DNA from: Nymphaea colorata
Lineage: Eukaryota > Streptophyta > Magnoliopsida > Nymphaeales > Nymphaeaceae
Length of the DNA: 64,000 bases
Assembly (NCBI RefSeq): GCF_008831285.2
Contig: NC_045140.1
Coordinates: 9,916,505 to 9,980,504 of the forward strand
Direction of reading: 5' to 3'
Shown here: positions 1 to 64,000 of the stretch, piece by piece
Numbering within the stretch: position 1 is the stretch's first letter
How the letters are laid out: each line of letters opens with the position of its first letter
Notes under the pieces: model-generated
The model's input: only the letters and a program-made list of their open reading frames with translations
The model's database searches: none
Told to the model about the DNA's origin: nothing
Position numbers and translations under genes: made by a program

Positions 1-152
1 TTTAAGTTATGATGTTACAGAGATGCCAACGCATATGAATTTCACTGAAAGTAATAATCAGAAATATTAATACACCGAGGAATCAGTTTTTCATAAAGTC
101 GAGATCTTTGTTGATTTCTTCCAGAGGCATTTGTGTTTGCAAATGATCAACT
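1..152. repeat. Dispersed duplicate of 34904-35056
   Basis: This block aligns in direct orientation with 34904-35056, with small indels and scattered substitutions. Shared stretches include the region around the words cagaga.gccaacgc, aggaatcagtttttca and gatctttg. It begins at the window edge, so the duplicated block probably extends to the left. No coding potential was recognised in it. Confidence 0.75.
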
Positions 153-999
153 GCTGCTGAAACCAGGCAACCTAACAATCAACAGTGAGAATTTTTATAG
201 CAAATGAAAGAGCACGTAAAAACAGTGGGAGCAACTGTATAGCTAAGCACCGAAAATAGCAACATAGATGATTGATTAAACAGTCACTTTAATTAAGTCG
301 GTTCAATGGTCAATACTAAGACCACAATGAATGCACATTGAAATCCTTTTAGCAGTTCATTTTCATTTTCTTATTCAACTGAATGAAAGGAAAAACCAGG
401 CCGGAACTCTCTTTGGATCAACCATCCAGGTGATGCCTCTGAGAATCAAACCATCAATTAACAGCCAAAACCTAACCCTCCACACTAACTCTCTAGGTGG
501 AAGCCTCATCCAAATAGCCATTGGTTAGGCTCTACCGGTTTCCACAATTGAGAGACGAGACGATAGGAAGAAGGGGCTTCAATCTTAACGAGATGATTCA
601 CAGCAGAAAGAAAAAAGAAAAGGCAGTCAATTTCAGATGTCTAAAAAACGAGCAAACTGAGTGAAGTTTCGAAACATAAAATAGAAACATAACTCCTTTT
701 AACGATGCACAAATGCTTTCGCAAAGGAAAAACGAGAAAGAAAGAAGGGAACAATCTTGACTGTGAGAAAAAGGCAAGATATTAGAAATGTCCAACGACA
801 GAGAGAGAGAGAGAGACGAAAAAGGAACTCCAAAGAGGCGGAAGACCGAGGAAAAAAAGCTGAAACTCCGTCAAGCTGCGCATACAAGAAGAATCGTTTC
901 AGTGGCAGACATTAATCCTACGAACGAGGAGGAAAGCAACAGGAAATCTATCAATCGCATTCAAATGATGCCCTAATCCTTGTTTTTTATGGCATTCAA
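153..999. other. Unassigned intergenic stretch
   Basis: There are only short overlapping open frames on both strands, with no recognisable protein. A short GA run lies near 798-814. The stretch may belong to the body of the CACTA-type element that ends at 1213, but no second terminus was found inside the window. Confidence 0.4.
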
Positions 1000-1213
1000 A
1001 TCCCTTTTCTTCAGTGGCGTGCAACCTACACCTGAATCCATTTTGGATGTGCACTGGTGTTGATAGTATGATACTGTCTTGAAACATAGTGGTGCCAGAT
1101 AATCAAATAAAAAACAATACCTCAATTGGTGTTCTGTGGGCCACACTATAGAAGGGGCTATTCAGTGGCACGTCAGGTACCACGCACCATTGAAGAGGGT
1201 ATTTCTTGTAGTG
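1000..1213 (-). mobile_element. CACTA (En/Spm-like) transposon terminus
   Basis: Read on the minus strand from 1213, the sequence begins CACTACAAGAAATA, the usual terminal inverted repeat start of plant CACTA elements. Inside it lies a repeated subterminal motif: TTCAGTGGC followed by G/A-T/C-G occurs at about 1010 and 1161. The body must lie to the left. The opposite terminus was not seen, so the element is truncated or runs off the window. No transposase was recognised. Confidence 0.5.
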
Positions 1214-2557
1214 CATGCATTAGATATTTTTTTTGCTGTGTGTTGGTTTTTACTCTTCTTTTTTAGTTGGTTGGCTTAATTTGGCATATGATACCGTCTA
1301 CATATTCAAAATTGTGCATAGAACAATGGAATGAAAAAAACAAGTTTTTTTTCTTGGATAAACTGCAGGCATGGGCCTGCCATGTACTCACGTGCTCCCC
1401 CTTTCTTCATTTTCCATATATTCACATGCTTTTACAATCAATCGATTCTATTATCTTCTTTTAACATATTATTTTTTATGCATTGAATATATTTAGTTAA
1501 AAAATGTTCAATATTCCCTACAGCATAATGCACAATTTTTTTTGTGGTTCACGGATCATATTAGGAGACCAATTTTAATATTGGATGTATGTGAGATCTG
1601 TTGTCTTTTTCTACCTTATTTGCAATTCACGGTTTGTTTGCATTGAAGACCTCACTTGAAAAAAGTCTAGTAATTTTCCATTGATGTCCGAGCAGCTAGA
1701 TTCGATCATCATATGAATCAAATGTCAATTCTTGTTCCTTGATGATCTTATTATACATATATTGTCATACTTTAGATGTGTTTGTGAATGATTGCATGTT
1801 GGGTATGTGCATTAATTATGTTGACATTTAATTCATTTTTTTTTTTTGTGGCCCACCCTTCTTTGTACATGGTGGGAAACACTACATTAAACTAGAATGT
1901 GATCATTATTATTTTGTTTGGGATCCATATCTAATTAGTACCGTTGTTTCCTTTGGCTGCTATGCAGTCAGTGAACAGCATAGTGGAGTCACATGAAGTA
2001 CAAAGTTGCACACTTGACCCAGGATAGAATTGTGGGAGCAGTTTATGAAGTTTAAGATGCACCCCACATATATAACCAGTAGACACATTCCATATATGCA
2101 TACTAGACTATGTAAGATTATGGATGTATTTGGGATTTCTATTGGAACAGCTAAATCAGGTAGAACAATGCTTCACCCTATCCCAAATGATAAGTGGGGC
2201 CCACTTAGAGAAAAATGTTTGGAAAGACATGACAATGCATAAACATTTGAGAAGGCAGTTATTGAGATTCAACTCAAGGAGGAGCGCGAATAAAATAAGA
2301 GTTCTAATGAGCCTGTGCTACACCTATGTTCAAAGAATAGTGGGATGGCACAAATGGCACACTAGAAAGAACTACTCCTAAACCTTTTTCAATAGGAGGT
2401 TATATATCGAAATTTCTTGATATAGCACGCGAATGCGCTGAGCTCTATATTCAGATTTTAGACACACAAATTGTTGATTGATATTATTTTGCTTATTTTT
2501 TAGAAAAGGAACCTTTGAACATGGTTGTAGTGGGTCTATTTAGATTCATATTTTTTA

Positions 2558-2627
<70 letters not shown>

Positions 2628-3009
2628 TGCCTGTTTGTCATGCATGAACTTCTTTTTTGATATGGGGAATTAATGAAGGTCATTATTTTATTAATGATTC
2701 AATTTTTGTGCAAGATTAATTCTTTAATTGTGTTTGTAATACTTGGTTTCATGTGCATAATGATGCATCTACTTCTGTAGGATATTAGAGTTAAAGAGGA
2801 TAACCTAGTTATATAGTCATAGATCACTAAGAGAGTTGGAGACGATTTCGAACTTAGTGACGTTTTGATTCTACCATGTGAAGTACTATAGAACAAATGG
2901 TGTTCACTTAACTATAGATATAGACGTGCAATAAGTTTCCTTTGACATATATTAGCAACACACAATTTAATTATTCTGATGGTTGTTTCTTTTTTTATTT
3001 GCTTAGGAT
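1214..3009. other. AT-rich region without recognised genes
   Basis: Short open frames around 2030-2381 carry no family signature I recognise. The region holds a T-run near 1839 and a compound microsatellite at 2559-2623. The sequence directly before the gag start at 3010 might be the element's untranslated leader, but no primer-binding site or LTR edge was found. Confidence 0.4.
2559..2623. repeat. Compound (TG)n(TA)n microsatellite
   Basis: About 8 TG units run directly into more than 20 uninterrupted TA units. It is likely to be length-variable between individuals. Confidence 0.95.
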
Positions 3010-3421
3010 ATGTCTGCTCCAAGTAAGTTAATCTTAGATTTGGCACATATTGGGAACTTGAATGGAGATAACTATGATATATGGTATAGAATGATACAGT
3101 TCACCTTAAAAGAGGTTGAAACCCTTGATGCACTAAGCCACATTATAACTAAATATAAGGGAAATAGTGCATATGCACAAAATGACTCCAAGCTTATAAT
3201 TCATGGAAACATTAAAAATAGTGTGGCTAAAGTTACAATGTTGTGCTCAATCGAAGATGACATCATGTGTCAGTTTGAGCAACGCACTATTGCGAAACAA
3301 AAGTGGCTAGCCCTCAAAGACAGGTTTGGTAGAATATCAACTACTGGACTAAGCTCACTATTAAATTTGACACATATCGCAAATAATACCAACATATTGT
3401 TGGTTAGCATCTCAGAGAGAT
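3010..3421 (+). pseudogene. Copia gag polyprotein, 5' part (truncated)
   Basis: The frame opens at the ATG at 3010 and stays open for about 137 codons of gag-like sequence. It has the N-terminal motif L-N-G-D-N-Y-x-x-W typical of plant Ty1/Copia gag proteins, then a helical segment containing W-L-A-L-K-D-R-F, as in the UBN2-type gag domain. At 3421 gag similarity stops abruptly and satellite repeats begin, so the remaining residues of the open frame, up to 3471, are satellite-encoded. The last 251 bp (3171-3421) recur at 16637-16887 with three mismatches and no indels, and there the gag continues. The two parts therefore look like one element split by a 13.2 kb segment. It is non-functional in its present form. 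Confidence 0.85.
3171..3421 (+). repeat. 251-bp direct repeat, left copy
   Basis: Left member of a pair with 16637-16887: equal length, 3 substitutions by eye, about 98.8% identity. The pair brackets the satellite array and the GST gene. Confidence 0.95.
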
Positions 3422-6400
3422 TTTTTTTTATGATACACTCAGATAAAATCATGTTTACATGGATGCAATAAGCACTCAAGAAAATTAAATGTGGTGACAC
3501 TCCATGAACTAATTTTGTGATAAAAAAGCATTTTTAAAGTATCGACAACGCAACTGCAAGATTTGTTTTATATCACACCCAAGTAAAGTCATGTTTACAA
3601 GGATGCAGTATGCACTCAAAAATTAAATGCGACTACGAGACTGTATGTATTGGTTTTATGTTAAAAATCTGCTTACTAAGAGGTGATAAGGAGTCAAACA
3701 AAAAATCATTCAATAACGCAACTATAAGATTGTTTAAGATACACCCAAATAAAGTCTTGTTTACAAAGACGCGATAAGCACTCAAAAAATTTAAACGCGA
3801 CAACGACACAATGTGGAATGATTTTATGATAAAAGGGCATTTACTAACAGGTGATAAATAGTTAGAAAAAAAATCATGCGATAACACAACTGTTGTATTT
3901 ATTTTATGATACACTCAAATAAAATCATGTTTACATGGGAGTGATAAGCACAAAAAATTATGCGATAACGCAACAACATGATTCATTTAAAGATATACAC
4001 AAGTAAAATCATGGTTACAAGGATGTGATAAACACTCAGAAAAATTAAAAGCGACAATGACACTATATTCACTGGTTTTATGATAAAAATGTCTTAACTA
4101 AGAGGCAATAAGCTGTTAGACAAAATAGGTTTTGATAACATAACTAGAGGATTTGTTTTACGATACTCTCCAATAAAATAGTGTTTACAAGAATGTGATA
4201 AGCACTCAAAAAGACTAAATGAGAAAATGATACTATATGGACTGGTTTTACAATAAAAAGGCATTTACTACGATAAGCAGTCGAGCAAAACAGATCACGA
4301 TAATGCAACAACAAGATTCGTTTCATGATACACTAAAATAAAACAACGTTTAAAAGGACCCGATAAGCATTCAAAAAAATTAAATTCAATAAAAACACTA
4401 TATGGTCTTGATTTACAATAAAAGGCATTTACTAGGAGGCGATAAGTAGTCAGACAAAACAGATTGCGATAACACAACTTTAATATTCATTTTAAGAAAC
4501 ATTCACATACAATTGTGTTTACAAGGTTCCAATAAACACAAAAAATCATTGGATAGTGCAGAGGCAGGATTCATTTTATGATGCACTCAAGTAAAATCAT
4601 GTTGACATAGACATGATAAGCACATCGAATAAATGTAAAGACAACATTGTATGCTGGGTTTTACGAAAAGAAGGTGTTTACTAAGAGGCAATAAAATCAT
4701 TTCTGCAAGGCCTAGAAAAGTACTTGATGAAATTCAATGCAACAATGACAGTGTATTGACTGGTTTTATGATAAAAAGTTGTTTAATGAAAGCAAAAAAT
4801 AGTCGGACAAAATAGATTGCGATAACGCAACTGCAAGATTCATTTCACAATACACCCAAATAGACATGTTTACAAGGATGTGATAAACACAAAAAATCGT
4901 TCGACAATGCAACTGTAGGATTTATTTTATGACACTATATGGACTGATTTTACATTAAAAAAAAGGCATTTACTAAGGAGCGATTACCAGTCAGACAAAA
5001 CAGATTGCAGTAAAACAAAGCAGGTTTCGTTTTACAATACACTCAAATAAAATCGTGTTTATAAAAGTATGATAAGCACTCGAAAAAATTAAATAAGACG
5101 ACATAATATAGACTAGTTTTACAATAAAAAAGTGTCTACCAAGAGGCGATAAGCAGTCAGACAAAACAAATTATAATAACACAACTATATGATTCATTTA
5201 CGAAACACTCAAATAAAATCATGTTTATAAGAATGAGATAATTACTTGAAAAGACTAAATGCAACAATGACATTATATGGATTGGTTGGATGATAAAAAT
5301 GCATTTACTAAGAGCCATTAAGCAGTCTAGAAAAACAAATTGCGATAATGCAGTTGTAGGATTCATTTTTGGATCCATTTAATAAAATAGTGTTTCTAAG
5401 GTTGCAAAAAAAAAAACAAAAAAAAAATCAAATGCAACAACGATTGTATAGACTGGTTTTACAATAAAATGTTTATTAAGAGGTTATAAGTAGTCAGACA
5501 AAAAATCGTGTGATAATGCAACTGTAGGATTTGTTTGAAGTTACACACAAATAAAATATTCTTTACAAAGAAACGATAAGCACTCAGAAAATTTAAATGC
5601 AACAATGATGCTATGTGGAATGGTTTTATGATAAAAATGTGTTTACCACTAGTGATAAACAATCAAACAAAAAATTATGTGATAACAAAACTGAGGATTC
5701 ATTTTATGATACACTTAAATAAAACCATGTTTACATGGATGGATAAGCACTAAAAATTGTGTAACAATGCAATTTCATGATTCATTTGAAGACACAATCA
5801 AGTAAAATCATGTTTACAAGGACATAATAAACACTCAAAAAAATTAAATGTGACAATGATACTACATTCACTGGTTTTACAATAAAAATGCTTACACTAA
5901 AAGGCGATAAGTAGTGAGACAAAATAGATTGCAATAACATAACTATAGGATTTGTTTTACGATACAACGAAATAAAACCATGTTTAGAAAGACGCAATAA
6001 GCATTTAGAATAATTAACTGCAACAAAGACATTGTATGTATTGTTTTTATGATAAAAAGATGTTTACTAATAGACAATAAACAGTCGAACAAAACAGATT
6101 GTGATAACACAACTATAGGATTTGTTTTCCGATACACTCACATACAATATACTCAAATAAAATTGTGTTTACTAAGACACGATAAGCACAAAAAATTGCA
6201 AGTAATGTAACTACAGGACTCGTTTTACGATACACTCAAGTAAAGTTGTGTCTACAAGGACATGAGAAGCACTTAGTGAAATCGTATCTATAACGACACT
6301 GCATGAACTAGTTTTATGATAAAAAGCATTTACTAAGAGGCTACAAGCAATCAGACAAATCAAATTGCGATAATCCAGGATTCATTTTATAATACACTCA

Positions 6401-8168
6401 AATAAAATTGTGATTACAATGACACGATAAACACTCGAAAAAAATAAATACAACCATGACATTGTATGGACTGATTTTACGATAAAAAAGAATTTACTAA
6501 GAGGCGATATGCAGTCAAATAAAAAATGGTGCAATAAGGCTGCAATAAGTATCCACAAAATTAAATGTGACAACCACATTGTATGGATTGCTTTGACAAA
6601 GGTGTTTACTAAGAGCCAATATGTAAGCAGACAAAATAGATTATGAAAAAGCAACTGCAGGATTTTTTTTATGATACACCCTAGTAAAATTGTGTTTGCA
6701 AAGGCACGACAAGCACTCAGAAGAATCAAATGTGATGATGACAATGTATGGGCTGCTTTTACGATAAAAAGACATTTACTAAGAAATGATAAGTAGTCGG
6801 GTAGAATAGATTGTGACAACACAACTACATGATTCGTTTTACGATACACTGAAGTAAAATTGCACATAAAAGGGCACGATAAGCTCTTCAAAAAATTATA
6901 CATAATAATGACATTGTACGGGTTGGCTTTAAGATAAAAATGCATTTACCAAAAGCCAATAAGCAATCGAACAAAACATATTGTGATAACACAACTACAG
7001 GGTTCACTTTAAGAGACACACAAATGAAATCATGTTTACAAAGACATGATAAGCACTCGAAAAAACTCAATGCTACAACGACACTATCTGAACTTGTCTT
7101 ATGACAAAAAGGCATTTACTAAGAGGCAATAAGCAGTCAGACAAAATGGGTTGTAATAATACAATTACAAGATTCATCTTCTGATAGACTCTAGTAAAAT
7201 CATGTTTCCAGGGAGGTGATAAGAACTCAAAAAATTAAATATGATAACTTTACTGTATGAACTGGTTTTATGATAAAATGGCATTTATTACGAGGCAATA
7301 AGCAGATGAACAAAAAATAATGCGATAACACAAATGTAGGATCTGTTTTACGTTACTCTCAAATAAAGTCATGTTTACAAGGACACAATATGCACAACTG
7401 TAGTAAACTGATGTTTACAAGGACCCAATACACACTCAGAAAAATTAAATGCGACAACAACACTATATGGACTGGTTCCATGACAAAAAGGCATTTACTA
7501 AGAGATGATAAGCAGTCAGACAAAACAGATTGTGATACGATCTGACAAAATAGATAGTCATAGTAGGATTTGTTCTGATATAACAAAAACAAAATCATGA
7601 TTAAGAGGATGTGATAAACACTCGAAAAGAATAAATGCAACAACAACACTAAGAGGCAATAAACTATTGAACAAAAATTATTACGATAATGCAATAGTGG
7701 GATTTGTTTAACCATACACTAAAATAAAATCATGTTTTCAAGGACGTGATAAGCGCTCAAAAAAATTAAATACGACAACAAGATTGTATGGATTGGTTTT
7801 GCGATAAAAGGCATTTACTAAGAAGCAATAAGTAGTCGAACAAAATAGATTGCGAAAATGCAACTGTAGGGTTCGTTTTATGGTACACTCAAGTAAAATC
7901 GTATTTACAAAGAGATGATAAGCACTCAAAAAAGTTCAATGCAAAAGCAACAATGTATAAAGGGGTTTGACAAAAAAAGACATTTTTACTAGGAGGCGAT
8001 AAGCAGTTGGACAAAACAAACTATGATAATGCAACCGTAGATTTGGTTTTACTATACATCCAAACAAGATCTTGTTTACAAGAACGCAATAAGCACTTGG
8101 AAAAATTAGATGCGATAATCAAATTTTATCGACGGTTTGACGATAAAAAGGTGTTTACTGAGAGGTGA

Positions 8169-9138
8169 TTTTATTTAAGTGTATGATAAAATGAAACCTG
8201 CAATTGTGTTATCACAATTTATTTTGTTTGACCACTTACCATTTCTTAGTAACTGCCTTTTCATCGTAAACCAGTCCATACAGTGTCATTGTGGCATTTA
8301 ATTTTTTTGAGTGCTTATCACATCCTTGTAAACATAATTTTACTTGAGTGTATAGTAAAATGAATGCTGCAGTTGTCTTATCATAGGATTTATTGTGCTT
8401 ATCGTATGCTTGTGAACATGATTTTATCTAAGTGTATCATAAAATAAATCATGCAGTTGCATTATCACTTCTTAGTAAATGCATTTTCATGATAAATCTA
8501 GTCCATACAACATCGTTGTCGCATTTAATTTTTTCTAGTGCTTATTGCATCCTTCTAAGCACAATTTTATTTAGGTGTATCGTAAAATGAATCACGTACT
8601 TGCATTATCACAATCCGTTTTGTCTGACTGCTTATCGCCAGTTAGAAATGTCTTTTCATTATAAAAGCAGTTCATACAGTGTCTTTGTTGCATTTAATTA
8701 TTTTTTTTGCTTATCACCTCATAGTAAACACCTTTTTACTGTAAAGCCAGGCCATATAGTGTCATTGTTGCATTTATTTTTTTTTATTTCTTATCACGTC
8801 CATTTAAACACGATTTTCCTTGAGTGTTATGTAAAACGAATGCAGCAGCTATATTATTGCATGAATTTTTGTGTTTATCACCCCCTTATAAACACTATTC
8901 TATTTAAGTGTATGGTAAAATGAATCTTGTGGCTTCATTATCGCAATATGTTTTGTTCGATTACCTTTCATCTCATAAAAAACTCTTTTTTATCATAAAA
9001 CCAGTCCATATAGTGTCATTGTTGAATTTATTTTTCTGAGTGCTAATCTAGTCCTCATAAAGACCAAATGAATTCCTGTAGTTGTGTTATCACAACCTGT
9101 TTTGCTTGACTGCTTATTGTGTATGCCTTTTCATTGTA
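8169..9138 (-). repeat. Inverted block 1 of the satellite array
   Basis: Here the satellite reads in reverse complement, with words such as TGCTTATCGC and CATCGTAAACCAGTCCATA. The left junction, GAGAGGTGA to TTTTATTTAAGTGTATG, is a fold-back. The right junction near 9138 returns to forward units. The block is about 970 bp, or 5-6 units. Confidence 0.9.
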
Positions 9139-9355
9139 AAATCATGTTTACAAGGACATGATAAACACAAAAAATTGTGTGATAATGCGGTTAAAGGATT
9201 CATTGTACGATACGCTCGAAAAAATTGAATGCGACAAGAACACTATATGGACTGGTTTTACAATAAAAAGACATTTATTAAGACTTGATAAGCAATTGGA
9301 AAAAATCGATTACGATAAATCAACTACAAGATTCGTTTTACGATAAACTCAAACA

Positions 9356-9626
9356 TAGGGGTGGGCATCGGGCTGGGCCGGGTCGGCCCATCGGCCCCGG
9401 CCCGATATCCCGGGTCCCGGTCCGGTCCGGCCCGACCCAATGGGGGGAAGGGGGGAGAAGGAGAGGGGCAGAGGGGCAGGAGGTGGAGGCGGAGGGGGCA
9501 AGGGGGAAGAAGGAGAGGCGGAGGAAGGAGGAGGGGGGTGGAAGGGGGAAGAAGGAGAGGCGGAGGGTGGGGGGAAGGGGGAGAAGGAGAGGAGGAGGAT
9601 GGGGGACGGGAGGAGGAGGAGGATGG
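9356..9626. mobile_element. GC-rich hAT-like element end in the satellite
   Basis: A strongly GC-rich insert starts TAGGGGTGGGCATCGGGC and continues with repeated CCGGCCCGA-type words, then purine-rich GGAGAAGGAGAGG repeats. Its first ~90 bp resemble the start of the complete hAT-type MITE at 25615-26017. No matching right terminal repeat is present and satellite sequence resumes near 9627, so it is truncated or its right end was deleted. The apparent glycine/arginine-rich open frames here are compositional. Confidence 0.6.
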
Positions 9627-10207
9627 TATAGACCGTATAGACTGGTTTTGCGATAAAAAAAGAGTTTTCTATGAGATGAAAAGTAACCAAACAAAACAGA
9701 TTGCGATAATGAAGTCACAAGATTCATTTTACCATACACTTAAATAGAATAGTGTTTATAAGGGGTGATAAACACAGAAAATCATGCAATAATACAGCTG
9801 CTCAAAAAAATTAAATGCAACAACGAGACTGTATAGACTGATTTTGTGATAAAAAAGCATTTACAAAAAAGCAATAAGTAGTCAAACAAAGTAGGTTGTG
9901 ATAATGCTACTGCAGGATTCTTTTGATGGTACACTCAAGTAAAATTGTGTTTAGAAGATGCAATAAGAACTCGAAAAAGTTAAGTGCGACGACTATATGA
10001 AGGGGTTTGATGAAGAAAAGGCATTTACTAGGAGGCAGTAAGCATCTTGGCAAAACAAATTATGATAACGCAATTGTAGGTCTCGTTTTACTATACACTC
10101 AAATAAGATCACGTTTACAAGGATGCGATAAGCACTTAGAAAAATTAGATGCGATAGTGAGACTTTATCAACCGGTTTGATGATAAAAAGATGTTTAGTG
10201 AGAGGTG

Positions 10208-11147
10208 ATTTTATTTGAGTGTATGGTAAAGGAAAACCTACAATTGTGTTATCGCAATCTGTTTTGTTTGACTATTTATCACCTCTTGGTAAATGTCTTT
10301 TCATCGTAAACCAATCCATGCAGTATCGCTGTTGTATTTAATTTTTTCCAGTGCTTATCATGTCCTTGTAAACATGATTTTACTTGAATGTATCGTAAAA
10401 TTAATCATGCAGTTGTATTATTGTAGGATTTATTGTGCTTAGCATGAGCTTGTGAACGTAATTTTATTTGAGTGTATCCTAAAATGAATGATGTAGTTGC
10501 ATGATTGCTTCTTAGTAAATGTCTTTCTATGATAAATCCAAACCATACATCATCGTTGTTGCATTTCATATTTTCAAGTGCTTATCACAACCTTATAAGC
10601 ACAATTTTATTTGGGTGTATCATAAAATGTATCAAGTACTTGCATTAATAGCAATCCATTTTGTCTGACTACTTATCAACAACTAGTAAATGTCATTTTG
10701 TCATAAAACCAGTTCATACAGTGTCGTTGTTGCGTTTAATTATTCCGACAGCTTATCGCTTCATAATAGATACATGTTTTTTGTAAAGCCAACCAATGTA
10801 GTGTTGTTGTGGTATTTAATTTTTTTTAGTGCTTATCATGTCTATCTAAACACAATTTTGCTTAAGTGTTTTGTAAAACGAATGTTGCAGCTGCATTATC
10901 ACACGATTTTCTGTGTTTATTGCCCCCTTATAAACACGATTAAGTCCAACTACTTTTCACCTCATAGATAACTTCATTTTATCTTAAAACCAGTCCATAT
11001 AGTGTCATTGTCGCATTTATTTTGTCAAGTGCATATATAGTCCTTGTAAACACGATTTTGCTTTAGTGTATCATAAAATGAATTTTTGGAGTTGCGTTAT
11101 TACAATCTATTTTGTCTGTTTATTAGTAAATGCCTTTTCATCATAAA
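10208..11147 (-). repeat. Inverted block 2 of the satellite array
   Basis: A second reverse-complement block of about 940 bp. Its left junction lies exactly 2040 bp downstream of the equivalent junction of block 1, with the same word AGAGGTGATTTTATTT at 8161 and 10201. The right junctions are about 2007 bp apart. Flanking forward units also correspond, so the two blocks are copies of one higher-order segment. Confidence 0.9.
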
Positions 11148-12093
11148 ATTGTGTTCACAAGCACATGATAAACACAAAAAGTTGTGCGATAATGCTGCTA
11201 TAGGAATCATTTTATGATACACACAAAAAAATTAAAAGTGATAATGACACTCTATGGACTGGTTTTACGATAAAAAGGCATTTACTAAGACACGATAAGT
11301 AATTTGACAAAATAGATTATAATAATGCAACTGTAGGATTCATTTTGTGATGCCGTCAAATAAAATCATGTTTACAAGAATGCGATGAGCACTCAAAAAA
11401 GTTAAATGTGACAAGGACAATATATGGATTGGTTTTACGATAAAAAGGCATTTACTAAGAAGTAATATGCAGTCAGACGAAAAACAATTGTGATACCGCA
11501 TGATTCATTTTACGATACACTCAAACAAAACAGTGGTTAGAAAACCATGATAAGAAATAGGAAAAATTAAATGCGACAACAACACTTTATGGACAAGTGT
11601 TGTGATACAAAGGAGTTTACTAAGAGGTGATAAGCAGTCAGACAACACCAACTGCGATAATGAATCTGCAAGATTCATTTTACAATACACTCAAATAAAA
11701 TCATGTTTATAAGGACTAGGTAAGCACAAAAAATTATGTGATAACACAACTGTAAGATTTGTTTTATCATACACTGAAGTAAAATCATGTTTAAAAGGAT
11801 TCGATAAGCACACAAAAAAGTTAAATGCAACAATGACACTGTATGTACTAGATTTATGATGAAAAAGTACTTACAAAGAGGCAATAAGCAGTCAGATAAA
11901 ACAGATTGCGATAAGACAAATGCATGATTCATTTTATGATTCATTCAAATATAATCATGTTTGCGAAAACGTAATAAGAACTCGAAAAAATTAACTACGA
12001 CAATGACAATGTGTAGACTGGTTTTACGATAAAAAGACATTTACTAACAGGCGATAAGCAATCAAACACAAAATCGTGCAATAATGCAATTGC

Positions 12094-12179
12094 AGAAATA
12101 ATTTTACTTTACACTCCAATAAAGTTGTGTTTACAAAGAAATAATTTTACTTTACACTCCAATAAAGTTGTGTTTACAA
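12094..12179. repeat. 43-bp local tandem duplication in satellite
   Basis: The segment AGAAATAATTTTACTTTACA... recurs perfectly with a 43-bp period (starts 12094 and 12137). This is a recent small slip inside the older diverged array. Confidence 0.9.
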
Positions 12180-13527
12180 GGATGCGATAAGCACAAAAGA
12201 TCGTGTGATAAATCAACGACATGATTTGTTTTATGAAACATTCAAGCAAATCATGTTTATAAGGATGTGGTAAGCACTCAGAAAAATTAAATGCGACAAT
12301 GACACTATATGGATTGTTTTTACGATAAAAAGGCATTTTACAAAGAGGTGATAAGTTATCAAACAAAACAAATTGCGATAACCCAAGTGCAAGATTTGTT
12401 TTATGATACACTCAAATAAAATCGTGTATACAGAGACGTTATAAGCACTTAAAAAATTAAATGCAGCAATGATACTGTATAGATTGGTTTTATGATAACA
12501 ATGCATTTACTAAGGGGCGATTAGCAGTTGGACAAAATAGACTGTGATAACGCAACTACCAGAATTGTTTTACGAAATTCTAAAATAAAATCTTCTTCAC
12601 AAGGATGCGATAAGCACTCAAAAAATTAAATGGAAGAATGACACTGTATGGACTAGTTTATAATAAAAAAGTTTTTAATAAGAAGAGATAAGAAGTCAGA
12701 CAAAACATATTGCAATAATGCAACTCTAGAATTTCTTTTATGACATACTCAAATAAAATCATGTTTACAAGGATGCAATAAGCACTTTGAAAAAAGTATA
12801 AGCAACAACGACACTGTAAGGACTGGTTTGATGATAAAAAGTCGTTCACATAGATGCAATAAGATATCGTACAAAACAGATTGTGATAACATAACTGTAG
12901 GATTCGTTTTATGACACACTCATAAAATCGTGTTTACAGGGATGTGGTTGGCACTCGAAAAAATTAAATGCAACAATGAAACTTTATGGTCTAGTTTTAT
13001 GATAAAAAGGTGTTACTAAGAGGTGATAAGTAGTTGCACAAAATAGGTTGCGATAAAGCAATTGTTGGATTCATTTTACAATACACTGAAACAAAATTAA
13101 GCTTTTTGAAATGGGATAAGCACCTGAAATCATACGATGTCATAACTACGAGATTCATTTTATGATGCACTTGAGTAAAATCGTGTTTACATAGATGCGA
13201 TAAGCACGAAAAAAAATTATACGCGACAACGACATTGTATGGACTGTTTTTAAGATAAAAATGTGTTTAGAAGGAGGTGATAAGTAGTCTAATAAAAAAA
13301 ATTGATAATGCAGTTACAATATTCGTTTTAAGATACTTTCAAGTAAAATCATGTTTAAAAGATGCGATGCACACTCGAAAAAATTAAATGTGACAAGCAC
13401 ACTATATGGGAAGGTTCTACGATAAAAAGACATTTAAGAAAAGGCAATGAGCAGTGAGACAAAATAGATTGCATTTACACAACGGCAAGTATCATTTTAT
13501 GATGCACTCAAATAAAATCACGTTTAG

Positions 13528-14130
13528 AGATAAAATGTGATAATTTATTGACAGATATTTTGACTATGGGATCAGGTTAGACATTTTCTATTGCCAATAC
13601 ATGCTGCTAAAAGTTTTCATGTAGTGTTTTCATGTAGTTGGTTCAGCGGCTTGTGTAGCCAACGCAAGCATAGGCTGAGTATAACGGTAGAAGTACTAAT
13701 CTCGGAATTTTATGCCATTAAGTGAGAAACAAAGGCTTTCAGTCTGAATGCGGCTTCCTCAAGTGACAATTAATACACCAAAATATCTCCAATGAAGATT
13801 TCAGTGTTTTCATTAAACGGATTTAGTTTAATACACTAGGTGAGTGTTAATAGGCAACAAAAAGCACAACAACTATTCAAAAGTAAGAACGGACCACGTG
13901 TCAAGGCCTAATATGGAGCCAGCGAAACAGTGTCCAGAGGAACTCGTTACCTTTTTATATTAGCACAAGAACCGGACGTTTTTCTCCAAAAGAATATTTC
14001 TATCTTCTTCCTTAATTAAACAACTTTCTCGGTTTAGAATTGTATAATTTTTTAACTAAAAAAACATTTTCTCCAATATGTCATTCAATCAAGGGTGATA
14101 GTGTGGAAGATTCGTTCCAACGCCATTGGA
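13528..14130. other. GST upstream region, distal part
   Basis: Unique-looking AT-rich sequence between the satellite edge and the duplicated proximal upstream block. It holds a CACGTG G-box at 13895-13900. No ORF of interest was seen. Confidence 0.5.
13895..13900. promoter_or_regulatory. G-box CACGTG
   Basis: The palindromic CACGTG in the context ACCACGTGTC matches plant G-box/ABRE cores bound by bZIP or bHLH factors. It lies about 1.05 kb upstream of the GST start codon. Function is inferred from the motif only. Confidence 0.35.
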
Positions 14131-14527
14131 AGCAAACAATTGTCACATCAACGGAAAAATTAATAGTTTTTCCTTTTCAATTGAAGACAACAGAAAGAGA
14201 AACGCGAGAAGACTAAGTTAGGGCCTTCTAACATTAAATTTTCCCATCTTACCACTTATCACCACCTATGACGGTAAAATCAGTTCAGATTTTTAGAGCT
14301 CTCTATCGCTCTCAGAGCTGCGGCTTTCTCCAGATGACTGAAAGGTTCAGCATGTTAACATCGACAACGTCCTTGCTCACGTCAGTCTCCATGACTTCCA
14401 AGCCAATGTCCTTTTCGACCGAGGATTGATGACCGACGCCATTGCTGACCATTGACTTCATCCTCAAACTTGGGCTCCAAAACAGGCTGAAGATGTCATC
14501 AACCATAAATACACAAACACCATTCCA
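14131..14527. repeat. 397-bp tandem repeat, copy 1 (GST upstream)
   Basis: Starts AGCAAACAATTGTCACATC and ends CACCATTCCA. It is almost identical to the next 393 bp. The visible differences are a 4-bp deletion in the second copy near 14657 and a few substitutions. It contains TGACG at 14269-14273, TCACGTCA around 14378-14384 and an ATAAATAC word near its 3' end. Confidence 0.95.
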
Positions 14528-14662
14528 AGCAAACAATTGTCACATCAACGGAAAAATTAATAGTTTTTCCTTTTCAATTGAAGACAACAGAAAGAGAAAC
14601 GCGAGAAGACTAAGTTAGGGCCTTCTAACATTAAATTTTCCCATCTTACCACTTATGACCTA

Positions 14663-14667
14663 TGACG
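14663..14667 (+). promoter_or_regulatory. TGACG (as-1-like) motif
   Basis: TGACG cores, known as TGA-bZIP binding sites in several plant GST promoters, occur here and in reverse at 14774-14778. Both also occur in the upstream repeat copy. Five-base motifs arise often by chance, so this is suggestive only. Confidence 0.3.
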
Positions 14668-14898
14668 GTAAAATCAGTTCAGATTTTTAGAGCTCTCTAT
14701 CGCTCTCAGAGCTGCGGCTTTCTCCAGATGACTGAAAGGTTCAGCATGTTAACATCGACAACGTCCTTGCTCACGTCAGTCTCCATGACTTCCAAGCCAA
14801 TGTCCTTTTCGACCGAGGATTGATGACCGACGCCATTGCTGACCATTGACTTCATCCTCAAACTTGGGCTCCAATTCAGGCTGAAGATGTCATCAACC

Positions 14899-14906
14899 AT
14901 AAATAC
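14899..14906 (+). promoter_or_regulatory. Possible TATA element of the GST gene
   Basis: ATAAATAC lies about 50 bp before the ATG at 14955. That would leave a very short leader ending in a (GA)n run (14938-14954). A duplicate lies in the upstream repeat copy near 14506. The transcription start is not determined. Confidence 0.35.
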
Positions 14907-14954
14907 ACAAACACCATTCCAGCCACACCCGCACTCTAGAGAGAGAGAGAGAGA

Positions 14955-16041
14955 ATGAGCGAAGAAGTGAAGCTGCATAGCATTTGGGAAAGCCCATTCG
15001 GTTTCAGAGTACAAATTGCCTTGAGCTTCAAGGGAATCGAGTATGAATACATAGAAGAAGATTTGAAGGACAAGAGCGAGCTCCTGTTAAGATACAACCC
15101 AGTTCATAAGAAGGTCCCCGTGCTCGTTCATCGCGGGAAGCCGATACCAGAGTCGATGGTGATCATCGAATACGTCGAGGAAACCTGGCCAGAGAAGCCC
15201 ATCTTGTCAGAAGATCTTCATGAGCGAGCTATGGCACGATTCTGGGCAAAATTTTCTGATGATAAGGTGAAAAATAATTCATCAGTTTGTGCAAACCTCT
15301 CTCTCCCTATCCCTCTCCCTTCCTCTGTCACATACAAAGAGACAGACTTGTTTTATGCAAGGAAACTACACAGATCAAATTCATTCGAAATGGTTTATAC
15401 TGATTACGGGATCCAGGCATAAACACATACATATTATACCGGTTATTAGTGGAAAATCTATGGAGATTGGCTTTCCAAAGCATGGATTTTTCCATGTTTT
15501 GATAGTTTGAGAAACGCAGAGAAAACCGGGTAATCCCGCTGTCCAATTTCAGTTTAAAAACATGTTCTTGATTTTCTCTGTAGTGTTCTCCAATCCCTTC
15601 TCGAGGGATCGCACCACTTTTTTCTCTATATTCCCTTCATTCCTTGTTGGGGTACTCTCATGATTTTCCCTTTCCCTTTTCTAGTGCTCACCGGCAATTT
15701 TCAAATATTTCTCCACCCAAGGTGAGGAGCATGATAAGGCCAAGGCAGAGCTAGTTGAGAATTTGAAGACACTGGAAGGTGCATTGAAGGGTAACAAATT
15801 CTTTGGTGGAGAGACGATCGGACTAGTTGATATTGCAGCAGGCTGGATGCCTATGTGGATCCAAAGAATTGAAGAGGTCCTTGGTAACAAAGTTGTTGAA
15901 GAAAATAGTTTCCCACATCTGCAGGGTTGGTTCCATGACCTCCTGAATCTCCCTTTCGTGAACCAGAACCTGCCCCCACCTGAGAAACTCCGTGAGCACC
16001 TTAAGAACTTCCGCAACAGCTTGCTTGCACGATCAACCTAG
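14955..16041 (+). CDS. Tau-class glutathione S-transferase, two exons
   Basis: Exon 1 is 14955-15266 (104 codons) and exon 2 is 15685-16041 (118 codons plus stop). A 418-bp phase-0 intron with GT...AG ends lies between them, giving a 222-residue protein, normal for plant tau GSTs. The N-terminal thioredoxin-like domain has W-E-S-P-F-G-F-R with the catalytic Ser13, Lys40, K-K-V-P-V at 52-56 and Glu66-Ser67, the expected glutathione-binding residues. The C-terminal helical domain has [20 protein letters not shown] and L-P-P-P-E-K-L. The intron falls at the usual tau position after the F-x-D-D-K segment. The enzyme would conjugate glutathione to electrophilic compounds in the cytosol. The frame is intact, so it is probably functional. 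Reading through the intron from exon 1 gives a false 155-codon frame. No other gene lies nearby. It is flanked by satellite DNA and a Copia fragment. Confidence 0.95.
15267..15684 (+). other. GST intron
   Basis: The donor is AAG|GTGAAA and the acceptor is a pyrimidine-rich tract ending CTTTTCTAG|TGC. Removing it joins two frames that together match the tau GST family end to end. Confidence 0.9.
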
Positions 16042-16636
16042 CCTGCTATCTTGATGCTTCCCAGTTGCTTACTCTTTAGCTTGCTAGTTACCTAGAGAAG
16101 AATGACGGTGTGATATACTTATAAATGGCATGTAACAATATATATCGATGCTTATTTGTGATGCTTCAACGGAACCACAAATGCAAATTCTTGAGGTTCT
16201 CAGTTTACCCACATTTCTTCAACGATCTTGATTGAAGAGACACGGAGGCCACTGATGGCCCTGAAAATTTTACTCTTTGTGGACAATAATTCACATGTTA
16301 AAAGGAAATTCTGGTTTTTTTTATTTCTATAAGCAAACAATTAAACAGCGATGATCATGAACCAACTAAGCATTCCAACTGGAACTGACTGAAATCTATT
16401 TCGAAGCTATTGATAACTGTGCAAAAGTCCAAATGAATCTTCATTCACAGTTAATCTCTACAAGTAAAAACAACCAAAGGGCATGTCATAAAATTTAAAG
16501 CTTGCACCATTGACTGATGAAATGCACGGAAAGACTGATCAGATGCACCAGAAAGAGGATGTACACTCCTTGAAAACAACATACATGGAATTTTGCCAAT
16601 ATTGCCACCCCATTTTTACCATGACAAGGATACATA
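16042..16636. other. GST 3' flank
   Basis: AT-rich sequence presumably holding the 3' UTR in its first 150 bp. No canonical AATAAA was seen close to the stop. No further gene was recognised before the gag repeat. Confidence 0.45.
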
Positions 16637-16887
16637 ATATGCACAAAATGACTCCAAGCTTATAATGCATGGAAACATTAAAAATAGTGTGGCTAAAGTT
16701 ACAATGTTGTGCTCAATCGAAGATGACATCATGTGTCAGTTTGAGCAACACACTATTGCGAAACAGAAGTGGCTAGCCCTCAAAGACAGGTTTGGTAGAA
16801 TATCAACTACTGGACTAAGCTCACTATTAAATTTGACACATATCGCAAATAATACCAACATATTGTTGGTTAGCATCTCAGAGAGAT
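16637..16887 (+). repeat. 251-bp direct repeat, right copy
   Basis: Right member of the pair with 3171-3421. Here gag similarity continues downstream into the rest of the element but is cut off on the upstream side. Confidence 0.95.
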
Positions 16888-17344
16888 GGCTAATATGATT
16901 AGAGAACTAAAATCAGCAGGACACACCTTACGAATAAACAACAAATTCAAATAGTGATAAGATTGCTGCCAAATAACTGAGAGCATATGAAATTAATATG
17001 ACATATAACGAGAGCATCAATACTTTTAATGACATATGCCAACACCTGGAACTAGAATATGAGCACTTAGAAACTACCAAATCTAGTGGTCGAACTGTTA
17101 GATAATCATAGTCGATGATAACATCACTGTTCCCATCTCTATTCCAGAACCGTACATGAGACCTCAGCTTCATACGGCTCCTCAATGGTCACGAATAAAT
17201 CTAAGGTATGAAAGCTTGCAATTATAAGAGAAAGACGGGTGATGGTCCTAGGTGGTTTAAAAATAAAATTGCAAAATATGAGGACAAAAAAAAAACAAGA
17301 TGGCAAACAGAGACGCCACATGAAACAAATGCTTTAACTGTGGG

Positions 17345-17772
17345 TAGGGATGTCAACGGATCGCATTCTGATCGGATACATCTTTAATCATATCCGCTTT
17401 TTCGGATATTCATATATTCAGATTCGGATTCAGATTCGAATTCAAATAAAGCAAAATCATATCCGAATCCAAACCCGAAATCTGATTTTACGATCCGAAT
17501 CCGATTTTTATATTTATATCCAAATCCGAATCCAAATTTTGAACCGGATTTTGCCATTTTTCAAGTATTAGATAGAGGATATTTGTATAAAAAAGAATCT
17601 GATCCGATATTTATGTATATCCGAATCTGAATCCGAATCCGATCGGATGTCATTTATTAAATCTGAATCCGATCCGATTTCTTAATCGGATATTAAATTT
17701 TTATCCATATCCGATTTTTTCGGATTGGATCGGTTGGATATCCGATTCAAATCAGATATATTGACATCCCTA
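17345..17772. mobile_element. hAT-type MITE with 8-bp target duplication
   Basis: The ends are TAGGGATGTCAA and TTGACATCCCTA, a perfect 12-bp terminal inverted repeat. It is flanked on both sides by ACTGTGGG (17337-17344 and 17773-17780), an 8-bp target duplication typical of hAT transposons. The 428-bp interior has no transposase and is packed with ATCCGAAT/ATTCGGAT-type words on both strands. It sits inside the zinc-knuckle codons of the Copia gag, so it inserted after that element. Confidence 0.93.
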
Positions 17773-20060
17773 ACTGTGGGAAGCTTGTTCGCTTGGGAGT
17801 ATCGAACCAAAGAAGGTGCACACTTTTTTTACCTTAAGTTCTTTTTTTTTATTTCACTAATTTCTCTCAACCTTTGTGGATTGCAGATTCAAGAGCAACA
17901 GACCTTGTGATGCATGATACCAGATCATTCATTGAATATTGAAATATCTAGCATGAAAAAGGTGTTGCTCTTAAAGAACAATAGTCGTACAGAACTATGT
18001 GGAATTGAAACTTGCCAATTGGTTTTTGTGAGTTGATGAGAGCCACTATTGCATGATGTTCTTCATGTCCCAGATATTAAATGAAATTTAGTCGTTGTTT
18101 CTTCTTTAATAACATTTGACTATAAACATACTTTCAATAACAATTTTATTAACATATTGTCCACAGACTTAGTTATTTGTTTTAGTGTATTAATGAATTG
18201 TTTATTTGTTTTAAATACTTATTCAAATTCTCATTATGAAAATGATGAATGATTTAATATACATGTTAATGTCGATGCATGTACTAGCATGCTCGCTAGG
18301 GCATATTGCACAAAATAGAATGATTAGACTGGCTCGAGAGAGATTACTATGATCCCTTACAAATATTGACATGTTTATCTGCGAACATTTTTTAGCGGGA
18401 AAAGCATCTCGAAAACCATTTGGGAGCAATGAGTATTGCATCTAGATGTGGTGCATCATACTTCATCACTTTTATGGATGACTACACTTGATACTGCTAT
18501 GTATATGATCTCTCGTAAGTCTAAGGTGTTGGATTGCTTCAAACGCTTCATGAACTTGATAGAGAACTAGCTTGATTGAAAAAACAAAGTCCTTCAAATA
18601 GATCAAGGTAAAGAATATTTGTCTGAATAGTTTAAAGAAATGTGTGATGAAAAAACATAGATAGACAACTGACCACCCCTCACACACCATAACAAAATGG
18701 CATTGTTGAGAGAAGAAATCAAACATTGATGGATATGGTCATGTCCATGATGGTGCTAGCACAGTTACACATTTCCTTTTAGGACAATTGTCTACTGACT
18801 GTGACATGAATCCTTACTGTGTACCCACAAAATCCGTCTCATCAACTCGGTATGAATTATGGATAGATAGGCGGCCTGACCTTAATCATTTGAGACCTTA
18901 AAGAGTATGCAACACATGTTAACAATCATTCTCATGAATATAGTAAACTAGGACTGAAGAAAAAGAAATGTATCTTCATTCGATATAGTGAACACTCCAA
19001 AGGTTACGTCTTCCTATAAGAAAATGTAGATAGAAGTATGACCGAGATAGATTCTTGGGATGCTACATTCGTTGAAAATGATTTTCCTAAGGAAGGAAAT
19101 ATAAATAAAGATGTCCAATTATATGAGTTGGATGACCCAGAATATACAAAGACAAATGATCAAGAAATAGTGATAAAAGATGTATGGTCTCAATTGGCTC
19201 ATGATAGTTAGAGTGAACCACATGAGGGTTAGAATATAGATGTGGTGCCTCATTAGAGTGCGAGAAAAATAATACCACACCACATATTTGAGATAGAAAT
19301 TGAAGTCATGATACCAATACCTGATGACATTAATGTTTTGAAATAGGTGTGTGAGACTCTCTCTTGCCTAGAAAAAGAAGAATATAAGAAATCAGAGGAA
19401 GAAGATAAGAGATCCATCAGCAATAACAATGTTTAGAAACCTGTTCATCTTTCTTCGCAAGGAGGACCATTGGGAAAAAATAGGTTCTCAATATCTAGAC
19501 AAATGCAAGTGAATCCATTCAAAGATTCAAAGCTCATCTTGGATAGGTTTATTTGAAAGTTGTTAAAGGATCATGCGGTACTTAAAAGGCATTAAAAATT
19601 TAGCAGTATGCCATTACGGTGGTTAGTTGTGGCTTAGGGTTACATAGTTGTAGATTGGGTTGTTGAACCTAATGAATGTAAGTTTAAGTCTGGATATGTA
19701 TTTCTGCTCAATAGTTGTATGATATCTTCGTGTAGCAGAAACAAATGTGCATAGCCTTTTCTACCATTGAAGCTGAATTTGTAACTTGGTTCATGGTAGT
19801 ATAAGAGGGTGTTTGGTTGATGAGATTTTTTAAACATTTTAACATTGTCTCGAAAGTAAGTATTCCGATTGATATTTACTATGATAATCAAGCTGCAATT
19901 GCTTTTGCCAAGAATCTCAAATTTCATTTTAAAACTAAACATATCGATATTAGATGTAAAAACTTGAGGGATGTGATATAGAAGGAAAAAGTGTTGTTGA
20001 ACTACATTACTACTTATGAAATTGTAGCATATCCTCTTACTAAGTCTTATTGTTGATGCA

Positions 20061-20359
20061 TTTAAAAAACATGTAATGTCCATAGGACTCACTAGAATAT
20101 ATATCTTTTTTTGGATAAAAAAAATCATGGCTAAATTCATGTATGTCACGCATCCATATGTAAGAATGTAGTGAGAAAAGGATCGCCCTTGGTCACTGAG
20201 TGTCAAGTGAGTTAAGATGAAATGGACAAAACCGAGAAATGTTTTAAAAACAGATACAGGTTTTTGTGGATCTTAAATGTCGGGTATGAAATGATAACAT
20301 CATGTAAAAGTTTTTCTCATCAACTTGATTGATCAAGAAAAGGCCTTATACTGTGGAAC
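20061..20359. other. Possible 3' end of the Copia remnant
   Basis: AT-rich sequence after the RNase H remnant. It may include the polypurine tract and part of an LTR, but no second LTR copy was found to confirm this. Confidence 0.3.
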
Positions 20360-20692
20360 TTAGGGGGCGTTTGCTTCATAGGAAATACACTGTTCAACAG
20401 GAAATTTATTTCAATTTTTAAATTTTTTCCATGTTATCAAACATGGAAAAGAAAAATCGACCGTTGAAAGAGAATCCAGAAATATATTTTCCGAAACATC
20501 TTTCCACCCAGCGGGGTGGAAAGATATTTCCTAGTTTTTTTTTTCTGCCCGTTGGAGCAGCGTCATCCGTCGTCGTCTCACCAGCGTTGGGCATCTCCTC
20601 AGCAAAACATCCAGCAGAAGAAGGGGAAAGAGGAAGAAGGGAAGAAAGGGGAAAGCGTCTCACCAGCGTTGGGCATCTCCTCACACACAGCA

Positions 20693-21060
20693 CCTCACGG
20701 GCGCCAACGACGACTCCCAGGAGAGGCTGCCCGTCACCGTCCCGGCGAGGCTCGCCAATAGGGTCAACAATGCGGCGGCGGCACCCGGTGATGTCGGCCC
20801 TGGACGGCCGGCCTTCAAGTTCCACGAGAGGCGGCAGGGCTTAAGGAAGCTCGATATCAAGCTCGGCATCGCGGCGCTCCGGCCGCCCCACCCTTCCCCT
20901 CTATCTCAGCAGCTCCTTCTCTCCCCCACCACCGCCTTCTCCAACCTCTCCCTCTCCGGCAGCAAGTCGTCGTCGCTGCCAGGGCCCAACGCAGCGGTAT
21001 CGGAAGAGGAGAAGGCCATCGCGGAGAAAGGGTTCTACCTCCATCCCTCCCCACTCGTCC
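20693..21060 (+). other. Possible captured gene segment in the MITE
   Basis: GC-rich sequence with an uninterrupted frame of about 120 codons, from around the CTCACGGGCGCC word onward. It begins G-A-N-D-D-S-Q-E-R and includes P-A-R-L-A-N-R-V, F-K-F-H-E-R-R-Q-G-L-R-K-L, and E-E-E-K-A-I-A-E-K-G-F-Y near its end. Its composition and look are those of host coding sequence rather than MITE DNA. It is bounded by two copies of a purine-rich GGGGAAAGAGGAAGAAGGG tract (about 20617 and 21114). I do not recognise the protein family. No start or stop of its own was assigned. Confidence 0.4.
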
Positions 21061-21105
21061 CCAGACAATCTTCTTCCTCCTCTTCTTTTCTTGCCTCGTC
21101 TGTGC

Positions 21106-21200
21106 CTAAAATAGGGGAAAGAGGAAGAAGGGAAGAAAGGGGAAAGAGGAAGAAAGAAGGGGAAAGGGAAGAAAGGGGAAAGAGGAAGAAAGAAGGGGAA
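21106..21200. repeat. Purine-rich GGAAAGAGGAAGAA tandem repeat
   Basis: Several copies of a GGGGAAAGAGGAAGAAAGAA-like unit. Related sequence also occurs at about 20617-20655 on the other side of the GC-rich cargo. Confidence 0.85.
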
Positions 21201-21456
21201 AGTGCATTGTCCATCGCCCAGCACCTCACGCCCAGCACAGTCGTCGTCTTCCTCTCCTCAGGCACAGAACCGTCGTCGTCTTCCCCTTCCTTGTTTTCCA
21301 ATTTTTTTTCATCAAACAAAGAAATTTTTTTCCAGAAAAATAATTCCTATGTAACAAACAGAAGGTGGTTTTGGACATATGGAATTTTATTTCCAATTCA
21401 TCAATTCCAGAAATTTTTTTCCATTTCTATATTTCCTGCCGTCAAACGGCCCCTTA

Positions 21457-23162
21457 AAGACCGACATGATCTCCAAAATAATGTTGACTTGGTAACCAGA
21501 TTCGAGGGCCCAAATCATCTTAATGGGACTAAGAGGGACATTTTTGAGAACTCGAGTCAATTCTCTAGAAAGAGTTGGACTCATGATGTTTCATATGGCA
21601 ATGAAAATTTTTTTCAGTGCTTGCATACACTTATTGAATATAAGTTGACCTATCGTAATATGTGCAACATACCACGCATGTTGCACTAATAAATAAGTCA
21701 ACCTAAATGAAAGATGAAGAATAATCCATGCTTTCTCGTTATGTAAGTTCCAACAAATATGGGATGATTTGATGTCAAATCATGTATTTACTTTGATTTC
21801 TCTTATGGACTCTTAACTGTGTTCATTGATAACAAATTAGGATTGATACTTTAGCATGCCTAAGGCCATGAGGGATTGGACTGACTGTGACGTATTTTTT
21901 CAAAGAAAAAACAGCTTAGTTTAAAATTTGTTGAATATATGTAGAAGATGAAGATCATTTGTCACTACACTGGTGCTCATTTTTACTACCAACAAAGTTA
22001 AATTGCCAAAAGAGAGACTTGATTCAATAGTAAACATGAAGTATAGTTGGAGACCTTAGTCTAACACATTTAACATCATCAAGTGATGAGGGATTGAATG
22101 CGTTGAGACCCATGTAGATGAAATTTTTATCTAGGAAGCTATTCATGGAGCATATGACTGCACAATTTTTTTTTTTACGTGACGCTACTGTGTTACTCTA
22201 ACCAATACACCCTTGGCCAGTTTTACTATGCTCAAGGGGGGCATGGTCCTATCGCCAGTATGTTGAATAATAATGCATATCTAAACTATTAGAGAAATAT
22301 TCATGTCTCTTTGCCTATCATGTGCGAGTAGAAGAATGGACTTTCATGTCTGAGTCTACCCATGATGGGCAGGACCCAAGCTTATGAGCCAAGTACGGTA
22401 ACACACTATCATTTGCAATATTGATAGTTACCATTTTTAATTCGATTGAAAACATAAAATTTGATGAGTAAAGGGTAACAAAAGAAGATAGCCTGGGGTA
22501 TGGCAATCGACAAAAAATGGAAAAGTATCCATGGTAGGAGAGGGAAGCAACTATTCTAGTTGATTGCTGAGAGAATGCGGTAAGGATTATGTTGGGTGTT
22601 CTCCGGACTGAGAGTATGTCATCCCTGTCGAGTCCCCATAGCTGGTCTGCATCCACTGCAAATCGGACGTAACCAAAACTAAACTGTTTCTCTAAGATGG
22701 ATAGTACCTTATTCAGTACCATTAAAACTATTTTATAAATGTAAGGTCCATGACACTATGAAATGGCAAGAGATCCATTAATAACCAATATGCTTTTGAT
22801 ATGTCCATAACAAAGTAAAATATAACAACATGCATGTGTAGGCCATTGATCTTCAAATTGCTCAGCTATATCTAATTTGCAGTTAAATGTCCTAAAGATA
22901 CCTGCAAGATAAAGATTGATGTTCAAGAATGAGTATATTTTCATATACTCGGTAAGTTTCCTTGTTGTATACTAAATGTAGAAACAATTATTTAATGACA
23001 ATCATAACACGAAAATATGCATGACATGCAATCACATTATCAGAATGGTCAAACTATAAATAAGCAGCTAAACCACTAAAATTTAAAAGCATAATACAAT
23101 ATAATCCTCAAACATCTCCTATTTTTAATCATGGCCACTTTTAGAAATCTCTGCAAGATTAA
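21457..23162. other. AT-rich region, no recognised gene
   Basis: The longest open frame is 134 codons on the minus strand (22318-22722). It has no motif I recognise, and the plus strand across it is about as protein-like, so no gene is called. Confidence 0.4.
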
Positions 23163-24760
23163 GTTTCTTCAGTTATCCATTCCTTTTAAATAGTTTTGAC
23201 ATAATTCCTGCTTAACGGTCCCACTGATACACAACAATGGTTCATTTCCATCATCCATGTGCGAGTGGTCAATTGATCCAGAAGCTTAGACTTGAGGGCA
23301 GGGATAATAAGGCGTCTATGGTGGCAAAGGCCACATCAGCTTTGAACTTATTGGGCTTAATCCCTCAGATTTCAATCGCATATGCGCCCATTGGTTCTAG
23401 CCCTATGAAAATCCAGTTGGGTCATCTCACAAGCTACTACGATTTGTTGCTCATTTCCCCAGAGCTATGCCTCTCATAAATGGGTAACAGTCTTTTAAAA
23501 GCATAGGTTTTGGTCAATACAACAAGCAATAAGTCTGTTAGGTTCACAAGTACAAATAAACAATTATGCCATCACTTGGTAATCGAGCCACTATGAACAT
23601 AGTCGATATGAGAATCAACCATTCCAATTACGTAATTCTCAATCCAAATATAATGGTATTCTTAATTGTCGAAGCATGAGAACATTCACTAAATACCTCA
23701 TAGGAATATGAAATCATCTGACGAACAAATGTCATATGCAGGGATTATTAGCAGTCAAGAGGCAACTAATAATACAGAACATAAACTAATTAATCACATA
23801 CTTATTTGCAGATTGATCATATGAGGACCGACATGAAAAACATTACATCGGATGCAGAGCGTGTGATCAGTGCCAGATGATATAAAACCATCATAACAGC
23901 TATTGCTCTATATTTCTTGTGGCACTAGGACTACAATGCCCAAAACATTGGCCCCTCTAGAGCCTTGTAGATCCTTTATCTTGAAACCTAGCTACAGGGT
24001 CTTTGCTAAATTGCATAGCAGCTAACATGCGTCTGAGGATGGTTTTAGGATATGCATGCTAAGAGTAGCATAATACCATTATATCAATACATGTAATAAT
24101 TGTTTCTAGAGTGAGCAATGTGTAACACATGTTTGGGGGTCGCATTAATATTTACTAGCATGAGGTGTTCAATGGTATAAGGTTTGGCCCGTAGATTCTT
24201 CCAACTTGCAAAGTTGGGGATAGTGTGAGTTCATAAAACCTGCAATTTCAAGTGATCTAACCTAATTCTTATGATTATATTAGCTTTAATTAAGCATGCA
24301 TTAGTCCTAATTTACAATATAATTACCTAAACCCTAGCACTCCGTACCGAAACTTAATGTGAACCATAGTGGTGTCGAGAGTGAAGTTAGATTCGCCCTT
24401 AACATAGTAATAGAAATCGTAAAACACATGAGATGCACAACTAAACCCCTCGTTGAGTTCTCCCCTCCTCTTTGTTTTAAATTGTGCCCTCCCTATTCTC
24501 TTCCTCCTCCTTGCAGATCGTATTCTTCTTATGTCTCCTCCTTTTCTCCCTTTCCTCTCTCTTTCCTTTCCCCATCCCCCTCTTTATCTCTATCTCAGCC
24601 TTTCACGTTCAGTCCCAAGGAGGACGCCTCCTCCTCTTTTTATATTAATATTACATTTTGTTCTTTATTATAATTAAATGATTAAGAACCGATACGCAAT
24701 TTAGTTATTAATTAATTAAAATACTGAAAACAATCTATTTTCGTGGCTCATCATTTGCGT
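23163..24760. repeat. Segmental duplication, left copy (pairs with 29511-31630)
   Basis: Collinear, moderately diverged similarity, roughly 75-85% by eye, to 29511-31630 in the same orientation. Anchors include GAGGGCAGGGATAATAAGGC, AAGTCTGTTAGGTTCACAAG and TTGAGTTCTCCC. No intact protein was recognised in either copy. Confidence 0.85.
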
Positions 24761-25606
24761 ACATACATAAATGGGTGATTTGGCATTCTGCCTTTCTCAG
24801 TAATAAATCACATTCCGCCACAAGACCGACCTTGCTGAATTCCAAGCATACCCTCAATTCCAATTGTCAAGTATATCCTTTAGGTTTCAAATCAATGCTT
24901 TGTCGGCCTTTAAATCAAAGTTACTTTACTGCCATGGTGTCTTCAGATCAGTTCCCAATGTGGCCCAGATTGATTTTTGAATTCTGATCATAAGTTATAT
25001 TCTCCTGATCAGTTTTTTTTACGATTTAATGGTTTTTAGTTTTTTGATGATTTGTCACAATGTTGTCAAAATCAGTTTCTGAATTGGAAGGTTAAAAGAT
25101 TCAGCTAATCAGTAAACCGAATCAGAACCAGAATAGTTTGTGAATCAAAATTGTCAAAAATGTATTTTAATTTAAAAACAAATAAAAATTAGAAATCATA
25201 AGAAAATCTAACATAAGAAAAAAACATTCAAAAATTAGTATAAAAGCATGTGAAGGCGCTTCACGATTTTTGTTCGGCCACATATATTTAAATTCAAATG
25301 CTGGATCTTTGTTCGGCCACATCTTGAACTTCAACATTCATTTAACAATGAAAGTCATATGCAACATGAGAAGAAAACAAGAAAAAAAATTAGTGAAGGA
25401 AAAAGTAAAAAACATGTACGCTTAATTAGAAAGGGGAACGGGGGACACAAGCTGGTTTCGTTTATCGTGAATCGCCGAATTTTTGCCAACGATTCCATCG
25501 ATTCGCTAATAGATCGCCTGATTTTAGGACTCCAATGAATCGGCCACTGAATGTATAGGCCGATTTTAGTGACACTGATTTGTCTCTTATGTTAACATAA
25601 TTCCTG
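24761..25606. other. Sequence absent from the other duplicate copy
   Basis: AT-rich, including repeated TTCGGCCACAT words near 25275 and 25313. It has no counterpart in the 29.5-31.8 kb copy. No gene was recognised. Confidence 0.4.
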
Positions 25607-25614
25607 ATATAAAC

Positions 25615-26017
25615 TAGGCCTGGGCATCAGGCCGGGCCGGGCTGGCCCGTCGGGCCCCTCAGCCCGGCCCAGGCTCGGCCCGATAGCCCGGGTCTCGGCC
25701 CGGGCCCAGCCCGACCCGGCCCGGGTCACCCTCCTGGCAACTTTCCCCCGCCCTCCCGTCGCGCTTTGATGGAAGAGGGGAGGGAGATGGAGGAGGAGGG
25801 AGAGGGAGAGGGAGAGGGGGAGCGGAGAGGATGAAGGAGGGGGAGCGGTCCTGAGCGGAGAGAGAGAGGGGGAGTGGAGAGGGAGAGTGAGAGTCGGGCC
25901 GAGCTGGGCCGCCGCCGGCCTATCGGGCCCGGGTTCGGCCTGGGCCAGGTTTTTCCCGGCCCGGACCCGGGTTCGATGGGGCTGGGCCGGCCCGGCCCGG
26001 CGCGTTACCCAGGCTTA
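25615..26017. mobile_element. GC-rich hAT-type MITE with 8-bp target duplication
   Basis: It starts TAGGCCTGGGCATCAGGCCG and its reverse-complement end reads TAAGCCTGGGTAACGCGCCG, an imperfect long inverted repeat. Both flanks are ATATAAAC (25607-25614 and 26018-26025). The 403-bp body is made of repeated GGCCCGGCCC-type words and a purine-rich GGAGAGGGAGAGG core. No coding capacity. It is related to the truncated insert at 9356. Confidence 0.92.
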
Positions 26018-26799
26018 ATATAAACAAAGAAATTAACTAGTCAGTTATTCATAGTAAACACTTCTATAAGGATGGGATATTACAATGACCATATACCAAA
26101 GCCAAAGAAAATATTACAATGGAATTAAATCTAGCCGAATTAAACTTATCCATTGTCAGAAGCTCTAAGGTCTGATGCACATGAGCTTGCACGTTGACAC
26201 CTAAGGTTCAGGTTCAAAATATGCTATGAGTGGCAGATAACATGACTACAAAGGTAATCAATTTTTTTTTTCTTTTTCAGTCCAAAGAGGGAACCAACTG
26301 AATCGGCCTATTAATGAATTTTCTCGTAATTTCTCTAGGACATGTTAGTTAAATGTACTCTATACCTTCTATCAATCAACTACCCAGTTAACAAGATGTA
26401 AACTAAACCGAGCAGGGAACTCATGAACAGAATGCACTTAGTAATGAATAACTCAAGCGAAAGTACGGAACCAAGGGCACAAGTATCACAATGTCAAATA
26501 TGTCAACAAATCAAGCCATACATATAAACAAGTTCCTGAAATGAAACTGAAGTATCGGGCCAACAATATTATGCAGCTTCTATCGGTCGTCCCACCTGAA
26601 AATTTCCAATAAAAGGGGTCAGAAATACAAAATCCTCAGTACATGGTCATGAAACGGCCGCCTGAATGAAGTACTAAATATTATAGTAAGCAAGTGTACA
26701 ATTTTCAAAACAATATTAGTTATTCTATGTACGCATGAATAAAAGAGTCGTTTCAAAAGTACTTAAAGCATATATATTAAGTTTTCGACCTCAAGACAA

Positions 26800-26848
26800 A
26801 ACACACACACACACACACACATATTATATATATATATATATATATTAT
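26800..26848. repeat. (AC)n(TA)n microsatellite
   Basis: About ten AC units are followed by ATT and a TA run. Confidence 0.95.
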
Positions 26849-28311
26849 ACTTCTAACCATTTTTTATCTTGTAAATGCATGAATTAGTGAACATTCAATT
26901 TTATTTTTTCTATACATATGCAGACCACATATAGGCAAAAACCATCTAAGTGGGAACTAATAACTCATGTAGTAAACTTGCAAACACTACATTCCCACAA
27001 TTTTTTTTTTTTTAAAAAGTAGTAAAGTTTGAGACGTATAACTTGTTATATATGCATTCCATAAGTTATCATTTCCATGTTAAGCCGATGCTTTGTTGTG
27101 AAATCAAGTTCTCCCTCTATTTGCATATTAATGATAAATAAAGATTGCATGATGAACTACTATTATGAGCATCAAGTTGTAATGAATTGGCAGTGTGATG
27201 TACAATAAAATTGTGCAAGAAACAAGACATTAGCTTGTATTATTTAATTCTAGGTTGAAAATGAAAATTATAGTTCAATTTTCTACTCAGGAGATCAAGT
27301 TTTATAATTCAAATACTTATTCTAGTCATGATGCCAAATGTAGAATGTGAATGGCTAAATAGTTTCTTTGTAGTACTAATAGATTAAACACCCAATGACA
27401 GAATTCTGATGTACGATTATGATGGCCTTGATATATGAAGCTGATAGTCCTATAATATATAGCCAGATAACTTCTGCGAGCAACAATGTTATTTTCATAT
27501 AAATACCATGCTTGCTATTAAATAGGAAGGACACTTTGATTTTCAAACATAATACATAAAAGTCAAGTCAAGTATTATCTACCTAACTTCTGACACTTGG
27601 AATGGGTCACTCTAATCATCAAGGGCACCGTTCCCAATGGAAGCACATGAGGAATCTAAATATAGCTACAATCCTCTATTAAAGAATCCATTTTGAATTT
27701 CTGAATCCTTCATGTACAAAAGTGAACACTTACGAACCTAAACAATCCCAGGGTGCATACAATATAAATATTAACAGTTTCGCAGCATATTATATATGTG
27801 AATGTGCTTTGTAAAAAACAACGTCAAGACTCATCTGGAAGGAGAGATAAGAAGAGTATATAATTATTTGGTTGAAAAATGTATTTTGTCTCAAACGATA
27901 GAACTAAAAATTAATATTCAGTCAATTTCTCTAGGATATCTTTGTTAAATCTACTCCATGCATGCCTTTGGATCAATCAACAGCCCAGCTGACATTATTC
28001 TTTTGATGTTCTCATCACAACAGGCCGTGCAAGCATATCAAACTATGGAACAAATACACACCGACGATGTAGATATTAAGGCAAATGCCCATCTAAGAGG
28101 GTATTATACAGCTCGCAGCATCATTCTATCATGAGAAAAACGTTAACACATGCAACACAAAATGGATTTTAGCACATAAATTAAACGGTACTGAAACCAA
28201 CCTCTCAGGCCATAAATAATTTGAAGACACCCTAGCAATGGTACAACATAACCAATAGTAAAAGAAAACTAATCTTATAGCACTATATATTAGCAATTAA
28301 AATAATAGTTC

Positions 28312-28559
28312 AGCACAAATCAATGAATACTTCTGACGTGCTAACATGTCATAGCACAAATCAATGAATACTTCTCACGGGCTAACATGTCATAGCACAA
28401 ATCAATGAATACCTCTCACGGGCTAACATGTCATAGCACAAATCAATGAATACTTCTCACGGGCTAACATGTCATAGCACAAATCACTGAAAAAGAAATA
28501 TTTTCTCCAAAGGTTGCAGCACAAATCACTGAAAAAGAAATATTTTCTCCAAAGGTTGC
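28312..28559. repeat. Composite minisatellite, 4 x 41 bp then 2 x 42 bp
   Basis: Four copies of a 41-bp unit start at 28312, 28353, 28394 and 28435. They are followed by two perfect 42-bp copies at 28476 and 28518. Both unit types begin AGCACAAATCA(A/C)TGAA and then diverge, so the second array was seeded by the first part of the other unit. Confidence 0.95.
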
Positions 28560-29510
28560 TGTAAGTTAGATACATGTGGACTAACAACAGCCACTTGGGA
28601 GCTGTAACCCTCTATCTGAAACTAAGGTTTGTCCAATTAGTCTCGGCCTGGAGCTAAAAACATAATGTTGAAAGAACGCACATCCCCAAATAGCTGTTAA
28701 AGAAGGCAGAAGAGAGATGTTAAAGAAGAAAGAATAAAAAAAGGCTTCCTTTGATAGAGCAGGCAAGCTATCTCTCTGAGTCTCTCTCCGCACCTCTCTG
28801 TAACGACCTTCTCTCTCTTTTTCTCTTCCTCGCACACCAAAGTATGAACTTTGGTGAACCTTTGATGTTGTTTTCCCACACACCACCAATGCCTCCCAAG
28901 TCTACGGTGGTAGCTATAATGGTATAATATGGAAATGAGCTCACGAGATAGAGAGAGGGAGTGATAACAAAGCACACAAGGAATACGCGGTTTAGCCATA
29001 TGAAGCAGGTTATGTGCACACCTCCATACGTACACAGGACCAAGTAATGATTAAAATGTTCCTTAAAATAAAAAATAAAAGAAAGACTTTTAAAACGATA
29101 AAAAGGGAATTGTAAAAATATTAAAATACTAAAATAAACATACCTTTATAACAAATTTTCTAAAATAGCTCATCTTCCGTCTTTTTTTTTTTCCGTGCAC
29201 AATTGTTGTGTCAATCTCTCACACACACAAAAACACACATGCACTAGCCGGCACACACACACACACAAAAGAAAATTGAATGGGAGTGTTAAAACCAACT
29301 TTTCGTTTCATGCAAATTACATGAAAAACAAGGAACATTGCATCATTTATGTTAGTTCTGATTTGCCATAAAGAGTGTCATCTTAATAACTAATTAAAAT
29401 TCCATATATTATTGGTCATCATCATGCAATTTCTTAATATATGCGCATATATGAGCACCATGCATATGTAAGTAGTTCATATTCAAGTACTTCATGGTCA
29501 AGCTATTAAA

Positions 29511-31630
29511 TTTGTTCAATTATCCATGCTTTTAAAATAGTTTTGACATTTTTTCCGCTGATCAGTTCCACCAATCATAGGCCACAATGGTTTATTTCCA
29601 TCGTCCAGGTGCGGGTGGTCGATTTCTCCACAAAGTTTTGATTCAAGGGCAGGGATAATAAGGCATCTACAGTGCCAAAGTCCACATGAACCTCGACCTT
29701 ATCTGGCTTAATCTCTAAGACATCACTCGCATCAGACCTTAACATGTCATCTCACAAACAATTTCAGGTCATCACACATACACGGGATTGGACCACTGTT
29801 TTGTATGATTACAAGTAATCGCTCATTTCCAGTGCTATATCCTTCATAAAGGCATAGGTGATAGGGTTTTAAAAACATATGTGTTCATCAATAGAACAAG
29901 CAAGAAGTCTGTTAGGTTCACAAGTCACAAATAAACAATTATGTCATCGAATGGTAATTGAGCCATCATGAACATAGTCTATATATGCATCAATTCTTCT
30001 AGTTATGTAATTATCAATACAAAATATAATGTTATTCTTAATTGTCCAAGCCTGATAGTCTATATATGCATCAATTCTTCTAGTTATGTAATTATCAATA
30101 CAAAATATAATGTCATTCTTAATTGTCCAAGCCTGACTACATTCACTGATAAATACTTGATAGTAATATGAAATCATCTAACAAACAAATGTCATACACG
30201 GGGAGTATTATCATTTAACAAGCAACTAATAATACTGACCATAAAACAAATCACATGCTCATTTGCAGATTCAAAATATGAGGACAGACATGAAAAAAGT
30301 GCGAGATGTCACTAAACCATCATAAACAGGCATTGCTCTATATTTCATTAGGCACTAGAACTACAATGCCCTATATATTAGCATTGACTACTCTAGAGCC
30401 TTCTAGATCCTACATCTTGCAACTTGGGTACAGGATCTTGCTAAAGGTATCCATACTTTGTAGCTAACATCTACGTATGGTTTAGGCTACGCATGCTAAA
30501 GGTAGCATAACAGCATTATACATAGTATATATCAATACATGTAATGCTCGGGCTCGATAATTGTTTCTAGAGTCAAGTATTGTATAACACATGTTTGAGG
30601 GTCGGATAAATATTCACTAGCATGAGGTGTTCAAGGGTATAGACAATGGGCCATAGATCCTTCCCCATTCCTCCAACTTGCAAAATTTTTATGATTTTAT
30701 TAGTTTAATTTCACAAATCTTAGGATTTCAAGTGGCCTTATTCATACTTTACATTAGAATTACCTAAACCCTAACACTTCATACCCAAACTTAATATGAG
30801 CCACAATGGTGTCTAGAGTGAGGTTCATATTACTTTTATTAACTCTAGGCAAGTTATCACGTAACATCGTAATTCAAATTGCAGAACTTATAATCATATG
30901 TACAACTAAACCCCACGTTGAGTTCTCCCTTCTCTTTTTTTTTTGTTATAATTACCCCAAAACTTGAATTGGAAAGAAATCTCAGACCTAAGAAGTAGGA
31001 AACCTACCTGGGTGTTGCCATTGCCCTCGCTCTTCTCTTCGTCCTCATCCTGCTTCATAATTCTATCTTTCTTTGTTTCTTTCTTTTTTTCATTTCATGT
31101 CTCTCTCTCTATCTCTACCCCTCCCACCCACCCCCCAAACAAAATTACTCGCCCTCACTCTCTTACTGTCCACCTTGCCCGTTCACGTCGAGAGTGAGTT
31201 GCAGGCGCCACTTGATGCACGCAAGATATCTATGCCAAAAGCAACGCAGGGTAGTAGCTGGGTATTTTAGAAATTATTTAAAAACAAATTTCCATTTTAA
31301 TCTTTTAATTTTTAAGTTTCCTTTTTTGTCCCTACAAAAGGTTTTCTTTTTCTACTCTGCAGGGACCTTTGGTCATTAAGGGCCTTTGGTCATTAAGCAT
31401 GCCGGCACAAAAAAAAAAAAAAAAATTGAGCACCAGCCAGCGCGTATAACCAGTTCTGCCTCACGTTGAGTCTTATAGCAATCCTATTATAATTTGTTCT
31501 GTTTTTTATGATTGTTAAGTGATGGCATGTAACCAAGGGTTAAGTGGCTTATTAACTAACCAACATGTAACTCAGCTATTAGTTAAAATATTGAAAACAA
31601 TTAATTTCAATGGCTCATCATTTTGGTGAC
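29511..31630. repeat. Segmental duplication, right copy (pairs with 23163-24760)
   Basis: Direct-orientation partner of 23163-24760. It carries extra sequence, including an 81-bp internal tandem repeat. Similarity continues at lower density to about 31960. Confidence 0.85.
29976..30136. repeat. 81-bp tandem duplication
   Basis: Two copies starting AGTCTATATATGCATC at 29976 and 30057, with essentially one substitution. The counterpart in the left segmental copy has only one unit, so this duplication is younger than the segmental one. Confidence 0.93.
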
Positions 31631-31974
31631 AATGACCACACAAAAGCTCTGAGCTACATGAGCCTGTGCATTGTCACCTGATGTTCAGGTTCAAAATAAG
31701 CTAGAAATGCTGAATAACATAACTACAATGATATTCAAATTATTTTTTTCTAGACAAAAGAGAGAATCAACAGGGTTGGCCATACACATATTCATGTCAT
31801 ACCCATCATCGAACAGATGTTAAGGTGAATCCCCATGCATGACGATATTAACTCGTAGCATCATTCTATCAGGAGCACAACGTTAACACATGCATCAAAA
31901 AATGTATATTGGCACATAAATTAAGTAGTACTGACATCAACCTCTCAAGCTATTTGTTAGAAGGTTATGGATCT

Positions 31975-32320
31975 CACAAAATGGGAGAAGATAGTTCAAA
32001 GTTGTCATGGTGGGGACAAATTTTTCATACTTCTTAGCCATTAAGTACATGCATAACCAAGTTGTCCTTGTTTATATTTTCACCAAATGAGCTTGCTGAA
32101 TCAATGAATAACTTCACATGATTGATATAGCCAACTTTGCATTTTTCACATTTAGACACATTTTGGAGATTATGCCTGACTTGAAGAGTCTATAAATTGA
32201 ACTATGAGACAAATGCTTTCTCAATGAATGAGCACACTTCTTGAGATTTTTGTGAAGGATAATTTGGCTCAGCACTAATTTAGTGATGGCAGCCTTAACC
32301 CAACTCAAAGTTAATCATCC
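31975..32320 (-). pseudogene. Copia gag fragment, antisense
   Basis: On the minus strand a 64-codon frame and its continuation match the central UBN2-type gag pattern, ending with D-N-L-V-M-H-V-L-N-G. That is the conserved D-x-L-V-x-x-V-L-N-G motif of Copia gag. It has stops and no zinc knuckle here. It is homologous to 48750-49090, where more of the element survives. Confidence 0.75.
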
Positions 32321-32339
32321 CTTTACTAATGAGATACTT

Positions 32340-33075
32340 AGAATTGGCTTCATATTCATATGATTTTTGTATTTGATAGCTTCATTTTCCATTGCCACCA
32401 TGGACTTCCTTTTATTAATTGTTTATATCTTTCCTTAAGTGCATTAATTCCACCACACCCAAACAACCCCCCCCCCCACACACACACACACATAAAAAGA
32501 AAAAAAAAAAAAAGCAAAGGGACAAGGATCATTTCATGGATTTTTGTTCTAGAACACTGGTCAAACAGAAAATATTCTGTTGCCTAAAGTTTAACATCCC
32601 AAAAGTACCCTAATTTTTCTTTTATATACATTCATCATAGGGATTGCACAACATTTAAAATCACATGGCCTATGCAGTTGGCATAGCTCCGGTTTATCAT
32701 AAAGCATGTATAGATAATTTATATGTGTATTAGCACATAGCATGATCTATCTTGGGCAGTTAATGGTTCTAATCAATCTAAAGACCAGGTTTACATTCAT
32801 TCAAAGTATAGTTCACAACCAAACACATGTAGGGAAGTCTATACTAGTACAAATCAACCTTATAATTTTCATATTGATGGCCCCACCACTAGTTATATAG
32901 CTGCAAATAACATAAATACATATAAAAGTCAAAATAACAGTTGCATAAATATCTACACACCAAAACATTTAGACCTGCCAAAATTTTCTTTGCTCATTGT
33001 CGTGGCGCACCAAAATCACCTGAAAAATAATATAATTTTCAAAGCATGAGTATATTTTCACATTCTTAATAGGCT
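32340..33075. repeat. Flank of antisense gag, duplicated at 49690-50410
   Basis: Collinear similarity to 49690-50410 in the same orientation, with anchors such as TTATTAATTGTTTA, GATGGCCCCACCACTAG and GCACCAAAATCAC. It is probably part of the same retroelement family or of a duplicated segment. No protein was recognised. Confidence 0.75.
32467..32492. repeat. Poly-C/(CA)n tract
   Basis: Eleven Cs run into CA repeats. The tract is absent from the 49.7 kb copy. Confidence 0.9.
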
Positions 33076-34067
33076 CAATATGAGGTGTGTGAAGATGTAA
33101 CTCATACATACACAACAATATGTTACAGCATTATAACAGGAGGATATTCATACCATGAATATAAGATATATAAGCAAGACTATTTGTCAATATCATTCAG
33201 GCATTACTTCATTTAGTCATCATTGAATATTAACACCTGAGGCACAATCTCAGGCGATATAACCAATAGATTGAGGGCCAAGGGGAGAAACAAGGCATTT
33301 ACCGTGCCTGGTCCCTTCGGACCTAGACCCTCATGAGTCAGAGCTTTACATTGGGCTGAGAGTCTAGTCAAACTTCACACGTTTGAGCAGGATTATTGAA
33401 AATAGATCACTCCCACCGAGTATTCTCCAGTGGCACATGATAGAACAATAACAATTGCATATTAAGTGTTTCCATGGGAAAAGTTGGGACATTTTCCAAA
33501 TCATCATTAATTTCCATGTCATAAAACGCTAGCTTTCCATATATTGTAAGCCAATGGGGACTAATTTCCTACCTGCAATCAGGTCTTCATGCTCTAGCTA
33601 GCTTCTCAGTACCCATTTTCCATGTATACCCACCCACATGCAGGATGCCTATTGTTCTTTGGCATTCAGAAAATAGCTAGCCTGCAAAAATTTTAAGGTA
33701 CAACAGAGAAGAGATGCATTTCTAAAGGAGAAAATAATAAACTGACACTAATATTAAATAAATTGTTTGGATTAATGGGGTCAGATCCATCTTTTGCTAA
33801 GTTTGGATTCAGACTCAGACTCTACTTTTTAAACAGAATTCCGATTATATCTAATCGGGTCGAATCTTTTTCATCAAGCTTGGGCTCCGATGTCGAAGCG
33901 TGTGGATGCAGAAGGAGGCCAGCCTATGTAGCCTGATCATCTGCAAGATATGACCAAAAGGGTAGAAAAATATATATATACACCCGATTTGTATATGATA
34001 AGTGCCAGATCTGCATCGTTTAAAACGTCCAATTGCTTAAAAAACGGACCAGTATATAGGCACCAAA
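33076..34067. other. AT-rich region, 3' flank of the possible small gene
   Basis: No ORF or repeat was recognised apart from a short TA run near 33971. Confidence 0.4.
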
Positions 34068-34509
34068 TCATTCCAGCAGTACCTCAATGTCAAGATGGAA
34101 AAAACTCAGCTTGTACTGAAGCCTCAACACCCACTCACCCAGCATCGAAAGGGCTCCAAGAAGGGGCACGGTGGAGCTTAGCAGCAGAACATTGCTTTGA
34201 AGTCTGTCACCTGCAACATTTCACCAATTAGTTTGGTGATTTTTTCTCTGGTTGTACATCGGAGAAGAAAGATTGAATGCAATAGATCGGGCAGTTAAGT
34301 AGCTAGCCGGAGCTTCTGGCCAATGAAGGAATTAAGTTGACACTGACGATACATAATCAAGAACGAAGAACACAGGAAATAATTTAGAAGCACTACCCAC
34401 CTGCATAAGAAAGTAAGAGGGAGCCCGCTATGCCAAGAGAAGTTAAGCCCATGTACAAGGCATGGGAGGGCGAACCCGCCGTGAAAAGGCTGGTGGAAGA
34501 AGGATTCAT
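34068..34509 (-). CDS. Possible small two-exon membrane protein, unknown family
   Basis: On the minus strand, an exon ending at 34401 with donor CAG|GTGGGT joins across a 190-bp intron (34211-34400, GT...TTGCAG) to an exon at 34210-34068 ending in TGA. The joined frame from the ATG at 34509 gives 83 residues. Two hydrophobic segments are visible, H-A-L-Y-M-G-L-T-S-L-G-I-A-G around residues 16-35 and N-V-L-L-L-S-S-T-V-P-L-L-G around 43-65, followed by a charged tail. The frame stays open upstream of this ATG to 34610, so an additional 5' exon is possible. I do not recognise the family. The splice signals and the continuous frame are the only evidence, and it could be a gene remnant. Confidence 0.35.
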
Positions 34510-34903
34510 AAGTGCAAATCCAATCAGCAGGTTATACTTAATCCTGCTACTCCGAGAGGATACACTTCCTTCCGGCCCACTTTGCGCTTCAATTTTGACA
34601 AAATCACATGCTAATTTCAGAGGATTCTATGCCTCAACTGCCAACAAGCAATTGCTTAGCATTTGAATACTCTGTAAACCTGAAGAGACTTCAGCTTTAC
34701 AATTTTTAACCAATAGATCTGCCATCGAACTCTCACTGTTTTTTAAGTAATCGAACAAATTCATTGCTTCATGATCACTAACTAGAGTAGATTTTTAGAT
34801 CTGCACCAGTATTACAATATTCTTATCAGATGGAGTTAACTTTTGATAGATTTGAGCATCACCAAACTGAATTCTCATATTGATCGTTCTGAGCACAGAT
34901 GAA

Positions 34904-35056
34904 TTTAAATTATGAAATTACAGAGACGCCAACGCGTACGAATTTCTTCAAATGTAATCATCAGAAAGTTTAAAACAAGAAGGAATCAGTTTTTCAACAA
35001 GTTGAGATCTTTGATGCTTTCTTCCACAACTATTTGTGTTTGCACATGATCAACCT
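34904..35056. repeat. Dispersed duplicate of 1-152
   Basis: Partner of the block at the window start. It lies just upstream (minus-strand sense) of the possible small gene, so a paralogue of that gene may lie to the left of this window. Confidence 0.75.
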
Positions 35057-36590
35057 GCCATCAATTTTTCCCACCTCAACTTTATCTTGTCTTTTCCGTT
35101 GTCAGTTTCTTTTGTTTAATTAGTATTTGCATCCACAATTTTATAATTATTTACTAATTTGCCTAAACCCCACGCAGACTTTGTCTGGAATTCTTTCGCT
35201 GTTGTCAGAATAAGACTGAGTCAGCCGATTCAAATCAAATTGATGGCAAAATGATTCAATAGCCTATTCAAAGATGCCGTCTCTCAGTAGATAGCAATTT
35301 TTGAAATATTTGAAGATTTATTTTTTAAACTAATTTTTTTATTTTTATTGTTTAAAAAATATTTTTTAATGTTATTGGTAAATTCACAACTGATTGTGTT
35401 GAATTTGTTGCCGATTCGCCAAATCAACAGCGGTATTGATTCAGTTCAGGAATTAACTTTCACAACATAAAATTATATACCCTTGCTATTTCCTTGATTT
35501 CATTTGTTTTTGATAAAAAATGTCTACATGACCAAAACAAATTAAGCGGATATTTATAAAACCTCCATCCCTTACCAGCACTCTAACATTAGTTTATATA
35601 TCTTTTTTTTTCATTTTAAATTAATTTAAAGTAATTTATAATAATTTAAATTTTTTTTTTTAAAAAAAAGGACTAAGGCAATATTCTTGTACTGTGTGGG
35701 CTGCTGCCCATTCAAAGCCAACGTGTGGGATCCCTGATTTACAAACTCTAGTGGAGAACAATTGGAGCAACAAAGTAACGTCATTTGCGACGTTGTTTCC
35801 CTCTGACTTCAGGGTCCAGCTTCTTTTGTGTTCAGCGTTTTCCACCGATCATGCGTGGGACATAATAGAATCCTTTCTAGAGGTTGTGAGATTGATGCGG
35901 AGCCGTTTGGATTTCAGCTCATCCTGTTCAGAGCCAGAATTTTTGTTTGGGGGCGAATAGTATTTTCAAAATTTGTACAAGGGCGGAACAATATTTTCCA
36001 ACATAGGATAAATTAAAATTTTTAAAAGTATAAGTATAAACTCAAAAATTAATGGAATGGTCCACAGGAGAGAACTTTTCTTTATCCTTCTTGTTATTAA
36101 GTTCAATCCAATCAGACTTGGGTTTTGATGTGTGTGAAATTTGACAATATTATTTTGTTGAAAAATATTTTAAAATAAAAAAATATAAAGAAATGAAAGT
36201 CAATGTATGGCCATCTGCCGGCTGGAGGTTGCAGCAGTGGTTCATCCATATGTTGGCATTTTTCTTTTTTCATTTCCCACGGTTGGTTGCGGAGAGAAAG
36301 GTGGGAAAATAATCCTAATCCCCGGATCCCTTCCATAGTAAAGTAAACTGGATTGGAACAGAGAAAACACAGGAATCCCCTTCCCCTCCCTATTTAATTA
36401 CTCTTTGTTAACTCAATTTGTCTCCGCCAAACAGCCATGGAAACAGGTCGCTAATCTTTGAAGAAAAGTCAAAGGCACAAGTCATGTATGCCTTAAAAGA
36501 GCAGATGGACATTTTGGTAATTTTTGATGTGTCTTTTATAGTCCTTTTACCTTTTTCAATTTTCATTTTTGTTTTAAGAAAAGTTTTGAG
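35057..36590. other. AT-rich region with a short GC-richer patch
   Basis: 35694-35960 is GC-richer and open on both strands, but neither translation matches a family I know. The rest is low-complexity AT-rich DNA. Confidence 0.35.
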
Positions 36591-36599
36591 TGAACTGAA

Positions 36600-37335
36600 G
36601 ATATTTTCATCGTTAACCAACTTGTGCACAAAATTTCATGCATCAATAATGTCAACAAAATTTCATGCATCAATACTGTCAATGATGAAAATGACTTATT
36701 TAAATAAGAAAATGAAACTTTTTATAAGGATAAAAGAAGTCGAAAAAAGGACATTTTTTAAAATAATTTCCAAAATGTCCATTTTTTTCTTTTTTTGTGG
36801 ACTACATCACTGTTTCCTCTACCTGTCCCGTCTCCCTTAATCGTCTCGTCCATTGCTTTAGGCCAGAGAATGGCTGACTGCCCTCTTTCTTTTTCTTTCA
36901 GAAAATCTCGTGTCATTTGTGTTGGCTCTTTCTATAGGAGATTGAGTTGGGTGCACTGTTCCATAAATGCAGTAAGAGCATAGAGACATATGGTCATTTT
37001 TAAATTACTTTTTTGATTTTCATTTTTGTCTTCACAAAAAGTTTTCTTTTACTGTGTGAATTGTAGGTATTTTTGTCATAATTATATTTGAACACGAAAA
37101 TTTCATGCACTAGTATAATTCATATAACCAGATAAGTATAACTCATATAACCAGGTATTGTGTACTGCATGACCATTTTGTCAGAAAGATAAACCAGTAT
37201 CACAAGGTCTAAATGAACCATTTTGTCAACTTTTGTGCCTTGTGTCGTGCGTATTAAGGTGCACTTGGATGTTTTTAAAGTATTTTATGTTACTGATGTA
37301 GGTATTTGTTTGACCGAAGCTCCGTCTTACTCCTC
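36600..37335. repeat. Segmental duplication A, left part (pairs with 61980-62562)
   Basis: Direct-orientation similarity to 61980-62562. Anchors include AAGGATAAAAGAA, ATCACAAGGTCTAAATGAAC and GATGTAGGTATTTGTTTGAC. It contains a local 26-bp repeat of ACAAAATTTCATGCATCAAT near 36630-36680. Confidence 0.85.
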
Positions 37336-38840
37336 TATGCAATAGTACATGAGAATTACGAACATTTAGAGTATGTATTCGTGCGAAGAGATTTAGATAC
37401 CTTGATATGCATTTGTAACTTACACAACTTTATTTTGAAAGAAAAATGTCCTTTCAATTCTTTTCACTTTCTTCCTTTTTTTTTGTCAAAACTGTGTCAA
37501 AATTTAATACACCAAAAACGACGTACCTCGGACACTGCCGACAGTCATCTTCGGCTGTTGGGTTCCTTCTTCATGACATACTCTGCAGGGTTGTCAATGT
37601 TAATACTCAAAACCCCACCACTGATAGATGTGCGAGGGACCATTTGAATTACGTTATTGACGGGGAACATTGGTTTTTCAAATTAAGTCGACATCAGAAC
37701 ATTACAACTACACAATATTAGATGACAATCATGACATTGAACGGTTGAAGCGTATAAAGTTGGGCTTCCTTTGGGCAGCCACCGAGAGGAGCAAGAACTT
37801 CCGAGTTATGCAGGCCTCAAGTCTCCCATCAAGACAAAGGGGCCGAAATTAGCAGGGCAGAACACCAAACTTGATGCAGAAGGAAAGAAATAAGGGTGAC
37901 AAGTGTGAAAGATGTTTAAAGGTATGCTTCGTGCAAAAATTATTTATGTATCCACGCGCTTTCTTTCTGATACATAAGTTGGGAATCTCTGGCCGCCTAA
38001 ATCTTCTGCGCGAGAAGCTGGATCAGAAGTAGAGGGCGATGGTTCAACAGTGGTTGGTTCCAAACTTTTATTTAGGATGCAGCCCTGAATATGGGAAAAA
38101 AGCCACGGCTCCTCGATCGGAAATCAGCCGCTTTAGCCTCATGTCATTACCAAATTCAGGTATCCAGCTATTTTTGTCACTTCATTCATTCATCTTACGG
38201 TATAATCTAATCTGGACGTAGTGGCGGTGGTAGGTTTTGTAAGTTGATGCCTCCTCGCTCGCCATGTTTTGATAATTGGCATATAGGTGTCCTTTAAAGG
38301 TCTAAAATTTAAAGTATTAGCTTCACCCTGCAAGAAATTTCCGGCTCAGCCAACACAAAATAAGTCATTCGAGCCATCAAACTCCATCTTTGCCATCATA
38401 GTTAGGAAGGAATTTCTTGAAAATTAAGGGAAAAGGTTGCTGTATAGCGCGACAATTTTGCACAATATATAGAAGAAGAGAAATCATTTCACATGGCTTA
38501 CTCTGCGACGGACGCAGGTTGTTCCTTAGCAGCACAATTCTTTTGTGTCGCCAAATCTACTGCTCCCCACCAATTAATGGCTTAATTTTCACAAAAATAT
38601 AAGGCTGCCTGATCACGTCGTTCTACACATACAGAGGGGCTGAGATAAATTCATGGACAACCTTCGCCATCATCATCAAAAGGAGCTAGCCAGTTAAATT
38701 CCCTCCAGTTAACTTCTCCTAGAAGCTCTGCTTTGCTTCTCTTTCCTTTTTGCAACAGGGAATTGTAATTATTCATCTTCTCATTTCTTCAATAAGTGCC
38801 ACAATATTTCGGGGAGCAAGATTGGCTCCTCTTGAACTCT
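37336..38840. other. 1.5 kb present in only one duplicate copy
   Basis: The 62 kb copy jumps from the equivalent of 37335 to 38841. The junction words are ACTCCTC on the left and ACTCTTC on the right, a short direct repeat. That fits a microhomology deletion in the other copy or an insertion here. No terminal inverted repeats were seen. Short coding-like pieces near 37740-37850 are not recognisable. Confidence 0.6.
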
Positions 38841-40274
38841 TCACAGAAAATGATGACACTGATCGTTGGGAACCCAATCCTTTCCTTACAATTACTAACT
38901 AAAATCTCGATTAAGGGCAAGACTGAACCGGGAATCCAAAACAGTTGGACATAATTTTCTCAACATGAGTAGCGGCAATTTTATCAATCACAGATCAGCT
39001 TAAGGCTTATTAATATCTGATAGAATGGTAATAACATCATGTTCTGTATTTTACGTTTCGGTATGCTCTTTCTTTCTTGTTTTGGTAATTGATTCGCGTG
39101 GTAGAAAGGCCTCTTCTTCTCAATTGAAAAGAAAACAAAACTTGGGAAAAGAATTGAGGACAGAATTGTGAGTCCATGGCACTGTCTGAACAGCTAAGGT
39201 TCCGTCTGCACAGCTCTGGCTCCTTCTACACTCTGAGACCATGCAATTATTGTCCTATGGCATCTTCCAAACAACTCACATGGAGTCTACGTTGTTTAGT
39301 TGTCCATTACATATCGTGTCCAATTATTGCATGCGATGAGTGCGTTCATGATGTCTATAAGTCAATAAAATACAGACGGCATACAAATCATCTTCCTTTG
39401 GCTTCAAACACATACGAACGAAGTAATCGGGTGTTCAAAATAGTGAACATCTTATATGAGGGAAAATATTTCCTTTTAGCTCACTTTCAAAATTATGTAC
39501 ACCTGCACACAGAGACGTGCATATATTGATATGAAACCGGGTCTGCATCTGTAAGTACTCAAAAAGGAGAAGAAAGGAATGATCAAATGAATTTCCGTCG
39601 TCAATTAGCGCGGCTGATAAGTGCAGAAAACCCAAGTCATCAATCATGTGTCGGTGGATCTGACACCCTCACAGGGGCTCAATTATCACTTTAAAGTTAT
39701 TTTTTAATTTGTATTAAAGAAAAGTCAAAGAGAAAATGTTACTTAATTTAGATCTTTTATATATAACGGGTGCGTGCAATTGCCTTCACCAGCGCATAAG
39801 AATTGTGGTATTCTAGATTGATTACTTCCCATCATTTTACTTGTTTAAGTCCCAGTGCCCCTTAAATTTTAAAAGTTAAACCACTAGTACCCCAGAAATT
39901 TCCAACTCTGCCACTCTATAGGTCTATGGTTATCCACGGTGGATCTGACAAAAATTCTTATGCACATCCGCACTAAAGGGTGAAAGGCAAATCATAGGGG
40001 CATTTTTGAGAAAAAAACTACAAAGAATTAAAGAATTTTAGTATAAGCCTTATTTTTTTCAAAACCCATGAATTTAAAAGATAATAAGTAAGTGATCTGC
40101 AAGAGTTAGTTGAAAATAATTAATAGTAGACTTAATAAATAGTAAGAAAACCATGTCTAATATCAGACCTGGCACGCACATGTGCACAATTTTCTTTTTA
40201 ACCAGTGTGGTGATTCTTGAACCTTTGGTTTGGAAAATTCCAGAGTAATTAAAATACGAAAAATTCGTAAACAT
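38841..40274. repeat. Segmental duplication A, right part (pairs with 62563-64000)
   Basis: About 85-90% similar by eye and collinear with 62563-64000. The match runs to the end of the window. Confidence 0.92.
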
Positions 40275-43200
40275 CAAAGTGGATAATATTGCTTCACGCC
40301 TGCTGCATATTTCGTATCGTTAAATATTATTGCTAAACTAATTTCTCCTTTTTTTCTTCTTTTTTGAGATTAAGCGAAGCAATATATAGTACTAATTTTG
40401 AATAAGAGCTTCATGTAAGTTAGATAGAAGGTTTGAAGCAGTTTGTAGTAAAAGCTGAGAGAGTTCAAAATTTTGAGATTCACTCTCTGAAATTAATTGG
40501 TTTCTTTTATTCTTCTATTATTATATGTATTCACTCTCTGAAATTAATTGCTGAGTTTGGTTTGTTTCCTTCTGATCCGCCTTCTATGGATCGGTTTCCT
40601 GTTCCTGTTTTTGTCGTTCGTGAGTTTGATGATTGAGGAGTAAAGTTTGTAAACCTCATCTTTGATCCTCCTATTTATCTTTTATGATCCATTTCATAAG
40701 ACAAACGTTGAACTCTTGGAACACATGCTTTCGAAACACATAGCCTAAGAAGACCACGTTGGTGCAACTATATTTGTGTTCAGTTATTGGTTTAAATAGC
40801 ATCTCTAAAATTCATATTTTCAAGGACAAGAACGTGGCTTGTTTCCTTTTCACTAATCGGCTACTTGAAAAGTCAAAATACATCACGCAATGGACATTTG
40901 AGACAATTGTTTTGAGCAATATTTATTTAAAAAATTTGACCGCTCAAATGCATGTGTAATGTTGACAGAGAAAACTAAAGATGTAGCGGTCCTAAATTTT
41001 TTAGGCATTTTTTTTAAGATATAGAAAATGGAAATAATTTAACAAAACATCCATAACTTTAAAATTATTAAGCATCATAACAAACTAGCTAGTAACCATA
41101 AGCCACCATCACTTAGGAAATAAATGAAATCAAGTCAACAAAGTCAAAGCTTAGTACAAAAGTAAAATCAAGTCAACAAAGTCAAAGTTTTGGCATAAAA
41201 GTAAAAGCAATAAAAGTTTTTATCATTTCTAAAGTTTCTGATAAATTTGGACCTATTTAGGCATCATCAAACCATCTTAGCGTCGTAGCGACCATTATAC
41301 AAGTCTTTCTATCTTGAACCACCCAAAAAGAGAAAATGAGAGTAAGAGCTTGGGCAATTTCTTAGTACAGTACCTACTCATAGTTCATTCCACCTTATAT
41401 TAGGAAATTCCAAAGTCAACTTGCTTCACTATTACATGAAATCAAGAGATTCAATACATGACTTCAATAACAAATATATATGCACTTTGATTATCAAACA
41501 TTGAACAATAATAAGTATTTTTTGCAACAACATCTACAATGCACATAAGCATGAAGCAATAGTCATTATCCATTGGCTTGCTTGTAACTATATTTGAGTT
41601 TCACATATGAATTTACTATGGGCACCATGAAGCCAATATCTCATGCATCATATTTATTTTCACACAACAGATTTATTTAACGACAAGATTATAACCAACA
41701 ACAACAAGATCTCAATCTCAATCTCAATTCATGCTCTAGTAGTTGATCAACCACTGACTTTCTCCATTTAACCGAACCTTAAAAGGACAAGTTTGGAGAA
41801 CATTTATCGTGGCAAGGGAAATAGGTCATGCCACAACTGACATACTCAAAAGCGCAAGGACGACTCAACTGCGAAACAATAAAATGGCCTTGATAACAAA
41901 CATCAACCCAGATCGGCTTTACATAGGCAGAGTGCAATCATCTTCTTCCTCATGCCACCAGAAGTTGTGCGACCTTGCTCCATTGAGCAAGTCTGCACCA
42001 TATATATCATGGTCAGGCCAGATAATGCATTTAATATAATCAAGCATGCATATGTTTTCAATATATATAAAGCATTCAAGTCTGTTGAGTCAAAGCAAAC
42101 TAAAAAATAAGAATATGGCCATCATTGTTTTTCTATAATTCATATGTATCAGCTTATTAATTCAAGGGTTCAGACTTGGTTCCAAAGTTTAAATTCAACT
42201 ATATCTGTCATTTAACAAATTTAGACACAACCACATATATGTGCATGCATGTACATAATTGAGAATAAATATAGATCATTGAATTAATCCACATCTAGGA
42301 CATTTCAAACGTGCTTTATATTCTCAAAATTATCTTTTATCTGAAAGTCAAATTTTATAAAGTTGAAACACAAGAAAATAAGTCTGAACTCATTTAACTT
42401 AACTGTATAGGTCATGCTAGATTTGGGTTCAACCTTATCTCAAGTTTGGGTTAATGTGGGAGAAATCCAATCTTGGGAACTTTTTGTGCAGTAAACAAAA
42501 ATCAGGTAGATATAGAAAAGTCAACCCTCAAGTTACCAAGTTTTAAATGAAATAAGTATGTCCACAAGCCCATGTTTGGAATTTAAAATAAATATACATC
42601 CTGGGATGAATTTTTAGACTTATGAAACATTATTTTTGAATTAAAAAAACAGTTATGTTTCAAACTTTGCATAAAACAGGGTCCAAAGGCAGCCTAAAAA
42701 AAGCCATAGCCATATTTTTAAAATCTCAACAGCTTGGTGGGCCTTTTCAATGTTGCAGCACTTTATAAATATTTGTAAAATTATGACATTTTTTTTGAAA
42801 AAAAAAATTGACTACAGCTTGATGCAGTTTCAAGTTCTTTTATAAAAGGTATTAAACCCCCTTCTTGGCACTTATTTTTCTCATTTTCCCTCCCTTTCTT
42901 TTAATCTCGAGATTTTTCTAATGGTTATAAAGGTGAAGGAAGCTAGTGGGGCCATGTTCTTGCCATCTCTTGCAAGTCCATTTGTGACTCCTACCAACAG
43001 ACGATGCCACCAACAACATAGAGTTGGTCGAACTAATGATGTGTTTCTATCTTTTATTATTATTATTATTTTATTACTATTATTATTATGATCATCATCA
43101 TCTTAACTGCCTTCCTGGTTTTTCATTGTGCCATGGTTGTTCAAATGGTGAACCTTATTGAGACAAGGACACTATCCCTATCAAGCAAGGCAAAGCTGGA

Positions 43201-43590
43201 GAGCTTACATAACTGCAATACCTTGCTTTGTTCTCTTTTCTTTTTTGTAATAAGGACCTCAAAGTAAATGCTACCTCAAAGTAAATGCTAGAATATATGA
43301 GAGGAGGGAGAAGAAAAAGAGAGAGAGAGAGAGAGGGAGAGAGAGAGAGACGACATAATATTAACCTATGTGGTTCAGTCTTCCTATGGCATACATCCAT
43401 GATACTATTTTTCCAACTCAAATAGAATAGCAAACTCATTTATGGATTGTGGAATGCTTCAGCTTGAAGTCTTACCTTTAATGACAAATGATGAATATAA
43501 AAATGGATAACTAGGAGAACATAGATTCAGCATTTTTTTTGTTTATCCCCAGTCAATCATTATTTTTAAATATTGGCTAATATAACTTAT
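40275..43590. other. AT-rich region, possible old LTR
   Basis: Contains a 38-bp duplication of AAATCAAGTCAACAAAGTCA near 41127 and 41165, and a repeated TCACTCTCTGAAATTAATTG at about 40481 and 40530. The stretch from TGTAGCGGTCC at 40982 reminds me of plant Gypsy LTR starts, but I found no matching second copy or primer-binding site. No gene was recognised. A (TTA)n run lies at 43053-43102 and a (GA)n run at 43318-43350. Confidence 0.35.
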
Positions 43591-43599
43591 CTGATGTAA

Positions 43600-43688
43600 A
43601 GCCTTGCCTATGTAAGGCTCAAAATGCAGGCTTGTAACATGTGCTTCCAAAACAGTGAAAGAAAATATGTGTGTGTGTATATAGGGAA

Positions 43689-43740
<52 letters not shown>

Positions 43741-43903
43741 AGAGAGGGATATAGAGGGAGAAGGCTCCCTCACTTGTTTGATGGTAGACATAGGGTGTTT
43801 AAATTGAACCACCTTAACTTTTTTGTGTTTTTTTCTTCCTTTTATTCTTCTCAAATATGTTGCTAGATTAGACCCATATTTTGTTCTTGAGAGAGACATA
43901 ACA
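43600..43903 (+). repeat. 5' LTR of Copia element (left edge approximate)
   Basis: The LTR ends ...CATAACA directly before the primer-binding site. Similarity to about 47425-47551 (GTGCTTCCAAA, GAGAGGG, TTCTTGAGAG) identifies it as an LTR. It holds a long TA run at 43690-43738, probably expanded after insertion. The exact left edge is uncertain. Confidence 0.65.
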
Positions 43904-43905
43904 AG

Positions 43906-43917
43906 TGGTATCAGAGC
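43906..43917 (+). other. Primer-binding site, initiator Met tRNA
   Basis: TGGTATCAGAGC is complementary to the 3' end of plant initiator methionine tRNA. It lies 2 nt after the LTR end, the classic arrangement in Ty1/Copia elements. Confidence 0.92.
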
Positions 43918-43929
43918 TTGGTGAAAGAT

Positions 43930-46900
43930 GTTGGCTGTAACAAAGTATAAAATTGAGAAGTTTAAGGAAAAAAATAACTTTTGCTTATAGAAACAACGTA
44001 TACAGGACTTGCTAATCTAATGAGATGTGGTAAGTGGCCAAAAGGGATGGTAGCCAAGCAATGTAACATGGCAGATGCAAAGGCTAGCTGCAAGTGCAAT
44101 CCGACTACACTTAGGACACAAGGTCCTCCGCAACATCATCCATGAAAAATGGCAGAAGCAATTTGGAACAACTACAGAACAAGAATATGGGAAAGAATAA
44201 CATAGACAAACTACATTTAAAGGAGTCTCTTTATTGCCTTTACATGAAAGAGGGAGAAAATATTCTCATGCATCTTAATGAATTTAAGATGCTTATTTCT
44301 CAACTTTTAGTATGAGTGTTAAAATAGATGATGAAAGAAAGGCGGCACTATTGATTGAGATGTTAGCTAGGTCATACGATCATTTAGTAACCACAATGCT
44401 CTTTAAAAAAAAGACAGTTAGGTTAGATAGTGTAATTAGTGCTCTTTATTGTATGAAAAGAATATGAAAAACTATGGTACCAGTGAAATTTAAGTAGAAG
44501 GACTAGTCATGGATATGGAGAAAAGCGGCCATAGTAAAATAGAGGAAAAAAGTTTTCTAGAAATAACTATCGATTTAAGTCAAAAGAATCTATGAAAAAT
44601 CTTAATGATGTACATGTGTTTACTGCCATGAGAGTCAAAAATTTTGCTAAACATTAAAGGGCTTAGAGGATCTTAAGATTCAAAAAAAGACAATATGTCT
44701 ATCATCCTCCGGCTCTATTCATGTTGCAAAAGCAAAGAGTAAGTTAGAAACAAATGATAATGAATATTTATGTTTAGCATATCATGAATCTCTAACTTTA
44801 ACATATTACTGGATTTTGGATCAAGGTGCATCACCTCTTATGTGTCCACATTGGTAACAGTATAATTCTTATATTTCTTGTGATGGAGGAACTATCTTAT
44901 GGATAATGATTCCAAATGCAAAGTTAGTGACATTGGAATTATAAAAATTAAGATGCTTTAAGGAGTAGCAAAGAAGCTTTGTTAGGTACAACATGTCCCA
45001 AATTTAAAGAAAATTTAATATCTTTAAGGTGCTTAAATGTTGTTGGCTACAATTAACATCATCAAATGGTCCAATTAAATTGTCAGAGTATTAGTTGTAA
45101 TGAAGCGACTACAAAAAGGCACTTGATATACATTAATAGGAAGAACTATGATAGGTGGAGCTGCAACAATGGTACCAGTTAATGATCAAATGAATGAAGA
45201 CTCCAAAATACGGTAGGTGAGACTCACACATCTAAGAGAGAAAGGGATGAAAGAGCTCCACAAGATACTTTTGAAAGGGTCCAAGATTCATGCCCTTAGT
45301 TCTTGTGAGTGGTGCATACAAGGAAAGCAACATCATGTGAGTTCGAGTTTCAGGCTTACTTAAGTAGAGACATCCTAGAATATATTCAAACGGATGTTTA
45401 GGACACAATGCAGCATGCCTCTTTAGTTGGAACACAATATTTCATGAGTTTCATTGATGATTTATCAAAAGGCTTGGGATTACTTTATGAAGCAGAAAAA
45501 TGAGGTGCTTTGCAAATGCAAAGAAAGGAAAACCTACATAATAAAATGAACAGGAAAAAAAATAAAATATCTACAAATCAATGATAAAAGAGAGTTCAAA
45601 AACCAAGAGTTTGACGAATTCTATAAGGCATAAAGTATTATAAGGCACTTCACATGCAAATGAACAACACAATAGAATGTCATGGTAGAAAGAATAAATC
45701 AAACTTTATTAAAGTGTGCTAGATGCATGTGATTGACTACTGCCCTTCCCAAAAAAATTTGGATAGAGGCAATGTCCACTACATGTTATTATAAACAAAA
45801 CTCAATCAACTACCATCAAGCTATTCTTGAGTACAAAAAATGAGTAAAGATTTATAGATTGTGGTATCCAAATAACCAAATATCGTTTTATTAGTATCAA
45901 TGTGTTTTGTAATGGATATTCTATGATGAAAGGAATCACATCAATACAATTAAATGATGAATATTAGAAGGATCAAGTTAAGAAGTAAACTATTATGGTG
46001 GAGCATCAAAATACTGAATGGAATGATGATGAACTTATTGATCACACAAGTTTTGAAAGAGAAAATTCAAGTTAATCACATTCAATAGCAATATATCAAC
46101 AAAACAAACAGTAAGGCCACTCCAAAGGTATGGCTACCTATATTCAGTTGTATTTACATAGTTTGATGGTCATGATGAACCAACGAGTTTTGAGAAATCT
46201 CTCAATAGAGAAAGAGAAACCATTGGTTGATGGCTATGCAAGACGAAATGGAATCTCTTCATTCAAATCAAACTTGGGATCTAGTGGAGTTGCCCAAGAG
46301 AAGGAAACCCATGGGTTGCAAGTGGGTTTACAAGAAGAATGAAGCAACATCTAACAAAGGAGCTACAAAGTATAAAGTCAAACTTTCACAAACGGATATG
46401 TACGCAGAAAAAGGGACTATAGTAGAATGAGATTTTCTCTCATGTCTTTAAGCATACTTTGATCGAGTGATACTATGTTGGTTACATTGCTTAATTTAGA
46501 ACTACATCAACTTAATATAAAAACAACTTTTCTAGATGGAAAAGAACAAATTTACATGAGCAACTTGAACGCTTTCAAGTCCAAGGCAAACCAAATTGAG
46601 TTTGCAAGTTAAAGAAGTCTTTGTATGGTTTGAAGCAAATGCCACAATGATAGTACAAATGTTTGATTCCTTTATGATTTATCATAATTTTATTCGCTAC
46701 AACTATGATTGTCGTGTGTACCTCATGGTGTTGAAAGACAATTCATATGTGATGTTGCTCTTATACATTGACGATATGATGGTTGCTTTTAAAAACATGT
46801 CTAAGCTAATGAGGTTAAAGTTACCATCAAGTATAGAATTTGCAATGAAGGATCTTGGTAAAGCATAGTAGAACTCAAGAGAGACATGAAGACTAGCAAG

Positions 46901-47430
46901 CTATGGGTGAACCAAACAAGTTACATGCACAAAAATTCTCTGTAGGTACAACGTTTTGATGCTCGACTGGTCTCAATACCGTTGCTAATTGACATGAAGT
47001 TGACCAAAGATGGCAGTCATAAGTAAAAAAAGAGGTGGAGCAAGTGACAAAAGTACCCTAGGCAAACACTATAGGTTGTCTAATGTACACCATGGTGTAC
47101 GCACAACGAGGTCTCTATCAAGTGGTTAGTGTGGTAAGCAAATTCATGAGCAATCCAAGGAAGATGCATTGGTTAGTAGTCAAGAATGTCATTAGATATC
47201 TTGCAAGTTCATAAGATATATGCATTTTGTTTGATCATTCATCATTACCATATGAAATTTGTGATGTGGATGCAAAATATGGTAGAAATTTAGACACCAG
47301 ACAATCAATGACTGAGTATGTGTTTACCTTGTGTGTAGAATTTTGTATTTCAATGTAAGTTGAATATATGGCTCTATACAAAAGAAGCATTATCATTAAA
47401 AGGACTGGGCAAAAAGGGCTATCTTGGAGG
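43930..47430 (+). pseudogene. Copia gag-pol, decayed, nearly full order
   Basis: Fragments of all expected domains occur in Copia order on the plus strand. These are gag (about 43950-44480); protease, with W-I-L-D-x-G-A-S near 44810; pre-integrase and integrase core with zinc-like C-x-x-C-I and F-I-D-D (45200-45480); V-E-R-I-N-Q-T-L (about 45690); reverse transcriptase start with M-Q-D-E-M-E-S-L and W-V-Y-K-K (46220-46350); the Y-I-D-D catalytic box at 46764-46775; and RNase H with F-M-S-N-P and E-Y-M-A (47130-47370). Stops and frameshifts occur throughout. The coding end is joined to the 3' LTR soon after the E-Y-M-A motif, so the 3' end has lost sequence. The domain style resembles Tork/Tnt1-like Copia elements. 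Confidence 0.88.
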
Positions 47431-47551
47431 CTTATACCAAGTGCTTCCAAATTAGTGATAGAAAAGAGAGGGAGGGAGGGAGAGCGCTTGTTTTCTTTTT
47501 CCATACGTTGGTAGCTTAGTCTCATGTTTTATTCTTGAGAGAAGTATTATA
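47425..47551 (+). repeat. 3' LTR of Copia element (eroded)
   Basis: Much shorter than the 5' LTR, with shared end sequence GTGCTTCCAAA, GAAAAGAGAGGG and TTCTTGAGAG. It lacks the TA run and part of the middle. Confidence 0.55.
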
Positions 47552-48340
47552 TTAGTATCAAACTAGTTATAAGCCATATTTTATTTAGGATAATAATGAA
47601 GATAATTTTCATTGAGATTAGGTTAATAACAAAAAAAAATGTGTCAAAGTAGCATATCCCTTCCTATTGACTACATCTTTCTCTACTAAGATTTCATGCT
47701 ACATACAGACAAATCATCATGTTGCTTGATTTTATAAATTCACCCATCCAATGGTACTTAAGATATTCTTGTGCATGCAAACATGTTTTTCTTTTTGCAA
47801 AAGAATCCATTTTATATTGCATATACTGTTTGTTTCCATTCTATGTGAAGGTTTTCTTGAAAAAATTATGTTAGTTCATATGAATCCATGTTGACCATGG
47901 TTTGTTTCTCAATATTTTGGACTAGAGTTTGAAATAAATTAGGTTTAGTGTACCATCCATTATCATGTGTCTTGGCTCAATTGTAAAAGATTGTGAAGTG
48001 GGAGAGTTTAGGTCAAATTACAAGATTAACAGCTGATTGAGTTGGAGATTCAAGGGTAGGACATTTAGTTGTAGAAGTTAATGAAGCTGGAGAGTTTGGT
48101 GGCTTTGATATTGTTTTGAGGATTCGTGTGACTATCGGCTTGAAGGTAAGATCATATAAGATGAAATTTCTTGAGTTTAGGTGTGGTTAATTAGAGAAGA
48201 AGTAGAACAACCATGAAGGATAATAGAATATTTTATTTTATTTTTGGAACATGAGGGACGTTTGTCAACATAAACCTTTTATTTTTGTATCAAAGTTCCA
48301 TTTTACCTATATTTGTGTCTGGAACATTTCATGTTGTTGC
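47552..48340. other. AT-rich region, no recognised gene
   Basis: Nothing coding was recognised. It may be part of the decayed antisense element that follows. Confidence 0.35.
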
Positions 48341-48354
48341 TTACTATCACAGCC

Positions 48355-49090
48355 ACTGACTCAAAATACTCACGTTGTGCCACTAAACCTTGATCTAAAG
48401 TGACAACGTGATGTGTGGCACATATATTTAATGCCAATGGATGTTGTTAATTGATTTCATAGTCATTATCAAGCTTTCGTAAATCAAACAATCTATGGCC
48501 ACATGATTCCTCCTACCACATAGTTGACAAATTATTTAACTAATGCATTTTGGTATTGTATACATAACATTTCATGCTTTTTGAACCTTGAATTAGATCA
48601 TCCACCAACTTTATTTCTACCTCTACCTCTGCCATGGGCACAACCTCTTTCAGCAAAGAAGCAACTATTGAAAACTCACTAATTGGTTGCTCCTTCTCAT
48701 TAAGGAGCTCTAAATGTTTCTCCTTAATTATTAGAAAGTCATAAATTTCATAGAATACGAGAAGATAGTTCAATGATATCATGGTGGTGACAAAAATTTC
48801 ATACTTCCTAGCCATTAATCACATGCATAACCAAGTCATCCTCGCTTATATTTTCACCAACTGAGCTTACTGAATCAATGAAGAACTTCACATGGTTGAT
48901 ATAGCTGACTCTACAATTTTCACTTTTAGACACATGTTGGAGATTATGCTTGATTTGAAGAACCTATAAATTTGACTGTAAGACAAATGCTTTCTCAAGG
49001 AATAAGCATGCTTCTTGAGATTATTGTGAAGGATAATTTGGCTGAGTACCAATTTAGTGATGGTAGCCTTGATCCAACTCAAAGTTAATA
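48355..49090 (-). pseudogene. Copia gag to protease, antisense
   Basis: Minus-strand gag with a UBN2-like centre (48750-49090), then a 91-codon open frame (48815-48540) covering the region after D-x-L-V. One frameshift later comes a complete CCHC zinc knuckle (C-Q-L-C-G-x3-H-x4-C) at 48528-48487. The start of the protease, with A-T-H-H-V, follows around 48425-48355. The rest of pol is absent. The fragment is shared in part with 31975-32320. Confidence 0.85.
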
Positions 49091-50410
49091 ATCTCCTTCC
49101 GACTGAGATACTTAAAATTGGCCTTATAATTTAACCTTAACTTGTAGAGGCAGGCATGGATGCAGTTATCAACAAACTTGAGAAAATCTTACATGAACAT
49201 CATAAACTAAATCCAATATTTCCACAGCTAACAATTTTTGCAATCAAACATCACTAGAACAAGAGAAGAAATCATTCCAGTATACAACTAAAGCAAGAGC
49301 CATAGATTGTAACGATATAGATGACACAGTTCTCTTTGACATCATTAAATGTTGCAATATAGGAGAGATATAAGAGAGAGAGAGAGAGATAGAGAGAGAT
49401 AACACAATGTTAACTTACCTGGTTCTGCTTAAATACAGCCTACATTTATGACAACATTGACTGACTATCATATTATCACAAATAAAACATTGGGGCATAT
49501 AACTATTGTGTGATTCCAAAGTGTATAGATAAGCATGGTAAACCTTTTTGAATTTCACAAGTTTGTGTACATTACATATCAGTACAAGGTAAGTGATCTA
49601 ACATTTCATTTCTAGCTTTTATCAGAGCTCTACTTATAGAAGGATTGTCTTCTTTCTGGAGCTTTATCAAGACAGTAGATCATTCTTGCATTCGTCTAAT
49701 CTTCTTCATATTCATATGACTTTTACATTTGATTGCTTCATCTTTCCATTGTCACTACCGACTTCTTTTTATTAATTGTTTACGGCTTTCTTAAAGTGCC
49801 CTAATTCAACCATCCTAAACCCGAACTTTGCCCTCCAAAAAAAAAAAACTGACAAGGATTGTTTGGTTGTTTTGGATTATTGGTTTAAAACACCAGTCAA
49901 ACAAAAAAAATACTCCATTGCCTTAAGTGTAACATCCCTAAAAGTACCCTATTTTTTTTTATATACATTCATTCACGGGGGTAGCACAACATTTACAAAT
50001 ACATGACCTACATAGTTGCCATAGGTCATGTATGTTGTAAAGCATGTATGATAATTTATCTATGTATTAGCACATGACTTGATCTATCCTAGGCAGTCAA
50101 TGGTTCTAATCAATCTAAGGACTACTTTCACTTTCATTGATATTGTAGTTCACAATCTAACACATGTACTGAAATCAATACCAAGACAAATCTACCTTAT
50201 AATTTACATATTGATGGCCCCACCACTAGTTATATAGCTGCAAACCACATAAATATATATAAAAGTCAAAATAACAGTCACATACATATCTGCACACCAA
50301 AACTATTTGATCTACCATGATTTCATTTGCTCGTTGTTGTCGTGCACCAAAATCACATGAAACATAATATTATTTTCAATGCATAAGTATGTTTTCACGT
50401 TTAGGGCAGA
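49091..50410. repeat. Flank of antisense gag, partner of 32340-33075
   Basis: 49690-50410 aligns with 32340-33075. The 49130-49690 stretch is extra in this copy. It holds a (GA)n run at 49374-49402 followed by TTAACTTACCTGGTTC, similar to a sequence after the (GA)n at 43350. Confidence 0.75.
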
Positions 50411-51035
50411 TTCATATTTTAGATCATTTCAAGACAAACTCAACGAAACACTTGTCAACAATGACCTTCGATTGAGGGCAGTAGTGTTGAAGAAGAGGAA
50501 GAAGAAGAAGTTGTATGGGTAATCGTAAAACTTGATACGAAGGGTGCAGAATATAGATGGAATATATTATTCATGGAAACAAGAGGAAAGAAGGTATCAA
50601 ATAGATATGGAGAGGAAAGTGCTATGCAACAAAGGCATAGGCGAAGGAGGGCGTGTCGATTGCCTTCCATATCAATTTCCAGAAATATTATGTGTCAAAG
50701 AGAAAGATAGATAAACAAGAAATCCTTGTAAATTGCTGCGTTCCTGAATGATAATAAGACTCCTAGGAGAAGCGGTAAGGATGTACGCGCGCGGTTAAAA
50801 GTGTCGTTTCTCTGAGAAGATAATAATTACAAAAAAGAAAAAAACCAAGAGGAACTTAGAGGTGGGCGTAGGCAGTGCTGGTAACCGATGGTAAATCTTG
50901 TGATTGCATGCAGTTTCTATATCCCACTTGTTCCAGTTTTTCTTTTTCTAGAGCAATACAAACTGAATATGCTTGTGTCTGCATAAGAGAGGGAGAGAGA
51001 GAGAGAGAGAGAGAAAGAGTTGAGTCACCTTTCCG
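50411..51035. other. 3' flank of the 221-codon ORF
   Basis: Contains a GAAGAA run near 50495 and a (GA)n tract at 50989-51015. No gene was recognised. Confidence 0.4.
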
Positions 51036-51701
51036 TCATATGGAGGACAGGTGGGGCTTGATGATCCAGTACTCTAGAAAGAGTAATAAGAGGGCCACCA
51101 ATAACATGAACTTGCGGATGGAAGGAAGCCAGGCTTTGGGGCTTACAAGGACGCAAAGCGAGAGGAACAGTGCGGCAGCTGCCACAGAAATATAACAGGA
51201 AGTTGTTGTACGTTGAGCTAGTGCAAAATCAGCGCGGCTGAGCCCTCCCAGTTGCATGCAGCAACCCAAGTTGGCTACAGCCCATCCCATGTCGAAATAC
51301 ATTTGCTGCTGCTCCCTCTCCCTCCGGGCGGCAGAGCTCGAATCACCGGTCTCGGGCGTCGCGCCCCCTAGATGCAGATGATAAGCTCGGTTTCTGGGCG
51401 GACCGGCGAGGATGTCCAGAAAAGTATCGATCAGGGACCTAATAATTTCCTCCCAATCCAACAAGGTGCCCGTGCGGCTTCCGGCAAAGATTGCCAAGCG
51501 TAACATTCTCTCGATCGTTGACTCTGGGACTGTAACCTTGACCACAAGGAACACAAAGTTCCCAGCCTCATCCCTCAGAACTAGTCGATCGATCACCACG
51601 TTGGGGACGACTGAATGGATTGCCTCGATGAACCGGAGCAGGGAGTTTAGCATCTCTGGACCAGCCAGCGCAGTCACCACTATGATAACTAGCGGTCCCA
51701 T
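51036..51701 (-). CDS. Hypothetical protein with two C-terminal membrane segments
   Basis: A minus-strand frame of 221 codons from the ATG at 51701 to TGA. The frame also extends 10 codons upstream to a GTG, but 51701 is the first ATG. Local GC is clearly higher than in the surroundings, and no other frame is open over this length, which supports real coding. The N-terminal 100 residues alternate hydrophobic strands and helices (M-G-P-L-V-I-I-V-V-T, then L-L-D-W-E-E-I-I-R). An Arg/Glu/Gln-rich stretch lies at about 124-133, a Cys-Cys pair at 147-148, and two probable transmembrane helices at about 168-186 and 197-214. The tail is short. I do not recognise the family. The sequence upstream (51702-51960) is a plausible leader. 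It could be an intronless lineage-specific gene or a fragment of a larger one. Confidence 0.5.
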   Translation of the reverse strand: MGPLVIIVVTALAGPEMLNSLLRFIEAIHSVVPNVVIDRLVLRDEAGNFVFLVVKVTVPESTIERMLRLAIFAGSRTGTLLDWEEIIRSLIDTFLDILAGPPRNRAYHLHLGGATPETGDSSSAARREREQQQMYFDMGWAVANLGCCMQLGGLSRADFALAQRTTTSCYISVAAAALFLSLCVLVSPKAWLPSIRKFMLLVALLLLFLEYWIIKPHLSSI

Positions 51702-53257
51702 AATTGCACCAGGTTGGGTGCTCTCTTGCACTTACGATTGCCTTTCTTTTTCTACTCTCCCTTCATCCAAATAGACAGATAGGAGACTTTAGGTGAAAAC
51801 AAAACCAGGGCGGAGAAAGACCTCCCCTTCGAAAAAGGTTAGGCGTCCCTCTATATTAAAAACTGCCATTCTAAAAAGAGAAGCCCGAAAGAACCTCGAA
51901 GTTTCGTCTTCCCGTTGGGATTTTTGCAGAAGGGAAAAAGTGCACATGGTCTAAATATTTTCTAGTTTAAAATTTTAAAAGAATTTTTAGTGCTTTTTCA
52001 TAAATTCAAGGTATTTTACATCACGTATAAAGCAAGATTTGTTTTTCACAATTTAAGCTTCAAATGTATAATAAAAATTCAAAAATCTTGCTTTAGTTTG
52101 ATCTTCTTCCACCACTGTAGTTTGATCTTCTTCCAACAGCGTCCTTCCTCCTTCGACCTCTATTAACCACCGCCTCCTCTTCCTTCTACCCCAACTTTAG
52201 CTTCGCACTAGACTCCTTTCGCCCTAGGTAATAGGAAGAGCTACATGCTAAGTTACCCATGTCAAGACTCCAGAATTAGCACTCGGATACGTTAGGACAC
52301 CTTTCGGATGGAGTCTGGATCAAACTCAACCCAAAACACATTAAATCATTTTTTTTTAAACAATTTCTTTTGGAAGGATTTGTATATGTGGAAATATTTG
52401 CAGACTTCCTGTGCATATATATATACCCACATTTTCAAAAACTGCGATACTGATACCCAGTTTATCGTACCCATACTACTGTCCATGTGACTTAGGCTGG
52501 GGCTGCGGGGCATGTGAGATATAGCTCGCCTTTAAGATCAAAAAGATAAAAAGGAAGAGAGACAGACGATGAAAAATGAAAAAATCAGGAAATAAGCAAC
52601 AAACCTCAGGAACCTGACGCGTATGACCATAGTGCTAGGCCAGTTTTCCCCATGACCATAGGTTCCTTAGCTCCCACATACATCTGCCTCCGAACTCCAA
52701 CCTGACGAAGACAACGCACATGATAAATCCATTATTCATGCCAACCATGTGTGCGTCATCAAATTGTTCTGGCGTTTGTACCAGCCATGTTTCTGGCCAG
52801 TAAATAATCCATGAGTAAATGAAAATGTTGACCAATTGAACAGACAAGTGTATCTCACAGAGCAGCTTTCAGGATGGCAGTCAATTAATTACCATCGAAT
52901 TTGACACAGCAAATTAAAATTCAAATGAGCACTTAAAATGATTTTCATGAATTAAGCAATCTCTCCACCCTGTTTCGGCAACCGAGAGTGAGATAGATTA
53001 AAGAAGACTTAGGTGTGATTTTCTCACTGAACCGTTAACATCCCGGATGGTTGGGACGTTCAAAATCGGTTCCTTCACTTTTTTAGCATGATTTTTGTGA
53101 TTTGTATGTTTATATATGCTACTTTCTAGCAGCTTAAAATCATCGTATGAGATTGTTATAATTGTGTAGAGTTTATTGTCAGCACTCCGATCACACTAAC
53201 TGAGTGAAATTCTCAAAATATGATGGCACTTGCTGGTATGTTAATTTGAGGATTACA
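51702..53257. other. Upstream flank and AT-rich region
   Basis: The first 250 bp could be promoter and leader of the ORF to the left (minus strand). Further on, a 70-codon minus-strand frame (52635-52847) has no recognisable motif. No other gene was seen. Confidence 0.4.
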
Positions 53258-54720
53258 TCGCATTACCAATGACTTTCGCTTGCTAAATATTCAGGCACCG
53301 TATGAAGGAAATGACGCTGTTCTGGTTGGAAATGGCGGAGGTTTGGTCATTCGAAACACTGAATATTCATATTTCAGTGCCAACAACTTTAGCTAGTTTT
53401 TTACTTCAAGATACTTTTGCATGTGCTTGAGATTACTAAATACCTTATTTTTATGCAGTAGTAAAACCTAATATCATTTAGACTGTAATTTTAATTGTCA
53501 ATTTTTTATGCCCAACTCCTCAATTAATTAGCATCACCCATGCATTCTTGAATGGTGATCTTCTGAAAAAAAGTTATTTCATGGAACAACCACTGGGTTT
53601 TGAATAGGACTCCGTATCCATTTGCAAGTTGAACAAAACTCTTTATGCGCTCAAGTAAGCTGCACTTGCTTGATATCACAAGCTTAGGCATTTTTCTCTT
53701 CCGGTTTTCAAACATCCTAGAATGGCTACATCGTTATTTATATTGAAGAAATGATATGTTCTTTGCTATGTTCTTGTTTATGTTGATGACATATTATCAC
53801 TGGGAATGATCTCAACTTTATTACTCACCTCATTTTTCAGCTTTGGTCCACATTTGCTCTAAAGGATTTAGGTACTCCTACCTATTTTTTTGGCATGGAA
53901 GCTCACAATGTGTATAGTGGTCATCTTCTTTTACAATAGAAATATGCTATTGGTATTATTCAAAACTCTCAGAGGTTGTAGATAAAGCTTTGTCTACACC
54001 TATGTCCTCCTCCAAGAATCTATGCAGGATGATATAGTTTCATATCACAATGTATATGAATATTGAAGCATAGTTAGTGCTCCCCAGTATCTTACTTTGA
54101 CAAGACTGGATTTGTCTCTGCTATCTATGAACTCTATATGTATATGCATAAGCCCAAACAAGAGCATTGGAATACGGTAAAGAGGATCCTGAGATATATT
54201 AAAGTCACAATATATGATGCTTTACTCATTAAATCGTCTATGAATCTATCTCTTAATGCATATTATTATGCAGACTGGCTGGGTGTCGAGATGAATAAGT
54301 CAACAGGAGGTTACACAATTTTTATTAGTCCTAATCTTCTATCTTGGAATTCTAAGAAGCATCATAGTGTAGCTTGATCTAATTCTGAGCCCAAATATCA
54401 CTTTGCAGGCAACACTGCTATAGAAATTATATGAATCCAATATCTTTCTACATATATTTGTGCTACATATTGGCAGCAACGCCCATTTTCAATAGCAAGA
54501 GCAGACATGTGGATTTGAATGTTCATTTCTTAAGAGATGATAGCAAAGAATGAAGTTCAAGTAAAGCATGTTTCGTCCTTACTAGACAATTTGTCAAACT
54601 GTATAATTTTTTGCAACCACCAAGAACATGTTAGGTAGATCACTTCATTAAATGTATAATCAGAGACTCTAAATTAAGGAATTGCATCAACAAAATTGGA
54701 TTAATGGGCCTACAATGGTG
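53258..54720 (+). pseudogene. Copia pol remnant
   Basis: It opens with a protease to pre-integrase piece containing P-Y-E-G-N-D and V-G-N-G-G-G-L (53258-53395). It then jumps to reverse transcriptase (about 53530-53850, with C-K-L-N-K-T-L-Y equivalents in shifted frames). A clear RNase H follows at 54138-54377 with R-I-L-R-Y-I, A-D-W-L-G-V and S-W-N-S-K-K, with the trailing R-H-V-D-L-N-V-H-F to about 54540. The integrase is missing. Multiple stops and frameshifts. Confidence 0.85.
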
Positions 54721-55959
54721 AAAAAGGTCACAGACCATTGTTCTGAACCATTAGGCTCAAGAAGCTTCACCTTCTACCAAGTTGAGGGTCCCTATAGCTT
54801 CTATCAGTTAAGAAAGTAATACGGTGAGAATGGTTACAAAAAGATTCACATGGTTTTGCATAATTTACATGGACTGATAAATAGTTGTGACCACTAGAAA
54901 TATTTCTCACTGTTGTAGGAGTGTAGCTCTGCTGCTAGTAGAAAGGCAACTTGTTTGCTATTCAAGAACCAAGCTATTGGGCCATGACACAACATAACAT
55001 TATAGAAATTACTATATATCTGTGTGTGTATGTATTCAGGGAGAGAGAGAGAGAGAGAGAGAGAGAGGTTGAGCGTAGAAGGTGGAAAGGAGGGTGTGAA
55101 ACCAATAACACCAGCGTAAAAACTGTAGGACACCCCTCAACCCTTACACTCTCAACACCAACAGGAGAGTAAAGCCCATGGAATCAAAAGTGAGAGAAAG
55201 AGAGAGAGAGAGAGACAGAGAGAATAACATAAAAAGCAACATGATATATAAAAGTTATTATCAAGAAAGAAAAATACGAAGAGAGAAATTAAAAGTAAAC
55301 AATTTAAATTTATGAGATTTTAGTGAACTTGAGGGGTGAATTTGGGTTAGCAAAAGACTAAGTGAGAGGCATTTTAGGAAGATAAGCAAGTCAAGAAGAC
55401 AATGAGCGTGTCTAGGGATGTATTTGAGAAAATCTAGAACAAAAATGAGTTAAAATTTGATTTGTAGGGACCAAATTCACAAAAGTGAGTTAAAATTTGA
55501 TTTATAGGGACCAAATTCACCTTTTCCTAGCAATGGGTCATGAGTTGCACTAGGCTCCATTTGTCGACTGTTTTAGAGCATCATTTCAAGAATAGGGCTA
55601 GAAACTTGTGAAGTATCTGTGAGCAAGATGATCATTGAACCTATTAGTTCGGACAGGCTTCATTAATTTCTAGAAAGATATGAGAAAAAAACTAGCTAAA
55701 TTTTTCCTCACCATGAAAAGGGAAGAAATAGATGGGAGATAGAGGAGAATGCAGGACCAATACCATAGCAATGCAGAAGTAGTACATCAAAAGAAGAAGA
55801 AAAATAAGACAATGGTGTGAAGGGAAGCTGCTCACCTAAAGGTCAGGAAGCTGTCAACCGAATTGAAAAATGCTCTTAAAAGTATTGGCAAAATGACCTA
55901 CTTGCACATGCCAATGGCACCAAAGGCAAGCAAAAACAGATGAGGGGCGGAGCAAAAAG
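54721..55959. other. Region between two Copia remnants
   Basis: Holds (GA)n tracts at 55040-55068 and 55196-55214 and a 40-bp tandem duplication. Gag-like sequence leading to the zinc knuckle may begin around 55660, but the signal is weak. Confidence 0.4.
55447..55520. repeat. 40-bp tandem duplication
   Basis: Two copies of GAGTTAAAATTTGATTT(G/A)TA... start at 55447 and 55487. Confidence 0.93.
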
Positions 55960-56340
55960 GGTTGAAACAACCATAGATGCACTCTTTGCAAGGAGGCTGG
56001 CCATACATGAGAGAGAATCTAGGAGCTTATAGGGAAACCAACCAAGGAAAAACCAGTACTACATCTAATGCCGATCTTGCAAATTTTGTCACTAAAAAAA
56101 TTACCTTGAGAATTTTTTCAAAAATTTTCCAAGATGAATGTGATCTCATCTCAACCCATCGACAACTAGAAGATGATAATCATGCTCTTATTTCTCTCTC
56201 AAATAATTATGCTTTTGTAGGTTCTCGGGCCACCAACCATATGTCTAATCTTTGTCTAAACTGGTTAATGTAGATAAATTAAGAAAATGCCTCGTATTGA
56301 CTACAGACAGGTCTCCTATAGATGTTGAGGGTACCGGTGG
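55960..56340 (+). pseudogene. Copia gag zinc knuckle and protease start
   Basis: A C-x2-C-x4-H knuckle followed by a stop and a lost final cysteine lies at 55978-56020. A 98-codon open frame in another register follows and ends in the protease start region with A-T-N-H-M-S near 56230-56250. Remnant pre-integrase sequence (S-P-I-D-V-E-G-T-G) runs to about 56335. The C-x2-C-K-x-A-G-H-T style is typical of plant Copia gag proteins. This is a different element from the remnant at 53258, since the domains restart at gag. Confidence 0.75.
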
Positions 56341-59300
56341 GAAACAATAGGGGTGTTTAAAAAATATTTTAAGATGTAAAAAATATAGGACTGAAAACCT
56401 ATGATATAAATCAGAAATTGTAGAAAACGTAATCTGTAAAACAGTTTAGAGAAGTACATTTGGTTCGACTAAAACCATATTAAATTAACTTGTATTGATA
56501 TGAAAATTAGTCATTAAACTCTCTGCATATCAGAAAATCAATAAGATGATACAGAATAGAAAAACATGTACAGGATAAAAAGTTATGACTTCAGAAACTT
56601 AGAGTAGAAATATGAATAACAGAGAGGGAAAAAAACAGACTTCAAGACTCTTTAACTACATTTGGAACGATGGTTTTTTTTTTTTCAATTTTGTTTATAG
56701 ATTTTCTGCATAAGAGAATCAATAAATGTTTGGAAAAATATTGAATAAGAAAAGATAAAAAGACATCACAAAGTTGATGAAAAATACATGACGCACACCC
56801 ATCACCGACCTCATTTCCTCCCAAGGCACCAGCATGGTTTGAATACTGTGAGAGCCTCCCAACCTCTCAATCATTCATATTGATATGTACACCATCAACA
56901 TTTTTGGTGGGAAACAAGGGATAAGATTTTTGTCACCAAAATCTTATCTTTGTTTTATCAAACAGAAGGACAACTTACCATTGATACAGATCCGAGCAAT
57001 TCATGATATACGGATGCTTTCTTTTCGTGGTCCATGGACAATCCATGGAGGACACAAATCCATGGAAGCTTGCCTGTGGCATAATGACTTTTTTTCTACA
57101 AGGACGAAAAAGGTGTGACCTGTGGGACAGAAGAACGGAAAAATGGCGCACAACACAGTCGTGGAAGCTTCCTCTACCTCCTTAATGCACAAAGTACACA
57201 TTACAAACGGCTGAAACGGCAAAGCATAATCCCACGGTCTTTTGGAGTAAACTCAGAAGACATTGTTATGATCTTATGTACATGTTTCAAAAAATTGGAC
57301 ATATTCACAATATAGTGGAACAAAAGTATTTCACGAATTTACTCTTTTTTTGAAGGAGATGTATGGGATAGCAACAATATATTATTATTGCCAAATGGCC
57401 TTCAATGACTATGAGGTTGAGTGAACTCAATATCTCGAATACTAGCGACTGTTAGTATTCCACTATATTATTATTCATGAATACAAACACTGTATTCCAT
57501 GTTTAATTAAATTTATATTATTATTGCCAAATGGTAAAAAAGTGAGTACCACGCAGGACAAGATTTGAGAAACCCTCCATCTTTATAAGGCAAATCTGGA
57601 AACATAAAATTTAGTTAAACATGTCAAGAACATAGCCGTATGATAAAAGAAAAGCATTTTCAAGTTAGTCATTGGCTGATTTTTTTCCTATTAAAAAGCA
57701 CGTTAACTAAATAGTTTAAAGTTTCAACTTACCTCACTTAATTTCAAATTACAACTTTAGAATTACCACTAACCTTTTACGTGGACACAATTAATTTTTT
57801 TCTACAAAATAAATAAGTATAATATGTTTTCCCCCAATTTGAATTTTAAATGGATAACTGAAAAGAAATTCAATGTAGTTTTTGAACCATCCTTTTGGTG
57901 GTCTTTTAAAACTTCGTTTTGAAAAAGTCCGTGGCAACATTAACAAAAAAGAATTAGTAAATTATTTTAATTATAAAAGATATAACAACAAAATCTATAA
58001 AATAAATCAAGCGTACTGCTCATTAATTTTGAATATTAAACCGTATATAAGATAAAATAAATTTTAGACATGAATGTATAATTTCTAGATTGAAATCAAT
58101 TTTTCATTTTTAAATATAAAAAATGTAACCTTAGAATGAAAATTCTAGTCATGCCATTGATTCAATTTTGTATTAAAAAAAGTGCAAATTGGCTAATATT
58201 TCTATTTTTAAGGAATTATAAATTTTCATTGTTTTATCATATATGCAAGACATTTTCGGGCCATCAATGGAATGCAGGATGCGCGTGCTTTTATGATTTA
58301 ACTTTCAATTTATCATGGAAACTCAAACAAGTTTGTCAAAAAAAAAAAATCAAGAGACCTTATTTTAAATGACCATTTTTCTGATTCACTTGGAAAATCT
58401 TGAAAACTATAAAACTCATTAGGAAAATTCCCATAGAATTGCTTTTCTGAAAAAGATCACTAATATGGCACCTTCAAAACAAAATACCGTGCATGGCAAT
58501 GCTTTTTTTTTTATGAAGAGTACAAATTAAATTAAGTTTAAATTGCAAGTTTTAGAATGAAAATGTTTAAAATTATCATTATAAGTTTGAACTTTCATGT
58601 ATGAAAGGTGCGACTTTAAATGATAAATGAAATGAGTGCATCTCTCTAGTGATGCCGGTCGCTCCTTGTTGTTTTGAATGAATTTCCATTTTCTCCTTTC
58701 TCTCTCTCTCTTTTCCTTCATATGGCCCTCTGTCTCTCCCCCCCCAACCTAAATCTCTCTCTCGTGCGCTGGAGGAGTCCAGTTTTTACCAAATTTTCCT
58801 GAGGATTGAAATTGGAAACTAATATTATAATAGTTAAATTTGAATTTTGTTAAGAAACTGCTTATTTAGTTTAATCCTAATGCTATTCAGATACAACCAT
58901 TTTGAAGTAAAGGATAGACATATTAGATCAAGTTGCATAACACGCATCTGTTGTAATAATTACTATTAACCATTTTCATTTCCCCCGATTTGGAAGTGAA
59001 ATTTCATCGAGGGAAAAGTTCCCTTGGTAAAAGGGTGAAACAGTTGCAATTTCAACTCGTCTTAAAATGAAGTGTGTTTGATGATTAGAAAAAGTTCATT
59101 GCAGAAATTTATTGGTGTTTGATGGCTAAGTGAGGGAAGAAAAGAAAAACAGTTAATTAACTAACTATTACAAATGTTATCAATTTTAGTTTGAATTTCA
59201 ATAATCACATGAACTTTCTTGGATGTTATGAACGAAGACCTGTTAATAAGTTTCAATTTTCACATCTGAATTGGCTATGGTGGGATTAAGAGAGTGACGG

Positions 59301-59600
59301 TGCTGCAGAAAATTTTCTGTATCCAAACGGTTTGAAAAAACGAAACCAATTAGTCGACAATGAAGTTCGGAATTGGCAACAAGACACATACCAACCGGTG
59401 GCAGCCGATTTAAACATTCCCATTTATTAGAACCATGGGATTTATTCTTACGCACTGAGTAGGATTTCCTTTTAACGCATAGAGACGGGAATAAAGCAAA
59501 CTAATCCTTAATTTTGCCTTAAATACAAGGCATGAACGTCGATTTCTTGTTCCGTTCAGCCATTTTACCTCACTAATTATGAGGGCAAGAGAAACTCTCG
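56341..59600. other. Long AT-rich region without recognised genes
   Basis: Only short open frames. A 20-bp direct repeat ATATTATTATTGCCAAATGG lies at about 57380 and 57519. No coding, RNA or transposon-end signature was recognised. A (CT)n run lies near 58698. Confidence 0.4.
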
Positions 59601-59713
59601 TCAGCCGTGCCTTCAAAGTTCATTGACAAGGTTCCAGCAGTTTCGCCGGTTGAACAGGTTATTTGGACAGCGGTGCCGACATCATAAGGAACCAGAGCTA
59701 CCAGCGTCGGTCC

Positions 59714-59715
<2 letters not shown>

Positions 59716-59749
<34 letters not shown>
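59716..59749. repeat. (TA)n microsatellite
   Basis: A TA run of about 16 units. Confidence 0.95.
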
Positions 59750-61979
59750 AGAAGAGAGGGAAAGTCATGCCCGGGGGAGTATTCTCTCTCGTTATTTTTA
59801 GCAAGATCTGGCCGTCGATCTTCATTACGTCGGACGGCTCATGAAGCGTCGGTCGGTACGTCTTTACGTCCATTCCCAGTTTCTCTCTCCTTTGATGCGC
59901 AAGAACTTGCCTATCCCTTTCTGTTTGGAAATTAGGCTCGTTTGATGCGCAGGTCTACTGTTTACCGAGGGGAAAAATCCTCACTTGTAGGGATTTACCA
60001 TGCGCTGCCAAACACAAGGAAATTTCGCCTGCTTGAACGGTCTTCTTTGGACCTAGAATTCCGGTGACGGCCGAGATGATGCTGGACACTGCTTGCGGGT
60101 AGATCTCGGCTAATCTTCTGTTTCTTCACCGTGAACTCCATCAGCAATATGGCGGTGATGGAACCCTGTGGTTTTGTTCTTCATACGATTCGCGGGCGTG
60201 GTTGGGTTGGTCCAATTTTCTCTGCTTCGGCAAAGTGATGGATTTTTTAAGAGGGTTTTAGTGCTTGTTGGATCAGGAAAGTTTTTTTTTTTCATTTTTT
60301 CAGCGTTTTTAGTGGGGGTTTTTATCTGTTTTTTGTTACAATTTGGTAGGTTTCTTCTGACCTCAACAACAGCATTTTTTTTGTTTTTTTAGTTTCATGT
60401 AGTTGTTCAGCCACAATGGCAGGGTTTATCCATCTTCCTCTTGTGCCACTGGTTTAAAATTTTGTTTCTCCGTTAATTTTTTATAGTGAAATTCTAGTAT
60501 AGGTGATATGAAGCATTAGTTTTTGCTAGTTGTTTTAGTTTGATGCACGCGTTCTTGCTGCTTTGTAACCGTTGGAACCACTATGATAACAAAATTTATC
60601 AGCGGTATTTTTTTTTGCAACAAACACAAAGATTTTTTTTTTTTTTGAAAAAAACATCCAAGCCATCAAACATGCCTGAATTTGTGAAAAGCAAAATTTT
60701 ACCCTCCGTAATTTATCCCATGGAAATTTAAAAAGGTGGGTCATCAATGAAACCATTCAAAAATTTAAAGTTGGAATGAATGTGACTGGTGGGCAGACCA
60801 CAAACAAGAAAAAAAAAAAATCTTACGCAATTAGGTGGTAACAACGACCGAGCACAACATGCTAGCAATGGAGAGAATGATTCTTAAAAAAAATTGTTTT
60901 TCATAGCTTTTTTACCTTTTCCTATTTATAATTTTGTTTGTATAAAAAACCATTAAAGTGAACTAAAGGTATTTTAATCATTAATTTTAATGTAGCACAA
61001 TTTCTGCAACATATAACCAGGTTCAGGCGACAAGAGAAAGTTATGGGTGCATCCACTCAAAAGCAGAGAAAAAAAACTGAGCTTGGGGGAGCAGTTGAAT
61101 GGGAATTGATTTACCTAGTTTGTAGCTCCTTGTACGTTCTCCTTGTATTCATAACCTCATCTGTGTACATGTCGAACCAGAAGCGTTGCTGCCTTCTGTC
61201 TTTCTGAAACACCATTAATTGGTGGCCAAGCCAGAAATTGTGCTGCCAGGGGGGAAAAAGCAACTGAAACTCAGCAGGGTGTACAGTTATTATGTAGACG
61301 AACTGAGAAGACGACCTAGCTTTTGTTTTCCTTACTTGTTTTAGCTTCTGAGTCCTGTGAGAAGGGCCTATTTGTCATTATCTCCATGTTTGCCATGTGC
61401 ATGCCTTCCAGATACATATATATTGCTCCGATTTCTCTTCCTCCACGGTGCAAAATTGTCTATCTACATGGAATTTTTCCTCTTTAATTTCCAAGACTTT
61501 CCTTTCGTAATTGATTTCGAACGGCAAAGAAGGAGATCGATCGCTGGAGCGGCTTATATTTCGACCTTCCAGATCCAGTTTACATCGAGAAGATGCATGG
61601 ACTGCATGCTAATAGAAGATGGCAGCTACCGCTTTCCTTCTCCTCCTCCAAAGGCCTACACCATGATCGCCTAGCTACTTGTCATTCGGAACAGAAGTTC
61701 ATGTAGGATCGGAAATGGAAGTGATATAAGCAAGGATGGCAGATGCATACCTTCAAAGCTGGTCCGAGTTTCCAGCACCTTCTCTCGTTTCGTTCCCTAT
61801 CCGTTCACATTTTTAAAGCTGCGAGTGATGCTTCTAACACCAGCTCGGAAACTTAAGGCACAACTTCCGAAAAGAAGCCTAAACTTCAACTTGGTATGCT
61901 TCAACTTGGCCATATTGGTCTGTCAACCACGATTTTTATTTATTATTGTGAAATAAATGTAAAATATAGAGGAGGTTCG
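59750..61979. other. Mixed-composition region, no confident gene
   Basis: 59760-60240 is GC-richer and could be a transcribed leader, but no protein is recognisable. A 105-codon plus-strand frame at 61357-61674 is unrecognised. The word TTTGATGCGCA occurs twice (about 59893 and 59940). Confidence 0.35.
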
Positions 61980-62562
61980 TTGCATCAATGAAGGTGGTTA
62001 GCCGTGCTGGTGCATTAAATTTTGTGCACAGTGCAGATAATGATAAAAATGCTTCATTTAAATAAGAAAAAAAACTTTTTACAAGGATAAAAGAAAAAAA
62101 AAGGACATTTTTTCCAATAATTTCAAGCATGTCCTTTTTTTTATTTGGCGTATGTATGTTGTGTGCACCGAGCGGCGCACACAACTCTGTCTCAAGCACC
62201 ACCTAAACTTCTAACAGCACCACCAATGAGCGGAGTGGTTCCGTTGGTTTTTTGTGCTTCTCCTGTAATGTGTGCTTGCATTTTGGGTTGTTTTCTTCAA
62301 TTTTATCTGTACCAACCATTTGCCCAACAATGAACTGCATGACCATTTTGTTAAAAAGATAAACCTGTATCACAAGGTCTAAATGAACCATTTTGTCAGA
62401 AAGATGAAGGTTGGACGTAGTTTTCAGTTGTCAAATGTTGTGCCTTGTGTTGTGCATGTGAGGCATGAACATTTTGGCTTCTTAAGGTGCACTTGGATCT
62501 TTTTAAAATATTTTATGTTACTGATGTAGGTATTTGTTTGACCAGAGCTCTGTCTTACTTCT
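61980..62562. repeat. Segmental duplication A, second copy, left part
   Basis: Partner of 36600-37335 in the same orientation. The match then jumps directly to the partner of 38841. Confidence 0.85.
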
Positions 62563-64000
62563 TCACAGAAAATGATGACACTGATCCTTGGGAACCCAAT
62601 CCTTTCCTTACAATTACTAGCTAAAATCTCGATTAAGGGCAAGCCTGAACCGGGAACCCAAAACAGTTGGACATAAATTTCTCAAAATGAGTAGAGGCAA
62701 TTTTATCAATCACAGATCAGCTTAAGGTTTGTTAATATCTGATAGAGTGTTGACAACATCATGTTCTGTATTTTACGTTTCGGTATGTTTTTTCTTTCTT
62801 GATTTGGTAATTGATTTGCCTGGTAGAAAGGTCTCTTCTTCTCAATTGAAAACGAAACAAAACTGGGGAAATGAATTCAGGACAGAATTGTGAGCCCATG
62901 CACTGTCTGAACAGCTAAGGTTCCGTCTGCACAGCTCTGGCTCATTCAATAGTCCGAGACCATGCAATTATTATTGTCCTATGGCATCTTCCAAACAACT
63001 CACATGGAGGCCACGTTGCTGTTCATCTTCTCATCAATCTAACCCTTGAGCTGTTCATTATATATCGTGCCGTGCCCGATTATTGCATGCGATCATTGCA
63101 TTGTCAATAAAATACACAATGAATACAAAACATCTTCCTTTGGCTTCAAATACAAACAAAGTAATCGGGTGCTCAAAATAGCGAACATGTTATATGTGGG
63201 AAAATATTTCCTTTTAGCTCACTTTCAAAGTTGTGCACCTACGCACACAAATGCACGGCACACAGAGACGTGCATATAACAAATGTTGATATGAAACCAG
63301 GTCTACCAAAAAGGAGAAGCAAGGAAAGATCAAATGAATTTCCCTCCACGATTAATTTCTGGCCATTGACTTGCAGGCGAATTATTAGCGCCGCTGATAA
63401 GTGCAGAAAGCCCAAGTGGATCTGACATCCTCAGAGGGGCTCAATTATTACTTGAAAGTTATTTTTTAATTTGTATTAAAGAAAAGTCAAAGAGAAAATG
63501 TAACTTAATTTAACGATCTTTTATATATAACTGGTGCATGCAATTACCTTCACCAGCCCATAAGAATTGTGGTATTTTAGATTGATTCCTTCCTAACATT
63601 TTACTTGTTTAAGTCCGAGTGCCCCTTAAATTTTAAAAGTTAAACCATTAGTGCCTCAGAAATTTTCAACTCTGCCACTCAATAGGTCTATGGTTATCCA
63701 CGGTGGAGCTAACAAAAATTTTAGGCACATCCGCCCTAAAGGGTGAAGGCAAATCATAGGGGCATTTTTGAAAAAAACTAAAAAAAATTAAAGAATTTTA
63801 GTATAAGCCTTTTTTTTTTTTTGAAAACCTATGAATTTAAAAGATAATAAGTATGTGAACTGAAAGAGTTAGTTGAAAATAATTAATAGTGGTCCAGTAT
63901 CAGACCTGGCACGCACATGTGCACGATTTTCTTTTTAACCATTGTGGTCACTCTTGAACCTTTTGTTTGGAAACTTAAAATAAGAAAAATTCGTAAACAT
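62563..64000. repeat. Segmental duplication A, second copy, right part
   Basis: Partner of 38841-40274, running past the end of the window. Small open frames in it mirror those in the first copy and are not judged to be genes. Confidence 0.92.

Follow-up and report, generated by a model that had tools for sequence, protein, structure and literature searches.

A satellite array and a complete GST gene, probably copied as one segment into a decayed Copia-type element of Nymphaea colorata with duplication of 251 bp at the target

Transposed genes of Arabidopsis, as presented in the relevant sections of Woodhouse, Pedersen and Freeling (2010, PMC2869330), are DNA-level copies that include introns and flanking sequence, are edged by direct repeats matching the target site, and leave the parent gene in place; those sections favor circle or ectopic recombination, the repeats being mostly host genic sequence. 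Whole-gene transposition in Drosophila leaves transposon repeats of 44-433 bp at the edges (Yang et al., cited in PMC2869330), and these are treated in the citing account as event-associated transposon sequences. According to the part of Hastings, Ira and Lupski (2009, PMC2621351) that concerns MMBIR/FoSTeS, junctions share 2-5 bp of microhomology, inserts can be remote, return behind the original collapse produces a duplication, and early template switch tracts measure from hundreds of bp up to a few kb. The patch-mediated tandem duplications described for rice (Vaughn and Bennetzen 2014; PMC7971508), in the portion of the work used here, directly duplicate the break site; they are simple tandem copies, common below ~125 bp, and their share of insertions drops from 70% to 5% as length reaches 200 bp and then stays at ~5%, the longest being 4.9 kb. 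Filler at rice transposon excision sites is given as 1-123 bp in the corresponding passage of PMC4423477, and primate repair-mediated duplications (Pace et al. 2009, PMC2671141, as excerpted) are intrachromosomal copies of at most 619 bp with breakpoint microhomology, donors <5 kb away and target duplications of 4-21 nt. Two explanations compete for repeats that flank moved genes: either recombination took place via pre-existing shared repeats, such as those of a circle, or the target itself was duplicated.

The locus described here is a source-resolved case of this known kind, a transposed gene with flanking repeats, in which both the product and its source are readable and family copies allow the target to be inferred. 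It lies in a 64,000-nucleotide stretch of N. colorata contig NC_045140.1 (the window, which contains no N) and consists of a 13,215-bp insert, S, within the gag of a Copia-type element. The features, by window position, are as follows.

1949..3170, + strand: U, left portion of the Copia-type element (5' part plus gag start, ATG at 3010), delimited by family similarity
3171..3421, + strand: R1, left copy of the 251-bp gag segment, delimited by alignment; its last 4 bases, AGAT (3418-3421), are common to the source locus
3422..16636, + strand: S, the insert, a collinear copy of about C3:13196869-13210570 of the same assembly
3426..13529, mixed strands: satellite array of ~169-bp monomers with 84-bp half units (profile search, 72 hits)
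Array blocks (profile search): + 3426-8169, - 8204-9144, + 9136-10209, - 10244-11148, + 11143-13529
14119..14921, + strand: 394-bp tandem duplication directly 5' of the GST start codon; the source has one copy
14955..15266, + strand: GST exon 1, with a GT donor at 15267
15685..16041, + strand: GST exon 2 including the stop codon, with an AG acceptor ahead of 15685
16637..16887, + strand: R2, right copy of the 251-bp gag segment, delimited by alignment; its first 4 bases, ATAT (16637-16640), are common to the source locus
16888..20362, + strand: V, the rest of the decayed Copia-type element, delimited by family similarity

Pairwise alignment of R1 with R2 yielded 251 aligned bases with three substitutions and no gaps, and the likeness stopped abruptly on both sides. 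The exact, gapless overlap and the 98.8% identity claimed in the original prediction were therefore borne out, and the match (E 2e-123) is not due to chance. The repeat (R) had 15 matches in the 407.8-Mb assembly; the two in the window stood at 100 and 99% identity and the next best at 81%, a value that no copy outside the window exceeded except for short partial matches (83-86% over 76-115 bp). R1 carries the derived base at two of the three differing sites, and the third is not polarisable.

Similarity of U to the six family loci that were read starts between 1949 and 2205 and continues into R. At the other end, similarity to the seven listed family copies stops at 20362, which replaces the earlier right limit of 20060. 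The interrupted element shows similarity at the family level, and the Pfam label of its frame as gag is weak (Retrotran_gag_2, E 0.0045 and 0.0021; 16.9 and 18 bits versus a cut-off of 27). V holds only short open frames, and no retroelement domain was detected in the five plus-strand pieces of V that were scanned. No LTR pair of the target element was found, and the primer-binding-site motif occurred at one place in the window (43906) and nowhere close to the element. When 6 of the 13 non-self family matches were read together with 1.5 kb of sequence to each side, R was present once, uninterrupted, between U and V. From these copies, at 72-81% identity, we infer a pre-insertion site with a single R.

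The array and the intact GST gene said earlier to fill the interval are both there, and the description is refined by the alternation of array orientation over five blocks (+, -, +, -, +) and by the 394-bp duplication. The GST gene is tau-like, with two exons and 222 codons in an open frame. It has GST_N and GST_C domains, and the solved structures that it matched include some named tau class or GST-U. A two-exon structure is a mark of tau-class GSTs. Domains, exons and tau-type relatives together predict that the gene belongs to the tau class. The window copy retains its 418-bp intron, which argues against a retrocopy origin.

The whole of S has a collinear copy 3.28 Mb downstream on the same chromosome and in the same orientation, so the satellite and GST pair that was to be sought elsewhere does exist. 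The order of + and - blocks is identical in the source array, and the parent of this non-retro GST copy is identified there with intron and flanks included; both reading frames are open and differ by one codon, at codon 36, and indels in the UTRs also distinguish the two copies. An 885-bp segment differs between window and source by presence or absence. The source array extends 1.8 kb to the left beyond the breakpoint without interruption, which sets the direction as source to window. Since the source is still present, the event was copying rather than a move; joint transfer of array and gene, as originally claimed, stands, and relocation does not. Searches of the source flanks with U, R and V revealed no Copia element next to the source segment. 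What matched was one stretch of 28 bp (E 0.003), another of 17 bp that was the sole hit to R (E 0.09), and two portions of V lying within a dispersed 430-bp repeat, ~18 kb away from the breakpoint; R is absent at the source.

Each junction has exactly 4 bp of microhomology, AGAT on the left and ATAT on the right, with no added base. When the same sequences were joined at random 100,000 times, 2.5% and 2.2% of the joins shared at least 4 bp, and the four common bases per junction are suggestive, short of proof. A right-hand extension test hinted at weak extra similarity past ATAT (68 of 2000 random places were as good). Divergence was 1.2% for the repeat pair, 1.2% for the non-coding portion of the GST part and ~2% for the satellite part, and substitutions between S and source amounted to 1.9% over 3422-14013 and 0.9% over 14516-16636. 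The repeat pair (3/251) differed significantly from neither the satellite (199/10108; Fisher p 0.49) nor the GST part (18/2071; Fisher p 0.49), and because these values are compatible a single event can explain all of them. Within the insert the satellite is more diverged than the GST part (p 0.0002), a gap that we ascribe, putatively, to quicker satellite change and constraint on the gene. The rough age taken earlier from the repeat pair is upheld, with the insert and source now supplying an independent clock, although with only three changes the repeat clock is loose.

These observations fit the first of the routes originally proposed, a single insertion with a long target duplication: R is single in the six family copies, the source lacks R and the ages are compatible. 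On this sequence evidence, S was in all probability copied duplicatively at the DNA level by a repair- or replication-coupled process that doubled R at the target. How this came about is more tentative, and the enzymatic route and step order that we infer are as follows. Out-and-back template switching of an MMBIR-like type has a reasonable claim, somewhat short of being expected. A growing end would have left the old Copia gag at AGAT, the end of R, during repair or replication, and paired with AGAT in the satellite array 3.28 Mb downstream. It would then have copied 13.2 kb, comprising 10.1 kb of array, the region upstream of the GST gene, the complete gene itself and ~600 bp of 3' flanking sequence, before stopping at ATAT and re-entering the element at ATAT, 251 bp behind the point of departure; R would be doubled because the return point lies behind the departure point. 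Capture at a staggered break, i.e., patch repair with filler, is a possible variant to which we give less credence. Here two opposite nicks ~250 bp apart would be filled in at both ends with a copy of the source captured between them, giving an identical product and leaving no trace of the nick positions. A duplication of 251 bp is possible for patch repair yet lies in the tail of the rice size distribution (PMC7971508, as used above). The length of 13.2 kb counts against both versions, being long for an early template switch and for filler. The presence of the source would look the same under sister-chromatid fragment capture.

Among the alternatives to duplicative copying, an assembly artefact, in which an allelic source segment was joined between two contigs overlapping by 251 bp in gag, is improbable. 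Differences of 1-2%, the 394-bp duplication and the 885-bp presence/absence would also suit two alleles, the R1/R2 differences then being heterozygosity, and the assembly comprises 783 contigs with a 5,000-N gap ~12 kb left of the source segment. Against this, the window is free of N, a contig overlap would not predict microhomology at both joins, and the differences between S and source resemble mutation (148 transitions, 56 transversions and 17 indels as aligned, one indel at the edge). Nor does the assembly contain any other R above 81%, or a third GST block closely similar to these two (the next is at 75%; 5 of 5 candidates scored).

Even less probable is a circular DNA that carried satellite, GST gene and gag segment and recombined into gag, despite being the type of model preferred for repeats flanking transposed genes in the cited sections of PMC2869330. 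R is not found at the source and the source array is unbroken at the breakpoint. Opening of a circle at a new point permutes the order (PMC7450558, in the passage concerned), whereas S is collinear over 13.2 kb; reopening precisely at the circle's own joint would be traceless, yet the long target duplication would still be needed. The same evidence disfavors this route as originally listed. Unequal or ectopic homologous exchange between two Copia-family copies, also among the earlier routes, is very unlikely: R is indeed transposon sequence with its 15 matches, but only 4 bp are common at either junction and no Copia sequence was found beside the source segment.

We likewise hold carriage by a Helitron, Pack-MULE or LTR element to be very unlikely. 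Gene and flank were transferred as DNA and the target was duplicated, as such carriage would allow, but the ends of S are a monomer boundary inside the satellite array and a point 595 bp past the GST stop codon, and inspection of the breakpoints by eye revealed neither inverted termini nor a CTRR-like 3' end. Target duplications of these elements are short. No third copy of the GST block shares the ends of S elsewhere (5 of 5 candidates scored). That two truncated insertions from a single family arose independently and overlap by 251 bp around a satellite-GST locus can practically be dismissed: other family members do exist and the element is decayed, but R copies elsewhere reach 81% at most (short partials aside) against 98.8% over 251 bp for R1 and R2, and the source has S without any Copia.

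Duplicative copying with target duplication can now be set beside the described systems. With the Arabidopsis cases (PMC2869330, sections cited) the locus shares the DNA-level copy with intron and flanks, the retained parent and the edge direct repeats, which at 251 bp exceed the 30-bp threshold for transposed genes with flanking repeats; it departs from them in the lack of R at the source, the 4-bp junction microhomology and the 10-kb satellite carried along. Since R was not found at the source, target duplication explains the present case better than pre-existing shared repeats. The Drosophila repeats (Yang et al., cited in PMC2869330) are likewise transposon-derived and of similar length range, whereas at this locus the repeat resembles a duplicated piece of the target. 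As in MMBIR/FoSTeS (PMC2621351, part cited), the insert is remote, the duplication fits a backward return, and AGAT and ATAT fall within the 2-5 bp range at both junctions; the differences are a single out-and-back excursion with no added complexity seen, a 13-kb tract and a plant host. Direct duplication of the break site is common to the rice tandem duplications (PMC7971508, portion cited), in which 13 kb does not separate the copies as it does here, and the primate duplications (PMC2671141, as excerpted) agree in being intrachromosomal with breakpoint microhomology, unlike the present case in their size, donor distance and target duplication length.

The locus suggests that a single step can suffice to copy a complete gene along with 10 kb of satellite, and it can serve as a model for testing, across whole genomes, how plant genes come to leave their syntenic positions. 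It is a speculative and rather doubtful extension that the long direct repeats flanking transposed genes in plants frequently represent target duplications made by out-and-back switching over tens of kilobases, with a preference for satellites. Monomers would in that case offer microhomology and hence favored departure or landing points, gene and satellite would spread as a unit, and the present locus would be one source-resolved instance. In genome searches with satellite pieces (11 of 154 and 13 of 323 candidates scored), where the window's own exact copy was missing among the matches listed and the array part was thus not searched exhaustively, the satellite family was present on many chromosomes.

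Base-by-base comparison of the two copies of the 251-bp gag segment R (R1, 3171-3421; R2, 16637-16887) revealed three substitutions, at segment positions 31, 114, and 130, and no gaps, with the sequences differing beyond both ends; the overlap described in the original prediction was thus borne out. A search of the 407.8-Mb, 783-contig assembly returned 15 matches to R, of which the window pair stood at 100 and 99% and the next best at 81%. All non-self loci returned (six Copia-type family loci, L003-L008, from 13 non-self matches) were compared over 1.5 kb on each side. R was single in 6/6, flanked on one side by sequence like the element part left of R1 (U, 1949-3170) and on the other by sequence like the part right of R2 (V, 16888-20362), so a doubled R is not part of the normal family structure, the prospect that had been raised against the prediction. 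At L005 and L006, the U-side alignment leaves R ∼26 bases short of its end and the V-side alignment continues. At two of the three differing sites R2 carries the base of all six family copies, and the third site is variable in the family. Both polarisable substitutions lie on R1 and none on R2, a bias possibly due to chance given only two sites. Pfam matches of the gag pieces to Copia-type gag were all weak, and no LTR pair of the element was listed in the self-comparison (satellite masked, E up to 1e-4). A ∼430-bp dispersed repeat within V (17345-17773) interrupts the element a second time; it accounted for 31 of the 51 matches listed, at 85-91%, a lower bound with 40 of 4041 candidates scored.

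The assembly contains a single further close copy of the GST block (13540-16636), 3.28 Mb downstream on the same chromosome; further matches reached 75% over 194-342 bp. Comparison of the insert (3422-16636) with 60 kb around this second block showed that the source locus (L018) covers the entire insert in identical order and orientation.

Collinear segments of the insert and its source
Window 3421-14013, C3:13196869-13207469, 97.8%
Window 14007-14527, C3:13208355-13208861, 96.5%
Window 14516-16653, C3:13208467-13210588, 95.2% including gaps

The source array starts at 13195038, extending 1.8 kb beyond the left end of the insert. Monomers of this array cross the breakpoint uninterrupted, with an 84-bp half unit of a kind present elsewhere in the array; from this we infer that the window copy derives from the source locus. 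Two differences stand out. The window copy lacks a CT-rich segment of ∼885 bp that the source has at C3:13207470-13208354; visual inspection shows an inverted CGTTTGAT-like motif at the ends of this segment, which suggests a small DNA transposon. Conversely, the window copy carries a 394-bp tandem duplication (14119-14921; 97-98%) directly upstream of GST, where the source has one unit; the duplication could alter the GST promoter.

The joins between target and source were as follows.

Left junction: target ...GAGAGAT/GGCTAA; source ...ACAAGAT/TTTTTT; product ...GAGAGAT/TTTTTT
Right junction: source ...CATAATAT/ACAAGA; target ...GTGCATAT/GCACAA; product ...CATAATAT/GCACAA

Exactly four bases are shared at each junction and none were added, with the T run one shorter in the product. 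Both 4-base stretches lie within the 251-bp R block. Random joining, repeated 100,000 times per side, gave at least four shared bases in 2.5% of left and 2.2% of right joins. In microhomology-mediated template switching (MMBIR), a replication end is described as moving to a distant template through 2-5 bp of microhomology and returning later, a return behind the departure point giving a duplication (PMC2621351). A switch of this type to the source, with return behind the point of departure, would have doubled R. In patch repair, fill-in at two opposite nicks would double the intervening stretch, and a copy of the source would be caught between the doubled stretches. The two versions yield an identical product. 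In rice insertions, the reported share of tandem duplications drops from 70% to 5% once a length of 200 bp is reached, and it remains near 5% beyond that (PMC7971508). Because 251 bp is long for patch repair and microhomology is present at both joins, we lean slightly toward the MMBIR-type version; the 13-kb tract is long for either. Flanking repeats of at least 15 bp were reported for 11 of 25 transposed Arabidopsis genes with known parent, and the authors favour circles or ectopic recombination over long target duplications (PMC2869330); for the present locus, the less favoured long target duplication fits better. Circle-mediated duplications in human were recognised by permuted order (PMC7450558), whereas the window insert lacks permutation. 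Target duplications of 4-21 nt are given for primate repair-mediated duplications (PMC2671141), and a Brassicaceae survey ties transposed genes to break repair, citing flanking repeats (PMC6379040).

Between insert and source, 3422-14013 contained 204 differences over 10,579 aligned sites (148 transitions and 56 transversions, plus 17 indels as aligned, one at the edge), 199 of them in the satellite part (10,108 bases). The GST part (14516-16636) differed at 18/2071 sites. Divergence of the R pair (3/251) was indistinguishable from that of either part (p 0.49 each); the satellite and GST parts differed from each other (p 0.0002). Substitution rates in Arabidopsis and rice are 0.7-1.3e-8 per site and year. 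At these rates R would be about 0.5-0.9 million years old and the satellite about 0.75-1.4, although the species' own rate may differ.

Pfam identified GST_N and GST_C in the two GST exons, which splice across a 418-bp GT-AG intron into 222 codons without internal stop; several of the solved structures matched are named tau class or GST-U. Coding bases differed between window and source at 1/670 (codon 36, Asp in the window and Tyr at the source) and the non-coding rest of the GST part at 17/1401 (p 0.011); given how few changes there are, this is a hint that both copies have been constrained.

Within the array, inverted blocks at 8204-9144 and 10244-11148 recur with their neighbouring sequence at a spacing of ∼2.04 kb, the recurring unit matching at 75.8% over 1.19 kb. 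The block succession is identical at the source, and 8204-11148 is read as an old higher-order unit with inversions. Besides C3, the satellite family was found on many chromosomes, at least C1, C2, C4-C9, and C12-C15, in groups of a few kb, the longer matches mostly ∼65-80% to the query. Purine-rich low-complexity stretches occur at 9441-9626, inside the array, and at 21113-21202 and 25768-25893. Self-comparison also showed older duplicated blocks, at 68-84% across the three pairs.

Older duplicated block pairs
23158-24478 with 29505-30942
31951-33064 with 48725-50401
36530-40274 with 60895-64000
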